IMG/VR virus record: IMGVR_UViG_3300011118_000005
Location: 1 to 64,000 of that record
Direction: 5' to 3' (one strand)
DNA length: 64,000 nt
From: a virus
The notes beneath the pieces were generated by a model. That model saw only the letters and a list, made by a program, of their open reading frames with translations, had not been told where the DNA came from and ran no database searches. Both the position numbers and the translations under genes were made by a program. Positions 1 to 64,000 of this stretch are shown here, one piece after another (within the stretch, counting starts at the first letter, position 1; the number at the start of each line of letters is the position of its first letter).

Positions 1-87
1 CATGTCTTCCCAGTCGTCGATCTCGACCTCATCACATAGTTCTGAGCCAATGAGTCGCGTTCTAACTGCAAATTTGATTAGTGTCAT
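1..87 (-). CDS. Hypothetical protein, C-terminus cut by window edge
   Basis: The reverse strand carries an open frame from an ATG at 85-87 to the window edge. It encodes 29 visible residues beginning MTLIKFAVRT and ending in an acidic stretch (EVEIDDWEDM). The ATG overlaps the TGA stop of the upstream membrane-protein gene (ATGA), the coupling used throughout this operon. Too little is visible to name it. Confidence 0.5.
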   Translation of the reverse strand, partial: MTLIKFAVRTRLIGSELCDEVEIDDWEDM

Positions 88-470
88 AATAGCTTCCCGA
101 TCTCTTGAATAAGGTAAAGGCGAGGCATGATCCAGGGCTTCATTGCAAGTGGCACAAGGCAAATCGCGGCCAGACCGAAACAAAAAGATGCAAATCCTGC
201 CAAGACAGAGGACGCTACACAATCAAATCGGGTTGCTGATACTGGACTATGTTGACGAGATAACAACCAGAAATAAATAGAAATTATACCAAGAATTAAG
301 GTGACAAGTATTAGGCACAACATGGTCCAAACAGAGCACACCTTTCCGTATGCTATAATCTCTTGTGCCACCAAGGGTGCCTGTTCGATCACAAACCCTT
401 CAGTGGCCTCAATGTACTCCTGTACCTTGTCGAGGCTGGAGATCAGTCTTTTCTGTAGTTCGTCTTTCAT
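84..470 (-). CDS. Small membrane protein, two predicted TM segments
   Basis: A 128-residue protein with a polar, probably helical N-terminal 40 residues, then two hydrophobic segments (about residues 45-68 and 85-108) separated by a short polar loop. No family was recognised. Hairpin membrane proteins of this size in phages include holins, but no endolysin is adjacent, so that role is only a possibility. Its stop overlaps the start of the next gene and its start overlaps the end of the gene before it. Confidence 0.6.
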   Translation of the reverse strand: MKDELQKRLISSLDKVQEYIEATEGFVIEQAPLVAQEIIAYGKVCSVWTMLCLILVTLILGIISIYFWLLSRQHSPVSATRFDCVASSVLAGFASFCFGLAAICLVPLAMKPWIMPRLYLIQEIGKLL

Positions 471-625
471 GATTTCCTCGCATTGATTGCTCTGGCTTGT
501 GCAGCAGCCTTAGCGCGTGTTGCATGGCCACCGCCGTCTACCGGCCCACCGCCGCTGCGGACTAGGCTCCCATCGGACTCCACGACTCTGTACTTCTTAC
601 CTCGTTTTGCTACTGTTGCTGGCAT
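467..625 (-). CDS. Short basic conserved phage-type protein
   Basis: A 52-residue basic protein starting MPATVAKRGKKYRVVE and ending in an Ala/Arg-rich helix (RAKAAAQARAINA). Two ATGs are adjacent. The second is chosen because it lies at proper distance from AAGGAG. Short proteins with this 'K-x-RVVE ... G-G-H ... AKAAAQARAIN' layout recur in phages and prophages with no known function, as far as I recall. Confidence 0.6.
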   Translation of the reverse strand: MPATVAKRGKKYRVVESDGSLVRSGGGPVDGGGHATRAKAAAQARAINARKS

Positions 626-650
626 CATTTCTCCTTGTAGTCTTGACAAT

Positions 651-908
651 TCATGCTAGTTCTCCGATACTTAGGAGATTATCCCAAATCGTATCTGAGT
701 ATTCAACCAGATAGTGCGGAGGATTTATGTCCGTTGACTCCACCTTTTCGCCCATACCACACAGAAAGTCGAAGAGGTCTTTGTTCTGGCAGACAACCCT
801 GTCTTCTATTCTTATATGGCCTTTCCCTTCACAGGCTGCCCAGTAACACTGCCTTACTATATCATAGCTAAGTTCGATTTCGTGCTTTAGTTGTGGGCCA
901 AACATCAT
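651..908 (-). CDS. Hypothetical protein
   Basis: An 85-residue soluble acidic protein with a predicted mixed alpha/beta character. The start has two consecutive ATGs behind GAGGAGAA, so either the first (908) or the second (905) may be used. The ATGA overlap with the upstream gene supports translation. No family was recognised. Confidence 0.55.
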   Translation of the reverse strand: MMFGPQLKHEIELSYDIVRQCYWAACEGKGHIRIEDRVVCQNKDLFDFLCGMGEKVESTDINPPHYLVEYSDTIWDNLLSIGELA

Positions 909-1165
909 TTCTCCTCAATACACTGTTGGTAATATGTCTGTAAGGCAAACATTGATCCAGCCGCCTTATACAATAGGTCTTGTAGATCATCTCTTTCTTC
1001 AGAGCATCCTAGTGCATCCCAGAGAGTAAACCAATTGCATCCAGCAGGGTGCGCCTCTGTTTCCAAGCTGCCTAATGCTTCTATCGCATCTTCAATAATT
1101 TCCTTCTTGTCCGCTCCAGTCTCATACTTGTAAAACTCTCGAATTATTTGTTCAGTTGTTGGCAT
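905..1165 (-). CDS. Hypothetical acidic helical protein
   Basis: An 86-residue protein (MPTTEQIIREFYKYETGADK...) that looks all-helical and acidic. The start at 1165 is preferred over upstream in-frame starts because GGAGGAT lies seven bases before it. It overlaps the preceding gene by 14 bases and the following one by ATGA. No function can be assigned. Confidence 0.55.
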   Translation of the reverse strand: MPTTEQIIREFYKYETGADKKEIIEDAIEALGSLETEAHPAGCNWFTLWDALGCSEERDDLQDLLYKAAGSMFALQTYYQQCIEEK

Positions 1166-1421
1166 CAGAACATCCTCCAAAATCGAACAAAAAATTAAAG
1201 TCAAAGAAGTGGCAGAGGTAATGTTCCTCCCACCCCTTGCCTGTACTCTTCACAATTTGTTCATGCAGATCCAGGTCGTCCCATTGCACCAGGACTTTAC
1301 GGGCGAGGTCATCAGTCAAGTATAGAGTCTCACTGCTCACGTCCATCAACAACCCCCTTTTCATCCAGCGCGATTTTAGGGGGCCACGATATCGGCCTGA
1401 TACGATTGGTATTTTACTCAT
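1152..1421 (-). CDS. Hypothetical protein
   Basis: An 89-residue protein starting MSKIPIVSGRYRG. The start is chosen because it overlaps the 3' end of the upstream gene by eight bases. An in-frame extension to 1469 would overlap that gene more deeply. The C-terminus is rich in Phe and Asp. No domain was recognised. Confidence 0.5.
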   Translation of the reverse strand: MSKIPIVSGRYRGPLKSRWMKRGLLMDVSSETLYLTDDLARKVLVQWDDLDLHEQIVKSTGKGWEEHYLCHFFDFNFLFDFGGCSDANN

Positions 1422-1584
1422 TAGATTTTTCCATGCGTTTAGCAATCTTGGCCCGCTGCTTCTTGGCACCCTCGCCTTTACCGAGGCGACGATCCAGGTC
1501 GGCCAGTTGTTGCTTCGGGCTCAGTTCAGCCCAGGACTCATTTCGCTCCACGGCTTCAGCGCGTTTCTCAGCTTTCGTCCTCAT
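1414..1584 (-). CDS. Short charged helical protein, conserved phage type
   Basis: A 56-residue, strongly charged helical protein (MRTKAEKRAEAVERNESW, then LSPKQQLADLDRRLGKGEGA). The Shine-Dalgarno TTGGAGAT precedes the chosen ATG. The pattern PKQQLADLDRRLGKG...KKQRAK is one I recall in many short phage proteins of unknown role. Confidence 0.6.
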   Translation of the reverse strand: MRTKAEKRAEAVERNESWAELSPKQQLADLDRRLGKGEGAKKQRAKIAKRMEKSNE

Positions 1585-1745
1585 TATAATCTCCAAGGAA
1601 TTTTTGTAGCAGGGCGTTTGATCTTTTTGGTTTTCAGGTAGCGTGCGTTCTTAGGCCGCTTGACCCTCCACAGAAGTTCAGTCATGAATAGTGCCAGTGA
1701 CACCAGTGCTACTGGGAAAAGTAGTGCGTATTGAAAAGTGCTCAT
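1584..1745 (-). CDS. Small single-pass membrane protein
   Basis: A 53-residue product with one hydrophobic segment (about residues 5-25), followed by a strongly basic tail of some 28 residues, so the C-terminus is probably cytoplasmic. AAGGAG lies five bases before the ATG. The stop overlaps the next start by one base. It belongs to a run of tiny membrane-protein genes. Confidence 0.6.
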   Translation of the reverse strand: MSTFQYALLFPVALVSLALFMTELLWRVKRPKNARYLKTKKIKRPATKIPWRL

Positions 1746-1927
1746 CAAAACTCCTTAATGCCACTATAAACAAGCGCTACCATGAACCAGCACAGGAACA
1801 CATAACCACCGAGGCTGCCCCAAAATGCAGCAGTCTGACCAGGAAAAGTTGCCACCGACAACCAAGAAATAAAGTATGGTGCGCCAGCAAAGAGAGCAAC
1901 AATTTGACATGAATTAAATAATCTCAT
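1745..1927 (-). CDS. Small membrane protein, two TM segments
   Basis: A 60-residue hydrophobic protein (MRLFNSCQIVALFAGAPYF...) with two hydrophobic segments around residues 5-27 and 33-55. The start behind GGGAGAT is chosen over an in-frame upstream start. It overlaps neighbours on both sides. No family was recognised. Confidence 0.6.
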   Translation of the reverse strand: MRLFNSCQIVALFAGAPYFISWLSVATFPGQTAAFWGSLGGYVFLCWFMVALVYSGIKEF

Positions 1928-2013
1928 TAGAATCTCCCACCTCCAAAGGCTACCCAACCGCACATGAATCCCAATCCAAGTGCGATAAGGTGAATTAGTA
2001 ACAGTTCGCTCAT
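1927..2013 (-). CDS. 28-residue membrane peptide
   Basis: A tiny gene with a near-perfect ribosome site (GGAGG, six bases, ATG). It encodes one hydrophobic helix (LLLIHLIALGLGFMCGWVAF). Its ATG overlaps the upstream stop (ATGA) and its stop abuts the next gene. The signals make it a credible micro-membrane protein although it is very short. Confidence 0.5.
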   Translation of the reverse strand: MSELLLIHLIALGLGFMCGWVAFGGGRF

Positions 2014-2210
2014 CTCATTCCTCCGAATACTTTATCTATATTGGCTTGGCCTACTAGATACCATAATTTTTTGTAGGCTTCTAAATCGAATACTGAATTG
2101 GGACTATCCATTATCAATTTTGCTTGTTTGTCTAACTCATCCAAGGTATCAAAATTGAAAGTCCATTTCTTTTCCGGGCTCCGCAGTTCCACTGTCTTTT
2201 TCTTTGTCAT
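2010..2210 (-). CDS. Hypothetical protein
   Basis: A 66-residue protein (MTKKKTVELRSPEKKWTFNF...). An N-terminal beta-like part is followed by helices. The ATG overlaps the stop of the 31-residue gene upstream. No family was recognised. Confidence 0.5.
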   Translation of the reverse strand: MTKKKTVELRSPEKKWTFNFDTLDELDKQAKLIMDSPNSVFDLEAYKKLWYLVGQANIDKVFGGMR

Positions 2211-2302
2211 ATTCTAAACACCCACTGCAAGGTTCCATAGCCAAGGAAGGCCACACCGATCCAAAAGGACCAAGACCACAAGTCGTACATAAGATCAATC
2301 AT
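2207..2302 (-). CDS. 31-residue Trp-rich membrane peptide
   Basis: A tiny gene behind AGGAAGAAA, coding for MIDLMYDLWSWSFWIG and onwards, a single aromatic hydrophobic helix. Its TGA overlaps the next ATG. Support comes from the ribosome site and the coupling, not homology. Confidence 0.45.
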   Translation of the reverse strand: MIDLMYDLWSWSFWIGVAFLGYGTLQWVFRI

Positions 2303-2309
2303 TTTCTTC

Positions 2310-2552
2310 CTAGCAATAAAAAAAGTCTGGATTCAAGACTGCCTTACGATGTGGTTTTCCAAAATCACCAAAAATTGGATCAACAAGCTGAGCCTGCCAC
2401 AGTCTATCGATTACTTGATCTATAGTTAGTCCTGTTTTGAAGTAAGGTCTAATCAATTCACGATATTCATTTTTGGTCACAGGAAACCAATCTCTATACT
2501 CATGAAAAATCATGTTTTCAATAGATTGATCTAAATTAGCAAGTGTAATCAT
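2310..2552 (-). CDS. Hypothetical protein with YFKxGL motif
   Basis: An 80-residue protein starting MITLANLDQ behind GGATGGGAT. The stretch RELIRPYFKTGLTIDQVI resembles RKLLRSYFKSGLDKRFF in the product of 2939-3205, suggesting that the two are diverged paralogues. Function unknown. Confidence 0.5.
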   Translation of the reverse strand: MITLANLDQSIENMIFHEYRDWFPVTKNEYRELIRPYFKTGLTIDQVIDRLWQAQLVDPIFGDFGKPHRKAVLNPDFFYC

Positions 2553-2695
2553 TATCCCATCCAATAATAGTGGACTCTTTGACGGTAAATACGGTCTATC
2601 ATGGCCGCCGTCCAACCCAGTACCGACCAAGACAGAAAGGCTGAACCAAACCAAATGCTGTAAGTAAAAATTTCTACGAAAACTGTCGGTATCAT
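2552..2695 (-). CDS. Small membrane protein
   Basis: A 47-residue product (MIPTVFVEIFTYSIWFGSAF...) with one long hydrophobic segment and a basic, Tyr/Trp-rich C-terminus. It is coupled at both ends (ATGA at its start, TAATG-like overlap at its stop). No family was recognised. Confidence 0.5.
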   Translation of the reverse strand: MIPTVFVEIFTYSIWFGSAFLSWSVLGWTAAMIDRIYRQRVHYYWMG

Positions 2696-3150
2696 TCGTG
2701 ACTCTTATCCAATACTATGTCTAATATAAAGAATATCAAAAGTACACAGAGTGCGACCATACAGCACACTATGGTTGCTACAGCTAATGTAATAAACACC
2801 GGGTGCATTGGCTGCTCCTCGGACTCCTCTAGCGCCCATTTGTATGATACAGGTATGTACGATGTTCCCCAATTATGACCAATCGTGAATAGTGTGGCCG
2901 AGAATTGTCCGCTTCTTTCGTCCGTTCGCACCGACCATTTATTTGAGGCAATGCGGGTAACTTCCAGGTCGGAAGTAGTCGTCCAAATCCTTACGTCTTG
3001 GTACCTTGCGGGGAACCGCAGATATGGCATAGAGAAGATCAAAGAATCGCTTGTCGAGCCCGCTTTTGAAGTAACTTCTAAGCAGTTTTCTGTGGGCGTC
3101 AGCGGAGTGGGCTGGTTCGCGGTCAAGGCTAATAATATAATTGTAATCAT
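2692..3150 (-). CDS. Putative surface protein: signal-like N-terminus, C-terminal TM anchor
   Basis: A 152-residue protein with a short hydrophobic N-terminus (MITIILLALTANQ), a beta-rich middle of about 100 residues and one strong C-terminal transmembrane helix (about residues 118-145). This is a type I membrane layout. An internal ATG at 2808 has an excellent GAGGAG site and could give a 38-residue anchor alone. It overlaps another plausible gene (2939-3205) by 212 bases in a different frame. Both protein sequences look genuine, so the extent of this gene is uncertain. Confidence 0.45.
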   Translation of the reverse strand: MITIILLALTANQPTPLTPTENCLEVTSKAGSTSDSLIFSMPYLRFPARYQDVRIWTTTSDLEVTRIASNKWSVRTDERSGQFSATLFTIGHNWGTSYIPVSYKWALEESEEQPMHPVFITLAVATIVCCMVALCVLLIFFILDIVLDKSHE

Positions 3151-3205
3151 TTCTTATTTTTTTCAGATCCTCGAATAGTTTCTTCCGCCTGTCCTCAATC
3201 GACAT
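2939..3205 (-). CDS. Hypothetical protein overlapping the membrane-protein gene
   Basis: An 88-residue basic helical protein (MSIEDRRKKLFEDLKKI...). It contains RKLLRSYFKSGL, similar to part of the 2310-2552 product. The ribosome site is weak. It shares 212 bases with the gene ending at 2692, so either a true out-of-frame overlap exists or one of the two is not expressed. Confidence 0.4.
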   Translation of the reverse strand: MSIEDRRKKLFEDLKKIRNDYNYIISLDREPAHSADAHRKLLRSYFKSGLDKRFFDLLYAISAVPRKVPRRKDLDDYFRPGSYPHCLK

Positions 3206-3212
3206 TTTAGCG

Positions 3213-3395
3213 CTATGGGGTTTGATTGAAACTGGTATCAATGGCATTAGCCGAACTATCGAAACTTCCTGCTGTAGCATACGAAAGCAATTGAATCGAG
3301 AATAGACAAGCTCCGACGATGAGCGATAGCATGACAGCATACTCAACAGTCGTAGGACCATCTTCGCTCGACAAAAAATTCTTGATAAAACGCAT
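3213..3395 (-). CDS. Flp/Fap-type (type IVb) pilin homologue
   Basis: A 60-residue prepilin-like protein. A short basic leader of 13 residues ends in Gly, followed by PTTVEY and a hydrophobic helix (AVMLSLIVGACLFSIQLL). This is the class IVb layout: cleavage after G13, Glu at +5 (E18) and Tyr at +6 (Y19), then the N-terminal alpha-helix of Flp pilins. In bacteria such pilins are matured by a TadV/CpaA-like peptidase and assembled by the Tad machine. No tad genes are near, so host machinery would be needed. TTGGAGTAC precedes the chosen ATG. The closest variants I recall (EDGPTAVEYAVML) are planctomycete. Confidence 0.75.
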   Translation of the reverse strand: MRFIKNFLSSEDGPTTVEYAVMLSLIVGACLFSIQLLSYATAGSFDSSANAIDTSFNQTP

Positions 3396-3419
3396 AGTGT
3401 ACTCCAAGGGTCAAATTTA

Positions 3420-3659
3420 TTATTGATTATCTAAGGAACAGCATATATCCGTTATGCCGGAGTTCAATTCCTCCCTTAAATCTCTTACCTCTTCTGATGC
3501 GCTACCTACGTTATCGGCGAGTCGATTCACCGCCTCAATCAGTGGGTGCAGTAAGGAAGCCACTTCCCCATACTCCAGAGGGGAACTAGGCATGGATAAA
3601 TTCTCCAGGGCTTTTACACCGTTCGTCATCATATCGAAGTCTTGTGCACTCCAAGTCAT
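3420..3659 (-). CDS. Hypothetical protein with C-terminal coiled coil
   Basis: A 79-residue acidic protein. The second half (about residues 35-70) shows heptad-like hydrophobic spacing typical of a coiled coil. AGGAG precedes the ATG. It lies immediately downstream of the tmRNA gene and may share its transcript. No family was recognised. Confidence 0.55.
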   Translation of the reverse strand: MTWSAQDFDMMTNGVKALENLSMPSSPLEYGEVASLLHPLIEAVNRLADNVGSASEEVRDLREELNSGITDICCSLDNQ

Positions 3660-3679
3660 AGTTCTCTCCTAAGTTAAAG

Positions 3680-3996
3680 TGGAGGCGTGGGGAATCGAAC
3701 CCCAGTGCCGTAATCTCTCCATGTGAGCGTCTACAAGTTTGTCTGCTAACCGCAGCGGCTCGGTGGCCACCTTGAGCGGCTTACTTTAAGTTACCTGACA
3801 GCCGCAGTCAGGACCGAGCCACATTGGTGACGGGCATCAGAGGCGTTGTGGCGACCCCTCTGGACCCGGCTGCTAGGCAGCGAGTGCGTAGTTTGCTTCA
3901 GCGCTTGAAGGTTCTGGTCGGCTTTTTAAGTGGCCCGCTGACCAACCACTACTTGCAACTCACACTTTGACAATCCGGTCGATACCAGTCGCCCCC
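3680..3996 (-). ncRNA. ssrA: Transfer-messenger RNA (tmRNA)
   Basis: A one-piece tmRNA of about 317 nt. The 5' end GGGGGCG pairs with CGCCTCC at the 3' end (seven pairs, one G-U), followed by discriminator A. CCA is not encoded. The T-arm CTGGGGTTCGATTCCCC lies just upstream of the 3' end, and a D-loop-like GACTGGTATCGACCGG follows the 5' end. Between them is the tag frame at 3873-3902. tmRNA with SmpB rescues stalled ribosomes and tags the product for proteolysis. No smpB is visible here, so host SmpB is presumably used. Boundaries come from the acceptor stem. Confidence 0.9.
3873..3902 (-). other. tmRNA tag-peptide frame AEANYALAA
   Basis: Within the tmRNA, nine sense codons followed by TAG encode A-E-A-N-Y-A-L-A-A. 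The ALAA end is the degron recognised by ClpXP-type proteases. The resume codon is inferred to be GCT. Upstream in-frame codons exist, so the tag could start slightly earlier. Confidence 0.8.
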
Positions 3997-4003
3997 TCTA
4001 CAG

Positions 4004-4222
4004 TCAGATTAGAAGATGCTCATTGTCCACGTACCGGTCGATACCTTGACCAAGGAACGCCTCACCGTCCGGGTCGGACTTGTTCAGCAGCGCGGCGATG
4101 ACCATAGCATCATACTCATGACACTCCAGTATCGTGAAGGCTCCCCTTGCACTTGAGTACATGACGAAGCTGGTACACTCCGAGCCTCCCTCAGTCTCTA
4201 CATAGTAATGTGGCATAATCAT
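4004..4222 (-). CDS. Hypothetical protein
   Basis: A 72-residue protein (MIMPHYYVETEGGSECTSF...) of predicted alpha/beta type. AGGAG precedes the start, and it is the first gene after the promoter at 4245-4273. It lies directly upstream of tmRNA, which is probably co-transcribed. No family was recognised. Confidence 0.6.
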   Translation of the reverse strand: MIMPHYYVETEGGSECTSFVMYSSARGAFTILECHEYDAMVIAALLNKSDPDGEAFLGQGIDRYVDNEHLLI

Positions 4223-4244
4223 ATAGTTTTTCTCCTGTATCTAT

Positions 4245-4273
4245 ATAGTAGCTTACGGAATCCAAGGAGTCAA
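4245..4273 (-). promoter_or_regulatory. Sigma70-type promoter for 4222 gene and tmRNA
   Basis: Reading leftward: TTGACT (4268-4273), 17 bases, TACTAT (4245-4250). The predicted start near 4238 gives a short leader with AGGAG before the ATG at 4222. tmRNA follows 7 bases after that gene's stop. Confidence 0.7.
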
Positions 4274-4274
4274 G

Positions 4275-4655
4275 TTAATTCCGGTGTAATTGCTGCCAAT
4301 CGCTCTTGAGGATTTCCCAGCTATCGAAGTGCATACGGCCAAATATTTCGGCCAAAGCCTCACAGGCGTCCCTAGCGTACACGACGCACTCGATGCCTTC
4401 TGGCATAGCCTCCATTTTAGTAGGTGGGAACTCTCCCTTGATGGGCCACACTTGCGGCCTGTCTTCATCAGCATCCTTGAAGTAAACTACAAAGGGCCGC
4501 TCATTAACACCGCAACGGTTCATACCGTTCAACTTAAAATTGAGCACCCGGAGACCGGGAGTCTTACCGGTTTGGATGTACCCCATGCCAGACGCGACAC
4601 CCAACACTTCGCCGTCACCGCTCACTACAACATGTACTGTATCGCCAGTATTCAT
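4275..4655 (-). CDS. Hypothetical protein
   Basis: A 126-residue protein. A predicted beta-rich N-terminal half (MNTGDTVHVVVSGDGEVLGVA) is followed by a helical C-terminus. GGAGGAT lies before the ATG, which overlaps the upstream TAA by one base. No recognised domain. Confidence 0.6.
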   Translation of the reverse strand: MNTGDTVHVVVSGDGEVLGVASGMGYIQTGKTPGLRVLNFKLNGMNRCGVNERPFVVYFKDADEDRPQVWPIKGEFPPTKMEAMPEGIECVVYARDACEALAEIFGRMHFDSWEILKSDWQQLHRN

Positions 4656-4978
4656 TACGATCCTCCTAAGATTAGTTCTACGTTGATTGGCTCATCGCAC
4701 AAAGCACACTTCTGGTATGTGGTACCAGTCTCTTCCCAGGTGATGTTGCCCTCCAAGATCGAGCCCGCGAGATAGGCTCCACGAATCCTAGCAGCCCGCC
4801 TTTTCTTCTTGAGGCGGGCCGTCCTACACTTCTTGCCTCCGACACGGTCCTTCCGCGCGACTGCCTTGTCTTGCTGGTGGCGGGTCTTTGGCATCTTGGG
4901 CGGCTTTTGGTCGGTGAACCAACATTCCCTACCAGCGCCATCGGCGATAACCAGGGTCTTGCCTTCTAGGTCGATCAA
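4655..4978 (-). CDS. Basic zinc-ribbon-like protein, TTG start
   Basis: A 107-residue protein with a very basic middle (about residues 35-68, many Lys/Arg) and a C-terminal CALC pair. The start is TTG at 4978, because AAGGAG lies six bases before it and no ATG is suitably placed. The charge suggests nucleic-acid contact. No family was recognised. Confidence 0.5.
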   Translation of the reverse strand: MIDLEGKTLVIADGAGRECWFTDQKPPKMPKTRHQQDKAVARKDRVGGKKCRTARLKKKRRAARIRGAYLAGSILEGNITWEETGTTYQKCALCDEPINVELILGGS

Positions 4979-4988
4979 TGGATTCTCC

Positions 4989-5549
4989 TTAATTCTCAGC
5001 AGTAATCTTGTTTTTTAATGAGTCCGATAAAGGTGTGGTTATAACCTGCTTGTCAATCTCAACGAGTTCACCGTCTATAATGGTTTTCTTGTAGGTAGTC
5101 TCCTGTCGATGCGTAGCGCGGTTGCTAGGCATCCCGTTTGCCATGCTACCAATGTATACTACCTCTCGCCCAGTAACCGCAGCTTCCTGTTTCAGAAGTT
5201 CATTCAGTCTCTCGGCGGCAATCTCCTCAGCGTGCGATTCGTCTTTGGCCCAGAACACACATAAGGCTCCTATATAGTCTCCCCAGCTAAGTTCCTTCCA
5301 CTCGTGCTCCATACAGTCATTGGAGACCCTTTTCAATCGATCTCCGGTCTGGCCATAGGCATTTTTGATCTCATAGGTGTACTGCCACAAGTCCATTGGC
5401 TCAATATCAGGCAACTTCTGATCGAGTCCATGGTCTTCAACGTAATCATAGTTGTAATAATTGCGGAAGGCTTCTGCATCCTCTTCGGTAGAAAACACGC
5501 CTTTGATAGTGTAATCCGAATAGTCGCCATGTGTTACAATGTAAATCAT
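4989..5549 (-). CDS. Conserved phage-type protein with N-terminal DUF7336-like motif
   Basis: A 186-residue acidic protein beginning MIYIVTHGDYSDYTIKGVFS. The 'Y-x-V-x-x-G-x-Y-S-D-Y ... V-F-s-t-e-e-d-A' start matches a small domain common at the N-terminus of phage proteins of unknown role. The remainder is unrecognised. AAGGAAGAA precedes the ATG directly after the stop of the last repeat gene, so it is probably the last gene of that transcript. Confidence 0.6.
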   Translation of the reverse strand: MIYIVTHGDYSDYTIKGVFSTEEDAEAFRNYYNYDYVEDHGLDQKLPDIEPMDLWQYTYEIKNAYGQTGDRLKRVSNDCMEHEWKELSWGDYIGALCVFWAKDESHAEEIAAERLNELLKQEAAVTGREVVYIGSMANGMPSNRATHRQETTYKKTIIDGELVEIDKQVITTPLSDSLKNKITAEN

Positions 5550-5556
5550 TTCTTCC

Positions 5557-5745
5557 TTATCTCCCAGATACAGACCGAGACCCAGACCCAGACCCAGACC
5601 AAGACAAAAACCCAGACCAAGACCAAGACAAAAACCCAGGCCAAGAACAAGGCCAAGAATCAGATCCAGACCTAGATCCAGACCTAAACCGAGACCTAGA
5701 CCTAGACCCAGACCAAGACCGATATTTATATTTTTTGGATTTCAT
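5557..5745 (-). CDS. Ser-Arg/Gly/Trp dipeptide-repeat protein D
   Basis: A 62-residue low-complexity protein: leader MKSKKYKYR, then alternating Ser with Trp, Gly or Arg (SWSGSRSRSRFRS...). The alternation follows from the NGGTCT unit, in which TCT is Ser and TGG/GGG/CGG/AGG give Trp, Gly, Arg, Arg. Its ATG overlaps the stop of copy C (ATGA) with GGAG nearby. It ends just before the ribosome site of the 4989-5549 gene. Predicted disordered and highly basic. RNA or acidic-surface binding is only a guess. Confidence 0.6.
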   Translation of the reverse strand: MKSKKYKYRSWSGSRSRSRFRSGSRSGSDSWPCSWPGFLSWSWSGFLSWSGSGSGSRSVSGR

Positions 5746-5918
5746 CGTTTACTCCAAGACCCAGACCCAGACTGAGACCGAGACCCAGACCAAGAACCAG
5801 CCCACCACCAAGATGGAGACCAAGACCCAGATCGAGACTGAACCACAGACCTGGACCCAGACCAAGACCTAGATAAAAACCTAGATAGAGACCGATATTT
5901 CTGTTTTTTGGATCTCAT
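5742..5918 (-). CDS. Ser-Arg/Gly/Trp dipeptide-repeat protein C
   Basis: A 58-residue protein with the leader MRSKKQKYR. It is followed by the most degenerate of the four repeat domains, which includes a VVQ interruption and a WWW run. The reading frame is still intact and the stop overlaps the start of copy D. The ATG lies a few bases after the stop of copy B. Retention of frame despite decay of the repeat argues for selection on the protein. Confidence 0.55.
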   Translation of the reverse strand: MRSKKQKYRSLSRFLSRSWSGSRSVVQSRSGSWSPSWWWAGSWSGSRSQSGSGSWSKR

Positions 5919-5921
5919 TAT

Positions 5922-6110
5922 TTATGTCCCAGACCGAGACCAAGACCGAGACCAAGACCGAGAACCAGACCGAGACCAAGACCGAGACCAAAACCAAGAC
6001 CAAGACCAAGGCCTGCACCGAGAACAAGGCCCAGACCCAGACCCAGACCGAGACCAAAACCAAGACCAAGACCAAGGCCCAAACCGAAATTTCCGTTTGT
6101 TAGATTTCAT
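5922..6110 (-). CDS. Ser-Arg/Gly/Trp dipeptide-repeat protein B
   Basis: A 62-residue protein with the leader MKSNKRKFR and then a Trp-rich repeat (GPWSWSWFWSRSGSGSG...), broken once by a short Cys-containing stretch. AGGGG precedes the ATG, which lies inside the 3' end of copy A. Same layout as copies C and D. Confidence 0.6.
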   Translation of the reverse strand: MKSNKRKFRFGPWSWSWFWSRSGSGSGPCSRCRPWSWSWFWSRSWSRSGSRSWSRSWSRSGT

Positions 6111-6357
6111 AGTTGCCCCTAGACCTAGACCGAGCCCAAGACCCAGACCCAGAACCAGACCGAGACCAAGACCAAGACCCAGACCGAGACCAAGACCAAG
6201 TCCCAGACCGAGACCCAGACCGAGACCAAGACCTAGACCAATACCTAGACCAATACCTAGACCAAGACTCAGGTCCAGACCAAGACCAAGACCGAAACCC
6301 AGACCGAGACCCAGACCGAGACCAGGGGCGATATTTATTTTTCTTAGAAGTTGTCAT
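6100..6357 (-). CDS. Ser-Arg/Gly/Trp dipeptide-repeat protein A
   Basis: The longest copy at 85 residues: leader MTTSKKNKYR, then long alternation of Ser with Arg, Gly and Trp, ending RSRGNYEI. Its ATG overlaps the stop of 6354-6614 (ATGA). The four copies share a leader of the form M-[KRT]-[ST]-[SKN]-K-x-K-[YF]-R and thus form a tandem family within one operon. Confidence 0.6.
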   Translation of the reverse strand: MTTSKKNKYRPWSRSGSRSGFRSWSWSGPESWSRYWSRYWSRSWSRSGSRSGTWSWSRSGSWSWSRSGSGSGSWARSRSRGNYEI

Positions 6358-6614
6358 TTCACATCGCCGAATGATTCAATTGCCGAGATCTGCACGTATG
6401 CCGCTTTTCCCGGCAATTGTTGAGCATCTCTCCATCCTGGATCAGAAAAAGATCCAGTCTCATACACAATTGAGGCATCTTCCAATTTGATGCAGGTATC
6501 ATTGATACCGACCAATTTGCCAGTGTAAATATAATTCATACACCAGACGGCAATCGGGTTTCCGAGGTATGCTGCCAATCCTTCATTCTCATTGTCTTCA
6601 ACAATTACTTTCAT
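6354..6614 (-). CDS. SH3/Sm-like small barrel protein, conserved phage type
   Basis: An 86-residue protein. The central part (YIYTGKLVGINDTCIKLEDA, then YETGSFSDPGW) matches a family of short phage proteins with the pattern YxTGxLxxxxxxxLxLEDAxxxxxTGxFS. These look like SH3/Lsm-type barrels and have no established function that I know of. TGGAGAT precedes the ATG. It heads the segment carrying the repeat genes. Confidence 0.6.
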   Translation of the reverse strand: MKVIVEDNENEGLAAYLGNPIAVWCMNYIYTGKLVGINDTCIKLEDASIVYETGSFSDPGWRDAQQLPGKAAYVQISAIESFGDVK

Positions 6615-6644
6615 CTCAAAATCTCCAGGTCAAAGGGGTTAAAA

Positions 6645-7211
6645 CTAACTTCGCTTCCTCTCGATTATGTTGTGCCCAGGGCAATCTTTCAGGTACCAAA
6701 AAAACTCATCAGCGATCCAGGGCCGATAGTCGCCCAGGTAGCTCTTGGCGTGGTCCACCCCCACGTCCATTGAGCGGCGTCCAGGAAGGCCCAGCGACAT
6801 ACATGCCTCATATACCGCATTGTGGTGGACGTGTCCGTAGGCGTGATATGTGCCGTAGTGGCAGCGGTCCCAGTAGGCCGTAGGGTAGTGGCAGCACCAG
6901 ACTCGCTTGTCTCCGACTTTGATCATCTTCTGTTGCCACACATTGCCACCGAAGACCGCGCGGGTCTTACGCTCGTTGTCATGGTTTCCCAAGATGAAGA
7001 ACGTATGTCGGCACCTGATTTGAGGACGCCAGCGCCCAGGCTTCTTGTAGGCGAAGTCTCCCAGAATCACTAGCGTATCATTTCGGTCAACGTGACTGTT
7101 AATCTGGTCCAGGAGATGCTCATCGTGCTGTTTGCAATCCACGAATTGTGGCCTAGTCTCCTTGACTAGGCCCTCACAATTGAAATGTGTGTCGCTGGTG
7201 AACCAGATCAT
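6645..7211 (-). CDS. Calcineurin-like metallophosphoesterase
   Basis: A 188-residue enzyme with the complete two-metal motif set: D7-T-H9, G-D52-F, G-N76-H77-D, H108 (CCHYP) and G-H127-V-H129. Single-domain phosphoesterases of this form in phages hydrolyse phosphodiesters or monoesters. The substrate cannot be read from sequence. A location in the cytoplasm is implied by absence of a signal peptide. The start ATG overlaps the 3' end of the wHTH gene. Confidence 0.85.
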   Translation of the reverse strand: MIWFTSDTHFNCEGLVKETRPQFVDCKQHDEHLLDQINSHVDRNDTLVILGDFAYKKPGRWRPQIRCRHTFFILGNHDNERKTRAVFGGNVWQQKMIKVGDKRVWCCHYPTAYWDRCHYGTYHAYGHVHHNAVYEACMSLGLPGRRSMDVGVDHAKSYLGDYRPWIADEFFWYLKDCPGHNIIERKRS

Positions 7212-7633
7212 GCTTCTTCTCTCGGCAGTCTTAATCGCTGTCGCAATTGTTCGATAAGTATCTTAGACGATGGCTCATAAACCCAGCCAAAAGCTAACAA
7301 GAACTTTAGCATCTTTTCATGTAGTTCAGCGGTTGGCATCCTTTTAGGTAGTTTAATAGGTGGATCTCCTGTTACCTTATAGGTTTTTACTTTCATGCCG
7401 GAGTTCGGGTCTGTCTTGACGCCAGTAGTCTTTAGGACACCCATCAACTCTAACTCTCGCACACGGGGCGCTATCCTGCGGAAGTCTGTAGGCACTCTTC
7501 CAAGGACTCCGCAAACATCGGCTTGAGAAAAATTCTCCGGCAGCTTGCAGGCACACTCCAGGACTTTTGCTCGGGCCTTTGATATGCGACCATCAGATAT
7601 TGCTTCGTAATATGCCTCAATTGAAGTATTCAT
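7208..7633 (-). CDS. Winged-helix DNA-binding protein, paralogue of 12654-13064
   Basis: A 141-residue protein that opens MNTSIEAYYEAISDGRISKA. A helix-turn-helix/wing-like middle (FSQADVCGVLG...RVRELELMGVLKTTG) and a helical C-terminal extension follow. The same N-terminal MNTSIEAY and the 'E-x-x-GV-x-x-x-G-x-K-x-DP' wing occur in 12654-13064, so they are paralogues. The fold suggests transcription or replication-initiation-type DNA binding. The role is not known. Confidence 0.65.
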   Translation of the reverse strand: MNTSIEAYYEAISDGRISKARAKVLECACKLPENFSQADVCGVLGRVPTDFRRIAPRVRELELMGVLKTTGVKTDPNSGMKVKTYKVTGDPPIKLPKRMPTAELHEKMLKFLLAFGWVYEPSSKILIEQLRQRLRLPREEA

Positions 7634-7809
7634 ATATTTCTCCAGGCCCAGTTTATCGAATAATATATTGAAGCATAGTGCCGACGTTCACGTTCTTCCA
7701 GTCTTTGTCGGACCCATTTGTTCATTTGGAAATTTGGATCTCTCCGGGCCTGCATTATGGCCTCTGGGCTATCTGAATATTGTAGCAGTTCTAATTCTCG
7801 GCTTGTCAT
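7630..7809 (-). CDS. Hypothetical basic helical protein
   Basis: A 59-residue protein (MTSRELELLQYSDSPEAIMQ...) with a basic helix KWVRQRLEERERRH. AAGGAG lies upstream and the stop overlaps the next ATG (ATGA). No family was recognised. Confidence 0.55.
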   Translation of the reverse strand: MTSRELELLQYSDSPEAIMQARRDPNFQMNKWVRQRLEERERRHYASIYYSINWAWRNI

Positions 7810-7829
7810 AGTCTACAGAACTCCTTATC

Positions 7830-8369
7830 CTAAAATTCATACCCGGTTAGCAGAAGATCGGTGGCGAACCGTTTAGCCACTGCCGCCTTAGTCACATCGT
7901 TGTAGTACACTCGGTAATCTCGGTCTCGCTCCAGCACGCCATAGGGCTCGGTTTTCACCGGCTCCATTCCGGCTTCTAACATGAGATTGTGGAGATCCTC
8001 TTCCAAATTCTCGAATCTCAGTACACGATTCGCCCATTGCAGACCGTAGTAGTACGGGTCATTATCCTCTACGTAGTATCCGCTTTTGAACCCGCCTAGC
8101 ACATAGGGCTCAAATTCTCCAGGCTTCGTCCGTACCCCACGCTCCTCAAAGTGCCAATTGAAATACCAGGATACTGCGAGATCGAATGGATTACGAATGG
8201 TGCAGGCAACAATGCCTCCATCTGCAAGGATCTGCTCGCATCTTTTAGGGACCGCAGTGTGGTGCCCGTCGTGAGTATCACACCCAGCAGCCACTAGCGC
8301 CTTTCCAGTGGCCCGGCTCGCCGTGCGAGGGTGCCCAATAAAGGCAAACTTGTCGCCTAGCACATACAT
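7830..8369 (-). CDS. Sulfotransferase-like protein
   Basis: A 179-residue protein resembling PAPS-dependent sulfotransferases. It has an N-terminal strand-loop FAFIGHPRTASRAT (the phosphosulfate-binding loop, PRTAS) and CTIRNPFDLAVSW, which matches the 3'-phosphate-binding strand/helix (R-N-P-x-D). The C-terminal YRVYYNDVTKAAVAKRF...GYEF is typical of the family's last helix. A second homologue lies at 29329-30003. A phage substrate is unknown; virion or host glycans are possible. It overlaps the coiled-coil gene by 13 bases. Confidence 0.75.
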   Translation of the reverse strand: MYVLGDKFAFIGHPRTASRATGKALVAAGCDTHDGHHTAVPKRCEQILADGGIVACTIRNPFDLAVSWYFNWHFEERGVRTKPGEFEPYVLGGFKSGYYVEDNDPYYYGLQWANRVLRFENLEEDLHNLMLEAGMEPVKTEPYGVLERDRDYRVYYNDVTKAAVAKRFATDLLLTGYEF

Positions 8370-9466
8370 TCTTCATCCTCCCAAGGATACGTGCCGTCGA
8401 CAGTATGGTAGGCGTCGTACATTCGTTGTACTACCTGCTTCACTTCTTCTTTATCCCAATTCAGTAGCATACGCTTGGACCAATTGCCAGCCCACGTAGT
8501 GGCGGCATCGCAGTAGCGAAGATTCCGCGCGTGGTTCTCCTGGATTTCCTTGCTCGGAATTTGTTTGCGTAACGCACTCATCTCCTCGCCCATCGCATTT
8601 GCTGTACCTTTCCACAGTTCGATTGTTCCTTTGGCTTTTGCCAATTTAGCTACTAATAAATTGACGCCCTCTCTGTCGGGAACCTGTTTGCGGGCTTCTT
8701 GTAAACTATCTTCCAACAACGCTATGTAATCCATTGTTCTTTTGTAGAACTCCAACTTCTCCTCAAGTTCTTTTACCCTTTCCTGCAAGACAATTCCTTC
8801 GCCTGCCATTACCTCATTTGAGGCAGCTATTTCGACCCAATATCTTATTGCTTTTTTACAGGCTTCCAATTCATTCACTAATTTGTACTCTCTGTCGGGA
8901 ACCTGTTTGCGGGCTTCTTGTAAATCCTCCATGTTTGAGCCAGCTATATTGACCCACTGTTCCACTGTTCTTTTGGAGATTGCCAATTTCTCCTCAAGTT
9001 CTTTTATCCTTTCCTCTAAAGCATGATTGTCGGTCACTTCCCGGCAAGCATTTCGATTCCCCAGCAGGCTATAAATACGATGATATTGATCATTGTATAG
9101 CCGGGCTTTCTTGACCCAGAAAGTGCGCTCCTTTTGAGCCTCAGTCACGTCGTCGTTCAAGTCATTGACTTCGTCTTCCAGTTCATCGATCCGATCTTCA
9201 TTACCTTCAATGATACCATTCAAGGCGGTTATCTCTTTTTCACATTTGGTGACGTACTCAGAACCATCTTGAATGGACTCAAGCTGGTCATTAGCCTTAT
9301 CCAGTTCGCACTTTGTGTCCTGCAATTCTTGCTCAGCAAACCTCAAATCCGTGGTTCTGTTCTCCAAGATTTTAGCGAGGCGGGCCGTTTCATGGTAAGC
9401 AGAAACGGACCTTTTTTCTATCTCTTTTTCTACAAGTTGGTCAATATGGTCAGTTATTTCACTCAT
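8357..9466 (-). CDS. Long coiled-coil protein with internal repeats
   Basis: A 369-residue, largely coiled-coil protein. At least two near-identical modules (LQEARKQVPDRE) follow repeated ELEEKL...W segments, and a third, more diverged one reads LRKQIPSKE. At the DNA level a stretch of more than 30 bases recurs at about 8671 and 8889. The start MSEITDHID at 9466 is preferred because GGGGGAT precedes it. Function unknown; elongated structural or scaffold-like roles are possible. Confidence 0.65.
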   Translation of the reverse strand: MSEITDHIDQLVEKEIEKRSVSAYHETARLAKILENRTTDLRFAEQELQDTKCELDKANDQLESIQDGSEYVTKCEKEITALNGIIEGNEDRIDELEDEVNDLNDDVTEAQKERTFWVKKARLYNDQYHRIYSLLGNRNACREVTDNHALEERIKELEEKLAISKRTVEQWVNIAGSNMEDLQEARKQVPDREYKLVNELEACKKAIRYWVEIAASNEVMAGEGIVLQERVKELEEKLEFYKRTMDYIALLEDSLQEARKQVPDREGVNLLVAKLAKAKGTIELWKGTANAMGEEMSALRKQIPSKEIQENHARNLRYCDAATTWAGNWSKRMLLNWDKEEVKQVVQRMYDAYHTVDGTYPWEDEECMC

Positions 9467-9767
9467 AGTATCCCCCATCGGCATCGCAGTCATCTGCGTA
9501 ATCGTGTAAGTAGGTATGGTCAAATTCATTTTCCAGGTGGAGCCAAGCCAGTTCCTGAACATCCTCTTCCCAGGAGTTAAATTCTCCTCGCTTCAAGTCA
9601 TACTCCACGCCTATGACTCTATTGACCTGGACTCCAGTAATCTCTATATCACCTCCCTCTGGAGGGTCCATGTAGGTAGCAGGTATCAGTAGACTCCGGT
9701 CGAACTCTACAGTGACCTCAACAGTGAGAGCGTTAAGGTAAACCTTTGTATCAAAACTATACGTCAT
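9459..9767 (-). CDS. Hypothetical acidic protein
   Basis: A 102-residue acidic protein starting MTYSFDTKVYLNALTVEVTV, beta-rich at first with an Asp/Tyr-rich tail. AAAGGAAGATT precedes the chosen ATG, which lies within the end of the upstream gene. No family was recognised. Confidence 0.55.
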   Translation of the reverse strand: MTYSFDTKVYLNALTVEVTVEFDRSLLIPATYMDPPEGGDIEITGVQVNRVIGVEYDLKRGEFNSWEEDVQELAWLHLENEFDHTYLHDYADDCDADGGYYE

Positions 9768-10251
9768 AATCTTCCTTTGTCCAGCGGTCGAGTAAATTTT
9801 CCAATGCTTCACCAAGCTCTCCGGAGCCCCAACCCATTTCACAGTCGTGCAAAAAGTTTTTTAGCAGGAGCAAATCTGTTTTATAGCAGTCATGGTCCTT
9901 TTCAGCAATGTTCTGCCGTCTCCATTCGTGTAATCTTTTCAGCGCTTGGGCGTGATTCTTCCTATGCTTTACCACAACCGCCCACAAATTCTTTTCCTTG
10001 GCCCTGGCCCGTTCCTTTCTTTTCTTAGCGTCCCTGGCCTTTTTCTTGGCGGCGTTAGCGGACCTCTCTACTTGCATTTCGCTGGATTTCTTAATACTCA
10101 TCCCAGCCCTTTTCAGCGCCTCAATCGTCTTGGCTTGTCTTACTATAGCATCAGGGTCGCCTGCCTCTACCTTCGCTTGAAACTCCTGTTCCTGTATTTC
10201 ACACTTCTGTGTGAACCCAGCCAGCCAGTTTAATTGTTGTGGTATTGCCAT
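9757..10251 (-). CDS. Hypothetical protein with basic helical centre
   Basis: A 164-residue protein. The middle (about residues 60-95) is a run of Lys/Arg/Ala typical of a long basic helix, flanked by acidic ends. It is the first gene after the hairpin at 10275-10305. Nucleic-acid contact is possible but unproven. Confidence 0.55.
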   Translation of the reverse strand: MAIPQQLNWLAGFTQKCEIQEQEFQAKVEAGDPDAIVRQAKTIEALKRAGMSIKKSSEMQVERSANAAKKKARDAKKRKERARAKEKNLWAVVVKHRKNHAQALKRLHEWRRQNIAEKDHDCYKTDLLLLKNFLHDCEMGWGSGELGEALENLLDRWTKEDYDV

Positions 10252-10274
10252 ATCATAATTCTCTAAAAGGGGTG

Positions 10275-10305
10275 GGGGCGGGTGGTGGACAAGGCCACCC
10301 GCCCC
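10275..10305 (-). terminator. Strong GC hairpin, probable terminator of the ATPase gene
   Basis: Reading leftward, GGGGCGGGTGG (11 bases), a 9-base loop and its exact complement CCACCCGCCCC. TTTT follows six bases after the stem. It lies between the stop of the 10330-11709 gene and the next start. The stem is perfect. The T-run is short and offset, so termination may be partial. Confidence 0.6.
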
Positions 10306-10329
10306 AAGTTCACCGCACCCCCCACACCA

Positions 10330-11709
10330 TTATACACACAGTTCGACGATCATATCGAAAGCAAAGTTTTGGAAATCCCGGCTGCAATCAGTGCTGCCGG
10401 TAATGTAGTGGGCAACCTCTTCGATGGCAGTCTTCAAAGCGATTTTGCCGCCTAAGTCTTCTCGGATCGACACCTCGCTGCTCCCTGGAGTGTAGAAGCC
10501 GAGGCACTCGCCTTCTCCGTCCATAAGCTGCTTGAAGCATTTGACTCCAGGCTTGCTCTTGCCGCCTGTCATCCCGACAACCTCACACCAGCCCCAGACT
10601 TGATCCACAGCTTTCTGCGCTTCCTCGGTAATCTCACAATCAATCCTCCCGGCTGCGCCAGCTTTACCCAAAACAGTGGCCACATTGTCCACTCCCATAT
10701 CTTGGGCAACCTTGACAAAGGCATCTGACTTAACCACTTGGACATTGTGTCCCTTGGCCTTAACATGCTCAGCAATAGGGCTTCGGCCCATCATTTCAGA
10801 GGCAATCACAGACTCGCCAGCAAAATCTTTCCATCCCTGAACCCAGTTCTCCTTTACCTCATCTGAATCACAGTATCCGAGATAATAGTCGTCCAGGCCG
10901 CTTTCGTAAACATCGCCTTCCGAGAGTTTCTTGAAAAATTGGGTTAGAATTTCAGGAGTGGCTTCATTGATAATCTGGCCAATGGTGCCTCGCAAAGCAT
11001 ACTCACTGCTATTGCGGCTTTCATCGATATCGATCTGGCTCGCTTTGAGATTATAGTCAAAGACGGCTTGCGACCTGGACGACAATTCTCGGATTTTCAC
11101 GCCCTCTCGGAAGATTGTAGGTCCGGAAGATTCAGGGTTCTTTTTGAGAAATGTCTGATTCAGGGCATCGGGGTTGCCCGAAAAGTGGAGGAAATTCTTG
11201 CCGAGATCCCTATGAAATTTCCTAACTTCTTCGTTATCGTAATCGATAAATACTCTAGTGGTTCCAGACTTATTCCGAATCTTGTCAACAACGGTGACAG
11301 TGGGAAGTTCGTCTCCCACGATTTTCGCCCAGTCAATTGCGTTTGACACAAACTCTCGGAGAGCCATGCTGATCTCGGTCCAATCCAGTTCTCCAAACTC
11401 CGTGGTCCATGCGCAATCAATTATTCGATTAGTCTTGCCCTTGCATTTGCACTTAACTGGATACGATTCCCGAACTGTACCATCGGCATCTGTAACGTAA
11501 TCGGTCTCAAAGTAAAAATCAAGGGTCGTGCCATCCGTGCAGACTTTGAAAGGGATTCCAGCACGGAGCATAATGTTGATTCCATGCTTATTGCCAGACC
11601 CGAACTGGCCAATGGTTCCGTCACAATCGGAATAGCGGGCTCCACTGCAACCAAGGCGAGTGAAGGCAGTGATGGGGGCGATTCCGGGGTTTTCGATCAT
11701 CAGGTACAT
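10330..11709 (-). CDS. GHKL-type ATPase-like protein with degenerate metalloprotease-like C-terminus
   Basis: A 459-residue protein. It carries E119-F-V-S-N123-A-I-D126, matching the N-box (ExxxNAxD) that binds Mg-ATP in GHKL ATPases (Hsp90, MutL, histidine kinases, MORC). A glycine-rich GQFGSGNKHG (34-43), like the ATP-lid G2 box, comes before it, so the order differs from classical GHKL proteins. The last 35 residues read IEEVAHYITGSTDCSRDF, recalling HExxH zinc-protease helices with the first His replaced by Glu. I recall similar phage proteins annotated only as ATP-binding. It has its own promoter (11749-11777) and a terminator-like hairpin downstream. Confidence 0.6.
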   Translation of the reverse strand: MYLMIENPGIAPITAFTRLGCSGARYSDCDGTIGQFGSGNKHGINIMLRAGIPFKVCTDGTTLDFYFETDYVTDADGTVRESYPVKCKCKGKTNRIIDCAWTTEFGELDWTEISMALREFVSNAIDWAKIVGDELPTVTVVDKIRNKSGTTRVFIDYDNEEVRKFHRDLGKNFLHFSGNPDALNQTFLKKNPESSGPTIFREGVKIRELSSRSQAVFDYNLKASQIDIDESRNSSEYALRGTIGQIINEATPEILTQFFKKLSEGDVYESGLDDYYLGYCDSDEVKENWVQGWKDFAGESVIASEMMGRSPIAEHVKAKGHNVQVVKSDAFVKVAQDMGVDNVATVLGKAGAAGRIDCEITEEAQKAVDQVWGWCEVVGMTGGKSKPGVKCFKQLMDGEGECLGFYTPGSSEVSIREDLGGKIALKTAIEEVAHYITGSTDCSRDFQNFAFDMIVELCV

Positions 11710-11748
11710 GGTGTAGTCTCCAGTGAAAATAAGGTGAACTCTATTAAC

Positions 11749-11777
11749 AGTCTACACTGCGGAACCGTCGCTGTCAA
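11749..11777 (-). promoter_or_regulatory. Sigma70-type promoter for the GHKL-like gene
   Basis: TTGACA (11772-11777), 17 bases, TAGACT (11749-11754), reading leftward. The segment after the -10 contains TAATAGAGTTCAC, a 13-base match to the same position of the promoter at 13809-13837. The promoter overlaps the end of the Lar-like gene, and the predicted leader carries GGAG eight bases before the ATG. Confidence 0.75.
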
Positions 11778-11991
11778 ATCTTTTATTCCATTTTTGCAAT
11801 ATTATGTCTTTGGCCACTTTTGTAACATCATAGTGACCTGCGAACCGGTCCCACATTTGAGTGTCTTCAACGAATCCACAGCCACAATCTCTGCAACGGA
11901 TGCTCACAGTATCCGGTGTGTAGCCATGGTCGCCCAGGTGTGACCTTATCTGAACTTCTTTTCCACAGAATGGGCAGGGTTTGATATTCAT
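11752..11991 (-). CDS. Lar-like restriction-alleviation zinc-finger protein
   Basis: A 79-residue protein starting MNIKPCPFCGKEV. Cys pairs C6/C9 and C33/C36 (RCRDCG) form a zinc ribbon, and the C-terminal ILQKWNKRF matches the W-N-x-R ending of the Lar family. Lar of the Rac prophage eases EcoK restriction, but many members are simply small zinc proteins of unknown role, so the name is by resemblance. Confidence 0.6.
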   Translation of the reverse strand: MNIKPCPFCGKEVQIRSHLGDHGYTPDTVSIRCRDCGCGFVEDTQMWDRFAGHYDVTKVAKDIILQKWNKRFDSDGSAV

Positions 11992-12176
11992 GATAATGTG
12001 TGAAGTACCTGAACCAGTTCATATACAACCCAGGATGCACTGTCGCTTGATACACTTTGCTCTGCCAAGGCGTCCAGCCCTTCTTGCCGAGTCTGGTAAG
12101 TACCAAGAACTTTTATCAAATCGTCGGAACCTGCTTGTTCATCTCCAACACAGTATTTTTGGAGCCTATAATTCAT
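11988..12176 (-). CDS. Hypothetical protein
   Basis: A 62-residue protein starting MNYRLQKYCVGDEQ. The start is uncertain, with no strong ribosome site; it is chosen because it begins just after the upstream stop. The stop overlaps the Lar-like start. No family was recognised. Confidence 0.45.
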   Translation of the reverse strand: MNYRLQKYCVGDEQAGSDDLIKVLGTYQTRQEGLDALAEQSVSSDSASWVVYELVQVLHTLS

Positions 12177-12180
12177 TTGT

Positions 12181-12447
12181 TCACATAGATAAAAAGAACA
12201 GGATGGAGACCAGGGCAGTAGCTCCAAGGATGAAAATAATCCCGGCCTGTAACAGAAAAACCATCAGGCGTATGGGATGACGTTTGCTTATTCTGTTAAA
12301 CTCTCTCTTGTCATGGATAAAAGGATCACTCACCCTGTCAATTGGGTATCCCTTTACCCGAATGTTGCGATACTTGACTATCTCATCACCAATCACAGAA
12401 TTTCTTTGGATTAAATTGGCCCAGTATTCCTTAGATTTGTGTTTCAT
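12181..12447 (-). CDS. Tail-anchored membrane protein
   Basis: An 88-residue protein. Some 60 basic, soluble residues are followed by one hydrophobic segment at the very C-terminus (MVFLLQAGIIFILGATALV). This suggests a cytoplasmic N-terminal domain anchored at its tail. No family was recognised. Confidence 0.55.
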   Translation of the reverse strand: MKHKSKEYWANLIQRNSVIGDEIVKYRNIRVKGYPIDRVSDPFIHDKREFNRISKRHPIRLMVFLLQAGIIFILGATALVSILFFLSM

Positions 12448-12448
12448 T

Positions 12449-12661
12449 TTACCAACAATCGTAGTTTGTTATGTCCTTTTCTTCCCCGCTTTGATTATCC
12501 TTAACGACACAGGCGGTCCCTATTCCGCAACCGGAGAAGCAATAAGTTAGGCGCAGTCCTACGCCTCCCAGACACCCTGGCTCATTTGGAGGCAAAGTTT
12601 TGACCCATTCACGGAGTGTATCCATTTCTTCTTCATAAATCGTAAATATCTTTTTAGCCAT
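12449..12661 (-). CDS. Hypothetical Cys-containing small protein
   Basis: A 70-residue protein with five Cys (C30, C41, C45, C51, C69) clustered in CLGG...CFSGCGIGTAC. It may bind metal or form disulfides. Its stop is two bases from the next start. No family was recognised. Confidence 0.5.
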   Translation of the reverse strand: MAKKIFTIYEEEMDTLREWVKTLPPNEPGCLGGVGLRLTYCFSGCGIGTACVVKDNQSGEEKDITNYDCW

Positions 12662-13064
12662 TTTCGTTCACAAACTTTCTCAATTTAGGTTCTAATGACC
12701 AAGCAGTGGTTCCGTTGTCCAGGCACCTCAAAAGAACTTCGACCTCTCCCCGATTCAATCTAATGGTCTTCTGCTTTGATTTGACTTTAGTTGTGGGTGC
12801 TGCTACCAATGCGTATGTCTTCACTTTGTTAGTGGAGACAGGATCGATCTTGGTGCCAATACATTCGATAACCCCGCTGTCCTCTAGTTCCGCGAATCGA
12901 GGATGAAATGACGATGAAGTATCTTTATAATTTCGGTCCACGTCTCGCTGACTGACCCCATTTTGTCCAGGATTCTTCAGCATGAATTTAATTACATCCC
13001 ACTGACGGTTGCTAATGAATCCAGAATCTTTTGCTTTTTGATATGCTTCAATTGATGTATTCAT
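12654..13064 (-). CDS. Winged-helix DNA-binding protein, paralogue of 7208-7633
   Basis: A 136-residue protein beginning MNTSIEAYQKAKDSGFISNR. The helix-turn-helix/wing region SQRDVDRNY...RFAELEDSGVIECIGTK aligns with the other copy, and both carry a short basic tail (KVKTYALV versus KVKTYKVT). A regulator or replication accessory is likely. Targets are unknown. Confidence 0.65.
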   Translation of the reverse strand: MNTSIEAYQKAKDSGFISNRQWDVIKFMLKNPGQNGVSQRDVDRNYKDTSSSFHPRFAELEDSGVIECIGTKIDPVSTNKVKTYALVAAPTTKVKSKQKTIRLNRGEVEVLLRCLDNGTTAWSLEPKLRKFVNENG

Positions 13065-13222
13065 TTTGTCTCCTTAGACAATTTGTCTACTTGTTTCCGA
13101 AGAACGCTGTTTTCCATCCATAGAGTATGGTAATTATCTCGCCAAGTCCAAAGAGTTTTATTATCTTCTTCCAGATTCTTATTATGTTCTTCCAGATTCT
13201 GGATGTATTGGTCTTTATCCAT
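13061..13222 (-). CDS. Short coiled-coil protein
   Basis: A 53-residue protein (MDKDQYIQNLEEHNKNLEED...) with a repeated NLEE unit and heptad spacing typical of a coiled coil. GAGGAT precedes the ATG and the stop overlaps the wHTH start. No family was recognised. Confidence 0.55.
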   Translation of the reverse strand: MDKDQYIQNLEEHNKNLEEDNKTLWTWRDNYHTLWMENSVLRKQVDKLSKETK

Positions 13223-13565
13223 TGTAATCCTCTAATGCTTCGGTAATCAGGAAAAGGTTCTCTTGTGCTACCGATGCCCGCGCGGAAGCATTTTGCTCAT
13301 GTTTGATCAAACTAGCATCCAGAGCCTTGAGTGCGCACAACTCGGTGGGGTGCAACCAGATATTGCCTTCCTTACTGATATTCGATTTGTATCCGCAGCA
13401 TCTTATGAGTTTTTGCTGCTTCTCGTCATGGTGGTCATTCACAATCTTATACTGCTTTGGTGTTTCGACCACGCGACCGCAGTACGTCTTAATCTCTTTG
13501 TCGTGATGAACCCAGGATTCATGGACTTCGGCAGCCCACATCTTTATCTCTTTGTGCTTAGCCAT
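13215..13565 (-). CDS. Hypothetical protein
   Basis: A 116-residue protein with several His (HESWVHHDKE, NDHHDEK) and Cys (CGR, RCCGYK). It could bind metal, but no known spacing is evident. It overlaps both neighbours by 8 bases. Confidence 0.5.
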   Translation of the reverse strand: MAKHKEIKMWAAEVHESWVHHDKEIKTYCGRVVETPKQYKIVNDHHDEKQQKLIRCCGYKSNISKEGNIWLHPTELCALKALDASLIKHEQNASARASVAQENLFLITEALEDYNG

Positions 13566-19193: not shown

Positions 19194-20253
19194 CCCTAGC
19201 CCCTTTCCGACTCCGGTAATCCACGCTTACCGATTTCAGAATTATGCGGTTTCCACGGTAGTCAATTGTCTCCTTGACTGGCTTGATAACGCACCCTTCG
19301 CGGCCCTTGAACTTACACCTCACCTCCTCGAATTTTGTATTGCCGTATGTGTACTCATCGACTTTCTCCTTTGAGAACGGCCCACGATAAAGCTCTGGAA
19401 CCATAGGAATCCCATGCGACGAGCATACCAAACACATATCATTATAGTCCATGTATTTTCCGTCTATCGAGATATCGAACACACGCATCTGTGGCGTCTC
19501 GATTCCGTAATCCAAATCCTGGATACCAGGACCGAAGATTTCACCATAAACAACTGCGCCTTCTGACGCATGTAGGCTGGATAGCAAGCCTTCAATTTCA
19601 TGTGTCATGTATTTCCAATAGAGTCCAGGCCCCTCCTTACGTCGAATCTTGTGTGAGCCAGCGGCGTAGTTCCAAACATGGCCATCCGGTGTATAGTCCA
19701 GGATCAAGCCAAGTCTCACATTGGTCCCATGAATCTTTTCGGTGATTACCACCATGATCCCATCCTCGATGAGGTTTGGATACCGCTGAAAAGATTCAAT
19801 GTTAGTGTACCTCGGAAAATTGTACGATTCCTGCTCAGCGTCTCCGGCACCAACACGCACAGGAGGGATGTACTTCTTGGCACCGAAGTAGTCAGTGGCA
19901 TCCCGGCCCCACTCGCCCGGCCCATTGATCTGCTCGCCAAATTCATGTACCGGAACCAGGAAGCCATGACTCGGCAGCCCACGGAGACGGCAGGCCCCAA
20001 CTCGACATTGGCTCTTACCCTTGTCTCCTGGAAACGTAGCGTGCTTGAGATACTTCTCCACGCCCAGCTTGATTGCCACCTCTTCGGGAAGCAAGATATC
20101 TGGAGGGAAGTAAACAGCGGCATCACCAACCTTAAAATTATCTCGGCCAGTGACTACTTGGTATCCAAGCACCTGAACCACATCCAAACGATCAGCATCA
20201 GGATGGTGCTTGACCTCATTGACTCGCTCTACGCTAATTATCGTTTTGCTCAT
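19183..20253 (-). CDS. RNA ligase, DraRnl/Rnl5-like
   Basis: A 356-residue protein. An N-terminal OB-like domain (about 1-125) precedes an adenylyltransferase domain with motif I E-K173-I-H-G-T-N, motif IIIa VVYGEIFG (235-242), motif IV REGCVIKP (318-325) and motif V ILKSVS (338-343). KxHGxN and the N-terminal OB placement match the Deinococcus RNA ligase group, which, as I recall, seals nicks with a 3'-OH on RNA. It probably repairs RNA in the phage's RNA toolkit. The start at 20253 behind GGAGGAAGAGG is chosen over an in-frame upstream ATG. Confidence 0.8.
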   Translation of the reverse strand: MSKTIISVERVNEVKHHPDADRLDVVQVLGYQVVTGRDNFKVGDAAVYFPPDILLPEEVAIKLGVEKYLKHATFPGDKGKSQCRVGACRLRGLPSHGFLVPVHEFGEQINGPGEWGRDATDYFGAKKYIPPVRVGAGDAEQESYNFPRYTNIESFQRYPNLIEDGIMVVITEKIHGTNVRLGLILDYTPDGHVWNYAAGSHKIRRKEGPGLYWKYMTHEIEGLLSSLHASEGAVVYGEIFGPGIQDLDYGIETPQMRVFDISIDGKYMDYNDMCLVCSSHGIPMVPELYRGPFSKEKVDEYTYGNTKFEEVRCKFKGREGCVIKPVKETIDYRGNRIILKSVSVDYRSRKGARDDE

Positions 20254-20452
20254 TGTCCTCTTCCTCCAAGCAGCACATGGCCTCTTGAAATTCTCGGTCT
20301 TCTGAGAAAAAGTCTCCGTCATCCCAGTCGTGTGACCTCAGCGACCGAATCAAATCCTCATAGATCCCTTCGCGAAGCATTGGGCTATCTACCCACATAT
20401 TGATAGACTTAATCATATCTTCAGCTATATCATGCCCGCCTTGCCATCCCAT
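20234..20452 (-). CDS. Conserved phage-type acidic protein
   Basis: A 72-residue acidic protein starting MGWQGGHDIAEDM. Short phage proteins beginning MGWxGGxDIAE are common in my recollection and are of unknown role. AAAGGAG precedes the ATG. Confidence 0.6.
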   Translation of the reverse strand: MGWQGGHDIAEDMIKSINMWVDSPMLREGIYEDLIRSLRSHDWDDGDFFSEDREFQEAMCCLEEEDNEQNDN

Positions 20453-20467
20453 TTTGCTCTCCTTTGA

Positions 20468-20728
20468 TTACCAGTTGTCACCATGTAATTCTACCATTTG
20501 GTTACATGCTTGGCTGTAACCTTCCCAGTTATCGTACCCTGCGGCACCCAAACACATAAACCAGTCTCTGTCAAGCTGCTGTTCTTTCTTGACCTCAACC
20601 AGAACCTCAACTACTTTGACTAATAATTCATCCATCTGTTCTGCTGTCATGGCCCAACACAAGCCAGTTTGTTCCTCACACATATTGATGGCTTTGTTGA
20701 TACTCTCTAACGGTTCCTTGCTACTCAT
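20468..20728 (-). CDS. Hypothetical protein, tandem paralogue 1
   Basis: An 86-residue acidic helical protein. The start (SSKEPLESINKAINMCEEQTGL) aligns with the upstream neighbour (LTKEPLENVNKAITTCRDVFGL), and both keep a W-x-KCL/FMCLGAAG-like region. This is a tandem duplication. Function unknown. Confidence 0.6.
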   Translation of the reverse strand: MSSKEPLESINKAINMCEEQTGLCWAMTAEQMDELLVKVVEVLVEVKKEQQLDRDWFMCLGAAGYDNWEGYSQACNQMVELHGDNW

Positions 20729-21006
20729 AATTTCTCCAGTTTGTTGTTATTTCCTTGACGTTTGGACACTTCTGTCATAGCATTATGGTATCCTTTCCAT
20801 CCTGAATGTGCTAAACATTTGCACCAATTTACTGTGTCAATGTCTCTCTGCTGTTCGTCTCTAATATCAAGCAGTGTACCTAACATAATTTCAATTGTTT
20901 CTTCTACTGCATCAGGTGACATGATGCAAGTGAGCCCAAAAACATCACGGCAGGTAGTAATGGCCTTGTTGACGTTCTCTAATGGTTCCTTGGTCAGGTA
21001 TCTCAT
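20725..21006 (-). CDS. Hypothetical protein, tandem paralogue 2
   Basis: A 93-residue acidic helical protein, the older or extended partner of 20468-20728. Identity is clearest in the first 25 residues and around DEQQRDID versus KEQQLDRD. It overlaps its paralogue by ATGA. Confidence 0.6.
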   Translation of the reverse strand: MRYLTKEPLENVNKAITTCRDVFGLTCIMSPDAVEETIEIMLGTLLDIRDEQQRDIDTVNWCKCLAHSGWKGYHNAMTEVSKRQGNNNKLEKL

Positions 21007-21018
21007 GGCTTCTCAGCA

Positions 21019-21261
21019 TTACTTCAAATGTGGATAGATATACTTTTTACAAAACTCTTCAAATACAGGACTCCGTTCGCAATCTTTGATCTCAAACTTT
21101 ATCGGTAGTGGCCCTGTGTTCACTCGCTCCCAGCAATCCGCACAGCATCTCCAAACGCTCCCGTCTAAGTCCCACCTCGCCGCAAGCGTCGTTTTGATCT
21201 GGTTGCATCTCTTGCAGAAACCTTCTTTCTCCTCGAAAGGGGAGAACAAGTCTTCGCCCAT
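21019..21261 (-). CDS. Zinc-ribbon protein
   Basis: An 80-residue protein starting MGEDLFSPFEEKEGFCKRCN. CKRC and CADC form a zinc ribbon. The start has GGGAG ten bases upstream. The frame is open further upstream, but that part overlaps the 21165-21482 gene, so the internal start is preferred. Confidence 0.5.
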   Translation of the reverse strand: MGEDLFSPFEEKEGFCKRCNQIKTTLAARWDLDGSVWRCCADCWERVNTGPLPIKFEIKDCERSPVFEEFCKKYIYPHLK

Positions 21262-21482
21262 TTCTTGATCTCCCGCTCGGCGGCGAGGCGTGTGCGGTAC
21301 GTTCTCATGTGGACAATCATCCTCCACCCAGACAACTCCGAGAGACGCAGAGCATAGTAACGTGTTGGACCCCCTAATAGGCACTCCAATTCTTGAACCC
21401 TGAACTGGCCGCACTTTGACTCCCAGGTCATTCTGTTGGTTGTACATGTTTTATCTCTACGACCTCTTTTGTACTCAATCAT
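21165..21482 (-). CDS. Hypothetical protein with basic tail
   Basis: A 105-residue protein. The middle (VQELECLLGGPTRYYALRL...) looks folded, and the C-terminus is strongly basic. It overlaps 21019-21261 by 97 bases in another frame. The ATG follows the upstream stop closely. No family was recognised. Confidence 0.45.
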   Translation of the reverse strand: MIEYKRGRRDKTCTTNRMTWESKCGQFRVQELECLLGGPTRYYALRLSELSGWRMIVHMRTYRTRLAAEREIKKWAKTCSPLSRRKKVSARDATRSKRRLRRGGT

Positions 21483-21726
21483 TTCTTGAAAACATTTCTG
21501 GTTTGTGTTCTTCCGCGAGCGACCTCATTTTTATGGGATCTATGTCCTTTGTATATTCTCTTTCTCCATAATAACCATACTGACCAATTATGGTGTAGAA
21601 TCCATACACATTGTTGTCCTTATGAAGTGACCGGTCGATGTAGTGGCAGATATCCGTTTCCTTAGCCAATGTCATTCCATGATAAGGGCCACCGTACAGA
21701 TAGTATTTATACTCAGTCTTGTTCAT
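21475..21726 (-). CDS. Hypothetical Tyr-rich protein
   Basis: An 83-residue protein with many Tyr (YKYYLYGGPYHGMTL, IIGQYGYYGEREY). The GGPYHG-M pattern occurs in other small phage proteins I recall. No function. The ATG lies in the end of the upstream gene. Confidence 0.5.
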   Translation of the reverse strand: MNKTEYKYYLYGGPYHGMTLAKETDICHYIDRSLHKDNNVYGFYTIIGQYGYYGEREYTKDIDPIKMRSLAEEHKPEMFSRND

Positions 21727-21973
21727 CACAAGGGTCCAACTTGAGTTGGTTCATCCGATAAGCCTGTCGGACGAACACAAGAGCCATATCTTTTTCTGTG
21801 CCCCAGTATTCTTCATCTTTTGTATTATCCATTGTGCCCAGGACTGCGTCACACAGTAATCCAACTTTTGTTTCCGTTAGCCATTTGCGAAAGAGTTTCT
21901 TGTCATGTTCCTCGGCTGTTATTTGATTCTCAAATATTTCTCCGTCACCTGTCCTGTAAACTGTAGCTATCAT
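21713..21973 (-). CDS. Hypothetical protein
   Basis: An 86-residue protein starting MIATVYRTGDGEIFENQITA, whose opening resembles short phage proteins that begin with a two-strand hairpin and 'F-x-x-x-x-E-A-x-x-H'. Acidic C-terminus. Coupled at both ends. Confidence 0.5.
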   Translation of the reverse strand: MIATVYRTGDGEIFENQITAEEHDKKLFRKWLTETKVGLLCDAVLGTMDNTKDEEYWGTEKDMALVFVRQAYRMNQLKLDPCDEQD

Positions 21974-22230
21974 TTTTCTGCCTTTGATCGAAGGAATCGA
22001 GTCACGTCACGTAGATAGTATCCATACTCACAAAATGTTTGCCCAGTCATAAAATGCGTCCAGGCTTCCTCGGCTTCTGGGAACCATGTATCTATCCAAT
22101 CCAGCGGTATGGTCAGGCCAACGCTCTCATGAATCTGCAAGATAGTGAGAATGGTTCCACCGCGCTCAAAATCTTCGCAGTCTCGTTCAATTAAATCCAA
22201 CACTTCTTGGGCTTTAGCCGGAGTAATCAA
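21970..22230 (-). CDS. Hypothetical helical protein
   Basis: An 86-residue protein, predicted all-helical (MITPAKAQEVLDLIERDCED...), ending in a basic helix. Its start lies 17 bases inside the SET gene. No family was recognised. Confidence 0.5.
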   Translation of the reverse strand: MITPAKAQEVLDLIERDCEDFERGGTILTILQIHESVGLTIPLDWIDTWFPEAEEAWTHFMTGQTFCEYGYYLRDVTRFLRSKAEK

Positions 22231-22519
22231 TTGTAATCTCCTGTCCTGGTTTTATCGGCTTGATAACCTGTAACTCAAAGCACCCCTTGTCTTCCCACAA
22301 TTCCGCATTTGGGTTATCTGAGTGGTTCAAAAAAGCAAATGGTGAGAAGAACTCATAGGCTTTTCCGTCTTGATCATAAGCCGCTCTAGGGCCGGGCTTT
22401 TTTGTCACATAGCTTGGTATATGGAAGAATTGTCCAGGGCTCAACTGCACCCAGGCAAAGACGCCCTTGCCATGAATTTTACTTCTACTCACATAAGCTG
22501 CGCTGGTATGCGGTATCAT
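22214..22519 (-). CDS. SET-domain protein (putative lysine methyltransferase)
   Basis: A 101-residue minimal SET domain. SKIHGKGVFAWVQLSPGQFF supplies the S-x-x-x-G-x-G-x-F-A start. FLNHSDNPNAEL carries the N65-H66 cofactor motif, and KPGQEITIDY carries the E-x-x-x-x-Y end (Y99). There are no pre- or post-SET Cys clusters. SET proteins methylate lysines on proteins; the phage target is unknown. At this length it is near the minimum for activity. Confidence 0.75.
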   Translation of the reverse strand: MIPHTSAAYVSRSKIHGKGVFAWVQLSPGQFFHIPSYVTKKPGPRAAYDQDGKAYEFFSPFAFLNHSDNPNAELWEDKGCFELQVIKPIKPGQEITIDYSG

Positions 22520-22530
22520 TTTCTGTCACA

Positions 22531-23178
22531 TTACCCAAAGTCGTATAATTCTAATCCCGTTAGCAACCAATCATTTGTATCCTCATGATACGCCCAGTTC
22601 CACGGGCGGGGGACCAACAAGGCGCATCCACCAGTCAGGGATTTGTCCTTTTTGTATATGAAATTCATGCAGTTTTCAGCGGAGTCATCAATTAACAGCA
22701 CTCCAGGCTGCGCTAACCACTCTTTGCGAGGAGTCACCGAATACTGGCGCTGACACCATGATGGCAGATTCTTATCCATCCAATCATATTTTCCGGCCAA
22801 ACAGTCTCCACATTTGGTAGGTGCAGTAGCAATCTGCACGTTTTCCCTACCCACTAAACGAGCACAATTATCCAGGAGCCAAAATTGCTCACTCTTGGGG
22901 GCAATGGCCCACATTCGGCGGCTAACTTTCTCCCACCACTCTGGCACCGGAATCGGATCTTCCCCGGTCATTTGACTCCAAGCTGCAACAATATCATATC
23001 CAACTTCTGTGGGATACTTATCATAGTCCATAGGCCCGCATTTTGCCCCGTAAGCCCCCAACAGGTGCATCGTAAGGCTGTTTAGCGTATCATCAAGATC
23101 AAGAACAATCCGTTCGATTTTCTTCTTTTGCCGCTGACGCTCCTCGGCCTCACAAACTATTCCAGGCATGTGTTCCAT
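22531..23178 (-). CDS. HAD-superfamily 5'(3')-deoxyribonucleotidase-like protein
   Basis: A 215-residue protein with motif I D27-L-D29-D-T, a motif II-like ATAPT near 118 and LLIDDSAENC for motif IV near 161. This set resembles dNT-C nucleotidases, which dephosphorylate dNMPs or nucleotides. It could adjust nucleotide pools alongside the phage's dUTPase, ThyX and kinase. GAGGAACC precedes the ATG. Confidence 0.7.
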   Translation of the reverse strand: MEHMPGIVCEAEERQRQKKKIERIVLDLDDTLNSLTMHLLGAYGAKCGPMDYDKYPTEVGYDIVAAWSQMTGEDPIPVPEWWEKVSRRMWAIAPKSEQFWLLDNCARLVGRENVQIATAPTKCGDCLAGKYDWMDKNLPSWCQRQYSVTPRKEWLAQPGVLLIDDSAENCMNFIYKKDKSLTGGCALLVPRPWNWAYHEDTNDWLLTGLELYDFG

Positions 23179-23188
23179 TATTGGTTCC

Positions 23189-23377
23189 TCAGTAATTGAA
23201 GTTGCTGTCTTTATAGTGTTTGCCAGCTAGATACCCGGCTTGATAAGAATCATTTTTCTCTCGTTCAAGGATTAGTTCGCAGTCTTCCTGGAGGTTGTAG
23301 ATTTTGGTGATAAACTCTTCGTCGATTCCGACGTTCTCTATTTCTTCGATGAAGCCCTCAAATAAGTCAGTCAACAT
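23189..23377 (-). CDS. Hypothetical helical protein
   Basis: A 62-residue protein starting MLTDLFEGFIEEIENVG and ending SYQAGYLAGKHYKDSN. The GY-x-x-G end echoes the GYxxG repeats in 23841-24158. AGGTG precedes the chosen ATG within the upstream gene. Confidence 0.5.
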   Translation of the reverse strand: MLTDLFEGFIEEIENVGIDEEFITKIYNLQEDCELILEREKNDSYQAGYLAGKHYKDSNFNY

Positions 23378-23687
23378 TGTATGCACCTGCCTTGCCGCTC
23401 TGCGCTCCATACAGTGTAGCGTACATCAAATCTTTGAAAATGCTCTGGGCTGCTAGATTGGGTGAGGGTTTTTCCTTTTTTGCATCCTCCATGCCTTCCT
23501 GATACCCGGCTACAAAGTTTAAGGCCGAAATAATAACCTCATGTATTTCGGCAGAAAAACAAGAAGTACCTATCCGCAATTCAAATGTTCCTTTAACAAA
23601 TGTTGAGGGATGTAGAACAGGTGTCGGGAGATCGCAAGACTCGCATTTTTTAACCAATTCGTCCCAATCTTCTCTAGCTGGACTCAT
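23367..23687 (-). CDS. Hypothetical protein, paralogue of 23674-23862
   Basis: A 106-residue protein opening MSPAREDWDELVKKCESCDLP. The W-x-E-L-x-x-x-C-x-x-C pattern is shared with the neighbouring 23674-23862 product, so the pair looks duplicated. A GYQEG follows in the second half. No function. Confidence 0.5.
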   Translation of the reverse strand: MSPAREDWDELVKKCESCDLPTPVLHPSTFVKGTFELRIGTSCFSAEIHEVIISALNFVAGYQEGMEDAKKEKPSPNLAAQSIFKDLMYATLYGAQSGKAGAYNVD

Positions 23688-23862
23688 TCAAATATTCCTT
23701 ACAGTAATTGATGCACATTTGTACCGAAGTGTCAATGTCATAGTAGCATCTGTTGTAGTGGTCTGGGATTTCCACAATAGTCACCCACATTTTCATTATC
23801 AGACGAGGCTCAGGAAACCCGCACTCATCACACAATTGTTTCAGTTCTTCCCATTTATCCAT
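23674..23862 (-). CDS. Hypothetical protein, paralogue of 23367-23687
   Basis: A 62-residue protein starting MDKWEELKQLCDECGFPEP. It shares the W-x-E-L-x-x-x-C-x-x-C start with its neighbour and then diverges. An upstream GTG is possible, but the ATG with CAGGATTC before it is preferred. Confidence 0.5.
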   Translation of the reverse strand: MDKWEELKQLCDECGFPEPRLIMKMWVTIVEIPDHYNRCYYDIDTSVQMCINYCKEYLNESS

Positions 23863-24158
23863 TCTGAATCCTGGCACCCTGTCTCATAACCTGACTTATA
23901 CTCTGTAAGATCGTCGTGGGCTTTATCGGCGGCACCTTGAGCGTACCCTTTTTGATAGCCTTCTTCATGGCAAACATCCTTGGCCTCAGATAGCCCGTCA
24001 CAATGGCCATCGCTGTATCCTTCTTCCGAGCCGAGATCCCAGGCGTCCCGCCAAATGAGCCTAAAGTTGTCAATCTGACTTGCCAAGGCCAAATTTTTTG
24101 ACAGCAACTCGGCAAATCTTGCCTCGAACAGATCTTCGCCTTCAAGATAAATTTTCAT
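23841..24158 (-). CDS. Protein with GYxxG repeats
   Basis: A 105-residue protein. Its C-terminal two-thirds repeat G-Y-x-x-G units (EEGYSDGHCDG, EEGYQKGYAQG, KSGYETG) four bases apart on a helix, as in Yae1-like helical repeats. It is the first gene behind the consensus promoter at 24176-24203, with AGGAG before the ATG. Function unknown. Confidence 0.55.
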   Translation of the reverse strand: MKIYLEGEDLFEARFAELLSKNLALASQIDNFRLIWRDAWDLGSEEGYSDGHCDGLSEAKDVCHEEGYQKGYAQGAADKAHDDLTEYKSGYETGCQDSEWINGKN

Positions 24159-24175
24159 AATAGTCTCCTACTGTT

Positions 24176-24203
24176 ATTATACATCGCCCGCCAAGGTTGT
24201 CAA
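24176..24203 (-). promoter_or_regulatory. Consensus sigma70 promoter
   Basis: Exact TTGACA (24198-24203), 16 bases, exact TATAAT (24176-24181), reading leftward. The predicted start near 24169 gives an 11-base leader containing AGGAG before the ATG at 24158. Likely drives the small-gene operon towards 18 kb. Confidence 0.85.
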
Positions 24204-24361
24204 GTGTTTTCTTCCAAATTTGGCAAACAATCGTGGCAAATAAAATTCTCCCAGGGCAGTAACCATCTATCGCAAGTGTCGCATTTCATAGATAGCTCAC
24301 ATTCCTCACAGAACTCCCAGAAACCTCCAATAGGCTTGCCGCATTTCTTGCATTTAGACAC
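24200..24361 (-). CDS. Double zinc-ribbon protein, GTG start
   Basis: A 53-residue protein with four CxxC knuckles (CKKC, CEEC, CDTC, CHDC), a double zinc ribbon. The start GTG at 24361 is chosen because GGAG lies six bases before it. The longer in-frame version would overlap the upstream gene without a ribosome site. Confidence 0.6.
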   Translation of the reverse strand: MSKCKKCGKPIGGFWEFCEECELSMKCDTCDRWLLPWENFICHDCLPNLEENT

Positions 24362-24827
24362 GTTCGACTCCGATCTTGTACTCGAACTGGATAATGTCCA
24401 GCAGCCCGCCACGGTTGGGGGCAATACGGCTTCTGGCCATCTCTATGAAATACTTGGCATCTCTCCAGGCTCCCAGCTTACCATGATCCACAGGATACTC
24501 AGCCTCAAACTTCCACTCTCCCCACTGGTCTGATCCCCATTTGGTGCGTTCCATCGCCACCCATTTGTATCTAGTCTTGGGGTAGGGCACACAGTAATCG
24601 TAATGATTGCTTTTGACAAGATTCCACACCCACCGAGGGGTATCGTGGTCCCTGCACTCCTGTCTAGTAAACCATGACTTACCGCACTTCGGGCAAAAGC
24701 ACCACCCGCTGATAGGGTCTCCTCGCACCTCCACAGAACGCTCGCACCAGTTGCAAATGTAAATGGCGCAACCATCACTCGTGTGCTGGTATCGTCGGTA
24801 CTGTCCAGCTAGTGTGGGCGTTCTCAT
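24354..24827 (-). CDS. Zinc-ribbon-containing hypothetical protein
   Basis: A 157-residue Trp-rich protein. ICNWCERSVEV and CFCPKCGKSW form a zinc ribbon near the N-terminus; the rest is unrecognised. The frame is longer and better coupled than the alternative frame that runs through it. Confidence 0.55.
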   Translation of the reverse strand: MRTPTLAGQYRRYQHTSDGCAIYICNWCERSVEVRGDPISGWCFCPKCGKSWFTRQECRDHDTPRWVWNLVKSNHYDYCVPYPKTRYKWVAMERTKWGSDQWGEWKFEAEYPVDHGKLGAWRDAKYFIEMARSRIAPNRGGLLDIIQFEYKIGVERV

Positions 24828-25066
24828 ATTCTATATTCGTCACGCTCTCGGCGCGTCGCCTCAAGGTCGAACACTAGATATTTCGTTTGCATCCGTAGGT
24901 CGCTCAGCGCTTCCTGGATCAAATGCAGAATCCGTTTCCTGCGCATGACGCCATCTTGGACTCTATCTAATGCAGGCATTAAATGCTTTCGCCAATTTGC
25001 CGGGAGGTCCGCCATAGCTTCCTGCAAAGCTACAAGATCTTTCGGCAGTTCTCGATATTCATTCAT
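24824..25066 (-). CDS. Conserved helical phage-type protein
   Basis: An 80-residue charged helical protein (MNEYRELPKDLVALQEAMADL...) with the ending KYLVFDLEATRRERDEYR. I recall very similar 'LPxDLxALQxAxxxLPxNWR...DLEATRRERDE' proteins in phages of diverse hosts, all without function. Coupled by ATGA to the serine protease gene. Confidence 0.65.
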   Translation of the reverse strand: MNEYRELPKDLVALQEAMADLPANWRKHLMPALDRVQDGVMRRKRILHLIQEALSDLRMQTKYLVFDLEATRRERDEYRI

Positions 25067-25731
25067 TCTACTTTAAGTATACCATCAAACTTAGCCAAGT
25101 CAAATCCTTTGAGGAATTTATTTATCTTTGCGGCAGTAGGGCAATAGCTCTCCTCATCATCAGTACCTGTGAGGGTTCCAACAAGGAGACCCACACTCAC
25201 TGCCGGTCCTCCAGACATGCCATCGATTGAGGTTCCCTTGACACTAAAGGCCCTTTCATCCCCATCTCCTTTCTGTGAAAAATCATACCACTTATAAAAT
25301 TCTGATTGCAGACTCATGAAGTGCTTCCCGTATGCAAATCCCATGACGGAAATTGAATCACCTTCCTTTGGATCTGTTTTTGCTATCTTTACGATAGGCA
25401 GAAGGACTGGCGCAATTTCCAATAAAGCCAAATCTTGCATCTTATCTTGTTTGACGATCTCGGCTTTAACCACAGTGCCGCCCAGCATAATTACTCGGAT
25501 ATCTTCTGTTGAGATTCCAACGAAAAGATGGTTGCACGTGAGAACAAGATCCCTTCTAATCAATGCGCCGGAACCAGAATCAAACCCTCTTCCATAATGT
25601 GCTTCTATTTTAACAGCGTACCCAGGCTGAAAAACAGGTACCGGTTTTGGATTTTCACCAAATGCCGTTACAGCATAGGATAAAAAGTAAAGCCCTAAAA
25701 GTACAAAAGCAATCCTCTGACAAATTTTCAT
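25063..25731 (-). CDS. Secreted trypsin-like serine protease
   Basis: A 222-residue protein. The N-terminal signal peptide (RIAFVLLGLYFLSYAVTAFG) is followed by a chymotrypsin-fold domain with the triad H68 (TCNHLF), D100 (QDLALLEI) and S173 (GMSGGP). It resembles the protease domain of HtrA/DegP-type enzymes without a PDZ domain. It should act outside the cytoplasm. A role could be envelope proteolysis, superinfection control or lysis; none can be read from the sequence. It follows the methyltransferase gene by one base. Confidence 0.8.
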   Translation of the reverse strand: MKICQRIAFVLLGLYFLSYAVTAFGENPKPVPVFQPGYAVKIEAHYGRGFDSGSGALIRRDLVLTCNHLFVGISTEDIRVIMLGGTVVKAEIVKQDKMQDLALLEIAPVLLPIVKIAKTDPKEGDSISVMGFAYGKHFMSLQSEFYKWYDFSQKGDGDERAFSVKGTSIDGMSGGPAVSVGLLVGTLTGTDDEESYCPTAAKINKFLKGFDLAKFDGILKVE

Positions 25732-25732
25732 T

Positions 25733-26470
25733 TTATTTCTCCAGTATAATTATTGGGGTATCAAACTCCTCGGCCAAATGGCCGCAATATGTATCCGAGA
25801 TCTCATACATGGTCACATCCAATCCCTTACCTTCGGCAGCCCGACCCATCGTACCAGTACCAGCAAATAGGTCGGCAACCCTGTCTCCTGGCATACAAGA
25901 GAAGTCCAGGCATCGCTCATAGAGTGCTTCATTTAGTTGAGTATTGTGCCACTTTCGTCGTTGCTTAGAGTTTCCTGTGACACGGTGGATGGCCCAAACA
26001 TCTGGTGGAATCTTTCCTCTTGGGTCCGCTCGTTTGTCCCCCATCTTTTGTCTCTCGGATTCAATACGTACTGCATCTGGGTAGGTGACAGCGCCTTCCC
26101 GCATAAGTCGTACCAGCGGCCTGAAGCATCGACTGAAATCATTACGCATGTTGTAGCCAAAGGTGACGTACTGCATAAACCAACGAATTTCAACTTCTTC
26201 ATCGTGGAACCACCACTCATTTTCTTTGTTCTCCAGAATGGAACCCATGAGTCCAATATTATTAGGATTGATTGAGACCCATAGGATATCGCACACACCA
26301 ATTGCTTGCAGCGTATGAGCAAGCAATTCACGGTACATCTCAGGGGACAAGGTATCTTCGTAGTCCTCATACGACAAGTCAATATTGTCAGGAGGATCTG
26401 CAAAAATCATTTTATATTTTTCGCCCGACTCCCAGAGGCGGTCACGAAAGTCACAGTTATAAAGTCGCAT
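25733..26470 (-). CDS. DNA methyltransferase (N6/N4, beta-class order) with DPPD motif
   Basis: A 245-residue protein. Catalytic motif IV reads D25-P-P-D (usually DPPY/F/W) near the N-terminus, and the SAM motif DLFAGTGTMGRAA lies near residue 202, giving the beta-class order. The target sequence cannot be read. No restriction nuclease is adjacent, so it is an orphan, probably protecting phage DNA. The Y-to-D change at the base-flipping position may alter activity. Confidence 0.75.
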   Translation of the reverse strand: MRLYNCDFRDRLWESGEKYKMIFADPPDNIDLSYEDYEDTLSPEMYRELLAHTLQAIGVCDILWVSINPNNIGLMGSILENKENEWWFHDEEVEIRWFMQYVTFGYNMRNDFSRCFRPLVRLMREGAVTYPDAVRIESERQKMGDKRADPRGKIPPDVWAIHRVTGNSKQRRKWHNTQLNEALYERCLDFSCMPGDRVADLFAGTGTMGRAAEGKGLDVTMYEISDTYCGHLAEEFDTPIIILEK

Positions 26471-26610
26471 CAGTCACAGTCCCCTTGGATTCGATGGATA
26501 ACATTTTCAACTTCATCTCTTTCTTCTCGGCTTACAGAATAAAGGAGTTCCCACAAAGCGTCAATGATCAAATTGAAATCTTCTTCGCTTATACTGATTA
26601 CTCTATTCAT
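26470..26610 (-). CDS. Hypothetical acidic protein
   Basis: A 46-residue acidic helical protein (MNRVISISEEDFNLIIDALW...). It overlaps the methyltransferase start by TGATG and the upstream stop by ATGA. Support comes from coupling and composition only. Confidence 0.5.
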   Translation of the reverse strand: MNRVISISEEDFNLIIDALWELLYSVSREERDEVENVIHRIQGDCD

Positions 26611-26918
26611 AATATCTCCGCAAAATCTATTGCTCGGTCCCACATGTAGGATGTGGGTTCAAACCTAGCACAAGGTGACATCCTTTCAGAGTAGGCATAT
26701 AATTCGTCATTGAAATGAGGATCAAATGTGCATCCAAAGTCAATCAACGTAGTATAATTCCATGGATATAATAGCAGTTTTTCTCCACCATGATTGGTAC
26801 AATTCTTATACCGAATCTTCAGTAGACAGTAGCCACGAACATCCTGATGCTTCAGAATTTCATAATCAGACATATCCGGCACCCCGGAATCAGAACTACT
26901 CTTTTTCATGCAACCCAT
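26607..26918 (-). CDS. Hypothetical protein
   Basis: A 103-residue protein (MGCMKKSSSDSGVPDMSDYE...), mixed alpha/beta, aromatic-rich at its C-terminus. An AGG-containing site precedes the ATG. No family was recognised. Confidence 0.5.
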   Translation of the reverse strand: MGCMKKSSSDSGVPDMSDYEILKHQDVRGYCLLKIRYKNCTNHGGEKLLLYPWNYTTLIDFGCTFDPHFNDELYAYSERMSPCARFEPTSYMWDRAIDFAEIL

Positions 26919-27211
26919 TACTTATACCTTTCGACCAGGATGCGACTCAAGGTACAAATGGCAAACAATGACATTTGCCTCATGATGTTAATGTCAACCT
27001 CGACAGTCTTCTCCTCTTTCTCAGGATCGGTCTTCATCATTGTTGCATAAGCCTCCAGGATGCTCTCAAGCTGTCCCGAATCCAGATCTTTCACGTAGGA
27101 CTTGGCCGACTTATTCATGTCAATCCCTAGCTTGTAGAAGGCGTCCCGCCTTGCTTTCTTCTGTTGCCTCACATTCAATTTATTCTTCGCTACTGGAATC
27201 GGCTGATTCAT
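26918..27211 (-). CDS. Hypothetical helical protein
   Basis: A 97-residue protein, basic at the N-terminus (KNKLNVRQQKKARRDAFYKL) and helical. It overlaps the upstream gene by 32 bases. No family was recognised. Confidence 0.5.
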   Translation of the reverse strand: MNQPIPVAKNKLNVRQQKKARRDAFYKLGIDMNKSAKSYVKDLDSGQLESILEAYATMMKTDPEKEEKTVEVDINIMRQMSLFAICTLSRILVERYK

Positions 27212-27428
27212 CGGATACCTTTCTGGTTACAATATGAAGTTCGGCAGCCCAATCGCCGGGCTCAATCGAACAGTCTGCATCATAAAATGAAATCACAAAT
27301 GTGGCGCTCGGCAACCCCCTCTGCTCTGCGTCATTTGAACAGGCATTGGCCAAATCAACAAGACCTTGCCTAATGGATTCATTGTCGCCAAAAGCCATGA
27401 TTCTGTCTACACAATCTTGATGGATCAA
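27180..27428 (-). CDS. Hypothetical acidic protein
   Basis: An 82-residue protein with an acidic Ser-rich tail (DESADSSSEE). It is coupled to the acetyltransferase gene by ATGA. No family was recognised. Confidence 0.5.
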   Translation of the reverse strand: MIHQDCVDRIMAFGDNESIRQGLVDLANACSNDAEQRGLPSATFVISFYDADCSIEPGDWAAELHIVTRKVSDESADSSSEE

Positions 27429-27913
27429 AATACACTCCTTTCAAACACGTATGCGTCCACAGATTCTCCATACATGATGCCGTAGTTGTTAATAACCTCT
27501 CCAGTCGGATTAAACCCGACCTTATTCAGGAATCCAACCACATTGTCAGGATCATCTGGGATGCAATGTAATTCTGGCACACTAATCTGAATCTTGTTTG
27601 CCTTTTGACGGCGAGCGTCTTGAACACAACTGTCTATCAAAATCCTGGCCAATCCTTTGCGCCGATAGTGTGGCAAAATACCTAGACGAAGAAATTTGAC
27701 AATTTGATCATTTATATGTTGCCACATTGCAAAACCAACAGGCTTTCGGGCCAACTCCATTACCACCACTCTAGGCTCTCTGCTGCGCCCTGAACCGTTC
27801 ACCAGAGCCTGCCAATTCTCAATCGATAGAGGATAATTGTACGTCTTGATATCGAGAGCCACCAAAGTGTTAATATCAGTTGGTCTAGATAACCTTATGA
27901 GGGGCTCGTTCAT
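27425..27913 (-). CDS. GNAT-family N-acetyltransferase
   Basis: A 162-residue protein of GNAT layout. The strand before motif A (IVKFLRLGILPHYRR) leads into YRRKGLARILIDSCV, the R/Q-x-x-G-x-G/A acetyl-CoA pyrophosphate loop, and a later FLNKVGFNPTGEV matches motif B (F-Y-x-x-x-G-F). It resembles RimI-type protein acetyltransferases, but the substrate is unknown. Confidence 0.75.
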   Translation of the reverse strand: MNEPLIRLSRPTDINTLVALDIKTYNYPLSIENWQALVNGSGRSREPRVVVMELARKPVGFAMWQHINDQIVKFLRLGILPHYRRKGLARILIDSCVQDARRQKANKIQISVPELHCIPDDPDNVVGFLNKVGFNPTGEVINNYGIMYGESVDAYVFERSVF

Positions 27914-28890
27914 TTGAATTTATATCCTTCCTCTCTAGCAGACCTAAGTGCCGGATGCAGATCGATGGGCATCCGTGCCTGTCTGTCTAGCAACTCGCAT
28001 AATTCATCAGACTCCTCCCGAGTCATGTCATCAAAGATGTGACCACTTTTTATTGTAGCCCAACAGGTTGTGATTCTGGTCAACAAGGAATCCTGGTAGG
28101 CTTCGCTGACGCGATTCATGTGTGTGGCAAATTTGGCGCGGGGCAGGTCGCGAGTTTTTACAGGTCGGCAAGCAATCTGCTCCATCCGCACAACAAAGTT
28201 CTCAGAGCCAACAGGCTCTCCCAGAAGCCAAGCATAAATAGCCAACTGGTCGGCCCAGTAGTCACACTTCTCTTCAAGATACAAATCCTCCACCATAACA
28301 TCCTTGTAGGCATCGCCACGGTAATTCTTGTACGGCTTCCCATTGGTAGTTGAATTATAAATATCCCTGGCAATCTGGTATCCTTTGAACGGAGAGGCTC
28401 CATATTTTGAAGTAGACCCATTGACCTTCCAGTCAGTGACTACATGCACTTCTTGCTTGGTGATGTACCGAAGGTCAGGCTTGCCGAGCATAGGTACTCC
28501 CTCGATTTCTCCTTCGACTGTGAACTCCATTTCAGGGGCATAAGGACTCCTGGATATGTCTGCAAGGAGGGCACCGTAACTTCCACACTCGACGTATTGC
28601 TGGAAGAGATCCTCACCTCGTTCCCTGGCAATGTCTCGAACAAATTCTTCGACTTGGGACTCGAATATAGTTTCGCGATCATACATTGTTCCTTTCGTGG
28701 CCTCAGCACCAAAAATATCTGAATGAATTTGATGCTTAACAAAACCATCAAAGGCCGAACCTACAGCCATGAATGTTTCTTGTGGCGGTCTCTGCGTCTT
28801 AACGTCACACAGATATCGCTCATAAAATTCTCGACGATTTTTCTCAAACTTGGCCAAGCTAGATGGCGATAAGTATTTGGGTGTTCTCAT
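27910..28890 (-). CDS. PD-(D/E)XK nuclease, Cas4/RecB-like
   Basis: A 326-residue protein. It begins YLSPSSLAKFE..R.EFYERYL, as in RecB/AddB/Cas4-type nucleases. It has the metal site G-K-P-D-L-R (near 137) with D-W-K in VVTDWKVNG (near 154) and the Q-x-x-x-Y motif in ADQLAIYAWLLGE (near 215). No C-terminal iron-sulfur Cys cluster is seen, unlike typical Cas4. It is probably a 5'-3' exonuclease for recombination or host DNA degradation. Confidence 0.78.
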   Translation of the reverse strand: MRTPKYLSPSSLAKFEKNRREFYERYLCDVKTQRPPQETFMAVGSAFDGFVKHQIHSDIFGAEATKGTMYDRETIFESQVEEFVRDIARERGEDLFQQYVECGSYGALLADISRSPYAPEMEFTVEGEIEGVPMLGKPDLRYITKQEVHVVTDWKVNGSTSKYGASPFKGYQIARDIYNSTTNGKPYKNYRGDAYKDVMVEDLYLEEKCDYWADQLAIYAWLLGEPVGSENFVVRMEQIACRPVKTRDLPRAKFATHMNRVSEAYQDSLLTRITTCWATIKSGHIFDDMTREESDELCELLDRQARMPIDLHPALRSAREEGYKFK

Positions 28891-29339
28891 TATTTTCTCC
28901 TTTTAACCAAGTCGACCATAACATCTAATGAAAATCGATAACCAGGAAGTGCTGCGTCATAGTGACAACTATATCTAACAGGCAGGATTTCATGAAATAC
29001 TTTTTGTATACGCATACGGCCAACTGCCTCAAAATTATATGAAACAATAAAATCACAATTGTTCATAAATTCAGCTAGCTGACGTAATGCAGGTAATATA
29101 TATTCTTCATAGAAGATATAGTATCCGTCTTCTCTTTTTACCAGAGCTTGGCTATCATGCTCTGACAAACCCCATTGACAATACAAATGATCTCCAGGCT
29201 TTTCGCTATCAGAAAACATCTTTTTTTGAGTCTCTTCAGGACACCTGATCACTGGCACCTTAACCAGCTTCAAAAGTTCATCGGCCAAATTCAATCTCAT
29301 ACCATCTAATGCCAAAAAATCAGTCACTTTAATCCTCAA
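28890..29339 (-). CDS. Hypothetical protein
   Basis: A 149-residue protein with mixed alpha/beta prediction and three Cys. It is placed between a nuclease and a sulfotransferase and overlaps both. No family was recognised. Confidence 0.5.
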   Translation of the reverse strand: MRIKVTDFLALDGMRLNLADELLKLVKVPVIRCPEETQKKMFSDSEKPGDHLYCQWGLSEHDSQALVKREDGYYIFYEEYILPALRQLAEFMNNCDFIVSYNFEAVGRMRIQKVFHEILPVRYSCHYDAALPGYRFSLDVMVDLVKRRK

Positions 29340-30003
29340 ATTGGTAACCAGTCAGTTCTAGATCCTTACCCCACCGATCCTCAACTAATTTTTGATTCCC
29401 AGGACTATAATATTCCCTGTAATCTTGGGATCTATTCGACTTGCCGACATGCTCTAGTTCTGTTACTTCCATTCCTAATTCGTCTTGGAGAATAGGAATC
29501 ACAGAACCAATGACTTCAAAAGGAATTGTATAATTGGAATAAGGGACGCCAAAATGGTATAGTTCAGGGTCAAGATATTGGTGGCCACGGCACATAATTT
29601 TATTGAGCCACCTACCAAAATCTTTTTGTGATACAGCGGTCTCCGTGAGTCCCTCTGCCTCGGAATTATATGCTGACGGCATAGCTCTAGCATACCATGA
29701 AACCAAAACATCAAACATATTACGTTTGACACAGGAGACCATTCCACCATACTCCAAAAACATCTCACACACTTCAACATCCATGTCATGATGCCCGCCC
29801 AGCATCAAAGTGCCACCTTTGTGTAAAGCCTGAGAGACCGCCCTGGAAGCCGTTCGAGGGTGTGCAAGAAAGACAAAACCACCTTTGCCATTCTCCCGCA
29901 AAAGATCCTCATTTCTCTCTGCCCATCTTTTCCATTGGCTTGGGCCTATCACACCCGGCTTCACCGGTCCTTGAGGCAAATGTTTTCCGTAGATATACAT
30001 CAA
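29329..30003 (-). CDS. Sulfotransferase-like protein 2
   Basis: A 224-residue paralogue of 7830-8369: FVFLAHPRTASRAVSQAL supplies the phosphosulfate loop, CVKRNMFDVLVSWYA the 3'-phosphate strand (R-N-x-x-D), and QDYREYYSPGNQKLVEDRW ... LTGYQFE the C-terminal helix. It has an N-terminal extension of about 40 residues absent from the first copy. Two such enzymes in one phage suggest that sulfation matters to it, perhaps of a surface glycan. Confidence 0.75.
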   Translation of the reverse strand: MMYIYGKHLPQGPVKPGVIGPSQWKRWAERNEDLLRENGKGGFVFLAHPRTASRAVSQALHKGGTLMLGGHHDMDVEVCEMFLEYGGMVSCVKRNMFDVLVSWYARAMPSAYNSEAEGLTETAVSQKDFGRWLNKIMCRGHQYLDPELYHFGVPYSNYTIPFEVIGSVIPILQDELGMEVTELEHVGKSNRSQDYREYYSPGNQKLVEDRWGKDLELTGYQFED

Positions 30004-30680
30004 AGATCTCCAAACACAGCAGGTAATTTCTCACAGAGCCTGTCATACAGGCTGCCAAAGATTCCACGAATCTCCCATTGCGCGTGAGGGTTCAAAGCAC
30101 GCTCTTGAAATATGTGCCGCCACATACGCAAGTTTGCAGTCATGACAATCTCAGTCTTGCTCGCATTTGGCAGAACGAATCTGGCATCCTCTGGCTTTAC
30201 TTTACGCAGAATCAATTCTAGGTACTGCCTATAAGCAGTATCCATTGCCCACAACCAAGCCTGTTGCTCCGGAACCATTGTTATCGAGCATTGGTCTTTA
30301 TTGCATCGGTACAGATTGGTATAAACATATTCTCCAGGCTCAAAACCTATACTAGGTGGACAAATTACTTTGAAGCTATCCTTTTTTCCGTAATTGCAAT
30401 ACCGCTGACTCTCCTGGCTGTAAGAGGCCAGACGATGCCTTACGATCTGATGCGAGCAAGCCCTGCTGCACACAATCCGGACGCTAATGCTCTCATGCTC
30501 CAAGACCGAAACATGGTTGTTTCGACAGATCATACGCACAAACTTGTCGGCAGACTCATCTGTGATTCGTTCCTCACTTTTGTAACAAGTGCGACCTGCC
30601 AATTCCAATCGGCGTGTTATCTCATCGAAGTAAGGACCATCATCGATCCAAGACCATCCAGGCTCTACGATTGTGATCAT
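30000..30680 (-). CDS. thyX: FAD-dependent thymidylate synthase ThyX
   Basis: A 226-residue protein with the ThyX signature R-H-R-x-x-S-x-x-x-x-S-x-R (RHRLASYSQESQR). Supporting segments are HVSVLEHESISVRIVCSRAC and NLRMWRHIFQERALNPHAQWEIR. It makes dTMP from dUMP using FAD/NADPH and methylene-THF. The start at 30680 is chosen for GGGAG and for the ATGA overlap with dut. It is adjacent to dut and the ribonucleotide reductase, forming a DNA-precursor operon. Confidence 0.93.
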   Translation of the reverse strand: MITIVEPGWSWIDDGPYFDEITRRLELAGRTCYKSEERITDESADKFVRMICRNNHVSVLEHESISVRIVCSRACSHQIVRHRLASYSQESQRYCNYGKKDSFKVICPPSIGFEPGEYVYTNLYRCNKDQCSITMVPEQQAWLWAMDTAYRQYLELILRKVKPEDARFVLPNASKTEIVMTANLRMWRHIFQERALNPHAQWEIRGIFGSLYDRLCEKLPAVFGDL

Positions 30681-31285
30681 TTTCCGGTGCTCCCAAAGCC
30701 GCCTTCTCCTCTCGCCGTTGCCTCCAAGTCGGACACTTCGGCTACAGGGAAATTGGCACAAGGTGTGATGATGACCTGAGCTACACGGTTTCCTTTTTTG
30801 ATACAATAAAAATTGTTTTCAGTATTGTGGAGCAACACTTTCCATTCTCCACGATAATCGGAATCAATGACTCCACCGAGCACAGTGAGGCCATAATCAC
30901 AGGCCAAGCCGGATCGGTCGGCAATGCGACCATAGTAGCCCTTGGGAATGGCAGCTTTGATATCCAATGGAATCACGCCTACTTCTCCGGATCGGATATA
31001 TACCTCCTCAGCAGCATACAAGTCATATCCTGCTGCTTCACCACTTCCCTTGGTTGGCAGGGTTCCGTTGCAGCCGACTTCGACTGAAAATAGCGGAATT
31101 GATTCGAGCAAATTAGGATGGACTTCTCCAACAGTCTCGGTCCACTTTCTCACGAGTTCTTCACGGTCATGTTTCTTCGACAATTCTTCCTCTTCATACT
31201 CCTTCAACAATCCTTTTGTATTCTTTCGTAGCTCACGACGTAACTCTCTGGCGATTTGTACTCCAATTGTTTCTTTAGTCTCCAC
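30677..31285 (-). CDS. dut: dUTPase (trimeric type) with N-terminal extension
   Basis: A 202-residue protein. All five motifs are present: AAGYDLYAAEE, DRSGLA, GGVIDSDYRGEW, GNRVAQVII and the P-loop-like RGEGGFGSTGK at the end. About 70 charged helical residues precede the catalytic domain, which is longer than usual (about 140-150 residues). It converts dUTP to dUMP, feeding ThyX next door. Confidence 0.93.
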   Translation of the reverse strand: METKETIGVQIARELRRELRKNTKGLLKEYEEEELSKKHDREELVRKWTETVGEVHPNLLESIPLFSVEVGCNGTLPTKGSGEAAGYDLYAAEEVYIRSGEVGVIPLDIKAAIPKGYYGRIADRSGLACDYGLTVLGGVIDSDYRGEWKVLLHNTENNFYCIKKGNRVAQVIITPCANFPVAEVSDLEATARGEGGFGSTGK

Positions 31286-32924
31286 AAGATCCTCCCTTAG
31301 TTATGTCGCACACATCTGTGGTCTGTTCGACCATTTCGGTGCCGGTTGCTTTGACAGCTTCATCGTAGGACACAGGAGTCAGAGGCTGCCCGTCTCTGGC
31401 CCCGTCAGGGTAACATGTGATTCCACGGAGCCCAGGAAGATACTTAATCAGCATATCCCCGAAGGCCCGTACTGTACCATCATTATTGTGTTCAGATCCC
31501 CAGTGTGGTAGATTAACAGTTGAACTGATTCCATGGTCCACCACTTGCTGAATCCAATGCTGGAAGTTCACTCGTCGTTCCACATCCGCAGACAAATCAA
31601 AGGCATCCTCGATAGCATCTGGCCTCACCCCATTATCAATCAATCGCTTGGCAGTTGGATCTATCACATACTGGTAATGCCAAGTTGTGTGCTTCAAATA
31701 TCGTCTCTTATAAGCCACACAAAAGACAGGCTCAATGCCGCCAGTTGTCTCCGCTATAATAGAAATAGTGCCAGTTGGTGCAATAGCTCTGGTCTTTTTT
31801 GGGCGTGAGATTTCATATTCATCGGCCAACCGATGAGCAATTTTAGTGGCCTTCTTATATTCTTTGAGCCACTGCCATAATTCATCATCTGGCGCATAAG
31901 GCTTGCCTCGCTTCAGCAGCCACTCGTGTACTCCCATTAGGCCCAAACCGAGGCGACGATTCTTAGTTCTAATTTTGTCTACCTGAGAGTAAGGCACGTC
32001 GGAGTACATGGTGCCAGCCAACAGGTAATTTACCCCTAGCTCAACCAGATCCTTGAACTCCTCAAGAGTATCGATACGTGCCAGATTCAGGGAACCTAGA
32101 TTGCAAATATCGTCTTCATGCGACGAAGTGACTTCGGTACAGGCGTTCCGATAAACCTCATTAGATTCTCTGCCACAGTTGACAGAGAACCCAGGTTCCC
32201 CGGTTACCACCATCTGTTTGATGGTATCCCAGTACACAATATTAGCTAAAGAATATTGTGGATGCTTTTCGTCAGCATACGCCGAAAAGAAATCATCATT
32301 TAATCCTGTCGATATATTTGTGTAATCCAGTGTGGCTGGAAAATTGAAATCCTCTTTCTTTAGCGCCCTAACGGCATCAGACCAATCCTTGATATGTATG
32401 AACTTATGTATATCAGGGTGATTCCACCTGAGACCAGCCCAAATAGCTGAGCGGCGACTGCCGCCTTGCATAATCCCTCTGCCGCACTCATTAAGCATTT
32501 GCATCAAGGCAATGGGTCCGGTAGCCTTACCGCCTGTTTTGCGGATAATAGAACCTTCTGCGCGGATATCACTATACTCCACGCCAATTCCCGCACCCGT
32601 CATTAAAGCCATAGAACTTTTTTGGAGGAGATCTGACCACCCCTCCCTGGAGTCGTGCGCGCCCAGGAGAAGGCAATTCTGTACCTGATGATACTGGCGT
32701 CCGCTTGCATACAGGTAACGTCCTCCAGGAAGGAATTTCTTCTGCGAGATAGCTCGGCAGGTATCCTGCGCTATCTTGTTCCTCATTGTAATACCGATGG
32801 CTCTTAACGGGTGTTTGGTAGCTCTGTAGGCGATGTTCTCCCACGTCTCTTTTTCTCCTTCTTCAAGTTTATGTGCATACTTGTGTTGCATTATCTTCAA
32901 TGCAAACTCTGACATTTCACACAT
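31275..32924 (-). CDS. nrdJ: Adenosylcobalamin-dependent (class II) ribonucleotide reductase
   Basis: A 549-residue protein. The substrate-site segment CNLGSLNLARI (N-x-C), TGPIALMQMLNECGRGIMQGG, the P-T-G-T-I-S loop (APTGTISIIAETTGGIEPVF) and the C-terminal redox pair CDITKGGSC are class II features. No small subunit is nearby. It is compact for the class, and an N-terminal ATP cone is missing. It overlaps dut by 11 bases. A host supply of vitamin B12 is implied. Confidence 0.88.
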   Translation of the reverse strand: MCEMSEFALKIMQHKYAHKLEEGEKETWENIAYRATKHPLRAIGITMRNKIAQDTCRAISQKKFLPGGRYLYASGRQYHQVQNCLLLGAHDSREGWSDLLQKSSMALMTGAGIGVEYSDIRAEGSIIRKTGGKATGPIALMQMLNECGRGIMQGGSRRSAIWAGLRWNHPDIHKFIHIKDWSDAVRALKKEDFNFPATLDYTNISTGLNDDFFSAYADEKHPQYSLANIVYWDTIKQMVVTGEPGFSVNCGRESNEVYRNACTEVTSSHEDDICNLGSLNLARIDTLEEFKDLVELGVNYLLAGTMYSDVPYSQVDKIRTKNRRLGLGLMGVHEWLLKRGKPYAPDDELWQWLKEYKKATKIAHRLADEYEISRPKKTRAIAPTGTISIIAETTGGIEPVFCVAYKRRYLKHTTWHYQYVIDPTAKRLIDNGVRPDAIEDAFDLSADVERRVNFQHWIQQVVDHGISSTVNLPHWGSEHNNDGTVRAFGDMLIKYLPGLRGITCYPDGARDGQPLTPVSYDEAVKATGTEMVEQTTDVCDITKGGSCGD

Positions 32925-33140
32925 TTATTTATTCCTTATCCTAATATGATGAACCATGAGGATGGCACAAGAAAGGAAGGACTCATCTTTGTCCTGCCAT
33001 TTATTGTCTCTCCACCATAGACTAGGCTCTGTTTCAATGATGAGAGTGCGTACCCACTCTTTTCGGTTTCCTCCCTTTGGCCTCAGTGAGACAGTAATTA
33101 ACCATCGAGGAGGGTCATAGTCATAATCGCGAAGTGGCAT
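32925..33140 (-). CDS. Hypothetical protein
   Basis: A 71-residue protein starting MPLRDYDYDPPRWLITVSLR. GGAGGTTGAA precedes the chosen ATG. Predicted beta then helix. No family was recognised. Confidence 0.5.
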   Translation of the reverse strand: MPLRDYDYDPPRWLITVSLRPKGGNRKEWVRTLIIETEPSLWWRDNKWQDKDESFLSCAILMVHHIRIRNK

Positions 33141-33141
33141 T

Positions 33142-33294
33142 TCAACCTCCAAAGAAAACAGACCAAGCCCAACAATAGGCAGAATACCATGCGGCTAGGA
33201 ATATGAATACGATAGACACATAAAAAGTCAACGTAAGAAAGAAGCACGTAATGCTTATCCACTCTTTCATCTCTTTCAATAGTTCCTTTATCAT
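33142..33294 (-). CDS. Small membrane protein
   Basis: A 50-residue protein: a short charged start (MIKELLKEMKEW) then a long hydrophobic segment ending WSVFFGG. AGGGGAACTG precedes the ATG. A different frame through the same bases is less well supported. Confidence 0.55.
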   Translation of the reverse strand: MIKELLKEMKEWISITCFFLTLTFYVSIVFIFLAAWYSAYCWAWSVFFGG

Positions 33295-33302
33295 CAGTTC
33301 CC

Positions 33303-33374
33303 CTATATATCCATGAACAATACAAAGCACACGACAACAACCAACGCGACCACTACTAATATTGAAAACGCCAT
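33303..33374 (-). CDS. 23-residue membrane peptide
   Basis: A minute gene: one hydrophobic helix (MAFSILVVVALVVVVCFVLF). It starts two bases after the ligase stop (TGATAATG), so it would be translated by re-initiation, and it ends eight bases before the ribosome site of the next small membrane gene. Confidence 0.4.
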   Translation of the reverse strand: MAFSILVVVALVVVVCFVLFMDI

Positions 33375-33376
33375 TA

Positions 33377-34465
33377 TCAGTTACTCTTTCTGTTATATCG
33401 AGCGTCTTTAGGAATCCCTGAGTCACTCAATTCCCGATATGTAAACGTCACACAATCTCCTAGCTTGAACAATTTACCCTCGACGCCCTCCGGCATAATC
33501 TGCCCTGGATTCTTAGCAGCATGGTCCGATGCCATGACACTACTAAACTCTCTTTCATCGTTAGTGAGCCCAGCCAATTCGAGCCTCTTGCCCTTATAGT
33601 TCAGCACTAAGGCACCGATCATGCCTAGCAACTTGCTCCCCTTATCTGTCTCAGCACCAGAAGTGAATCCCACAATAATACCCTCATCATCCAGGGCTCC
33701 TTTGACCTTGAGCCCGGAATAATTTCTCTGGGGCTCCCACTTGCTGCTCGGATCTCGAAGAAATAATCCCTCCCCGCCTTCGAGGATGACTTTCTCTTTG
33801 CGTCCCAATATCACAGCCAAGGCATCATCATTATCCTCTGGAAGTTTTGTCTGGTGGATTAGAAATGTCGTCTCATTGAAGTTGTCAACCCATTCGTTTA
33901 AGTTGGCCAACTCCACGGCAAACGTGGGACCCCCAGTCAGCGTGAACCAATCTTCCTTTTGCCCTATATCCAAATCGTCCAGCCATTGCACAACGCCACG
34001 AACATCTGTCAATTGTTGACTATTCTTTATTTCGCCATCTTGCGCAAACGACTTGAAGTCTGGCGTGCCAAAAATCCCATAGCGGATATTTTCCCATTCG
34101 GAATCTACTGGCACCTTCTTCTTAATGATGCTCATAACCTTCTGAAAATTGCCGCGACCGGCCCAGAGTTCTCCATCTAGAGGAGTACATGGAAGAGTAT
34201 TCAGGAACCAATCTGGAGCCATAATAGGATTACCGTAGCGGCTCCAGAGGCCGGTTGCAACTGGTTTAATTCGCTTCTTAGGCTGACCATTCTTTGGATT
34301 CAGGAGTCCAGCCCAAGGCACTTTGTGGGTCAAAAGTTCGCGAGTCAACCCACCATCCCAAAAGCACCTGCCACCATCTAGCTTTTCACTCATATACCAG
34401 CCACTTATTTGATGCTTCTCAGGATCAAATTTTTGGCTCAACATTAGCAATGTTCTTCGGGCCAT
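33377..34465 (-). CDS. ATP-dependent DNA ligase
   Basis: A 362-residue protein. Motif I is E-K28-L-D-G-G-R, followed by motif III LDGELWAGRG, motif IV GEGLFLRDP and motif V LKVKG, then an OB-fold domain (about 265-362). This is a minimal two-domain phage ligase. It seals nicks in replication and repair, and it lies in the replication region with polymerase, helicase and exonuclease. Confidence 0.88.
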   Translation of the reverse strand: MARRTLLMLSQKFDPEKHQISGWYMSEKLDGGRCFWDGGLTRELLTHKVPWAGLLNPKNGQPKKRIKPVATGLWSRYGNPIMAPDWFLNTLPCTPLDGELWAGRGNFQKVMSIIKKKVPVDSEWENIRYGIFGTPDFKSFAQDGEIKNSQQLTDVRGVVQWLDDLDIGQKEDWFTLTGGPTFAVELANLNEWVDNFNETTFLIHQTKLPEDNDDALAVILGRKEKVILEGGEGLFLRDPSSKWEPQRNYSGLKVKGALDDEGIIVGFTSGAETDKGSKLLGMIGALVLNYKGKRLELAGLTNDEREFSSVMASDHAAKNPGQIMPEGVEGKLFKLGDCVTFTYRELSDSGIPKDARYNRKSN

Positions 34466-34738
34466 TTAATTTTCCTTTTTCTTGGTAATGAAGAGTCTCG
34501 GTGCGTGCTTGCGTATTTTTGTCCTAGTGAGTATTTTCTCCAACTCATCAATGTACTTATTTTGACAGGAGATGATGTGCATATCGTGGGAGACCATTTT
34601 CTGTAGCTCACCAGACCACTCCTGCTCCAGCCGCAAATGTGACGCAGAGATCGTCCATGAGGCAATCAGAAACAATGAAAAAATACATTGTATGACAACC
34701 CAGAATCCAAGCGTGTCAAAACTCTTATCAAATCTCAT
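34466..34738 (-). CDS. N-terminally anchored membrane protein
   Basis: A 90-residue protein with one hydrophobic segment (about residues 10-30) and then a charged helical domain, probably a coiled coil. It is coupled to a second protein of the same layout (34735-34956). An overlapping frame is a shadow. Confidence 0.6.
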   Translation of the reverse strand: MRFDKSFDTLGFWVVIQCIFSLFLIASWTISASHLRLEQEWSGELQKMVSHDMHIISCQNKYIDELEKILTRTKIRKHAPRLFITKKKEN

Positions 34739-34956
34739 TTTTCAATCCTCATTGCAGGGGTTGGCAAGTGATTTTCCTCGATGTACTCCTCTAGGTATTC
34801 AATGTGGCTTTCAAGTTTCTCGATCTTAGCAGACACCTCAACGTAGCCAGAAAACATCATAGCAGCGCCAACGATAATCATAAATAAGGCAAACAGAAAG
34901 ACTGGAAAAGCATCACAAAAGATTCTGTGTAAAAAATTAGGAACGATGATTTTCAT
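34735..34956 (-). CDS. N-terminally anchored coiled-coil membrane protein
   Basis: A 73-residue protein with one hydrophobic segment (about residues 15-38) followed by a coiled coil (SAKIEKLESHIEYLEEYIEE). It pairs in layout with 34466-34738, so the two may form a complex. A spanin-like role is possible but lacks support. Confidence 0.6.
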   Translation of the reverse strand: MKIIVPNFLHRIFCDAFPVFLFALFMIIVGAAMMFSGYVEVSAKIEKLESHIEYLEEYIEENHLPTPAMRIEK

Positions 34957-35633
34957 ATTTCACCCAATATTTTTGAGACATTGTTGATGGCTTGAATCTC
35001 TTCTTCGGTCAAATCTTCTTCCTCCAGTCCGTGGTCGTTAGACATACACATGAGTATGACTGATCTAAAACTCTCCCTATCCTGGCGACTAAGAGATTCG
35101 AGATCATCTAGCATATCGACCCAATCTAGCTCATCGTCTATTCTGCCCATATCAAGATCTTCCCTAATGTTCTGCGCATAATTGTATTCAACTTCGCAGC
35201 CGCTGTCTGCCAGTCTATAATTGGTTGATCGGCTGGCCGAGAACATCGCCCGAGAATCATTCAGCATCTTTTCTATCTCAGAGCGGATTGCCCACCAAAG
35301 CGCTCCTTGAAAACTGGAAATCTCTGTGTCAATTTTCAATCTATTTACAACTTTGAGTGTAGCTACAAATCCTTCAGAGACCATATCTTCCTCAAACCTT
35401 TGAGTCTCAGGCCAGTTGGCCAGAAACCTGCCTACCAGTATACTCACAAAGTGCGAATAGCCCAAGACGATTTTGTCTTTGCCTTCTTGTCTGATCTCCT
35501 CGGTCCCTCCATAAAGCATCTTTTTTCTAGCGGCATCAAAATCTTCATTGGAAATACTTTTGCATCCGTTTAACAGCGGGTGGTCTACTTTGACGCATTT
35601 TTTCTGTATGTCTGATAGTCTTATTATTTTCAT
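34953..35633 (-). CDS. Sigma70-like factor, region 2-type
   Basis: A 226-residue protein. The stretch RFEEDMVSEGFVATLKVVNRL, then SSFQGALWWAIRSEIEKMLN, follows the sigma region 2 pattern (D-L-x-x-E-G-x-x-x-L-x-x-A-x-x-x-F ... W-W-I-R-x-x-I). The C-terminus is acidic and does not clearly show region 4. It may redirect host RNA polymerase to phage promoters. The start at the ATGA overlap (35633) is chosen over a longer in-frame extension. Confidence 0.5.
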   Translation of the reverse strand: MKIIRLSDIQKKCVKVDHPLLNGCKSISNEDFDAARKKMLYGGTEEIRQEGKDKIVLGYSHFVSILVGRFLANWPETQRFEEDMVSEGFVATLKVVNRLKIDTEISSFQGALWWAIRSEIEKMLNDSRAMFSASRSTNYRLADSGCEVEYNYAQNIREDLDMGRIDDELDWVDMLDDLESLSRQDRESFRSVILMCMSNDHGLEEEDLTEEEIQAINNVSKILGEI

Positions 35634-36118
35634 ATTTGGTGCATTTTCAGAAACTTTTTTATCACAAAATTGGGCGCAGGCACTAGACCTACCAAAGATC
35701 CCTCTGAGTTTCTGTGTAGCAATTCGTAGCTTCGTCCTGTACTTGGGTCGTGCGCCTTTCGGTTTAACCATGATATTGCGTGTGGGATTCCGTTTTGGTT
35801 TTTGCCTATCAATACACCATCCGCATCCATCAAATGACAAGCAAATCTGATATCAAGATTACGATAATACCGTTCAAAAGTTATGAGTGTCTGTTTATCA
35901 GTAATAGGATTCAAAGATGCCGGGTATAAATGAATCTCTGTGAAGGCATATTCTTCAGAAAAATATTCAATCAATTCTTGCGTATTAAATCCACGCTCGC
36001 TTCCATCATGCCCAAGCCATTCAATGGCCGATGCAGGATTAGTTTGTGTGGCATGACAAAAGGCATCAAGGACACAAGACTTCTCATTAAGTTTCGATAT
36101 TGGTACAATTGTCTCCAT
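35630..36118 (-). CDS. Papain-like cysteine peptidase-fold protein, predicted leaderless
   Basis: A 162-residue protein with C15 (SCVLDAFCHA), H113 (IPHAISWLN) and D124 (HDPS) in papain order, and R-G-F-N-T-Q-E-L between them. Activity is not certain. The TATAAT of the promoter at 36125-36153 lies six bases before the ATG, so the transcript would begin at the AUG without a ribosome site. Confidence 0.55.
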   Translation of the reverse strand: METIVPISKLNEKSCVLDAFCHATQTNPASAIEWLGHDGSERGFNTQELIEYFSEEYAFTEIHLYPASLNPITDKQTLITFERYYRNLDIRFACHLMDADGVLIGKNQNGIPHAISWLNRKAHDPSTGRSYELLHRNSEGSLVGLVPAPNFVIKKFLKMHQI

Positions 36119-36124
36119 GCTGCT

Positions 36125-36153
36125 ATTATACCCCTCCAGAGGTAGAAAGTCAA
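36125..36153 (-). promoter_or_regulatory. Consensus sigma70 promoter, +1 at the start codon
   Basis: TTGACT (36148-36153), 17 bases, exact TATAAT (36125-36130), reading leftward. Six bases separate TATAAT from the ATG at 36116-36118. GGAGG occurs inside the promoter spacer and would serve only transcripts coming from upstream. Confidence 0.8.
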
Positions 36154-36548
36154 GTATTTTCTTCTAAAATTTCCTGAATAATTTCCTCCGGGTCATCCAG
36201 GTATCGGTCGTATCTGGGTTTCCAGTAATCCCTGAAATTAGGAGGCTTAAATAGTTTAGCATACCACTCTTCAGAGGGGTACATCATGATCCACACTCCA
36301 AGGCCCCTGGCTTCCCATTTAGGCCACTTCTGACACTGTCGCTTGGTGTACTCATGTTTACCTTCTACCTTTACATCGATCCATCGGTGCATATCCAAGC
36401 CCTCATTCCAACAGTAGAGGTCAGGGATGCCGTGCTGAAAAGCATTTCCGTGCATCTTCTCTACCATCCAACCGCGCTGCTCAAGGAAAGTTATAATCTT
36501 GTCCTGGAGCAAATCCTCTGGTCGGCTGCGGAATCTAGGCTTCCTCAT
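36150..36548 (-). CDS. VRR-NUC/Holliday-junction-resolvase-like endonuclease
   Basis: A 132-residue PD-(D/E)XK protein: E11 in the first helix, G-I-P-D43-L-Y, then I-D58-V-K60 and a following T-K-R-Q-x-Q-K-W helix, as in VRR-NUC enzymes. Likely a structure-specific nuclease for replication or recombination intermediates. Confidence 0.72.
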   Translation of the reverse strand: MRKPRFRSRPEDLLQDKIITFLEQRGWMVEKMHGNAFQHGIPDLYCWNEGLDMHRWIDVKVEGKHEYTKRQCQKWPKWEARGLGVWIMMYPSEEWYAKLFKPPNFRDYWKPRYDRYLDDPEEIIQEILEENT

Positions 36549-36730
36549 GATGCGTCAATAATCTCAAGTATTGGCTCCACTTTAACATCAGTCATGTTTC
36601 TCACATAGATATCCGAAAGGATAATACCTTCAATATATTTCGCCATACTGCGTGCATGTTGCTCAGAAGACACATCTTCTGCGTGGCCAAATCCTTTCAC
36701 AGTTACTTGCAAGTACACTGTCTCAATCAT
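36545..36730 (-). CDS. Hypothetical protein
   Basis: A 61-residue protein (MIETVYLQVTVKGFGHAEDV...), short alpha/beta. Coupled to both neighbours by ATGA. No family was recognised. Confidence 0.55.
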   Translation of the reverse strand: MIETVYLQVTVKGFGHAEDVSSEQHARSMAKYIEGIILSDIYVRNMTDVKVEPILEIIDAS

Positions 36731-37044
36731 AATTTATCTGTCGTTTCTCTTGCGCGTTGGAAAATAGAACTGCCAACCATCTCACCTCCATCATACTCAA
36801 ATTCCACAATCGGCCCAGCTTCCCAAATATATTCACCAGTTTCACAAATGAATTTGACCATCAGATAGTCATTCATTTTAGGCTGTCTCCTTGCCTTGCC
36901 ACCGGATGGTACTGCGAACCAAATATCCGCTATGTCTTTCCGTTTTTCGGGAAACCATTCTGGTTCATGTATGTTGAGACCTTCGATAGTAAGTGTGCGA
37001 AATGTCGCACCACTTTCAGAGATTACTGCAATTTTGATTTTCAT
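36727..37044 (-). CDS. Hypothetical protein
   Basis: A 105-residue beta-rich protein (MKIKIAVISESGATFRTLTI...). It overlaps the Tat-signal gene by 29 bases. No family was recognised. Confidence 0.5.
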   Translation of the reverse strand: MKIKIAVISESGATFRTLTIEGLNIHEPEWFPEKRKDIADIWFAVPSGGKARRQPKMNDYLMVKFICETGEYIWEAGPIVEFEYDGGEMVGSSIFQRARETTDKL

Positions 37045-37285
37045 AATTTATCTCTTTACAAGATGAGAACAACATCTCATCTTCTAGAAGTTTCAGAGCT
37101 TCCTTAGCCCATTCTTCAGGAATAAATGGCCCATTTGGATCAATAGGCGTAAGCGGTCTACTTTTTATTACCAAAGGAAGTGCGTCCGGTTTCGGCATCC
37201 CAGGCATCAAAACAAACCCAGCAGTGGCCGCAAGACCACCGCTGAGCCATTTCATAAAATCACGCCTGTTACCCTGCGGTAGCAT
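37016..37285 (-). CDS. Orphan twin-arginine signal protein
   Basis: An 89-residue protein starting MLPQGNRRDFMKWLSGGLAA. N-R-R-x-F-M-K followed by a moderately hydrophobic stretch is a Tat signal. The mature part is short and ends in IPEEWAKEALKLLEDEML. I recall similar 'RR-x-F ... I-x-x-E-A-L-x-x-L' starts on phage proteins. GAGGAGAACT precedes the ATG. Confidence 0.6.
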   Translation of the reverse strand: MLPQGNRRDFMKWLSGGLAATAGFVLMPGMPKPDALPLVIKSRPLTPIDPNGPFIPEEWAKEALKLLEDEMLFSSCKEINYENQNCSNL

Positions 37286-37472
37286 AGTTCTCCTCATAGA
37301 TTCTATGGGCCTTGCCGTCCATGTCAACTCCCAAAAGATCCAGCAGTCTCTCGCGCTTGTGCGCGTTCCACCCTACGATCCCAGACTGGCAGCATAGTGC
37401 TCTTAGTTGCGGCGTGGTAAGACTGACTACCCATGTCTGAAACTCATCGTTGCATGTTACTGTTCGGCTCAT
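37269..37472 (-). CDS. SAP-like small protein
   Basis: A 67-residue protein. SLTTPQLRALCCQSGIVGWN then KRERLLDLLGV resembles the helix-extended-helix of SAP domains (L-R-x-L-x-x-x-x-G-I-x-G-W-x-x-x-x-R-x-x-L), which bind DNA. GGAGATACA precedes the ATG. Confidence 0.5.
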   Translation of the reverse strand: MSRTVTCNDEFQTWVVSLTTPQLRALCCQSGIVGWNAHKRERLLDLLGVDMDGKAHRIYEENYATAG

Positions 37473-37737
37473 TGTATCTCCAAATTAAGTCTTGCATGGC
37501 TTCTACAAGAGTCATGCTTAAATGAACTGCTAAGTAAAATTTCCTTTCTTCACTACTACCTTGAGTCGGTCGAATACAAATTTCCTCTATGCGGTACTCA
37601 TGGACCGTTAGAACTGCCGGTCTCCTGCCACATGGCGAAGGGTCAGTTAGCCTCAGAATCGGACAGTGAGTGGTATTCATTATCCTTCCGTCAAGAGACT
37701 CCGGTCCACCAACCACCAAAACATTGATATTATTCAT
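37444..37737 (-). CDS. Hypothetical protein
   Basis: A 97-residue protein starting MNNINVLVVGGPESLDGRIM. GGAG precedes the ATG and overlaps the polymerase stop (TGATG). The C-terminal KFYLAVHLSMTLVEAMQDLIW is helical. No family was recognised. Confidence 0.55.
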   Translation of the reverse strand: MNNINVLVVGGPESLDGRIMNTTHCPILRLTDPSPCGRRPAVLTVHEYRIEEICIRPTQGSSEERKFYLAVHLSMTLVEAMQDLIWRYNEPNSNMQR

Positions 37738-40160
37738 CACATACTCCATCCGATAATGCGGCCATTTTCTCCGTCGCCTTTTTCGGCCCAAGATTTGTTT
37801 CCAGTGAACCACTCGATAGATGTTAATGGCACATACTTAACCTGCTCAGCCACTTTGTCCTCAATCCGCTGTTCGATCTCTTTAACAATTTCAGCCGCGC
37901 TGACCGCAGCAATTTCATCATGCACGCTCATGAGAGTCAATTTATAATCATGGATGCCTTGCGGCTGGGTTTCCCATATTGCGGCCTGAGTGCCAATGGT
38001 GAGTTCGCGACCGGTACTCTGAATAACATGATTATTGGCCGCGCGGATAATCTTATTCTGGATCGAGAAGCACGCACCATACAAAGCCGAGGAAATTGCG
38101 CCGACAATAGTCTGTACCCTATTCCGGTCTTTCCTATCCCGCTGTACCTTTAGTGTCAACTTCTGCCATTTCGGCGGAAGATTTTTGACTGTGTCCCAAA
38201 CCATTCGTTGAATCTTATACTCTGTCTCAAAGTATCGACGGAAACCATAAATAGATTCTATATATTTATCCTTTACTTCGTGGTATGTCATGGAACTATC
38301 TGCGCCTTGCTTGATCGAAGAAAACCTATCAGTAATTCCTTTCTTGGTCGCAGCCATTTGGGGGTATTTTCTAAGGATTTTATTAAAAGCCTTTCTGGCT
38401 ATTTCCTCATCCACATTACAGTTGCGGGCCAATGTCCCAAATGTGCCACCATACAAAGTCAGAAATACGGCAGACTTACCTTTACCGTATCTTTCGTCCC
38501 CTTCCTCAGAGTGGTAAGTCTCCATGATTTCTTCGTATGTTGACTCATATAGTTCGGCGGCAAACTCCGCATGAAAGGATCTACCAGACTTCAAAGAATC
38601 CATTAGATCCTTATCATTCATAACAGTGGCCGCAATAGCAACCTCCTGACTTGAATAATCGCCAGCCGATAATATCAACCCTGGATCTGCGAGTACAAAC
38701 AAGGATCGGACTGCTGGAGAATGATCGATTCCGTGGAAATTAAGTCCTCCTGCGCCGGACATTCTTCCGCTCTTTGCTCCAATGACGTTGAAGTCTGGAT
38801 ATGCCCTGCGGGCAAGAAGCAATTTATTGAAAAGCTCGACTCGCTTGGTATGCCGTCGAATCTTTTCGATATGCTCCAGCCGTCCAACAACAGGCATTGC
38901 TCCTGGACCGCAATAGCCAAGGCCGTTGCATCTTTGGCAATCTCCACCATTCTCTCCTTGAACTCCTCCATCCCCCGTCTCTCCTCTACCTTCTTCTTCA
39001 TCTCGACAAAAACATTCTTCTCGTTCATCTAAAACAAACTCCTTTTTAAGTATATCTATTACTTTCTGGTCACAACCGCCAGCCAGTAGAAGCTGTTCTT
39101 CAGGATCTAACGCTGCTGACACGAATCCTAGCACTTGCTTGGGTGAATTTACATTCAATTTTGCACCGCCTACTATCTTCAGTGATTCTTCCGACAACTT
39201 CTTTGTCCCTGCTAGATCGACAGCGAATCCACGAAGACGAACAGACGCTACCTGACAGGCCAACAGGGAATCACGATCCTCGACCGGTGCGTCGAAGTAT
39301 GTATACAGCTTGCTGAGCATCACAATGTCATCTTCGGCATACTCTTGGGCTTTAGTATTTCTCGCCCAGTGTTCAATATGACTTTTCAATAACGCTGGCC
39401 AAGTAGGCTTATCTTCATAGAGCCAATCTCTCTCAGCGTTAGTCAATAGCTTGACAAATGGTGCATATCCTAGTTCGGCTGGTGCAGTGGCGTGAGCAAT
39501 ATCTTCAAATTTGTGTTCGACATTATGGTCGCATAGAAATGCCGCCAGATGCTTCAAAGAATTGCTAGGAGTAAATGATAGTTTGAGATCTTGGAATCCA
39601 AGATCAAGTTCTCCTGTTTCTGTATGACAGTCAGATATAGACCACCTTGGACCATTTGGCTTACTTCTCTTGGCGAACAAAATCCACGGCAGGGCTTGGG
39701 CTTTCTCCTCCAGCATACATCGCAACGGCTCTGCTAGGCCAATGGGAACCCTGCGAATCCAGATAGGCTTGGCATCCATCAGGCTGGATTGGTATTTTCC
39801 CTGTTGCGCCAGAATCATGGTATCCACGCAGGCCCTTGGCTTGAGGCACTTGCCTAACCGAGAAGTGTACTCCATCTCTGCCCAGTAATCCATGTTGAAG
39901 TCCGTAGGACGAAACAGCCTGCCTGCTGCGTCTTGTTGGTTAAACATATTGTAAATCTTGGACAGATGGAACCAGTCGAACCGCGCATTGTGAAACACCA
40001 CCAACCCATCGACGAACATCTCAATCAAGTCTAAGGTGGACTGAATTGGCTCTAGCCAAATGTGATGGAGGTGTACGGGTCCGCCGTGCTCGGCCCATTG
40101 AATAGTGACCGGGACTCCATGGAAACCGCAAGTCTCTGTATCAATCAGATGTGTCTTCAT
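37737..40160 (-). CDS. Family A DNA polymerase with 3'-5' exonuclease and Cys insertion
   Basis: An 807-residue phage replicase. The proofreading domain starts with D7-T-E9 (LIDTETCGF) and includes VVFHNARFDW. The polymerase domain has motif A GDYSSQEVAIAA, motif B KSAVFLTLYGGTFG and motif C SVHDEI. Between the domains (around residues 395-440) lies an acidic, Gly-rich insertion with CFC and CQRCNGLGYC, a DnaJ-type C-x-x-C-x-G-x-G knuckle. The start at 40160 lies in the upstream gene. There is no 5'-3' exonuclease domain. Confidence 0.92.
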   Translation of the reverse strand: MKTHLIDTETCGFHGVPVTIQWAEHGGPVHLHHIWLEPIQSTLDLIEMFVDGLVVFHNARFDWFHLSKIYNMFNQQDAAGRLFRPTDFNMDYWAEMEYTSRLGKCLKPRACVDTMILAQQGKYQSSLMDAKPIWIRRVPIGLAEPLRCMLEEKAQALPWILFAKRSKPNGPRWSISDCHTETGELDLGFQDLKLSFTPSNSLKHLAAFLCDHNVEHKFEDIAHATAPAELGYAPFVKLLTNAERDWLYEDKPTWPALLKSHIEHWARNTKAQEYAEDDIVMLSKLYTYFDAPVEDRDSLLACQVASVRLRGFAVDLAGTKKLSEESLKIVGGAKLNVNSPKQVLGFVSAALDPEEQLLLAGGCDQKVIDILKKEFVLDEREECFCRDEEEGRGETGDGGVQGENGGDCQRCNGLGYCGPGAMPVVGRLEHIEKIRRHTKRVELFNKLLLARRAYPDFNVIGAKSGRMSGAGGLNFHGIDHSPAVRSLFVLADPGLILSAGDYSSQEVAIAATVMNDKDLMDSLKSGRSFHAEFAAELYESTYEEIMETYHSEEGDERYGKGKSAVFLTLYGGTFGTLARNCNVDEEIARKAFNKILRKYPQMAATKKGITDRFSSIKQGADSSMTYHEVKDKYIESIYGFRRYFETEYKIQRMVWDTVKNLPPKWQKLTLKVQRDRKDRNRVQTIVGAISSALYGACFSIQNKIIRAANNHVIQSTGRELTIGTQAAIWETQPQGIHDYKLTLMSVHDEIAAVSAAEIVKEIEQRIEDKVAEQVKYVPLTSIEWFTGNKSWAEKGDGENGRIIGWSM

Positions 40161-40353
40161 TTCGCAGATCAAACGCTCTAGCTTGTTCGGCTTGTTCTTC
40201 AGAGATATATATGCCGCCTAGTCGGCAGCCCATATATCCATACTTATCTACTTTGTCAAACAGGGCTTTATTGCCGCTTATCTTAACGACATTCCTTTTC
40301 TCAATTGTGCCTCCCACTACATCATTGGCCGGATATACATATACTAATATCAT
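40141..40353 (-). CDS. Hypothetical protein
   Basis: A 70-residue protein (MILVYVYPANDVVGGTIEKR...), beta-rich with an acidic C-terminus. It overlaps the polymerase start by 20 bases and the ParB-like stop by ATGA. No family was recognised. Confidence 0.55.
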   Translation of the reverse strand: MILVYVYPANDVVGGTIEKRNVVKISGNKALFDKVDKYGYMGCRLGGIYISEEQAEQARAFDLRNEDTSD

Positions 40354-41099
40354 TGCTCGTTATCCTTGATGAGAGTCATCAATAAAGTCTCGCTAATTTC
40401 GCCAAGAGCCCAGCGCAGAACATGCACATGTTGCATCATGTCGATTTCCATCAGCCTAGTCATCAAAGCCTGCACCTGCTTCTTAGGACGAATGGCTTTC
40501 CGGTTTGAGTATTTCTCAGCCATTTCCTGTGTTGTCATGCCTTCTTGCTTACCCTGTACGATAAGCGCTGCGGTCGCTTTCTGCTCTGCCTCTGTCTTGG
40601 AAAGCAACATGTTCACATCAGCCGCCGACAAGTATCCTGCTTCGACCTGCGCAATAACCTCTTCAGGTAGTCTCCACACTTGCCATCGGTTTCGGACCCA
40701 TCCTCTTGATTTGCCGATTTCACGAGAAATTACAAGGTCGCTAATATCTGGATCGTATGCCCTATATAGCATACGACATTGTTCCCAATATTCAGGGTTT
40801 TCCCTCTCCAGATTCTCGACAATATTAAGCACCTTGGATTTGTGCTCATCGACTTCCCTGACATGGCACTCAACCTCAGTGTGGCCCAAAATAGTGGCGC
40901 AGGCAACCATTCTACGATAGCCAACAACAAGCTGGTACGCATAAACGGTTTCATGCTCTATTGGTCTGACCACCAACGGATGTATCAAACCATGTGTAGC
41001 AATAGAAGCCGCAAGCTCTGCACAGGAGTCCGGCGAAAACTCATCACGAGAGACATTTTTGCTATGGTCTACCAGTATATTTGCTACTGGAATCTTCAT
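40350..41099 (-). CDS. ParB/Spo0J-like DNA-binding protein 1
   Basis: A 249-residue protein. The N-terminal ParB-like domain has GLIHPLVVRPIEHE then YQLVVGYRRMVACA (the G-x-R-R nucleotide-contact box) and VLNIVENLERENPEYWE. A helix-turn-helix follows (LVISREIGKSRGWVRNRWQV). The start MKIPVANILVDHSKNV at 41099 is set by GGAG and by TGATG coupling. It may act in partition, replication control or as a transcription factor. Confidence 0.75.
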   Translation of the reverse strand: MKIPVANILVDHSKNVSRDEFSPDSCAELAASIATHGLIHPLVVRPIEHETVYAYQLVVGYRRMVACATILGHTEVECHVREVDEHKSKVLNIVENLERENPEYWEQCRMLYRAYDPDISDLVISREIGKSRGWVRNRWQVWRLPEEVIAQVEAGYLSAADVNMLLSKTEAEQKATAALIVQGKQEGMTTQEMAEKYSNRKAIRPKKQVQALMTRLMEIDMMQHVHVLRWALGEISETLLMTLIKDNEQ

Positions 41100-41314
41100 C
41101 AACGCGCTCCTGTATATGGGGCTAATGAACATTTCTCGCCGCACGACCCAGTCATAAGTCGGCAATCTTGAACAACACACATCGTTTCCGATACCCCACC
41201 CTCTACCCGGTCTATTGTCTGCACTCGCACCAAAACAGTTTTAACACTGACTTTGGATGCGTAGGTGCGAGTAATCGCCAAGTCGTCGGACGTAGAATCA
41301 AGTAAATGCCACAT
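41099..41314 (-). CDS. Hypothetical protein
   Basis: A 71-residue protein (MWHLLDSTSDDLAITRTYAS...), Cys-containing at its C-terminus. Its stop overlaps the ParB-like start (TGATG). No family was recognised. Confidence 0.45.
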   Translation of the reverse strand: MWHLLDSTSDDLAITRTYASKVSVKTVLVRVQTIDRVEGGVSETMCVVQDCRLMTGSCGEKCSLAPYTGAR

Positions 41315-41317
41315 TTT

Positions 41318-41743
41318 TTATTCCCTGTAAAAGCCATCGTAGTCATTGTAATTAGCTGAACCGGCATCCCAAGCACCGTGTTCTCTCACCATTGGCTCCC
41401 AGCCATATTGTTCATACTCATCCATTGAATCATCTCTGGGAGGGCACCCAATATCGCTTGGTCTCATGTATTCAATAGAGGATGCGTGCGGTCTCCCTGA
41501 TTCTGGGTGGTGGTTGACCAGCCGGGTTCCAGGAGGCCGAGGTCCAAGGAACGCCGCAGCCAGAATATCGATGATGGCAAAGCGTCCTGTGATTCCACAT
41601 CTATCCAGAGTAACATGGGTCTGCGATGAGGAATTGAATAATACAGCCTCCGGGTCTGTCGGTTTTCCCTCAGAGAACATGCCATCACTGCTGATAACAT
41701 ACTCTCCCTCGAATCCAGGGACTTCTTTCCAAATGCGGTCCAT
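41318..41743 (-). CDS. NUMOD4/HNH-like protein, degenerate
   Basis: A 141-residue protein opening W-K-E-V-P-G-F-E-G-E-Y-V-I-S-S-D-G (NUMOD4), then an HNH-like region LAAAFLGPRPPGTRLVNHHP...SSIEYMRPSD. The usual C-terminal Asn and His are not clearly kept. Phage HNH homing endonucleases have this layout, so this may be a decayed or divergent one. Confidence 0.6.
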   Translation of the reverse strand: MDRIWKEVPGFEGEYVISSDGMFSEGKPTDPEAVLFNSSSQTHVTLDRCGITGRFAIIDILAAAFLGPRPPGTRLVNHHPESGRPHASSIEYMRPSDIGCPPRDDSMDEYEQYGWEPMVREHGAWDAGSANYNDYDGFYRE

Positions 41744-41744
41744 T

Positions 41745-43007
41745 TTATTTCTCCATTATCTGATAACGTACCGGACCAGCTTTCTCGCCCTCTGTACGCA
41801 TTTTAATCGGTAACCGCCACGTCACCCCATTGTGCTTATGGACTCCAAAGATAGTCTGCGAAGGACTCCCGGCTTCATCAATGTTCTGATAGCTGTACTG
41901 GTCACATGCCAGCCACGCGCCGTTGCCGAGCATCGTCGCACCGCCTGAGACCTGGACTTGGCCCTCGGTGTGGAAGTGGCCAGAACAGAAGTAATGGACC
42001 GCTCCCTTGTGCAACGGCACAATGGTCTGCGACTTGCGCTTCGCACGAGCCCAGGTCTCGGAACTGCCTTTCTTCCCATGCCCATGATGGCAGAAGAAGT
42101 TCCATCCCTCGATCTCTTTGATCGTGCTGAGCCCCGCTGGGAACTCGAACTTCACGTTCTTGAGATTCTGGCAATGTACCTGAGCGATCTTCATAATCAG
42201 AGTGTCGTGATTCGCGGCCACGCTCTGTGTGTGGAACTCAATTTTATCGGTGAGGCGTCCGTGATTGCCAACGATGCTCAAGATCTCAATCTCGGCAAAG
42301 TAGGCAGACAACTCTGCGAACATCTGCGAGAACAACTGCGCAATGGCCAAATCATTGGTGAATGGATCTCCAAAATACGAACGTCGGTCGGCATTGTGGA
42401 TTTGCCCAGAGGTGTAGTCGCCGAGCCCCAAGATAACCAACTTGCGGAACTTGAAGTTCGATAACGAAACCATAGTGAACTTTAGCAATTCATCAATCAG
42501 AACCTCGGCCCGACGCGCCGCCACCGGGAAATCGAAATCTTCTAGGCCGTCGACCTCTTCCGGGGTGACTACTTGGTCACAGTGAGGGTCAGACAGCATT
42601 AGCACCAAAGTCTCTTCAATGGCTTGGCCGCTTATCTTCGGCAGCTTAACCGGCTTGACGGCCCGGATAGGGGTGATGATTGGTGAGAGTTGCTCCACAA
42701 TCCCGTCGACAACGGCAATCCGCTTGCTGGCTGCCTTGAGTTGCCGCTTCAGCAAATTACGCTCTTGGCGGCAGTTCTCAAGTTGGCCAAACAAGGCGAC
42801 ATTTTGAGTTTCCAGATTCAGATGCTTGGGCTGTCCACCAGGAATCCGTTGTGCCTGCAATAATGGCTCAACTGCTTTGTAAGATCTGTTAGTGGCAATA
42901 TCGCTGACCATAGAACGACTGATGCCAAACTTCTCTCCAATCTCTTTTTGGGTCAGTTTGTTTTCGAGAAGAAGTTGCTTGATCTTTTTTACATTGCTAA
43001 GTTTCAT
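41745..43007 (-). CDS. HTH-calcineurin-like phosphoesterase fusion
   Basis: A 420-residue protein. An N-terminal helix-turn-helix (LTQKEIGEKFGISRSMVSDI, about residues 18-37) and a short coiled coil (75-100) precede a metallophosphoesterase domain. That domain has S-D-P-H, G-L-G-D-Y, V-G-N-H-G, C-H-H-G-H-G and S-G-H-F-H in order. The pairing suggests a phosphodiesterase or nuclease directed to DNA. GGGAGCAATA precedes the ATG. Confidence 0.75.
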   Translation of the reverse strand: MKLSNVKKIKQLLLENKLTQKEIGEKFGISRSMVSDIATNRSYKAVEPLLQAQRIPGGQPKHLNLETQNVALFGQLENCRQERNLLKRQLKAASKRIAVVDGIVEQLSPIITPIRAVKPVKLPKISGQAIEETLVLMLSDPHCDQVVTPEEVDGLEDFDFPVAARRAEVLIDELLKFTMVSLSNFKFRKLVILGLGDYTSGQIHNADRRSYFGDPFTNDLAIAQLFSQMFAELSAYFAEIEILSIVGNHGRLTDKIEFHTQSVAANHDTLIMKIAQVHCQNLKNVKFEFPAGLSTIKEIEGWNFFCHHGHGKKGSSETWARAKRKSQTIVPLHKGAVHYFCSGHFHTEGQVQVSGGATMLGNGAWLACDQYSYQNIDEAGSPSQTIFGVHKHNGVTWRLPIKMRTEGEKAGPVRYQIMEK

Positions 43008-43182
43008 TATTGCTCCCGTTGATTATTATATGCCACTGCTTCTGTTGACTGTTATACTCCTGCGTCAAAATATCTACTACCTTACGTTTGAAATCCGGCC
43101 AATCCCTAAGCATCTTATCTGGGTCTCGTGGCGCAGGCACTAAATGATCTGGAATGTTCATATTCTTTTCATCTAGGATCAT
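42997..43182 (-). CDS. Hypothetical protein
   Basis: A 61-residue protein (MILDEKNMNIPDHLVPAPRD...). It overlaps the phosphoesterase start by 11 bases. No family was recognised. Confidence 0.5.
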   Translation of the reverse strand: MILDEKNMNIPDHLVPAPRDPDKMLRDWPDFKRKVVDILTQEYNSQQKQWHIIINGSNNET

Positions 43183-43183
43183 G

Positions 43184-43483
43184 TTATTGCTCCACGAATG
43201 GGTTAAGTATGGTTACGGGCTCGACATATCTGGTTGTTATGTAATCTCGACTATAGGTCACTCTAGACCGTGACGCATTAGCCGGTATCCTCGGACTCGG
43301 ATAATATGTCCTCTTTCTCTCTTTCCGGCGCGGACGATAGTAATATGATTCAGGTACCACATATATTACTTTAGGGCCTGGACAAGGACGCTTGCGGGGT
43401 GGGCGCAAGTCATAGTCAGGGAATTGATAAGCCGATGCACTGGAGCACATCAAAGCGATGATTGTGATTATAATGTATCTCAT
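43184..43483 (-). CDS. Secreted basic Tyr/Pro-rich protein, predicted leaderless
   Basis: A 99-residue protein. A signal peptide (MRYIIITIIALMCSSASA, cleavage after ASA likely) precedes a basic domain rich in Arg, Tyr and Pro. The promoter at 43490-43518 puts +1 on the ATG, and no ribosome site is visible. Function unknown; exported cationic proteins can act on the envelope. Confidence 0.6.
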   Translation of the reverse strand: MRYIIITIIALMCSSASAYQFPDYDLRPPRKRPCPGPKVIYVVPESYYYRPRRKERKRTYYPSPRIPANASRSRVTYSRDYITTRYVEPVTILNPFVEQ

Positions 43484-43489
43484 ACTAAT

Positions 43490-43518
43490 ATTATATCCTG
43501 TAGGATATACAATGTCAA
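43490..43518 (-). promoter_or_regulatory. Consensus sigma70 promoter, +1 at the start codon
   Basis: Exact TTGACA (43513-43518), 17 bases, exact TATAAT (43490-43495), reading leftward. Exactly six bases separate TATAAT from the ATG at 43481-43483, the same spacing as at 36118. Confidence 0.85.
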
Positions 43519-43541
43519 GCAAAATCTTTCAATAAAATAAA

Positions 43542-43718
43542 TTACTTCTTATCCAAACCTTCCCAAGTACCAGAATACTCGACAAGTTCAACCTCCAAAT
43601 CATGATCAGTATCTGGCACCATTTCGTCACGTAGAATTTTATCTACTTGTTCCATTAGCTTCAACGGATTCAGCCCAGAGACTCCAAATAAATTCACCTC
43701 TAATTTCACATAGCTCAT
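43542..43718 (-). CDS. Hypothetical protein
   Basis: A 58-residue acidic protein (MSYVKLEVNLFGVSGLNPLK...), alpha/beta. AAGGAGACTAAA precedes the ATG. The 113 bases upstream (43719-43831) hold no recognisable gene. Confidence 0.55.
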   Translation of the reverse strand: MSYVKLEVNLFGVSGLNPLKLMEQVDKILRDEMVPDTDHDLEVELVEYSGTWEGLDKK

Positions 43719-43831
43719 TTTAGTCTCCTTGGTACTCAGACACCACTAATATGCTGGAGTGGCGTGTTTTGGAAAAATGCCTCAAAAAAGTGACTTATAT
43801 ATAGATTCTACGTCGACTGAAAAATCTCTCA

Positions 43832-44101
43832 TCATCGAGCCTGGATTGGCAGAAGTAGGCGGCAGGCGTCCCTAAAACGGTCTGGGTGGAACTTGACAGA
43901 GACCTCACCGAAATCCCCATCTGCAACCACGGTTCCTAGTCGCTTCAGCTTGCGGACCACAGATTTATCGTTTGCAGCCGCTACTAGGAATTTGCCATCT
44001 TGGTAGATGTGGCCGAACTTGCAAATGAGGTTTATCGTATCATATTCGTGCTCTGTAATCTTCCACCCGGAGCCACGGGACAATTTTTTAATCGTCTTCA
44101 T
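43832..44101 (-). CDS. Hypothetical basic protein
   Basis: An 89-residue protein starting MKTIKKLSRGSGWKITEHEY. GGAGGATGAAG precedes the chosen ATG inside the helicase 3' end. Predicted alpha/beta, basic. No family was recognised. Confidence 0.5.
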   Translation of the reverse strand: MKTIKKLSRGSGWKITEHEYDTINLICKFGHIYQDGKFLVAAANDKSVVRKLKRLGTVVADGDFGEVSVKFHPDRFRDACRLLLPIQAR

Positions 44102-45944
44102 CTTCATCCTCCTCATCGAACCCAAGGGATTCTTCGATCACTCCTAGCGACAGGTGTTCAAGTTCTTTGTTATCATTCAGAGTATCCAGGACAAGTTGGT
44201 CCACTGGTAAGTGTATTAAATCAATGATGTTGGCTCCCAGGGTAATGTCCATCGACATACGATGAATCCGGTCTTGCATTTGAAGTCGGTGCTCAGCCGA
44301 GAAATTATTATCATAGAATAACAAGGTGTGAGCCAGCGTAAGGGTCAATCCAAAACGCGCGGAACCAGGGTTACAAACGAAGCACACTTTGCCGTGGTTC
44401 TCTTCCCAGAAATCCATGGGATCATCTTTGATAAAGCCTCCCTGATTATCATAACAACGCCATCCTCGACCATCTACACACGTCACAGCCCATCCACGAC
44501 CTTTACACACATCTAGGATACGATCAATGCTGCCCTGGAAACTAGCTGCTACTACAAGCCTTCCATGTATCTCGTTTTCATCTAGTATATCTCGCAGAGC
44601 ATTATCTTTTAGACATTTGACTCTTTTCGTCTGCCTCTTATAATCAGGGATAGTTTTGTTGCCAAGGCATCCTGGACAGGTTCCTTCATGTGGATAGTCG
44701 TATACGCCGGTGCCTTTACATACTGGACATTCTTTTTCACCGTCTGCGGCATTGACATATTGGAACCCGCTGGATAAGGCTCTCATCCAAGTCAAAGCTG
44801 TGATAGCATTTGGAGCAATCTTGCATAGTGACTTAGCCACACGAAGAGTCTTCTTAGACGGCTCCAAGTTGATTTTTCTATACTTCTTTGGCGGCAGTTT
44901 GAGCCAATCCTTTTTGCGATAGACAGGCATCAAACCTTTATACCTATTCGGTAGCCGCGCCACTTCTTCCTTACGCCACCCAGTTCGGCTGCTATGTTTA
45001 ATCCCATCCATATCCTCAATATCTTCCATGATTGCATACCTGCGCTCAAATGCGCGGAAAGAGCCTTCTTTGATAAATCCAGGCCAAGCAATCTCGCACT
45101 GTGACCATAGATCAGTTGGATGCTTGGCGCTCGGCGTGCCAGATAAGAGAATTACATAGCCTTCTAATCCATGCTTCTCTCGGATAAGGTCAGCAATTGC
45201 TTGCGCAGCAATAGACCTCTTTGAAGTCGGAGTTTTGAGTGCAGATGATTCGTCAAAGAAAATACCGTCTGGCGGAATCAATCCATCAAACTCATAACGC
45301 ATTATTTTGGTGAGTCTCTCATAGCTCATCATCCTAATTTTTATGCTAGGGTCTGAGCCCCACTTTTTGAACTCCCTCTCTACTGAGGCCAGTGCAGACT
45401 TGGGGCCAACAAACCACCATTCCTTCTTACCGGATCTTTCCATGATCTCTATGGCAGCCAGAGACTTGCCTAGCCCCTGCTCAGCAGCTAGTATTTGGTA
45501 TCGATACTGTAGCCCACGACTGATCATGTCGATTTGCGCAGGCTTTATTTCTAAGCCTAATTGCTTAAACTGAGGTCGGTCGAACTGTTCCTTCTTCATC
45601 AATTCAAGAGGCCGTTTCCACCACACATACATATCCTCGCCCCAGAGATGCTGAAGCTGGAAGACATTGCGGTGGCAATTTTTGATCGACCACTTTTTGA
45701 TGGGTGGTTCATCGCGACCGTGCCATTTGTAACCTGAGAAGGTTTTGATAGCTCGATTTAGAATCTTGGAGAACCCAATTTGCTGAAACCAAATATCATC
45801 TTCGTCCACTTTAAGTCCGACTGCGAACTTATAGATATACTTACCTTCTTGGACCTTCAGTTCTTTGCGAAGCAGGGACAAATTATTTCCTCTAAAGTAA
45901 TGGGGCTTCTCTAATATGCCAATGGTGGCACGCCATGTACTCAT
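44088..45944 (-). CDS. SNF2/DEAD-like helicase with DnaJ-type Cys insertion
   Basis: A 618-residue SF2 ATPase. Walker A is AAEQGLGKSLAA, motif II is FFDESS, motif III is LLSGTPSAKHP, and motif VI lies in QMQDRIHRMS. Between the two RecA-like domains is a Cys insertion (CPVCKGTGVYDY, then CPGCLGNKT) with two C-x-x-C-x-G-x-G knuckles as in DnaJ, probably zinc-binding. The C-terminus is very acidic. It is likely a replication or recombination translocase. The start at 45944 is inside the upstream gene and is uncertain. Confidence 0.82.
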   Translation of the reverse strand: MSTWRATIGILEKPHYFRGNNLSLLRKELKVQEGKYIYKFAVGLKVDEDDIWFQQIGFSKILNRAIKTFSGYKWHGRDEPPIKKWSIKNCHRNVFQLQHLWGEDMYVWWKRPLELMKKEQFDRPQFKQLGLEIKPAQIDMISRGLQYRYQILAAEQGLGKSLAAIEIMERSGKKEWWFVGPKSALASVEREFKKWGSDPSIKIRMMSYERLTKIMRYEFDGLIPPDGIFFDESSALKTPTSKRSIAAQAIADLIREKHGLEGYVILLSGTPSAKHPTDLWSQCEIAWPGFIKEGSFRAFERRYAIMEDIEDMDGIKHSSRTGWRKEEVARLPNRYKGLMPVYRKKDWLKLPPKKYRKINLEPSKKTLRVAKSLCKIAPNAITALTWMRALSSGFQYVNAADGEKECPVCKGTGVYDYPHEGTCPGCLGNKTIPDYKRQTKRVKCLKDNALRDILDENEIHGRLVVAASFQGSIDRILDVCKGRGWAVTCVDGRGWRCYDNQGGFIKDDPMDFWEENHGKVCFVCNPGSARFGLTLTLAHTLLFYDNNFSAEHRLQMQDRIHRMSMDITLGANIIDLIHLPVDQLVLDTLNDNKELEHLSLGVIEESLGFDEEDEDEDD

Positions 45945-46143
45945 CCATAGTATTGATACCTGCCCAGGGATATTTTTCTCTAATATTATTAAAATCTTTT
46001 TCTCGAAGTTGGGCAAGTATAAGCTCGGCGTGCGCAAAGGTATCAGTAGTGACTGCCACCACGTCATCATTGCAACAAATAACATGGACTATTTCAGGAG
46101 GCAAGATTCTTCTCCAGATATTTGATAGCTTTTGGCATTTCAT
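45892..46143 (-). CDS. Hypothetical protein
   Basis: An 83-residue protein (MKCQKLSNIWRRILPPEIVH...). It overlaps the helicase gene by about 50 bases and the upstream gene by 50. The start is uncertain. No family was recognised. Confidence 0.5.
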   Translation of the reverse strand: MKCQKLSNIWRRILPPEIVHVICCNDDVVAVTTDTFAHAELILAQLREKDFNNIREKYPWAGINTMDEYMACHHWHIREAPLL

Positions 46144-46438
46144 CGAGTTCAGTCTCAAGATTAGGATCTTCTGAAACCTCTTTGTGAACCTCCATTATAC
46201 ATGGTAGATCATCAACTGTCAAGGATAATCTCGCAGTTTTATCTATTTTTATGCAGCCACCATAGTTCTTGGTGTTACATAGTTCTTTCTCATCTACCAT
46301 ATCGTGGTACACAGCGAAGCTCAAAACTCTACTGATTAAATCCTCCTCCGAAGGGCTCATAGGATAATAGCCTTCCTTGGACATAAAGACAAACATCTTT
46401 GAAATAGCTACTGCGTGCTTCTTCATTATCTTCATCAT
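46094..46438 (-). CDS. Hypothetical protein
   Basis: A 114-residue protein (MMKIMKKHAVAISKMFVF...), mostly helical and acidic towards the end. TAAGGTATA precedes the first of two ATGs. No family was recognised. Confidence 0.55.
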   Translation of the reverse strand: MMKIMKKHAVAISKMFVFMSKEGYYPMSPSEEDLISRVLSFAVYHDMVDEKELCNTKNYGGCIKIDKTARLSLTVDDLPCIMEVHKEVSEDPNLETELDEMPKAIKYLEKNLAS

Positions 46439-46444
46439 TATACC

Positions 46445-46528
46445 TTATCTTAGATTGGTAGGAGTATTCAAAAGCCAGAAGGAACAGCAGATCATTATAG
46501 CTGCAAAGATAGCTATGGACACCCACAT
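46445..46528 (-). CDS. 27-residue membrane peptide
   Basis: A tiny gene with an excellent GAGGAGATAAT site. One hydrophobic helix (WVSIAIFAAIMICCSFWLL) and a short polar end. It fills the gap between the exonuclease and the next gene. A longer frame on the same bases lacks a ribosome site. Confidence 0.5.
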   Translation of the reverse strand: MWVSIAIFAAIMICCSFWLLNTPTNLR

Positions 46529-46529
46529 A

Positions 46530-47093
46530 TTATCTCCTCGCCACTGCAATCTGAATCAATCTGGCCACCACCTTGGCATCCTCTAAGGCGGTATGCGCAA
46601 CCACACCCTCAAGACCAGCCCTCTTCATACATTCCTCTGTGTTGGGCAACTCTGAATCCTTCAGCGGGTTCCAGTACAATTCCCCAGGGTCAATAACCCG
46701 TCGACGGAATACCTTCTCCACGTCCCATCCTGGTAGGCATCGCAGAAACCGATCATCAAACCCAGCGTAATTCTTACCAGCCACATTGTAAGGGCCTCGA
46801 TTCCCAAAATATGGTATCAGAAAATTATGAAGGTGGGCTCGTACCCATTCTGGTCTAAGAAACAGATATTTGTCTTCATCTCGCTCCGCGATGCGACGAA
46901 AGATTTCGGGGTGCATTGAGAGGGCGTAAGGCTCACCCTGATAAACCGGATGCACCACGTAGCAATGAAACTTTGGTGGATTCTCAAGCGGTGTCAGCCA
47001 GTCATCGATGACGGCCCCTACCTCAATCACTTGGCAGGTTTTCTCATCGAGACCAGTAGTCTCAATATCAACGGAAACAAAACGACAATCCAT
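46530..47093 (-). CDS. DnaQ-like 3'-5' exonuclease
   Basis: A 187-residue DEDD exonuclease: Exo I D9-I-E11 (VSVDIETTG), Exo II in AGKNYAGFDDRF, Exo III H-x(4)-D in HTALEDAKVVA. RNase T/DnaQ type. It probably processes DNA or RNA ends, and a second such enzyme lies at 55649-56245. Confidence 0.85.
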   Translation of the reverse strand: MDCRFVSVDIETTGLDEKTCQVIEVGAVIDDWLTPLENPPKFHCYVVHPVYQGEPYALSMHPEIFRRIAERDEDKYLFLRPEWVRAHLHNFLIPYFGNRGPYNVAGKNYAGFDDRFLRCLPGWDVEKVFRRRVIDPGELYWNPLKDSELPNTEECMKRAGLEGVVAHTALEDAKVVARLIQIAVARR

Positions 47094-47101
47094 AGTTCTT
47101 C

Positions 47102-47356
47102 CTATTGTAAAATGTAATAATCACGGACGTAAAGCCAGTCTCGTTTCACCTCCGAGTCCATTGGGAGCACAGACCTACCTAATCTGATATGTGGCGGGCC
47201 ATCACGGTCCCCAGGACACACATCCACACGACCAATTGTGCTAACTCTGGCATCAAGCCACCAGCACAGCGTATCTTCGTGGTTTACCGGGACTACTAAC
47301 TCTATTAGTTTGCCTTCCAGTGAGGTTAATTTAATAGCATCTCCAAGATCTCTCAT
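47102..47356 (-). CDS. Hypothetical protein
   Basis: An 84-residue protein starting MRDLGDAIKLTSLEGKLIEL, predicted beta-rich (SH3-like). GGAGG lies ten bases before the ATG. No family was recognised. Confidence 0.5.
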   Translation of the reverse strand: MRDLGDAIKLTSLEGKLIELVVPVNHEDTLCWWLDARVSTIGRVDVCPGDRDGPPHIRLGRSVLPMDSEVKRDWLYVRDYYILQ

Positions 47357-47360
47357 AATC

Positions 47361-47573
47361 TCACAACCTCCACTTATGGACACCATACAAATCTAATACT
47401 CCCATCAGGATTGAAACACCTATTAGCGATGACAAGCCGCTCTGATACCCGACGACAGCCCAAATCACATTACCGCAAAACATTAGCCACAGCCCACGCA
47501 CCCTCTTATGGGCTATGTCAACACTGCCCAGTGCCATAACAGTGTTGCCGATCCAGCCAATGATATCAATCAC
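47361..47573 (-). CDS. PnuC-like small membrane protein
   Basis: A 70-residue protein with three short hydrophobic segments. GNVIWAVVGYQSGLSSLIGV then GVLDLYGVHKW resembles one half of PnuC-type vitamin transporters, a layout seen in small phage membrane proteins. Transport is not proven. Confidence 0.5.
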   Translation of the reverse strand: MIDIIGWIGNTVMALGSVDIAHKRVRGLWLMFCGNVIWAVVGYQSGLSSLIGVSILMGVLDLYGVHKWRL

Positions 47574-48430
47574 TTATCCAGACCCCATATTTTGTAATCT
47601 TTTGCTCTCCCAGACACTTGAACAGCGAGGTCAAACGCATAGTTTGTTAGTTTTTGCACGCCTGGATAATCAAGAGTGTCGGCATCATCTGCTGGTGTAT
47701 GGTACAACTGACTACCGTCTGTGTTAACGGTAATCACAGGGACTTTCACCATGACGAATGACCTATTATCGCTAGGTAATCTGCCTCCTCGATAAGTTAC
47801 CGATGGTGCAAAATCATACTTTTCAAATATCTTGGCAAGATCCTTTTTAGGCCAACTCCTTTTAACCATTGGGGTAGTATCAAGATGGCCAAGCATATCC
47901 AGGTTTAAGGCAAAGACAGGCTGTGCATTGTCTTTATCAAAATCTCCATCAAATGGATTTTTGCAGAACACTTTGGAACCAATTATACCAACCTCTTCGG
48001 CTGTGAACCAGACAAATACCACAGACCGGGCAGGTTTGTCTGCCTGAAATCGTCTAGCCAATTCCAATAAAACAGCAGATCCGGAGGCATTATCATCAGC
48101 ACCATTCATGATTTTGCCTCTCCTGATACCAAGGTGGTCTAGGTGGGCGCATACTACAATATACGTTTCAGAATGGGTTCCGTCAATGTATGCAATTAAA
48201 TTATTACAATCAATTCCGGCAAATTTAACCGGCTGATAGAATGTTGGAACCCCTATTTTATCAAGGGCAGCCACAATATACTTCTGTGAATCGACCAGAC
48301 CATCAGAGCCGATGCCACGGCCCTCCCTAGCATCATCTGCTAGGTATTCAATGTCTAACTTAATCTGATCTACTTGGGCGTAGGATAGAGTTGAAAAAAG
48401 TAATGCAAAAACAAATACAATAGTTCTCAT
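47570..48430 (-). CDS. Secreted M28-family metallopeptidase
   Basis: A 286-residue protein. A signal peptide (MRTIVFVFALLFSTLSYA) is followed by an M28 aminopeptidase domain with all zinc ligands and acid/base residues: H96-L-D98, D112 (GADDNASG), E145-E146 (TAEEVG), D178 (NLDMLG) and H244 (YHTPADD). It is a full, apparently active exopeptidase destined for the periplasm or outside. Such an enzyme is rare in phages. It may release amino acids or act on host envelope peptides. Confidence 0.85.
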   Translation of the reverse strand: MRTIVFVFALLFSTLSYAQVDQIKLDIEYLADDAREGRGIGSDGLVDSQKYIVAALDKIGVPTFYQPVKFAGIDCNNLIAYIDGTHSETYIVVCAHLDHLGIRRGKIMNGADDNASGSAVLLELARRFQADKPARSVVFVWFTAEEVGIIGSKVFCKNPFDGDFDKDNAQPVFALNLDMLGHLDTTPMVKRSWPKKDLAKIFEKYDFAPSVTYRGGRLPSDNRSFVMVKVPVITVNTDGSQLYHTPADDADTLDYPGVQKLTNYAFDLAVQVSGRAKDYKIWGLDK

Positions 48431-48465
48431 TTTATCTCCAGGTCGTTACGTGGTTATGAGGGTGG

Positions 48466-48657
48466 TTAGGTGAGTGACCAACGTGTTTCTCCGTCAAAGT
48501 CGGAAACTTCGACAAATTCTGGGTCTTTCAGCCCCTTGGCAAATTTCATAGCGTCCCTGAAGTAGTCAAAATCCCTACTGTAGGTTTTGCCTTTATTGTC
48601 GGTCCAGATGACACAGAAGTCGTTTTCGTCGTACATGCCGGTTCTTTCGTTATACAT
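48466..48657 (-). CDS. Hypothetical protein
   Basis: A 63-residue protein (MYNERTGMYDENDFCVIWTD...), a small alpha/beta unit. Separated from the peptidase by 35 bases. No family was recognised. Confidence 0.5.
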   Translation of the reverse strand: MYNERTGMYDENDFCVIWTDNKGKTYSRDFDYFRDAMKFAKGLKDPEFVEVSDFDGETRWSLT

Positions 48658-48664
48658 GGTCTTT

Positions 48665-48922
48665 CTATTTCTCGGTTAGTGGTTGTGACTCCAACCATGT
48701 CAAGGTATCTTGGTCACCAATAACATGATTCAAATGTCCATTCAGCCTAAACAAGATTGAGTGAGTCCAAACCGCTTTCTCACTAATCTCCATGGTACTC
48801 TTGACTTCGTGGACAATTTCTTCATTTTCATCATTTGTCACTTTGTGGACGACTTCCAACGTGTCACCAGGATTAAGATATATCGGTGAGTGGAACTTGA
48901 ACGAGCCTACAATTTCAATCAT
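48665..48922 (-). CDS. Hypothetical beta-rich protein
   Basis: An 85-residue protein (MIEIVGSFKFHSPIYLNPGD...), strongly beta-like. TGGAGAT precedes the ATG. No family was recognised. Confidence 0.5.
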   Translation of the reverse strand: MIEIVGSFKFHSPIYLNPGDTLEVVHKVTNDENEEIVHEVKSTMEISEKAVWTHSILFRLNGHLNHVIGDQDTLTWLESQPLTEK

Positions 48923-48934
48923 TTTATCTCCAGG

Positions 48935-49120
48935 TTAAATAGGAAACTCCCAATCCACAACTAATAGATCTCCGGCGAAACACTCCACATCCTTCTCGAA
49001 TTTGGTTTCATATCCATACTTTGTAGTCCTAACTACTGCCACGCCTTTGTCGGCTACCGAGCCATCTTCTGATATCAGAACCCAATTAACCTTCTTGGAT
49101 GATTGGTCAAACTGCCTCAT
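48935..49120 (-). CDS. Hypothetical beta-rich protein
   Basis: A 61-residue protein (MRQFDQSSKKVNWVLISEDG...), predicted beta sandwich-like. Coupled by ATGA to the gene upstream. No family was recognised. Confidence 0.5.
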   Translation of the reverse strand: MRQFDQSSKKVNWVLISEDGSVADKGVAVVRTTKYGYETKFEKDVECFAGDLLVVDWEFPI

Positions 49121-49620
49121 TTATGCTCCAATAGAAGAAATGTGCCATCATGACTATCCCTGGTTTCCCAGCCCTCAAACAGGAACCCTAATCCCTTCTG
49201 GCACATGATAGTATACATCTGATTAAACGCTTGTCTGGTAGTGGGATACTGGTGTGAACCGCTCCCCTCGATTATGGCGTGAGTCCAATCCTCCAGGCTT
49301 CCAGAAATGAGCACACATCCTATCTCTTGTCTGAGAGACAAAGAAGTCGAAAGATGTGTCATACCTCTGGTATACTCTATAATCTCACGTAGATTATCAA
49401 TCATACCGGCTACCAGGAATCCTATATGCGTTACGGCCCCGGACAGGTCCACATCCTTTCTTGCAAAATCACGTAGAATATTTATGTCATCAACCAGTTG
49501 ACATAACCCAGGTCGCAAGTCTGCAACTTGTACGTGATTGATCCCTGTGACACTCCGTGAGGCATCCATAAATGCCCCGAGGTCTAAACGAGTCTCGGAT
49601 ACCAGGGCTACTCCAATCAA
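49117..49620 (-). CDS. Conserved phage-type protein
   Basis: A 167-residue protein. The second half (CVLISGSLEDWTHAIIEGSG ... ETRDSHDGTFLLLE) has the pattern S-G-S-L-x-x-W ... D-G-T-F that I recall from conserved phage proteins of unknown role. The first half is alpha/beta. Confidence 0.5.
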   Translation of the reverse strand: MIGVALVSETRLDLGAFMDASRSVTGINHVQVADLRPGLCQLVDDINILRDFARKDVDLSGAVTHIGFLVAGMIDNLREIIEYTRGMTHLSTSLSLRQEIGCVLISGSLEDWTHAIIEGSGSHQYPTTRQAFNQMYTIMCQKGLGFLFEGWETRDSHDGTFLLLEHK

Positions 49621-49910
49621 AATTGTTCCTCCTCCTCTTCAGTGTCTTCGATTACGAACCCAGGAACCCCGTTCCAAAGATAATCAAAGTTCACAGTTGC
49701 TTGTTCAGGTGACTCACCATAAGCGATGACACATTTCATAGGGTCAGGGTCACACTCAAACAAACATACCCATCTTGACCCATCTCTGGTGACTGATATA
49801 GGCAGTTGTCGGCTAGGTCGGAAAGTCGTCATAAGCGAGGCGACATTCAATTTTGCCCTCTGCAATTTTACTTTGAGAATCTGTTTCTTTAATTGTTGGA
49901 TGCCAAACAT
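49617..49910 (-). CDS. Conserved phage-type protein
   Basis: A 97-residue protein. RQLPISVTRDGSRWVCLFEC followed by YGESPEQATVNFDYLW is a pattern I recall from short phage proteins, function unknown. The C-terminus is acidic (EDTEEEEEQF). Confidence 0.6.
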   Translation of the reverse strand: MFGIQQLKKQILKVKLQRAKLNVASLMTTFRPSRQLPISVTRDGSRWVCLFECDPDPMKCVIAYGESPEQATVNFDYLWNGVPGFVIEDTEEEEEQF

Positions 49911-49924
49911 TTTGTTCTCCGAAT

Positions 49925-49954
49925 AAAAACTACCAATGGCTCATCCATGAGCCA
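49925..49954 (-). terminator. Probable intrinsic terminator
   Basis: Reading leftward, TGGCTCAT-GG-ATGAGCCA (49937-49954) forms a perfect stem, followed after seven bases by TTTTT (49925-49929). It lies between the stop at 49973 and the next start at 49910. Confidence 0.55.
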
Positions 49955-49972
49955 GAGGCAGTCCACCCAAGA

Positions 49973-50662
49973 TTAACGAGATTCGTCCTCGTCCGCAAGC
50001 TCCGGACCATTGGTTTCCGGATTCATAAACTTAACAATCTCCTCAATTATCGATTCGATATCTGGCAGATTGGTAATCGGAGCCGAGCACTTTCCAACTT
50101 GTGGCGCGTGCCAACTATACCGAGGACGTTCGATATATTTTGCCCTCAGAGTGAACGGGATGGGGTCTGCTGGCTCCACCCCTTTCCTTTCAGCGTCTTC
50201 CTCCGTCACAGGAAGATGTGCGCCCATGAGTCCGGATTCCATGCGGGCCGATTTGTTCCCGCAGAAGAACTCATAAAAAACTCCAGTATTGCGCTCAAAC
50301 AACAAGAACGATGGACCCCACATGCAGCCAGAATCCTTCTCACCGGCGCGATCTACAATCTCCTGGTAGACCTCATCTTCCTCATCAAACACAGCCAACG
50401 GTGGCTCGGACGTAGTGTCCAATGCCTTGTTCCGACAGGCAAATGCCAATACGTCGATGCTATCTCCCAAATCAATAATACCATCGTCTCCAGTTGGTAC
50501 ACCATAGTGACCAGGAGCAATCAGACCTTTGTCGACAAACTTGCCCTTCGTGACAAGTTGCAATCGAGGAAGGAAGTTAGACTCAGCACCATACTTGGAA
50601 AAGTCAACTACGCTTGTCGATGGGAGGTTAGTTAAAGTGGCAGCCATTAAAGCATTACTCAT
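49973..50662 (-). CDS. Conserved phage-type protein, candidate ssDNA-binding
   Basis: A 229-residue protein starting MSNALMAATLTNLPSTS. The pattern FLPRLQLVTKGKFVDKGLIA ... ACRNKALD ... KDSGCMWGPSFLLFER ... FCGNKSARMES is one I recall from large phages near replication genes. Its role is not established; the acidic tail resembles that of single-strand DNA-binding proteins, which is only suggestive. Confidence 0.5.
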   Translation of the reverse strand: MSNALMAATLTNLPSTSVVDFSKYGAESNFLPRLQLVTKGKFVDKGLIAPGHYGVPTGDDGIIDLGDSIDVLAFACRNKALDTTSEPPLAVFDEEDEVYQEIVDRAGEKDSGCMWGPSFLLFERNTGVFYEFFCGNKSARMESGLMGAHLPVTEEDAERKGVEPADPIPFTLRAKYIERPRYSWHAPQVGKCSAPITNLPDIESIIEEIVKFMNPETNGPELADEDESR

Positions 50663-51557
50663 CAGTTTTCTCTCTTTCAATAGAAGATTGTTCAGAAATC
50701 CGTTTTTTCAGTAATTCGGCTTCCTTTGCCTCTAACAACTCGCGGCGTTCGAGTTCTGTGGCTAATGAAGCCTTATCAGTTCTAGTACACCATTTCAGTG
50801 CTGCTTTCCAGCCATCCAAAGCAGAGGCTGCATCCACGCCACTCAACACTGAAGCGGCCACAGTGGGAAATTCTAGTTCGTACTTCACCTCCTTTAAGTT
50901 TCTTAGTCTATAATTGCTTTTCAAATTGGTTAAGATTCTGGACGACTTTTTATCACTTCGTAGTTGTCTGATCTCAGATCTAATCAATTCCCGTAACTCT
51001 GACTTTGATAAAGATTCCATTAGCTCCAAAATGGAATCCTGCCTCTGTACTGGCAGCTTGCTTAGCTCAGCCCCCATTTTAATCGCAATCTTCCCTTTTG
51101 TCAAGTATTTTTTTCCTAATTGGGAAAGATTTACCAGATTTAATATCCTTTTAACCCAGTCTGGGTGTTGAGATAACGAGTGTGCTAGCTCATTTAAGGA
51201 CATAGTCTGCTCTACATTGATTATTTTCCACAGGCGGGTGGCGTATTCTATTGGCTCGACTTCGATTCTTTTTGCGTGACATATAAGTTGTAATTTTAAT
51301 ACCTCCATTTCTGTCATTGGAATCAGGATACAAGGAACCTCTTGAATAGACAGATCAAGGGAGATCTCTAATCTATGGCACCCCTCGATTACTTGCTGTG
51401 GGTCCACATTGGATCTGACCAATAATGGCTGTAGGATTCCGTAATCCCTGATTGAATCCCGTAGCATTGTGTATTCAAGGGTGTTTTTTCGCACCGTCCT
51501 GAATTGAATCGGGGATCGAACTAGGTCTGCTGTATTTATAAATTCTAACTGTTGCAT
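50655..51557 (-). CDS. ParB/Spo0J-like DNA-binding protein 2
   Basis: A 300-residue protein. The ParB-like N-terminus has YGILQPLLVRSNVDP, then QQVIEGCHRLEISLDL (G-x-H-R in place of G-x-R-R) and a helix-turn-helix around residues 120-145 (LNELAHSLSQHPDWVKRILN). A long charged C-terminal part follows. It is adjacent to the divergent region with inverted repeats, possible binding sites. Confidence 0.72.
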   Translation of the reverse strand: MQQLEFINTADLVRSPIQFRTVRKNTLEYTMLRDSIRDYGILQPLLVRSNVDPQQVIEGCHRLEISLDLSIQEVPCILIPMTEMEVLKLQLICHAKRIEVEPIEYATRLWKIINVEQTMSLNELAHSLSQHPDWVKRILNLVNLSQLGKKYLTKGKIAIKMGAELSKLPVQRQDSILELMESLSKSELRELIRSEIRQLRSDKKSSRILTNLKSNYRLRNLKEVKYELEFPTVAASVLSGVDAASALDGWKAALKWCTRTDKASLATELERRELLEAKEAELLKKRISEQSSIEREKTDE

Positions 51558-51573
51558 TGATTCCTCTATCTAC

Positions 51574-51589
51574 TAATAGTCCCACTTTT
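51574..51589 (+). repeat. Left arm of 16-bp inverted repeat flanking the divergent region
   Basis: TAATAGTCCCACTTTT, matching the reverse complement of 52002-52017 at 15 of 16 bases. It lies 17 bases before the ParB-like gene. Confidence 0.7.
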
Positions 51590-51628
51590 CAAAAAAGTTG
51601 GCATAATTCTCAAAATTATAACAAAATA

Positions 51629-51656
51629 ATTTTAGGGGGATGGGGAGTTCTGTCAA
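51629..51656 (-). promoter_or_regulatory. Sigma70-type promoter for the ParB-like 2 operon
   Basis: TTGACA (51651-51656), 16 bases, TAAAAT (51629-51634), reading leftward. Predicted start near 51622, giving a leader of about 65 bases that contains the left inverted-repeat arm. Confidence 0.65.
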
Positions 51657-51838
51657 GAGGCTCAGGAAGAGAACTTCCTGTAAAATTTTTTGCTTGGCCT
51701 AATGAATAAAAGCCCCTTTCCCCTTTTTACACATAAGAGCCTGAACAGAAGTACAGTATCAAAAAGAAAAAGCATTAGTATATAGTTTATTATGAATTAC
51801 ATTTAGATTGTTCACATAGGGGTTTTCCTTATTGAGAC

Positions 51839-51888
51839 TCCCCATCAATAACCATAAATAATTTCATAGCAACAACTTATGATGGGGA
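51839..51888. repeat. Short inverted repeat in the divergent region
   Basis: TCCCCATCA (51839-51847) and its exact complement TGATGGGGA (51880-51888), separated by 32 bases. Central in the divergent region. Confidence 0.5.
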
Positions 51889-52001
51889 CTACTGGCGGCA
51901 TTTTTCCCCTTTTTTACTACATTTTTGAATTTTAACTTCTACCCCTACAGAGGTATTTTTACTTTTTTGACTTTTTTTAGATAATTATGACCACTTTCTT
52001 C

Positions 52002-52017
52002 AAAAATGGGACTATTA
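52002..52017 (-). repeat. Right arm of 16-bp inverted repeat flanking the divergent region
   Basis: AAAAATGGGACTATTA on the plus strand, the mirrored partner of 51574-51589, with one mismatch. It includes TATTAT and may be part of a rightward promoter for the primase operon. Confidence 0.7.
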
Positions 52018-52156
52018 TAGGGTAGAAGTTGCTCACTTATTTTTTCAACTTGCGCACTCTGTAAAAAGTTGGGGGAAATGGGGGCAAAATGGGGGGAAAA
52101 TAATTCCCAATCCCCACCCCTTATTTGGGTGGAAAATAATAGAAGATGGAGTATTT

Positions 52157-54823
52157 ATGACTAAAATTCGCGACGGAATCCAGCAGTTTCTGACGGCAAG
52201 AGAATCAGAGAGTCCATACCTTATACCCAAATGGGATAAGGATTTGGAATCACAGTACCTAGTACACCAAGGAAATATTGAAGTAGAAGGCAGTGAGGGA
52301 GTCTGGACAGATGGCCACGATACTTGGTGTAACCATAGGTGGCCTAGAAACGCAGGCACAGATCCCAATTACTCAGACCGAACCCTGACATTCTCTCCAG
52401 GCACTTGTTTGAAGAGGTTTGGCAGTACGTGGTGGAATTTCAGAACTAAACGATCAGTGGCAGTGGCATTAGATATAGATCTTGAAGGCACACACGCAGA
52501 ATCTACAACAACGGTGACGCCTGCCAAATTGGCAGAATTGCAAAACAAACTAAGAGTATTACCATATATTACTATGGTACGATCTTCAAGTGGTGGTGGT
52601 ATACATATTTATGCCTTCTTTGATGAAGACAACCAGCCGGTTGCGGCTAACCACAATGAGCACGCACAAACTGCAAAGTCTTTGGTGGCAAAGATTTCCG
52701 ACGATCTGAAATATAATCTACGTCAGCACATGGACGCCGTTGGCGTAATTTTTTGGCTCTGGTCTTGTGATTCACCAGAAGGGCATGAAGGGTATGACCT
52801 AATAAAAGAGCAAACTGAATCTCTGAAAGCTAGCGATTTAGTACCGTATAAAGATGCCGATTTGGTTGGGCCAAATGATAACATAAAATTATCAGGTTAT
52901 AGTGAAGATGGCCAGAGGGTGGTCAATGAGGAGCAAGGTGGTGGGTATAAGGTACATGAGATTGAGCCGGAACACGCTGAGTTTCTGAAGGAACTTGAAG
53001 ATATGGGCTTCTCATTTATATGGCAGCCAAGCCACAATATGGCACATACTCATACTGTTGCAATTAAGAATTTGTATGAGAAGCGTGCAAAAGAGGGACG
53101 ACCTCTGCGCGGGATGTTTACTACGGTATCAGCAGGCTCAGATAAGTCTAAACCAAACTGCTATATTACTCCGCGCCCAGATGGAGTGTTCCAGTGCAAG
53201 AGGTTTGGTACATCTACTGCTGAAACTCCTATATGGAACACAAGAGATGGAGATACTTGGTGCTATATAAACCAAGAGACTCCAGTATTGCAGGTGATGA
53301 AGAAATTTGCCAAGACTTATGAACCAAAGAAAATGGTTTTTGAGGCCGACGACTTAGAGTTGGCAATGAAGACATTTGGCAAGACTCTTGGTGAGTCTAT
53401 CAACTCTATTCTGGTCCCTATCACGGTGTCAGTATCAAATGATGGTATTATGACTGCCTTCTTTGAAGGTGATGGAAATTATGAAGGTTGGAAACCAAAC
53501 AAGAAAGGTTTCTCACGCCAACTACCGGTGGTACATAAGAAGATTGTATTCACAAAGTCCTTATTGGAAGAAGCAGATGCTTTTGTAAGGCATGTTGTGA
53601 CCCCAGACTTTGAGCCATTTGGATGGTCTTTGAAATCGGGAGACCATTGGGTAATGTATAATAGTTATGATCCTGTTGCTTGTGTTGTGAAAAAAGTATT
53701 TGGCAAAGATTCAGAGTCAATTCGTGCAGAAATGACACAAAACCCCTGGATTCTTCACCATTTGCCATTTGGAAAGGAATACCCTGGTGGTAGATTATGG
53801 AATCGACATTCCCCACAGTTGGCTATTGAACCTGCATCAGAACCGGGTCCACACCCACATTGGGATATGATAATGGACCATTTGGGGAAGTCGCTGGATT
53901 CTACAATCGAAAATGCTAGCTGGTGTCAAGAATGGGGAATACATACTGGTGCAGATTATCTTCGATATTGGCTCTCAGCACTTATTCAAGATCCTTTGGA
54001 GCAATTGCCATATCTATTTTTCTATGGCCCTCAAAATGCTGGTAAATCTATCTTCCATGAATCCATTAGTACATTATTTACATGTGGGGTTACCAGCATT
54101 GGAAATGCACTAAGTAGCAATGCTGGTTATAATGCTGAAATTGCCAATGCAGTTATAGGTTTTGTTGAAGAGAAAGATTTGTCAGGGGATGGCAATTCTG
54201 CCTATTCAAGAATCAAAGAATGGGTTATGGCTAAGACCATGTCTATTCATAAAAAGGGCCATACTCCATACGATCAGCCTAATACCCTGCACATTGTGCA
54301 AATGGCTAACCGTGCCAGAAGTGTCTCAATGGAAGACGGAGATACCAGGATTACTGCAATCCTTGTGAACATATTAACTAAAGAAGTGCCCAAGAAGGTT
54401 ATGTTTGAGGCATTAGCAAAAGAGGCCCCATTTTTCCTAAGAACAATCCTTACGATTAACATCCCTCAGAGTCACACTCGTCTACGTATTCCAATGATAG
54501 CAACACAGCATAAGAAAGATTTGGAGCGAATGAATCAAACTCCATTTGAGGCTTTCTGTGAGGATGTTTTATATCCGCGAAGTGGACATTTGGTGAAGGT
54601 GTCTGATTTCTATTCTAGGTATCAAACTTATTGTACCGAAAAGAATAGTGAAGCAGAGAGGAAATCTCATGTATTACAAATGTTGAGGAATAGGACCGAT
54701 AAATACTTGGTCGGTATTGGTACTGGAAAGCAAATTTATATTGCAAATATGTCTTTATCCTCAGATGCCAAATCTAAAAAACTTCTTTGCTTGAACGATA
54801 AAGGCAGATTAGTCCATGTATAG
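52157..54823 (+). CDS. Primase-helicase (AEP primase plus SF3 helicase)
   Basis: An 888-residue protein. The N-terminal archaeo-eukaryotic primase domain has D106-I-D108 (ALDIDLEG) and S-G-G-G-I-H150-I-Y. The C-terminal superfamily 3 helicase has Walker A GPQNAGKS (about residues 624-632) and a Walker B-like GFVEEKDL (about 667-675). A winged-helix-like tail follows. It should prime and unwind phage DNA. It leads the rightward operon from the candidate origin. GGAG precedes the ATG. Confidence 0.88.
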   Translation: MTKIRDGIQQFLTARESESPYLIPKWDKDLESQYLVHQGNIEVEGSEGVWTDGHDTWCNHRWPRNAGTDPNYSDRTLTFSPGTCLKRFGSTWWNFRTKRSVAVALDIDLEGTHAESTTTVTPAKLAELQNKLRVLPYITMVRSSSGGGIHIYAFFDEDNQPVAANHNEHAQTAKSLVAKISDDLKYNLRQHMDAVGVIFWLWSCDSPEGHEGYDLIKEQTESLKASDLVPYKDADLVGPNDNIKLSGYSEDGQRVVNEEQGGGYKVHEIEPEHAEFLKELEDMGFSFIWQPSHNMAHTHTVAIKNLYEKRAKEGRPLRGMFTTVSAGSDKSKPNCYITPRPDGVFQCKRFGTSTAETPIWNTRDGDTWCYINQETPVLQVMKKFAKTYEPKKMVFEADDLELAMKTFGKTLGESINSILVPITVSVSNDGIMTAFFEGDGNYEGWKPNKKGFSRQLPVVHKKIVFTKSLLEEADAFVRHVVTPDFEPFGWSLKSGDHWVMYNSYDPVACVVKKVFGKDSESIRAEMTQNPWILHHLPFGKEYPGGRLWNRHSPQLAIEPASEPGPHPHWDMIMDHLGKSLDSTIENASWCQEWGIHTGADYLRYWLSALIQDPLEQLPYLFFYGPQNAGKSIFHESISTLFTCGVTSIGNALSSNAGYNAEIANAVIGFVEEKDLSGDGNSAYSRIKEWVMAKTMSIHKKGHTPYDQPNTLHIVQMANRARSVSMEDGDTRITAILVNILTKEVPKKVMFEALAKEAPFFLRTILTINIPQSHTRLRIPMIATQHKKDLERMNQTPFEAFCEDVLYPRSGHLVKVSDFYSRYQTYCTEKNSEAERKSHVLQMLRNRTDKYLVGIGTGKQIYIANMSLSSDAKSKKLLCLNDKGRLVHV

Positions 54824-55028
54824 AATATCTTTAAGGCAATCATCTGATGATAGGGAGGTAGTCGGTTTCACTACAGATTTGCCTTCGCATGAAGCTGTGT
54901 GTGCGATGGAAAAGATTTGGATGGGGTCCGCCAATGAATGTTATATAGATGTATGTAGATTGGTGGATAGTCCATTATCGGATACGGCCAATTTTCGAGA
55001 CCTTGTAGATTATGAACTGGAGGATTAA
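54816..55028 (+). CDS. Hypothetical protein
   Basis: A 70-residue acidic protein (MYRISLRQSSDDREVVGFTT...). It overlaps the primase-helicase end by 8 bases and abuts the kinase gene. No family was recognised. Confidence 0.55.
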   Translation: MYRISLRQSSDDREVVGFTTDLPSHEAVCAMEKIWMGSANECYIDVCRLVDSPLSDTANFRDLVDYELED

Positions 55029-55649
55029 ATGAAAATTATTGGGCTTGGGCATTACTCTCGAACTGGTAAGGATACACTTGCCAACATGATCGTGGATCAT
55101 TGCTCAGATCTGGGCGTGAAAGCTAAGAGGGTTTCTCTTGCATGGAAGCTAAAGCAAGTTTGCCACGAGTTATACGGGTGGGCCGGTCTCCGTGAGCCTG
55201 AGTTTTATGATACCAAAGAAGGAGAGGGGTATCGTGAACTGAAGATTAGAGCACTCGATATGACTCCGGTGGAAATTTGGGTTGCCTTCGGGACTCCAGC
55301 AGTCAGGGATAAGGTATATGACCGAACATGGATTGACTACGTCCTGCAAACAGACCACGAATGTGATGTGTTGGTTGTACCCGATATCCGCTATCCAAAT
55401 GAGGTAAAGGAGTTTCGTCTAGCTGGTGCCAAATTGATCAAGGTGGTAAGAGAGGGATTTGGTCCGAGGAACACTGAGCCAGATCTGGCACTATTGGGCT
55501 GGGGAGGCTGGGATCTAATAGCTGGTCCCTCGATGAAGTCACTGTCGCGGCAAGCACAATCACTGGCTGAGTGGGCGGCATGTGACGAGCTATTCCCCAC
55601 CCAGATCGATGAGGTGAAAGACATGCTTTTGAAACTGGAGGCAGTATAA
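55029..55649 (+). CDS. Deoxynucleoside monophosphate kinase-like protein
   Basis: A 206-residue P-loop protein: G-x-x-x-x-G-K-D-T at residues 7-16 (GHYSRTGKDT) and the base/metal segment DVLVVPDIRYPNEVKEF. This matches phage dNMP kinases, which phosphorylate dNMPs to dNDPs. It completes the precursor pathway with ThyX, dUTPase and the reductase. Confidence 0.8.
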   Translation: MKIIGLGHYSRTGKDTLANMIVDHCSDLGVKAKRVSLAWKLKQVCHELYGWAGLREPEFYDTKEGEGYRELKIRALDMTPVEIWVAFGTPAVRDKVYDRTWIDYVLQTDHECDVLVVPDIRYPNEVKEFRLAGAKLIKVVREGFGPRNTEPDLALLGWGGWDLIAGPSMKSLSRQAQSLAEWAACDELFPTQIDEVKDMLLKLEAV

Positions 55650-56245
55650 TGGGATTAGTGACATTCAACGCCAATGTCCTAGCCCCACTGGACATTGAGA
55701 CAACAGGCAACACAGCGGGATACCATGAGATTATTCAGATTGCCATCGTTCCATTAGATGACGACCTGAATCAAATGGACGTATCTCCATTCTACATGAA
55801 TATACGCCCAGAGCACCCGGAGAGGGCTCAGAAGGATGCCACGAGAGCACACGGCATTAGCCTAGATCGGTTGGAGCATTGTCCAAGAAAGGATCAAGTT
55901 GCTGACACACTGGAAGAATGGTTTGTCAATCTTAATTTGCCTATGGATAAAAGATTGATATTCCTTACACAGAACGGTCTTTTTGATATTCCGTTTATTA
56001 AGCATTGGCTTGGCAATGTGGCGTTTGACAGATACTTTTGTTGGATAGGAAGGGATACCATGCACTTTGCTTGTGGGTTGAATGATCAAGCTGCGTTCAA
56101 GTGCCAACCTGTGCCATTTACTGGAGTAGGTTTGAAGCCCTTGGCGAACAAGTTAGGGATTGAACTTAGTAACCATCACAATGCCTTGGCCGACGCAATA
56201 GCGACAGGTAAGGTATACAAAGAACTATTGAGGTTTGAATTATGA
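55649..56245 (+). CDS. DEDD 3'-5' exonuclease
   Basis: A 198-residue protein: Exo I D15-I-E17 (LDIETTG), Exo II around FLTQNGLFDIPF and Exo III H-x(4)-D in HHNALADAIA. It belongs to the RNase T/oligoribonuclease-like group. It could trim RNA or DNA ends. Overlaps the kinase stop by one base. Confidence 0.8.
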   Translation: MGLVTFNANVLAPLDIETTGNTAGYHEIIQIAIVPLDDDLNQMDVSPFYMNIRPEHPERAQKDATRAHGISLDRLEHCPRKDQVADTLEEWFVNLNLPMDKRLIFLTQNGLFDIPFIKHWLGNVAFDRYFCWIGRDTMHFACGLNDQAAFKCQPVPFTGVGLKPLANKLGIELSNHHNALADAIATGKVYKELLRFEL

Positions 56246-56595
56246 CAGAGTATGAGAAGTTCCCAGCACCCGAATTGCCATTAGATGAGATTGCCTGTAA
56301 ATTTATGTTTACCATGGATGCTCAAGATTATATCGATAATGTAAATATCCCAGACGAATCGGGGTGGCCAAGCAAGGAGAATGTTTTTCTTGATACTGTC
56401 AATCTTGAAAATTCAATATACTGTGATGCAGAACAGTTTCGCGTTATCAGAAGGATCTGCGAAGAGATCAAAAAGATACATAGCAGAGGAACCGGTGTTG
56501 CCTTTGACGCAGTGAAGCTGAGGGGCCTACGCAATGAGTGTGTCAACATGTCCCGTATCTTTGATATCATGTTGGCGGAAATGAGAGAAAAATGA
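56242..56595 (+). CDS. Hypothetical protein
   Basis: A 117-residue acidic, mainly helical protein (MTEYEKFPAPELPLDEIACK...). Coupled by ATGA at both ends. No family was recognised. Confidence 0.55.
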   Translation: MTEYEKFPAPELPLDEIACKFMFTMDAQDYIDNVNIPDESGWPSKENVFLDTVNLENSIYCDAEQFRVIRRICEEIKKIHSRGTGVAFDAVKLRGLRNECVNMSRIFDIMLAEMREK

Positions 56596-56888
56596 GAGAA
56601 TACAAATTAGAAAAGGTATCGTTTGACAAAAAAGTCATCGATAAGATTTGCTGCGATCTGTGCGGCAGAGAGGGAGTTAAAGATGGATGGGAGTCTGGCT
56701 ACTATGAAGTAAATGAAACCGAAGTCGAGGTCACTGTTCATCAGAGAGAAGGTAAAGCTTATCCTGATGGTGATTGTTGGGGTACCGAGTACATCATAGA
56801 TATGTGTCCAGAGTGCTTCAAGAACAAATTAGTACCTTGGATCATAAGCCAAGGTGGTATACTAGAACAGAAAGATTGGGGTTCTTGA
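56592..56888 (+). CDS. Zinc-ribbon-like protein
   Basis: A 98-residue protein with CCDLCG near residue 20 and CPEC near 74, a probable zinc ribbon around a beta-rich middle. No family was recognised. Confidence 0.55.
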   Translation: MREYKLEKVSFDKKVIDKICCDLCGREGVKDGWESGYYEVNETEVEVTVHQREGKAYPDGDCWGTEYIIDMCPECFKNKLVPWIISQGGILEQKDWGS

Positions 56889-56889
56889 T

Positions 56890-57183
56890 ATGAGATATCG
56901 TTTCAGAATCAGCGGAACCATTGAACCACACCTACATCAGGAGTTAGTTGACTACCTCCAGGAGAAAGAATTTGAGGTGGTGGACCAGATTTATCAATTG
57001 GTCCCGGTAGGTGGGCTTGTTGCTGTGTCCTATGAATTTTACACAGAAGGAAAGGACGCTGAAGAAGCCACCTCTATTGCGCACTTATTCCAGGAAGCCA
57101 CGGTAGAGATGGAGGATATATACGTCAAAGCACTATTAGACATTGAGGCAGAAGAGTTCTGGCACCGTCTTCATGGTTATTGA
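56890..57183 (+). CDS. Hypothetical protein
   Basis: A 97-residue acidic protein (MRYRFRISGTIEPHLHQELV...), predicted ferredoxin-like alpha/beta. It starts one base after the previous stop. Confidence 0.55.
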   Translation: MRYRFRISGTIEPHLHQELVDYLQEKEFEVVDQIYQLVPVGGLVAVSYEFYTEGKDAEEATSIAHLFQEATVEMEDIYVKALLDIEAEEFWHRLHGY

Positions 57184-57306
57184 CGTTTATTGCGGCGGTC
57201 TTTCGGTGTTTCGATTTTACGTGGATTCGCGATGCCCCTGGAGAACTTAATCTTTGGGGGTTTTATTCTTTTCTTCAAACATTTTCTACAGGACATCGGA
57301 AAACCT

Positions 57307-57528
57307 ATGAATATTGAACAAAAAATAGAAGTTTTGAAACCCAAGTTGTTAGACTTGAGAGAAGATCTAAATTACCTATATGGCTTACGACATTCTCGCC
57401 GAGATGAGCTTATAGCCGAACTCATGTGCGCTAGAGATGCTTTAGAAGATCTAATAAATGCTCTTTATCGCTCCGACCAAATCGAATCCGCGAGCCCCCA
57501 TTCAATAGCCTCATCGGATGAGAAATAG
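57307..57528 (+). CDS. Hypothetical helical protein
   Basis: A 73-residue protein starting MNIEQKIEVLKPKLLDLRED, with a probable coiled coil. The start is chosen for its AGGACATCGG region. The last 63 bases overlap the convergent ClpP-like gene. The 120 bases before it show no clear gene. Confidence 0.5.
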   Translation: MNIEQKIEVLKPKLLDLREDLNYLYGLRHSRRDELIAELMCARDALEDLINALYRSDQIESASPHSIASSDEK

Positions 57529-58037
57529 AAGTCTTCTGACTTTTTCGCCCGGTCATCCCACCACTTGAAGGTCTTGTTGCTTAATTTGGCAATAAGAGTT
57601 GTCCAGGCTTTTTCCAGGATCTTCAAGTGCTTCATTTCGGCCTCTAATTTAGTCGTCTTGCCTTCCATCTCACACGAGCCATCGTGGTGCATGAAGAACG
57701 TATGCTCCGCAACCCAGCGATGGCCCTTCTCCCCTGCCGCCAGCAGTAGAGGGGCGGCACTCATGCACTTGCCAAAGGCAAATGTATGCACCGGGCATTT
57801 TATAGTCTGGATGATATCGTACAAGGCCAAAGCGTCATAAGTATTGCCCCCGTAAGAACTTATGAATAATTCAATCTCTTTATGCTCATCGTTTGTCTGC
57901 ATAAGGTATAGCCCTTTAATGCAGTAGTCAATGGTGGTTTCGTCTATTTCACCGAGGAATATGCGGCGATTAAGGACATCAATCCCCTTATCAAAATAGG
58001 CGTTTACCCACTCGCTATCAAACTGTAATTCTTTCAT
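57465..58037 (-). CDS. ClpP-like serine protease
   Basis: A 190-residue protein of ClpP fold: oxyanion strand SSYGGNTYDALALYD, nucleophile S93 in GKCMSAAPLL, H117 in TFFMHHDGS, and acidic D169 in EDFYFSS. The triad is complete. In phages such proteins can be capsid-maturation proteases, or they act on host proteins. It lies just before structural genes, which suits either. AGAGGGTGCC precedes the ATG. Confidence 0.85.
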   Translation of the reverse strand: MKELQFDSEWVNAYFDKGIDVLNRRIFLGEIDETTIDYCIKGLYLMQTNDEHKEIELFISSYGGNTYDALALYDIIQTIKCPVHTFAFGKCMSAAPLLLAAGEKGHRWVAEHTFFMHHDGSCEMEGKTTKLEAEMKHLKILEKAWTTLIAKLSNKTFKWWDDRAKKSEDFYFSSDEAIEWGLADSIWSER

Positions 58038-58057
58038 GGCACCCTCTCAAAGGTAAA

Positions 58058-58094
58058 GGCCCGACCCGCCTACGATGGCACAGCGGGCCGGGCC
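58058..58094 (-). terminator. GC-rich hairpin, probable terminator
   Basis: Reading leftward, GGCCCGGCCCGC pairs with GCGGGTCGGGCC (58058-58094) around a 13-base loop, followed by TTTACCTTT. It lies between the structural gene at 58102 and the ClpP-like start. Confidence 0.65.
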
Positions 58095-58101
58095 TACATA
58101 G

Positions 58102-58830
58102 TTAAATATTGGCAACTCCAGGATACAATCCTACAATAGAATCATAAGCGTCGTCAGTGCCGTCTTCGTAGACTGCTTGCAAGGTCAGATCCTTGATCAG
58201 CCCATAACGCGGCCTCGACTGGCCTACACTCTCTGGCCTAGTCCAGACAGTGGCATCCCCAGAAGCCTGGAGGGTACCAGCAACCACATTCAGTTCATAA
58301 AGAGCCTGAGTGGCCTTCCGGTCACCTTGTCCACCAGTGGTCCGTGTGACAGTCTGAGCGCCTCCAATACCTGTGACACTACTGGTATCAATAGTGATAA
58401 TTACAGGCATCTCGCCAACTGAATTTTCGCACAAGAAATCACAGTATCCATCACTGAGACCAGCCGAACCTTCCTCAGAGACCGAAACGTCACCATTCGT
58501 CCAGCTAGTAATGCTGGCCGTTGTGGCAGCAGTGTCGATTGCGCCTTCAATCGTGGCAGCCGTTGCATTATATGCAATACCAGCAGTGGTGAATGTCTCA
58601 CCAGTTGTGTTCATCACAAACGTGAGAGCAAAGGTGCCCGCAGAAGGTGTTCCGGTCAACTGGTCAATCCGGTCATTTTCGTCGGCAGCCGCGTAGACAG
58701 ACCCAATAGTGGGGTCATATCTTACAGCCTTCGACAAAAGCTGTTCAGCCGAGGACCGGCTAATACCGGATCTTGGCTTTGCGGGAGCAATAGTTTGGCT
58801 TCCCGTCGTTAAATCTGTGTAAATTCCCAT
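58102..58830 (-). CDS. Putative phage structural protein
   Basis: A 242-residue, Thr/Ala/Gly-rich beta protein. GTFALTFVMNTTGETFTTAG and IAYNATAATIEGAI form a beta module I recall as frequent in phage and planctomycete surface proteins ('T-L-x-F ... I-x-x-N-A-T-A-x-x-I-x-x-A'). It probably is a head decoration or tail component. It sits with the tail genes. Confidence 0.55.
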   Translation of the reverse strand: MGIYTDLTTGSQTIAPAKPRSGISRSSAEQLLSKAVRYDPTIGSVYAAADENDRIDQLTGTPSAGTFALTFVMNTTGETFTTAGIAYNATAATIEGAIDTAATTASITSWTNGDVSVSEEGSAGLSDGYCDFLCENSVGEMPVIITIDTSSVTGIGGAQTVTRTTGGQGDRKATQALYELNVVAGTLQASGDATVWTRPESVGQSRPRYGLIKDLTLQAVYEDGTDDAYDSIVGLYPGVANI

Positions 58831-58854
58831 AAAAATCTCCTCTTAAAAAAGTGG

Positions 58855-59454
58855 TTAGAATCGTCCAAGCGGACAATGCTCAGACGCCATTGCTAGCTTA
58901 TTGGCTAGCGGAGAGGAATCCTTACTGACCTTACATCCACAGTTTTTACACGCATGTTTGTCTGGGTCGTACCTGCTACATCCCTGGCAGTGTTCCTCAA
59001 ACAATACTTTGATCTCTTCCTCAGATCGAGTTGGCCTTCCATTAGCAACCCACCGCCTAACGGCTCCAAAGTAATTTTTTACTTTATCGCCAAAATTTGC
59101 CTCATGCTCACGGGTTTCAGAATCGCATCGATTGCAGATCTCAGGATTGACTCCGAGATCTGTAATCGAGCAATGTTGGGTTCCATCCTTATGGCCGTAC
59201 CTATACGGACACACAGGATATTCGCCCGGCTGCGGTTTGATCACCGGCAGTTGACTTAATTGTTTTGCTATGCGGTCTCTCTTTAATGCTACCTCGCAGG
59301 GAACCGCCTTCTTTTTTCTAGCCATGCGGACTGGGCAGACTTCACATTGGTCCTGCACTACTATCTCTCGGTAGAGTTCAGCAGACTTGTTAATGCAGCG
59401 GAATTGCCGCTTGCCTTTATAATTCTCTTTCTGTCGCTTTGAACAGTCTACCAT
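58855..59454 (-). CDS. Cys-rich zinc-binding protein A
   Basis: A 199-residue protein starting MVDCSKRQKENYKGKRQFRC with many CxxC pairs (CEVC, CNRC, CQGC, CKNCGC). The C-terminal pattern RSEEEIKVLFEEHCQGCSRYD...EHCPLG is shared with the smaller neighbour. Probably structural zinc sites; the function is unknown. It lies within the tail cluster. Confidence 0.6.
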   Translation of the reverse strand: MVDCSKRQKENYKGKRQFRCINKSAELYREIVVQDQCEVCPVRMARKKKAVPCEVALKRDRIAKQLSQLPVIKPQPGEYPVCPYRYGHKDGTQHCSITDLGVNPEICNRCDSETREHEANFGDKVKNYFGAVRRWVANGRPTRSEEEIKVLFEEHCQGCSRYDPDKHACKNCGCKVSKDSSPLANKLAMASEHCPLGRF

Positions 59455-59774
59455 TGTTTCTCCGGACAGTGGTTTGATGGATGTTGACTCCATATATCAG
59501 TTGGTATTACTTGATATGGCATCTTAGAACAGGTTTGTTCGTGGACTTTGAAAAGCGGGCAGCTTTTACACACATTATGGACAGATTTAATCTCCTCATC
59601 AGACCGTCGCGGAAACTCGGCTTCCATTGGAGGGTGGTCAAATCCTCCCTCCCTATCAGGGCATTGGCCGCAGATGGTATCGTTGACGAATCTTCCATGT
59701 TTAATACAGAACTCGGTAATGAGACCCATATTGATAACAACCATCACGTTTTTATGAGTACATTCTATCATCAA
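59448..59774 (-). CDS. Cys-rich zinc-binding protein B
   Basis: A 108-residue protein. FPRRSDEEIKSVHNVCKSC ... NHCPEKQW aligns with the C-terminal domain of protein A, so the two are related. Other Cys/His (C5, C23, H26, C35, C38) may form an additional zinc site. Confidence 0.6.
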   Translation of the reverse strand: MMIECTHKNVMVVINMGLITEFCIKHGRFVNDTICGQCPDREGGFDHPPMEAEFPRRSDEEIKSVHNVCKSCPLFKVHEQTCSKMPYQVIPTDIWSQHPSNHCPEKQW

Positions 59775-62700
59775 TCTAACTCTGGGGCAGTGTCAGGGTC
59801 TCCATTCTTTAGACCAGGAGCCAAGGTCTCACCAGAATCCGCACCGGGGGCGTTTTCATCTCCAGGAGGTTCATTAACATCTTCACATTCACCAAAGGCC
59901 CCGGAACCCTCGATTCCAGTGATGCCACCGGCAGCATAAACATCTGTTTGATTTGCAGCGTATCCGCAATTGGCAAACAGTGCTTGTGCCTCTGCTTTCT
60001 TTGCTGATTGAAACGCTGTGGCGGCGAATAAAGCGCCAAATGAATGACAGAAAGTATGCAGTCCTGACTGGCATGGACGACCCCCAGTGGTCGGCCCACA
60101 TGGTCCTCCAGTGGGGCAGGGTTCGCCTTCTGCCTGCACAGTGGTAACATCAAGAGGAGTCACATAAGTTACTGTAACCTCATATACGCATCCTCCGTTG
60201 GCTGGTCCTGGATCTCCGCAAGCATTTTTATTCTCTTTATCATCATTGGTTCCAGAGCCACCGCCGCCGTTTAATCCACTGGCTTCAATGCCGTCTAGTT
60301 TATCCTCAAAGTTTTTGTTCGCGAGCGGCTCCACGATCCTGATAATTGGCTCAACGTCGTCTGCGATTTCAGCACCCGTTGCCAAGTCGCAGACGAGAGT
60401 GGGGAATGTATCGCCGAGATCCGAAGGGTGTTTATCGCCATCGGTCGCGAGGACCGCTGTGTCCGGATCGTAACCCCCACGAAGAGGATGACCGATTGGC
60501 GGTATGACTTGGAAGTCGTAGCCATCTCCCGATTGCCCTTCTGCACCATCAAGAGGATGGATGGATGCCTCCACTTGCTGGCTCGGCCACGCCCAGAAGT
60601 ATGGCGCATTAGTGCCGGATAAAATTGGGGTCCACGCTTTGAATTTGATCGTATTGGTATCAACATTGTAGGCTGCTTCTTGTATGATAATCTTAGTTGT
60701 TGGGAATTGATCAATGTCTAATGTAATACAATCAAAAACATCCCAGTTCAATTGCGTGATAGGTGTCTCAAATTCCACGATTCTCCATGTATTTGATTTT
60801 TGGATCATCCAATAGGTGGCAGACTTCTGTATGGTGTCAAAAGTATTTTGTGTAAAGTAGTCATATTCTTTATTAAACATTCCATACTTTGGAATATTGT
60901 TCTTTAGGACAAAATCAAAATCAACTGGATCATTTTTATTGACCCCGGCCTCACCTTCCTTCCACGATATCTGGTGCCGGGTCTCAAGATCTTCGGTTTC
61001 CGTGTGACTAAAACTAAAAGTCTCCGTCAGAATATCACTCTCAGTTAAAGTCCTAAGAGAGGTTGGTTCTGGTGAAAGATACGTTATATACATTACGTCA
61101 TCTCGGATATATATGGCGCAACGGGCCTGATAGGCAATATCCCGTATTAACTGGAGTACACTTGGCCTCGATTTCACAAAGAAATTAGATGGGTAGTTTG
61201 TGAGACTGGATTTTACGGAGGCGAAGGTTGTTGTGTCTACCGTATAATCAGTGTACTTTTCAACCAGCCACTGGATGATATCCGCTGGGTTCGGGCCTAC
61301 AGATGAGGTAAATGAAACAAATAATTCGTCGTCCCATTCTTCATCATCAATTGTTGATAATGGAGATTCCAACCATATTTCTACTACATCGTATCCTGTG
61401 TAGTCAGTAGTATGGACTGTATACAAATCCGAGTCTACCTCAGTCAATAATGAGGTATCCCCGTAAGTCCTATATGCAGCCACTTGATCTACAGTACCCG
61501 GAAGAAGGGAAACTATGTTGATAATCTCTGATTCTTCCGCTAAAAATACATCTGTTCCAGCAGGTAGCCAAATGAAATTACCTGCCTCAAACTCGTTATA
61601 GTATCTCCATGATTCACCGGAACCATTTCTAACATCCTCCCCAAACGATCCACCTCCTTGAGCACAGGTTGCAGTGTCAGTGGGAAGATCATCTCCACCT
61701 TGATACCGCCAACCTAATCCGGCATCGCTAATCTGTTGGCATGGCGGGTTATCTATGGTTGCATTAGCTGGATGGTCGGTACTGATGACGAAGAATGATT
61801 CCCCCGTCATAATTCCTGTGTAACGTACCTCGCCAATTTTAATAGTAATTCTTTCGCCTTGTGGGAAGTCTTCTCCATTGCGAACCGTAAATGGATTCAA
61901 GACGTATTGCTCTTGCTGTTCTTTTTCCTGCAAAATTTTACATATTTCATTGAACCTTCTATCCAGGCACTGTTGGTCTTCTTGCGTATTGCGCACATTA
62001 TATTGCTGGTCCAACTCTTGAGTAAATTGTTCAAGTGCTGCTTCATAGGCATCTATGTTGGCAAAAGATAGCTGAATCATTGCAGACGAGTTCTTGAACT
62101 TATTGATAATAGTAGTTCGCTGTATTTGTTGCTCTGGAGTAAGTTGTTTTTTGACATTGGTTGTAACCAAAGCACATTGCAAGTAGTTGGCTTGGCACAG
62201 ACGTTCATCGAGAGTTGGATCAGGAACCCCGATTCCTTGAGCTAGGAATCCTTTCCTCAAGGCTGTCACCCGCACCGCTTCCATGTTGCAGACTTGCCCG
62301 AAAACGAGGGGCCAGGGCTTGTTAGCTTCGCCAGGTGGGACGAAGGGGAAGTCCCCATCCTCCATCGTAAAACCTGCCTCGGAGTCTTCCACTTTAGAAA
62401 ATACCGAGAAGGATAAAGTTCTATCAGATTCATTCCACGTATAAGGGGAATTAAGCACGCCCTCAAACATTAAAGCCTTGTCTGTTACTGGTAGACCTTG
62501 GAATGTAAGATATACTCTAATTGGCCGCAAATGAATATCATTATTATCTATGGTGTTTCTAAGAGACCCATCAGCGTCGTTGAGAATTAGATTAACACTT
62601 TGGCTATCAGACCCTCCGCTGACAATAGTTGTGGTGTCGAATTGTCCTATACTTTGTATCAATGGGTACGGGTAATCCTGTCCGTTCAATTTTCTATCAG

Positions 62701-64000: not shown

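Follow-up and report, generated by a model that had tools for sequence, protein, structure and literature searches.

tmRNA genes are uncommon in phages: they were found in 402 of 18,146 phage genomes (2.3%; PMC9004378), which agrees with a remark in the initial annotation of the locus described here. Known phage tmRNAs include those of Bxz1 and related phages, of Wildcat and of phage G, and a shortened form in the mycobacteriophage DS6A, for which titration of SmpB or alanyl-tRNA synthetase by the tRNA-like domain has been proposed (PMC4131195). The marine methylophage Melnitz encodes an ssrA gene that works with host-supplied partners (PMC9004378), and some huge phages carry both tmRNA and SmpB (PMC7162821).

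Here, we analyzed a window of 64,000 nucleotides (positions 1 to 64,000) of the IMG/VR virus record IMGVR_UViG_3300011118_000005, a linear fragment of 66,681 bases. The window contains a further example of the established phage tmRNAs. With the mycobacteriophages Bxz1, Cali, Catera and Wildcat and with Bacillus phage G (tmRNA Website, PMC4131195) it shares a phage-encoded ssrA gene, but it belongs to another phage lineage with probably another host phylum. As in Melnitz, the partners would be supplied by the host; the Melnitz tmRNA, however, is permuted, two-piece and linked to a riboswitch, whereas the RNA in the window is one-piece and no such element was found with it. With DS6A it has the tRNA-like domain in common, but DS6A lacks the tag domain. 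Like the bacterial one-piece tmRNAs (RF00023) it has an acceptor stem with G3-U70, a T-arm, the pseudoknots PK1 to PK3, a GCN resume codon and a short hydrophobic tag ending in LAA; it differs from them in its location in a phage record between small open reading frames (ORFs), in the lack of an encoded CCA, in an unclear PK4 and in its rare tag.

The gene was identified by two independent detectors, which agree on place, strand and tag. ARAGORN reports a tmRNA with the tag AEANYALAA* on the minus strand at 3679-3996, and the Rfam model RF00023 matches the same strand at 3677-3996 over its whole length (1-374) with 104.7 bits (E 7.7e-40), well above the curated gathering score of 47 bits. The initial annotation had proposed a one-piece tmRNA with this tag, and its coordinates are exact to the base, as shown by the positions of both acceptor strands and of the discriminator; the strand is an addition made here. 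This is the sole tRNA-type gene called by ARAGORN across the window, and scanning all of it under permissive settings returned the same tmRNA again and no second complete one.

The elements of the RNA are listed in the table. Acceptor stem, T-arm and tag frame, all read from the letters in the initial annotation, are confirmed, and the tRNA-Ala-like domain is complete (G3-U70, T-arm and discriminator A). The G3-U70 wobble is the signal read by alanyl-tRNA synthetase in tRNA-Ala and tmRNA. The resume codon GCU lies at nt 95 of the tmRNA, and its frame ends with an in-frame UAG. Each of PK2 and PK3 is formed by two perfect 6-bp helices, and at least two arrangements of this 6+6 bp type were found in only 39 of 5000 dinucleotide shuffles; a looser 5+5 bp scan did not separate the tmRNA from shuffles. 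Thus, the pseudoknots and the resume context expected of a tmRNA are present, and PK4, which is variable among bacteria, is the one unclear element. CCA is not encoded at the 3′ end, so its addition would depend on a host enzyme.

Features of the tmRNA locus, of the Ro60-like locus and of tmRNA-type RNAs in related phage records. Positions are those of the window unless a record is named; PK, pseudoknot.
Feature	Position	Strand	Remarks
One-piece tmRNA (ssrA)	3680..3996	-	mature body about 317 nt; ARAGORN and RF00023
Acceptor stem, 5′ strand GGGGGCG	3990..3996	-	pairs with 3681-3687; G3-U70 wobble
Acceptor stem, 3′ strand CGCCUCC	3681..3687	-	discriminator A at 3680
T-arm UGGGGUUCGAUUCCCCA	3688..3704	-	RF00023 alignment
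PK1	3916..3950	-	AGUGG/CCACU and GGUC/GACC, one A-C mismatch
Tag frame AEANYALAA and UAG	3873..3902	-	resume codon GCU, A at -4
Helix 5 type hairpin GCUGC-CUA-GCAGC	3869..3881	-	around the tag stop codon
PK2	3818..3868	-	CAGAGG/CCUCUG with GCCACA/UGUGGC
PK3	3776..3812	-	CCUGAC/GUCAGG with GCGGCU/AGCCGC
Region expected for PK4	3746..3775	-	Rfam alignment only; no clear pairing seen
72-aa ORF upstream of tmRNA	4004..4222	-	ends 7 nt before the tmRNA 5′ end
79-aa ORF downstream of tmRNA	3420..3659	-	starts 20 nt past the tmRNA 3′ end; GGAGAGA before ATG
Flp-type pilin-like small ORF (MRFIKNFLSSEDGPTTVEYAVMLSLIV...)	3213-3407	-	Pfam Flp_Fap below cut-off
Ro60-like gene	13839-15422	-	Pfam TROVE, vWA_Ro60; 12 kb from tmRNA
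Three Y-RNA-like hairpins	~15991-16053, 15911-15981, 15711-15779 (within 15709-16055)	-	upstream of Ro60-like gene
tRNA-like RNA, 129 nt	15778-15906	-	45.6 bits to RF00005; among the hairpins
RNA ligase	19183-20322	-	PHROG 968, E 2.4e-48
tmRNA of G024/L063			complete; tag ATPMAMAA
tmRNA of G007/L065	L065 1501-1870 = G007:C1:9674-10043	-	complete; in tRNA cluster
tmRNA of G009/L064	L064 1501-1920 = G009:C1:135818-136237	-	complete
tRNA-like domain of G011/L066	L066 1501-1581 = G011:C1:60430-60510	-	81 nt, tRNA-like domain only, G3-U70

The tmRNA lies within a run of minus-strand genes, flanked with almost no spacer by two small ORFs on the same strand. This tight packing suggests that it is probably co-transcribed with them. 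Promoter-like sites are no commoner than in shuffles, and excision from a longer transcript is what we infer from this arrangement. The record has a phage replication gene set and encodes DNA polymerase, primase, helicase, exonuclease, ligase and ribonucleotide reductase (RNR), as well as a ParB-like protein, thymidylate synthase, RNA ligase and a DNA methylase. No capsid or terminase gene was identified among the proteins scanned, and the assignment to a phage is therefore based on the IMG/VR origin, on the phage-type replication genes and on the related contigs. The first two of these bear out the view that the tmRNA is carried by a phage. SmpB was found neither in this record nor in 23 related records and must therefore come from the host, which fits the expectation in the initial annotation that a functional tag would require host SmpB. 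A tyrosine integrase and an RF-1 domain were also sought in the record and not found.

We conclude that 3680-3996 is very probably a functional phage-encoded ssrA gene, judged by its sequence and predicted structure. Following established tmRNA biology, the RNA would be transcribed with the flanking genes and then released by RNase P of the host and by processing at its 3′ end. After CCA addition by the host, alanyl-tRNA synthetase would charge it through G3-U70, and host SmpB and EF-Tu would carry the charged tmRNA to ribosomes that have stalled on mRNAs which are broken or lack a stop codon. Translation would restart at GCU, the nascent chain would gain (A)AEANYALAA, and the LAA end would route the tagged protein to proteases of the ClpXP type. 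In infected cells, where the breakdown of mRNA and the action of host nucleases or toxins may stall more ribosomes and the tmRNA of the host itself may run short, ribosome rescue would continue. Such sustained rescue is, more tentatively, the likeliest benefit for the phage; the initial annotation had named rescue of phage translation, tagging of host proteins and replacement of a cleaved host tmRNA as candidate benefits.

To place the gene among its relatives, 61 viral contigs were gathered via the ribonucleotide reductase and 31 records were scanned with RF00023. Matches above the cut-off were found in four of them: three are complete tmRNAs and one is a tRNA-like domain only. G3-U70 is kept in all five RNAs (that of the window and the four related ones), while the acceptor pairs 4-6 vary with pairing intact. 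A constant G3-U70 next to co-varying pairs is a sign that alanylation is selected for. In each of the four complete phage tmRNAs, a GCN resume codon is located at nt 95-96, with an A at -4. Taken together, these sequence comparisons provide good evidence of selection on alanine charging and on the resume site in these phages. The first helix of PK1 is CGCGG/CCGCG in the tmRNA of G024/L063, a compensatory change compared to AGUGG/CCACU in the window, and the A-C mismatch is common to both. Among the viral contigs searched, the PK1 motif of the window tmRNA was found in G024 only, and the tag AEANYALAA in no other contig.

The 81 nt RNA of G011/L066, which consists of the tRNA-like domain with G3-U70 only, resembles DS6A and could suggest that such RNAs mainly titrate host SmpB or alanyl-tRNA synthetase and thereby block trans-translation of the host. 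For the window tmRNA we regard this as very improbable, because its tag domain is intact: the copy is not reduced to the tRNA-like domain as in DS6A but keeps tag frame, resume context, stop codon and pseudoknots, all of which a decoy would not need. A large tRNA array lies near the G011/L066 RNA.

The tags of the complete tmRNAs are very different. Besides AEANYALAA and ATPMAMAA, reading by hand (there is no ARAGORN call for either RNA) gives a 23-aa tag in G007/L065, ANSFPNSLSMEDAEILCGASVLV, ending in ASVLV, and a frame in G009/L064 that would give 36 aa, AKTKMVMLEDEDFGGITFDLTPASAFGYGPGVRAQA, ending in RAQA. The latter is unusually long and its end is not LAA. This diversity might indicate that a working phage tmRNA attaches a tag purposely unlike that of the host, so that products of stalled ribosomes are sorted differently, with faster, slower or no degradation. 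Such reprogramming, a variant of the functional ssrA gene and compatible with it, seems improbable for the window, where the tag is nearly standard and has an ordinary LAA end.

The closest relatives according to RNR (75%) are G001 and G022. Both records are fragments, and neither contains a tmRNA above the cut-off or a match to the genes flanking the tmRNA of the window; as far as fragments allow, this suggests that not all members of the lineage carry the gene. A blastn search with the tmRNA and with positions 1-20000 of the window against 50,697 phage records gave no match. G022 also encodes tRNA-like RNAs in which the anticodon arm is shortened or extended (L111 14070-14139, L111 18005-18095 and L112 617-717), which are possibly tRNA decoys or unusual tRNAs.

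The gene might also be a passenger, a host ssrA acquired by imprecise excision or left as an attachment-site remnant, that does nothing for the phage. Prophages can use host ssrA as an integration site (PMC9004378), and the related record G009 contains a phage integrase gene. We consider this origin highly improbable, since the copy is complete and lies within a run of genes, and since related phages have distinct tmRNA copies of their own; moreover, the record has no tyrosine integrase, and a near-identical bacterial source is absent from the genomes searched. Nucleotide matches of the phage gene to sampled Acidobacteriota tmRNAs are short only, a divergence that would be expected of a gene kept by phages and not of a fresh pickup.

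The initial annotation took the start of the tag as a pointer to a planctomycete host. This was not supported by a comparison of exact tags: AEANYALAA, in any codon spelling, occurs in only two of 84,980 genome species of bacteria and archaea. Both belong to the Acidobacteriota, and in both the tag is located inside a true tmRNA. The nearest relative of the RNR in cultured phages is that of Tunturiibacter phage Tunturi_3 (60%), the host of which is an acidobacterium. Altogether, three proteins match Tunturi_3; the two beyond RNR come from reading frames antisense to the RNR gene. Tag and RNR thus lean to Acidobacteriota, but neither clue is decisive. Since the wider tag type AExN[Y/F]ALAA is also rare there (3 of 396 Acidobacteriota) and the tmRNA matches are short, no host is named.

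The Flp-type pilin-like ORF near the tmRNA is possibly host-derived. It has no phage match and no viral relative, its plasmid matches are weak, and weak matches were found in 3 of 247 Acidobacteriota. Its EDGPTTVEYAVML stretch may be reminiscent of planctomycete pilins; the phrase did not occur in the literature searched. With a Flp_Fap score below the cut-off and only these weak matches, the ORF was dropped as a means of naming the host.

A second locus related to RNA is encoded on the same strand. As in Breeniome (Bxz1-type), the tmRNA phage also carries a gene for a Ro-like protein. The three hairpins upstream of it have the motif GGCCGAAGAUYAAGGGUUAU...ACUUGCC and weakly match RF01656 (best 37.6 bits, cut-off 38), a family of nematode small RNAs with a relationship to Y RNA. 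The tRNA-like RNA among them has an acceptor stem, a D-arm and a T-arm, with a Y-like hairpin in place of the anticodon loop. The same tRNA/Y hybrid, with lengths of 119-147 nt, is located directly upstream of the Ro genes in the related loci L075, L077, L078 and L079 (two copies). Upstream of the actinophage Ro genes (Breeniome, L153) the order is reversed, with Y strand, T-arm, D-arm and Y strand, as in bacterial YrlA; the hybrid is thus a circular permutation of this YrlA-type arrangement. No description of such a hybrid was found in the literature searched, a set that does not include the main bacterial Y RNA papers.

RNA ligase, tmRNA and the Ro/Y locus together are suggestive of a set for RNA repair or quality control. 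That the tmRNA is one part of an RNA-damage kit with the RNA ligase, the Ro60-like protein, the Y-RNA-like hairpins and the tRNA/Y hybrid is a doubtful proposal at present. If true, such a kit would act against host defences that cleave tRNA and mRNA, with the tmRNA clearing stalled ribosomes and Ro/Y and the ligase handling the broken RNAs.

With the gene described here, the small set of phage tmRNAs gains a well-formed member from a lineage without a close cultured relative. Related phages have strongly different tags and, in one case, the tRNA-like domain alone. This set of tmRNAs would permit a direct test of ribosome rescue against protein re-tagging and against blocking of host rescue.

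Follow-up and report, generated by a model that had tools for sequence, protein, structure and literature searches.

Eukaryotic SR proteins and the RG-tailed Sm proteins (SmD1, SmD3 and LSm4) combine Arg/Ser or Arg/Gly low-complexity chains with RNA-binding domains. A hexanucleotide repeat that is translated into Arg-rich dipeptide repeats is described for human C9orf72; there the translation is pathological and proceeds without an AUG, and the disease proteins are reported to phase-separate. The phage locus analyzed here resembles C9orf72 in that a hexanucleotide repeat encodes Arg-rich dipeptide repeats, but it consists of genes that have starts and leaders and bear the marks of selection. 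It differs from the SR and RG-tailed Sm proteins in that the chain is a separate gene, in which Trp and Gly are as plentiful as Arg and Ser alternates strictly; no homology is claimed. The product of the adjoining gene is alike to the Sm/LSm/SmAP/Hfq superfamily in predicted fold.

The window, i.e., the whole stretch of DNA that was analyzed, covers 64,000 of the 66,681 bases in a virus record. Its minus strand carries four tandem ORFs with Ser at every second residue (x-Ser genes): gene 1 (6100..6357; 85 aa, net charge +15), gene 2 (5922..6110; 62 aa, +13), gene 3 (5742..5918; 58 aa, +12) and gene 4 (5557..5745; 62 aa, +11). They lie where the preliminary description had put them, the lower edge being 5557 and not 5556. 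The coding-strand hexamer is NGG-TCT, so that x is Trp, Gly or Arg. The tract scored up to 271 with TRF, and no comparable repeat was found in the rest of the window. All four ORFs begin with an ATG and a basic leader (MTTSKKNKYRP, MKSNKRKFRF, MRSKKQKYRS and MKSKKYKYRS for genes 1–4), close to the form M-x-S-K-K-x-K-[YF]-R given for them earlier. Gene 3, the most diverged copy, had been said to keep its frame, and it was indeed open throughout (5918-5742). Overlapping starts and stops had also been proposed; genes 1 and 2 overlap by 11 nt and genes 3 and 4 by ATGA, but genes 2 and 3 are separated by 3 nt. That the x-Ser frames are open says little by itself: whichever base N is, an NGGTCT repeat is free of stops in four of its six frames, and the case therefore rests on comparative tests. 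When the repeat protein was used as a query against known phages, no match was obtained, probably owing to low-complexity masking.

At the head of the cassette lies an 86-aa acidic ORF (6354..6614, minus strand; pI 4.3), whose stop overlaps the start of x-Ser gene 1 by ATGA. This gene was absent from the preliminary description and turned out to be key to the finding. Its product was modelled by AlphaFold2 from a 55-sequence family alignment (A2), giving a pLDDT of 92 and a helix followed by five main strands. The top matches of the model in the PDB were all Sm/LSm (best Foldseek E 1.2e-3), with VIA Z up to 10.6 to Sm/LSm chains over ~70 residues; Z was ~10 to archaeal SmAP and spliceosomal Sm chains. 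On this model, the protein is confidently predicted to have an Sm/LSm fold, i.e., a short N-terminal helix and a five-stranded barrel. Unlike members of the superfamily, it had no sequence match in the PDB, and no Pfam, PHROG or NCBIfam match above cut-off. The Sm motifs are partly present. Judged by eye from the alignment, the G-x-L-x-G-V of Sm1 and its terminal L are there, the RNA-contacting D-x-x-M-N reads N-D-T-C-V, and the Sm2 region reads YVQxxAIESF.

Nine relatives of the 86-aa protein were found in viral contigs in a first scan. A profile scan with the alignment of these nine gave 116 viral-contig relatives, of which the best 80 were taken. Two further relatives were on MAG contigs and one was in a phage record of GenBank that does not annotate the ORF. 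Nearly all of the ~95 Sm-like copies from viral contigs were followed directly by an in-frame x-Ser gene, which usually overlapped the Sm-like gene or started within a few nucleotides of it and had a leader such as MRGLKQKYRS, MKRSLKQKWS or MISKRNKYRS. Two loci (L044 and L046) were clearly without an array gene, three (L012, L062 and L082) gave no array score, and one (L060) stopped at the contig end. The array was reduced to a handful of units in L036, L066, L071 and L092, the short form in L036 being MTRGLKQKYRSGS. The proposal that these are genuine protein genes agrees with the homologous loci, where the arrays are almost everywhere in frame and start-bearing, and not frameshifted or start-less. 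The mean pI of the Sm-like proteins was 4.9.

A second Sm-like family (A3), marked by the motif AWIADTGRF, also precedes x-Ser arrays, with leaders like MNxAxxRxGY; it is homologous to the family of the window (hhalign E 6e-9, prob 96%). In a reverse test, arrays were sought by DNA pattern alone, ignoring the Sm-like gene, and TCK-type arrays were counted away from contig edges. Among the matches listed, 69 of 96 TCK-type arrays had an A2 or A3 Sm-like gene no more than 400 nt away, and 20 of 23 AGY-type arrays were behind one; about a quarter of the listed TCK-type arrays had no detected Sm-like gene adjoining. Several of the arrays without such a neighbour share the leaders of the others and are tandem or secondary copies, L175 and L198 being examples. 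A neighbour census revealed no recurring third cassette gene: no other family occurred in more than 6 of 53 loci, which indicates that the Sm-like and x-Ser genes travel as a unit. As read from these comparisons of sequence, the cassette is a small acidic Sm-like gene plus a basic x-Ser gene, the second being present in four tandem copies in the window.

Selection on the array protein itself is well supported. Five serine codons (TCT, TCG, TCA, AGC and AGT) are used across the arrays, usually one per array at a purity of 95–99%. The hexamer thus varies between phages (GGTCTN, GGTCGN, GGTCAN, GGAGCN, GGAGTN), and [WRG]-Ser stays constant. No route by single substitution leads from TCN to AGY or back. 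On the tree of the Sm-like protein, from which L036 was left out, the array changed between TCN and AGY ~8 times (7–9 in bootstraps), and four of these changes were forced by well-supported branches. The repeat has therefore been rebuilt several times from a different hexamer in the same frame. W, G and R were all present in 51 of the 52 arrays of at least 12 units. Three NGG states, no more and no fewer, were used in 45 arrays, and the codon left out was in each case one for Arg (CGG in 34, AGG in 11); the Arg share of x was.267 in AGG-only and.262 in CGG-only arrays. The proportions at x (~W 32 : G 38 : R 30) were homogeneous between arrays (chi-square 116, 102 df, p =.16, with counts made partly non-independent by shared ancestry). 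With rising GC content, CGG was increasingly preferred to AGG and the type of Ser codon shifted too, as in ordinary genes.

The leaders were compared in pairs picked by nucleotide identity, with the frame ignored. Codon changes were synonymous in 52% of cases in the x-Ser frame, versus 10% and 9% in the other two, and nearest-neighbour pairs agreed in direction (p =.005 for codon phase). This comparison of synonymous and nonsynonymous change had been put forward with the preliminary description, and by it the leader evolves as coding DNA in the x-Ser frame only. At the first position of the x codon, the majority base had a share of.45 within the arrays, and at the other five positions one of.93–.98, so the variation is concentrated where the amino acid changes. 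The +1-frame products (GL, GR, GA, GV) were also considered as the true coding sequence, N then being synonymous. This reading was rejected: the +1 product differs between phages, in TCA arrays N would change the amino acid (Gln/His), and the leader codon changes favour the x-Ser frame.

The repeat might instead work as nucleic acid, as an RNA hairpin, a protein-binding DNA repeat or an NGG-rich tract, with the ORF incidental. NGG is kept in 90% of the x codons, and the TCT, TCG and TCA arrays mostly out-fold their shuffles as RNA (z -6.8, -1.8, -6.0, -3.0 and -3.4), which such a role would predict. The AGT array, however, barely folds (-7 kcal/mol) and encodes the same protein, and an RNA hairpin was therefore rejected as the common feature. 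Since, moreover, the hexamer differs between phages while [WRG]-Ser stays, the Arg share is equal through either codon, and the leader shows the codon changes described above, we consider a nucleic-acid function very improbable. Neutral microsatellite slippage, with no function at all, is scarcely credible: slippage does produce homogenised units and length changes of 6 nt that keep the frame, but it would not be expected to tie the arrays to a single gene family whichever gene the search starts from, to conserve a leader, to keep W, G and R nearly always together, or to concentrate variation at a single nonsynonymous base.

Arrays differ even between close relatives. L020 matched L022 and L027 exactly across the entire Sm-like gene and 600 upstream bases, and at 99% identity across 600 downstream bases, whereas the array-holding stretches measured 246 versus 195 nt, with differences at 21 aligned sites. 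Similarly, L051 and L053 were identical in the Sm-like gene and the upstream DNA, and their arrays differed by 84 nt, i.e., 14 units. Gaps were mostly multiples of six. The number of tandem x-Ser genes was four in the window and 6–8 in L120, L175, L198 and L182. The largest cluster seen, in L096 (5697-8793, minus strand coordinates), has at least 10, with the leader MITKR[ST][KR]W. Six viral contigs (L034, L040, L041, L055, L057 and L058) stop inside an array, as if length variants had broken the assembly. A host-takeover or counter-defence factor, in which the chain binds a host or rival protein and turnover reflects arms-race diversifying selection, would suit arrays that differ between flanks 99–100% identical, copy numbers that vary, and contigs that often end inside arrays, the last being consistent with population heterogeneity. 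We nevertheless regard such a factor as unlikely, since W:G:R is equal between arrays, which looks less like the diversification of an antigen than like a bulk property that is conserved, and the 6-nt steps are explained by slippage alone.

A pattern scan also detected [Tyr/Asp/Ser]-Gly hexamer arrays, mostly behind a small gene of the family DUF6948 (PF22253) or a look-alike. This cassette shares its architecture with that of the window, a small gene with, immediately downstream, an alternating dipeptide-repeat gene built from a hexanucleotide, and this likeness is one of architecture, not of family membership. The constant residue is Gly instead of Ser, and Tyr and Asp stand in place of Trp and Arg, making the arrays anionic. 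It occurs in the cultured phages Pectobacterium phage Ymer, Iodobacter phage PhiPLPE, in which the array is unannotated, and Vibrio phage IKEMa6-1. The top 50 matches of a DUF6948 model were all Sm/LSm or Sm/LSm-like, with Z 7.7, just under the safe level of the tool. Sequence homology between the window's Sm-like family and DUF6948 was tried and is unsupported (hhalign prob 0.8%); neither the window protein nor its nine relatives reached the PF22253 gathering score, and DUF6948 against the intermediate family A3 gave only E 0.0024 and prob 12%. In Chlorobiaceae phage CV-1-33 (L456, 1198-1443), a DUF6948-like gene is followed by one whose annotation gives an Ala/Met repeat protein (MAMAMALAMA...), which is probably an x-Gly array in the wrong frame. 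Other x-Gly arrays (L218, L261, L309 and L332) are rich in Asn, Phe, Trp or Glu; some are tandem, and some have no recognised DUF6948 nearby.

The x-Ser array proteins had a median of 64 residues and a net charge per residue of +.17, and consisted of Trp (12%), Arg+Lys (19%), Gly (15%) and Ser (39%), with ~1% acidic residues. They had been likened to SR-type proteins. In composition the likeness holds, but RS is a minority dipeptide; moreover, an SR protein joins an RS-rich domain to an RRM, and the array proteins had no Pfam domain above cut-off. If Trp and Arg act as stickers, with Gly and Ser spacing them, the make-up is what might be expected of a phase-separating RNA-binding chain. Published reports describe aromatic residues as stickers (PMC12677899) and phase separation by Arg-rich dipeptide repeats (PMC10275993). 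A FUS domain that evolves fast yet phase-separates, as described in a further report (PMC7947763), may offer an analogy for the arrays.

The mechanism that we favour, tentatively and at less than even confidence, is that of an RNA-binding sticker-and-spacer polymer, scaffolded by the Sm-like protein, that gathers RNA into an assembly serving the phage. Linkage, coding, the amino-acid recipe and rapid, frame-preserving turnover are read from sequence, and the fold from a predicted model; the RNA, the interaction, the assembly and the benefit we infer. The Sm-like protein would form a ring or a similar scaffold and bind RNA. The repeat chain would be its multivalent partner, making contacts with RNA and with itself: Arg would bind RNA, Trp and Arg would be the cohesive stickers, and Gly and Ser the spacers. 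Docking may be the part played by its conserved leader. Together the two may gather RNA into an RNP assembly or condensate, which could protect phage transcripts or sequester host RNA. Function would then depend on composition and length, not on exact sequence, and the array would for this reason be free to vary. RNA binding and condensate formation, suggested originally from composition, appear more plausible given the Sm-like partner. A fold as common as Sm, however, shows no function. Several observations count against this mechanism: the RNA-contact residues of Sm1 and Sm2 are only partly present, about a quarter of the TCK-type arrays lack a detected Sm-like neighbour, and the handful-unit arrays of four loci do not sit easily with a polymer unless the genes there are defunct.

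The pairing of an acidic protein with a basic chain would be just as well explained if the one neutralised or chaperoned the other. The chain could be a cationic, Trp-rich toxic or membrane-active peptide, with the Sm-like protein as its antitoxin or chaperone, encoded first and translationally coupled. The gene order with its ATGA coupling, the strongly basic chain opposite an acidic partner, and the movement of the two-gene unit between contexts would all follow. Up to 10 tandem array genes, as in L096, would be odd for a toxin, arrays shrink to a few units in some phages, and we know of no antitoxin with an Sm fold. Furthermore, the sibling DUF6948 arrays are anionic, so cationic toxicity cannot be the shared function. 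Taken together, a toxin pair seems to us a shade less probable even than a counter-defence factor. To return to the Sm-scaffolded polymer, it may, as a doubtful extension held still more loosely than the mechanism itself, exemplify a widespread undescribed class of phage RNP, in which a freely evolving, composition-selected polymer has been rebuilt repeatedly beside an Sm-like scaffold, in a cationic version (Trp/Arg/Gly-Ser) and an anionic one (Tyr/Asp/Ser-Gly).

The Sm-like/x-Ser cassette appears to be undescribed, with DUF6948 as a named, uncharacterised neighbour. That no such phage family had been described is borne out as far as Pfam, PHROGs, NCBIfam and open-access papers go. Searches of open-access PMC, which are weak evidence, found no paper on phage tandem dipeptide-repeat proteins, on a comparable phage Sm-like protein or on DUF6948. 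Many uncultured phages carry the cassette, and cultured ones its DUF6948 sibling; common as the gene pair is, annotation misses or misframes it. Whatever its function, one amino-acid recipe rebuilt from different DNA repeats is clear natural evidence of selection on low-complexity composition. If the proposed mechanism is true, phages use minimal, nearly designed disordered W/R/G/S polymers together with an Sm-like protein, and the sequence rules of condensates would be testable in a simple genetic system in which evolution has already run many replicates.

Other genes of the window were also inspected. The gene at 4989-5549 (minus strand), which has an N-terminal DUF7336, starts 8 nt past the last repeat gene. 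It was discarded as a handle on the system, having no relatives in viral contigs and a DUF7336 match that was unrelated. Among the minus-strand genes of the phage, several are concerned with RNA handling: a Ro60-like protein with TROVE and Ro60 vWA domains (13839-15422), an RNA ligase domain (PF09414) with an OB-fold domain like PHA02142 (19183-20322), and a tmRNA with the tag AEANYALAA (3677-3996; 104.7 bits in Rfam). No Y RNA was found at Rfam thresholds. In the ORF list, the proteins encoded at 7830-8369 and 29329-30003 (both minus strand) contain the similar motifs FAFIGHPRTASRA and FVFLAHPRTASRA, which suggests that the two are a paralogous pair.
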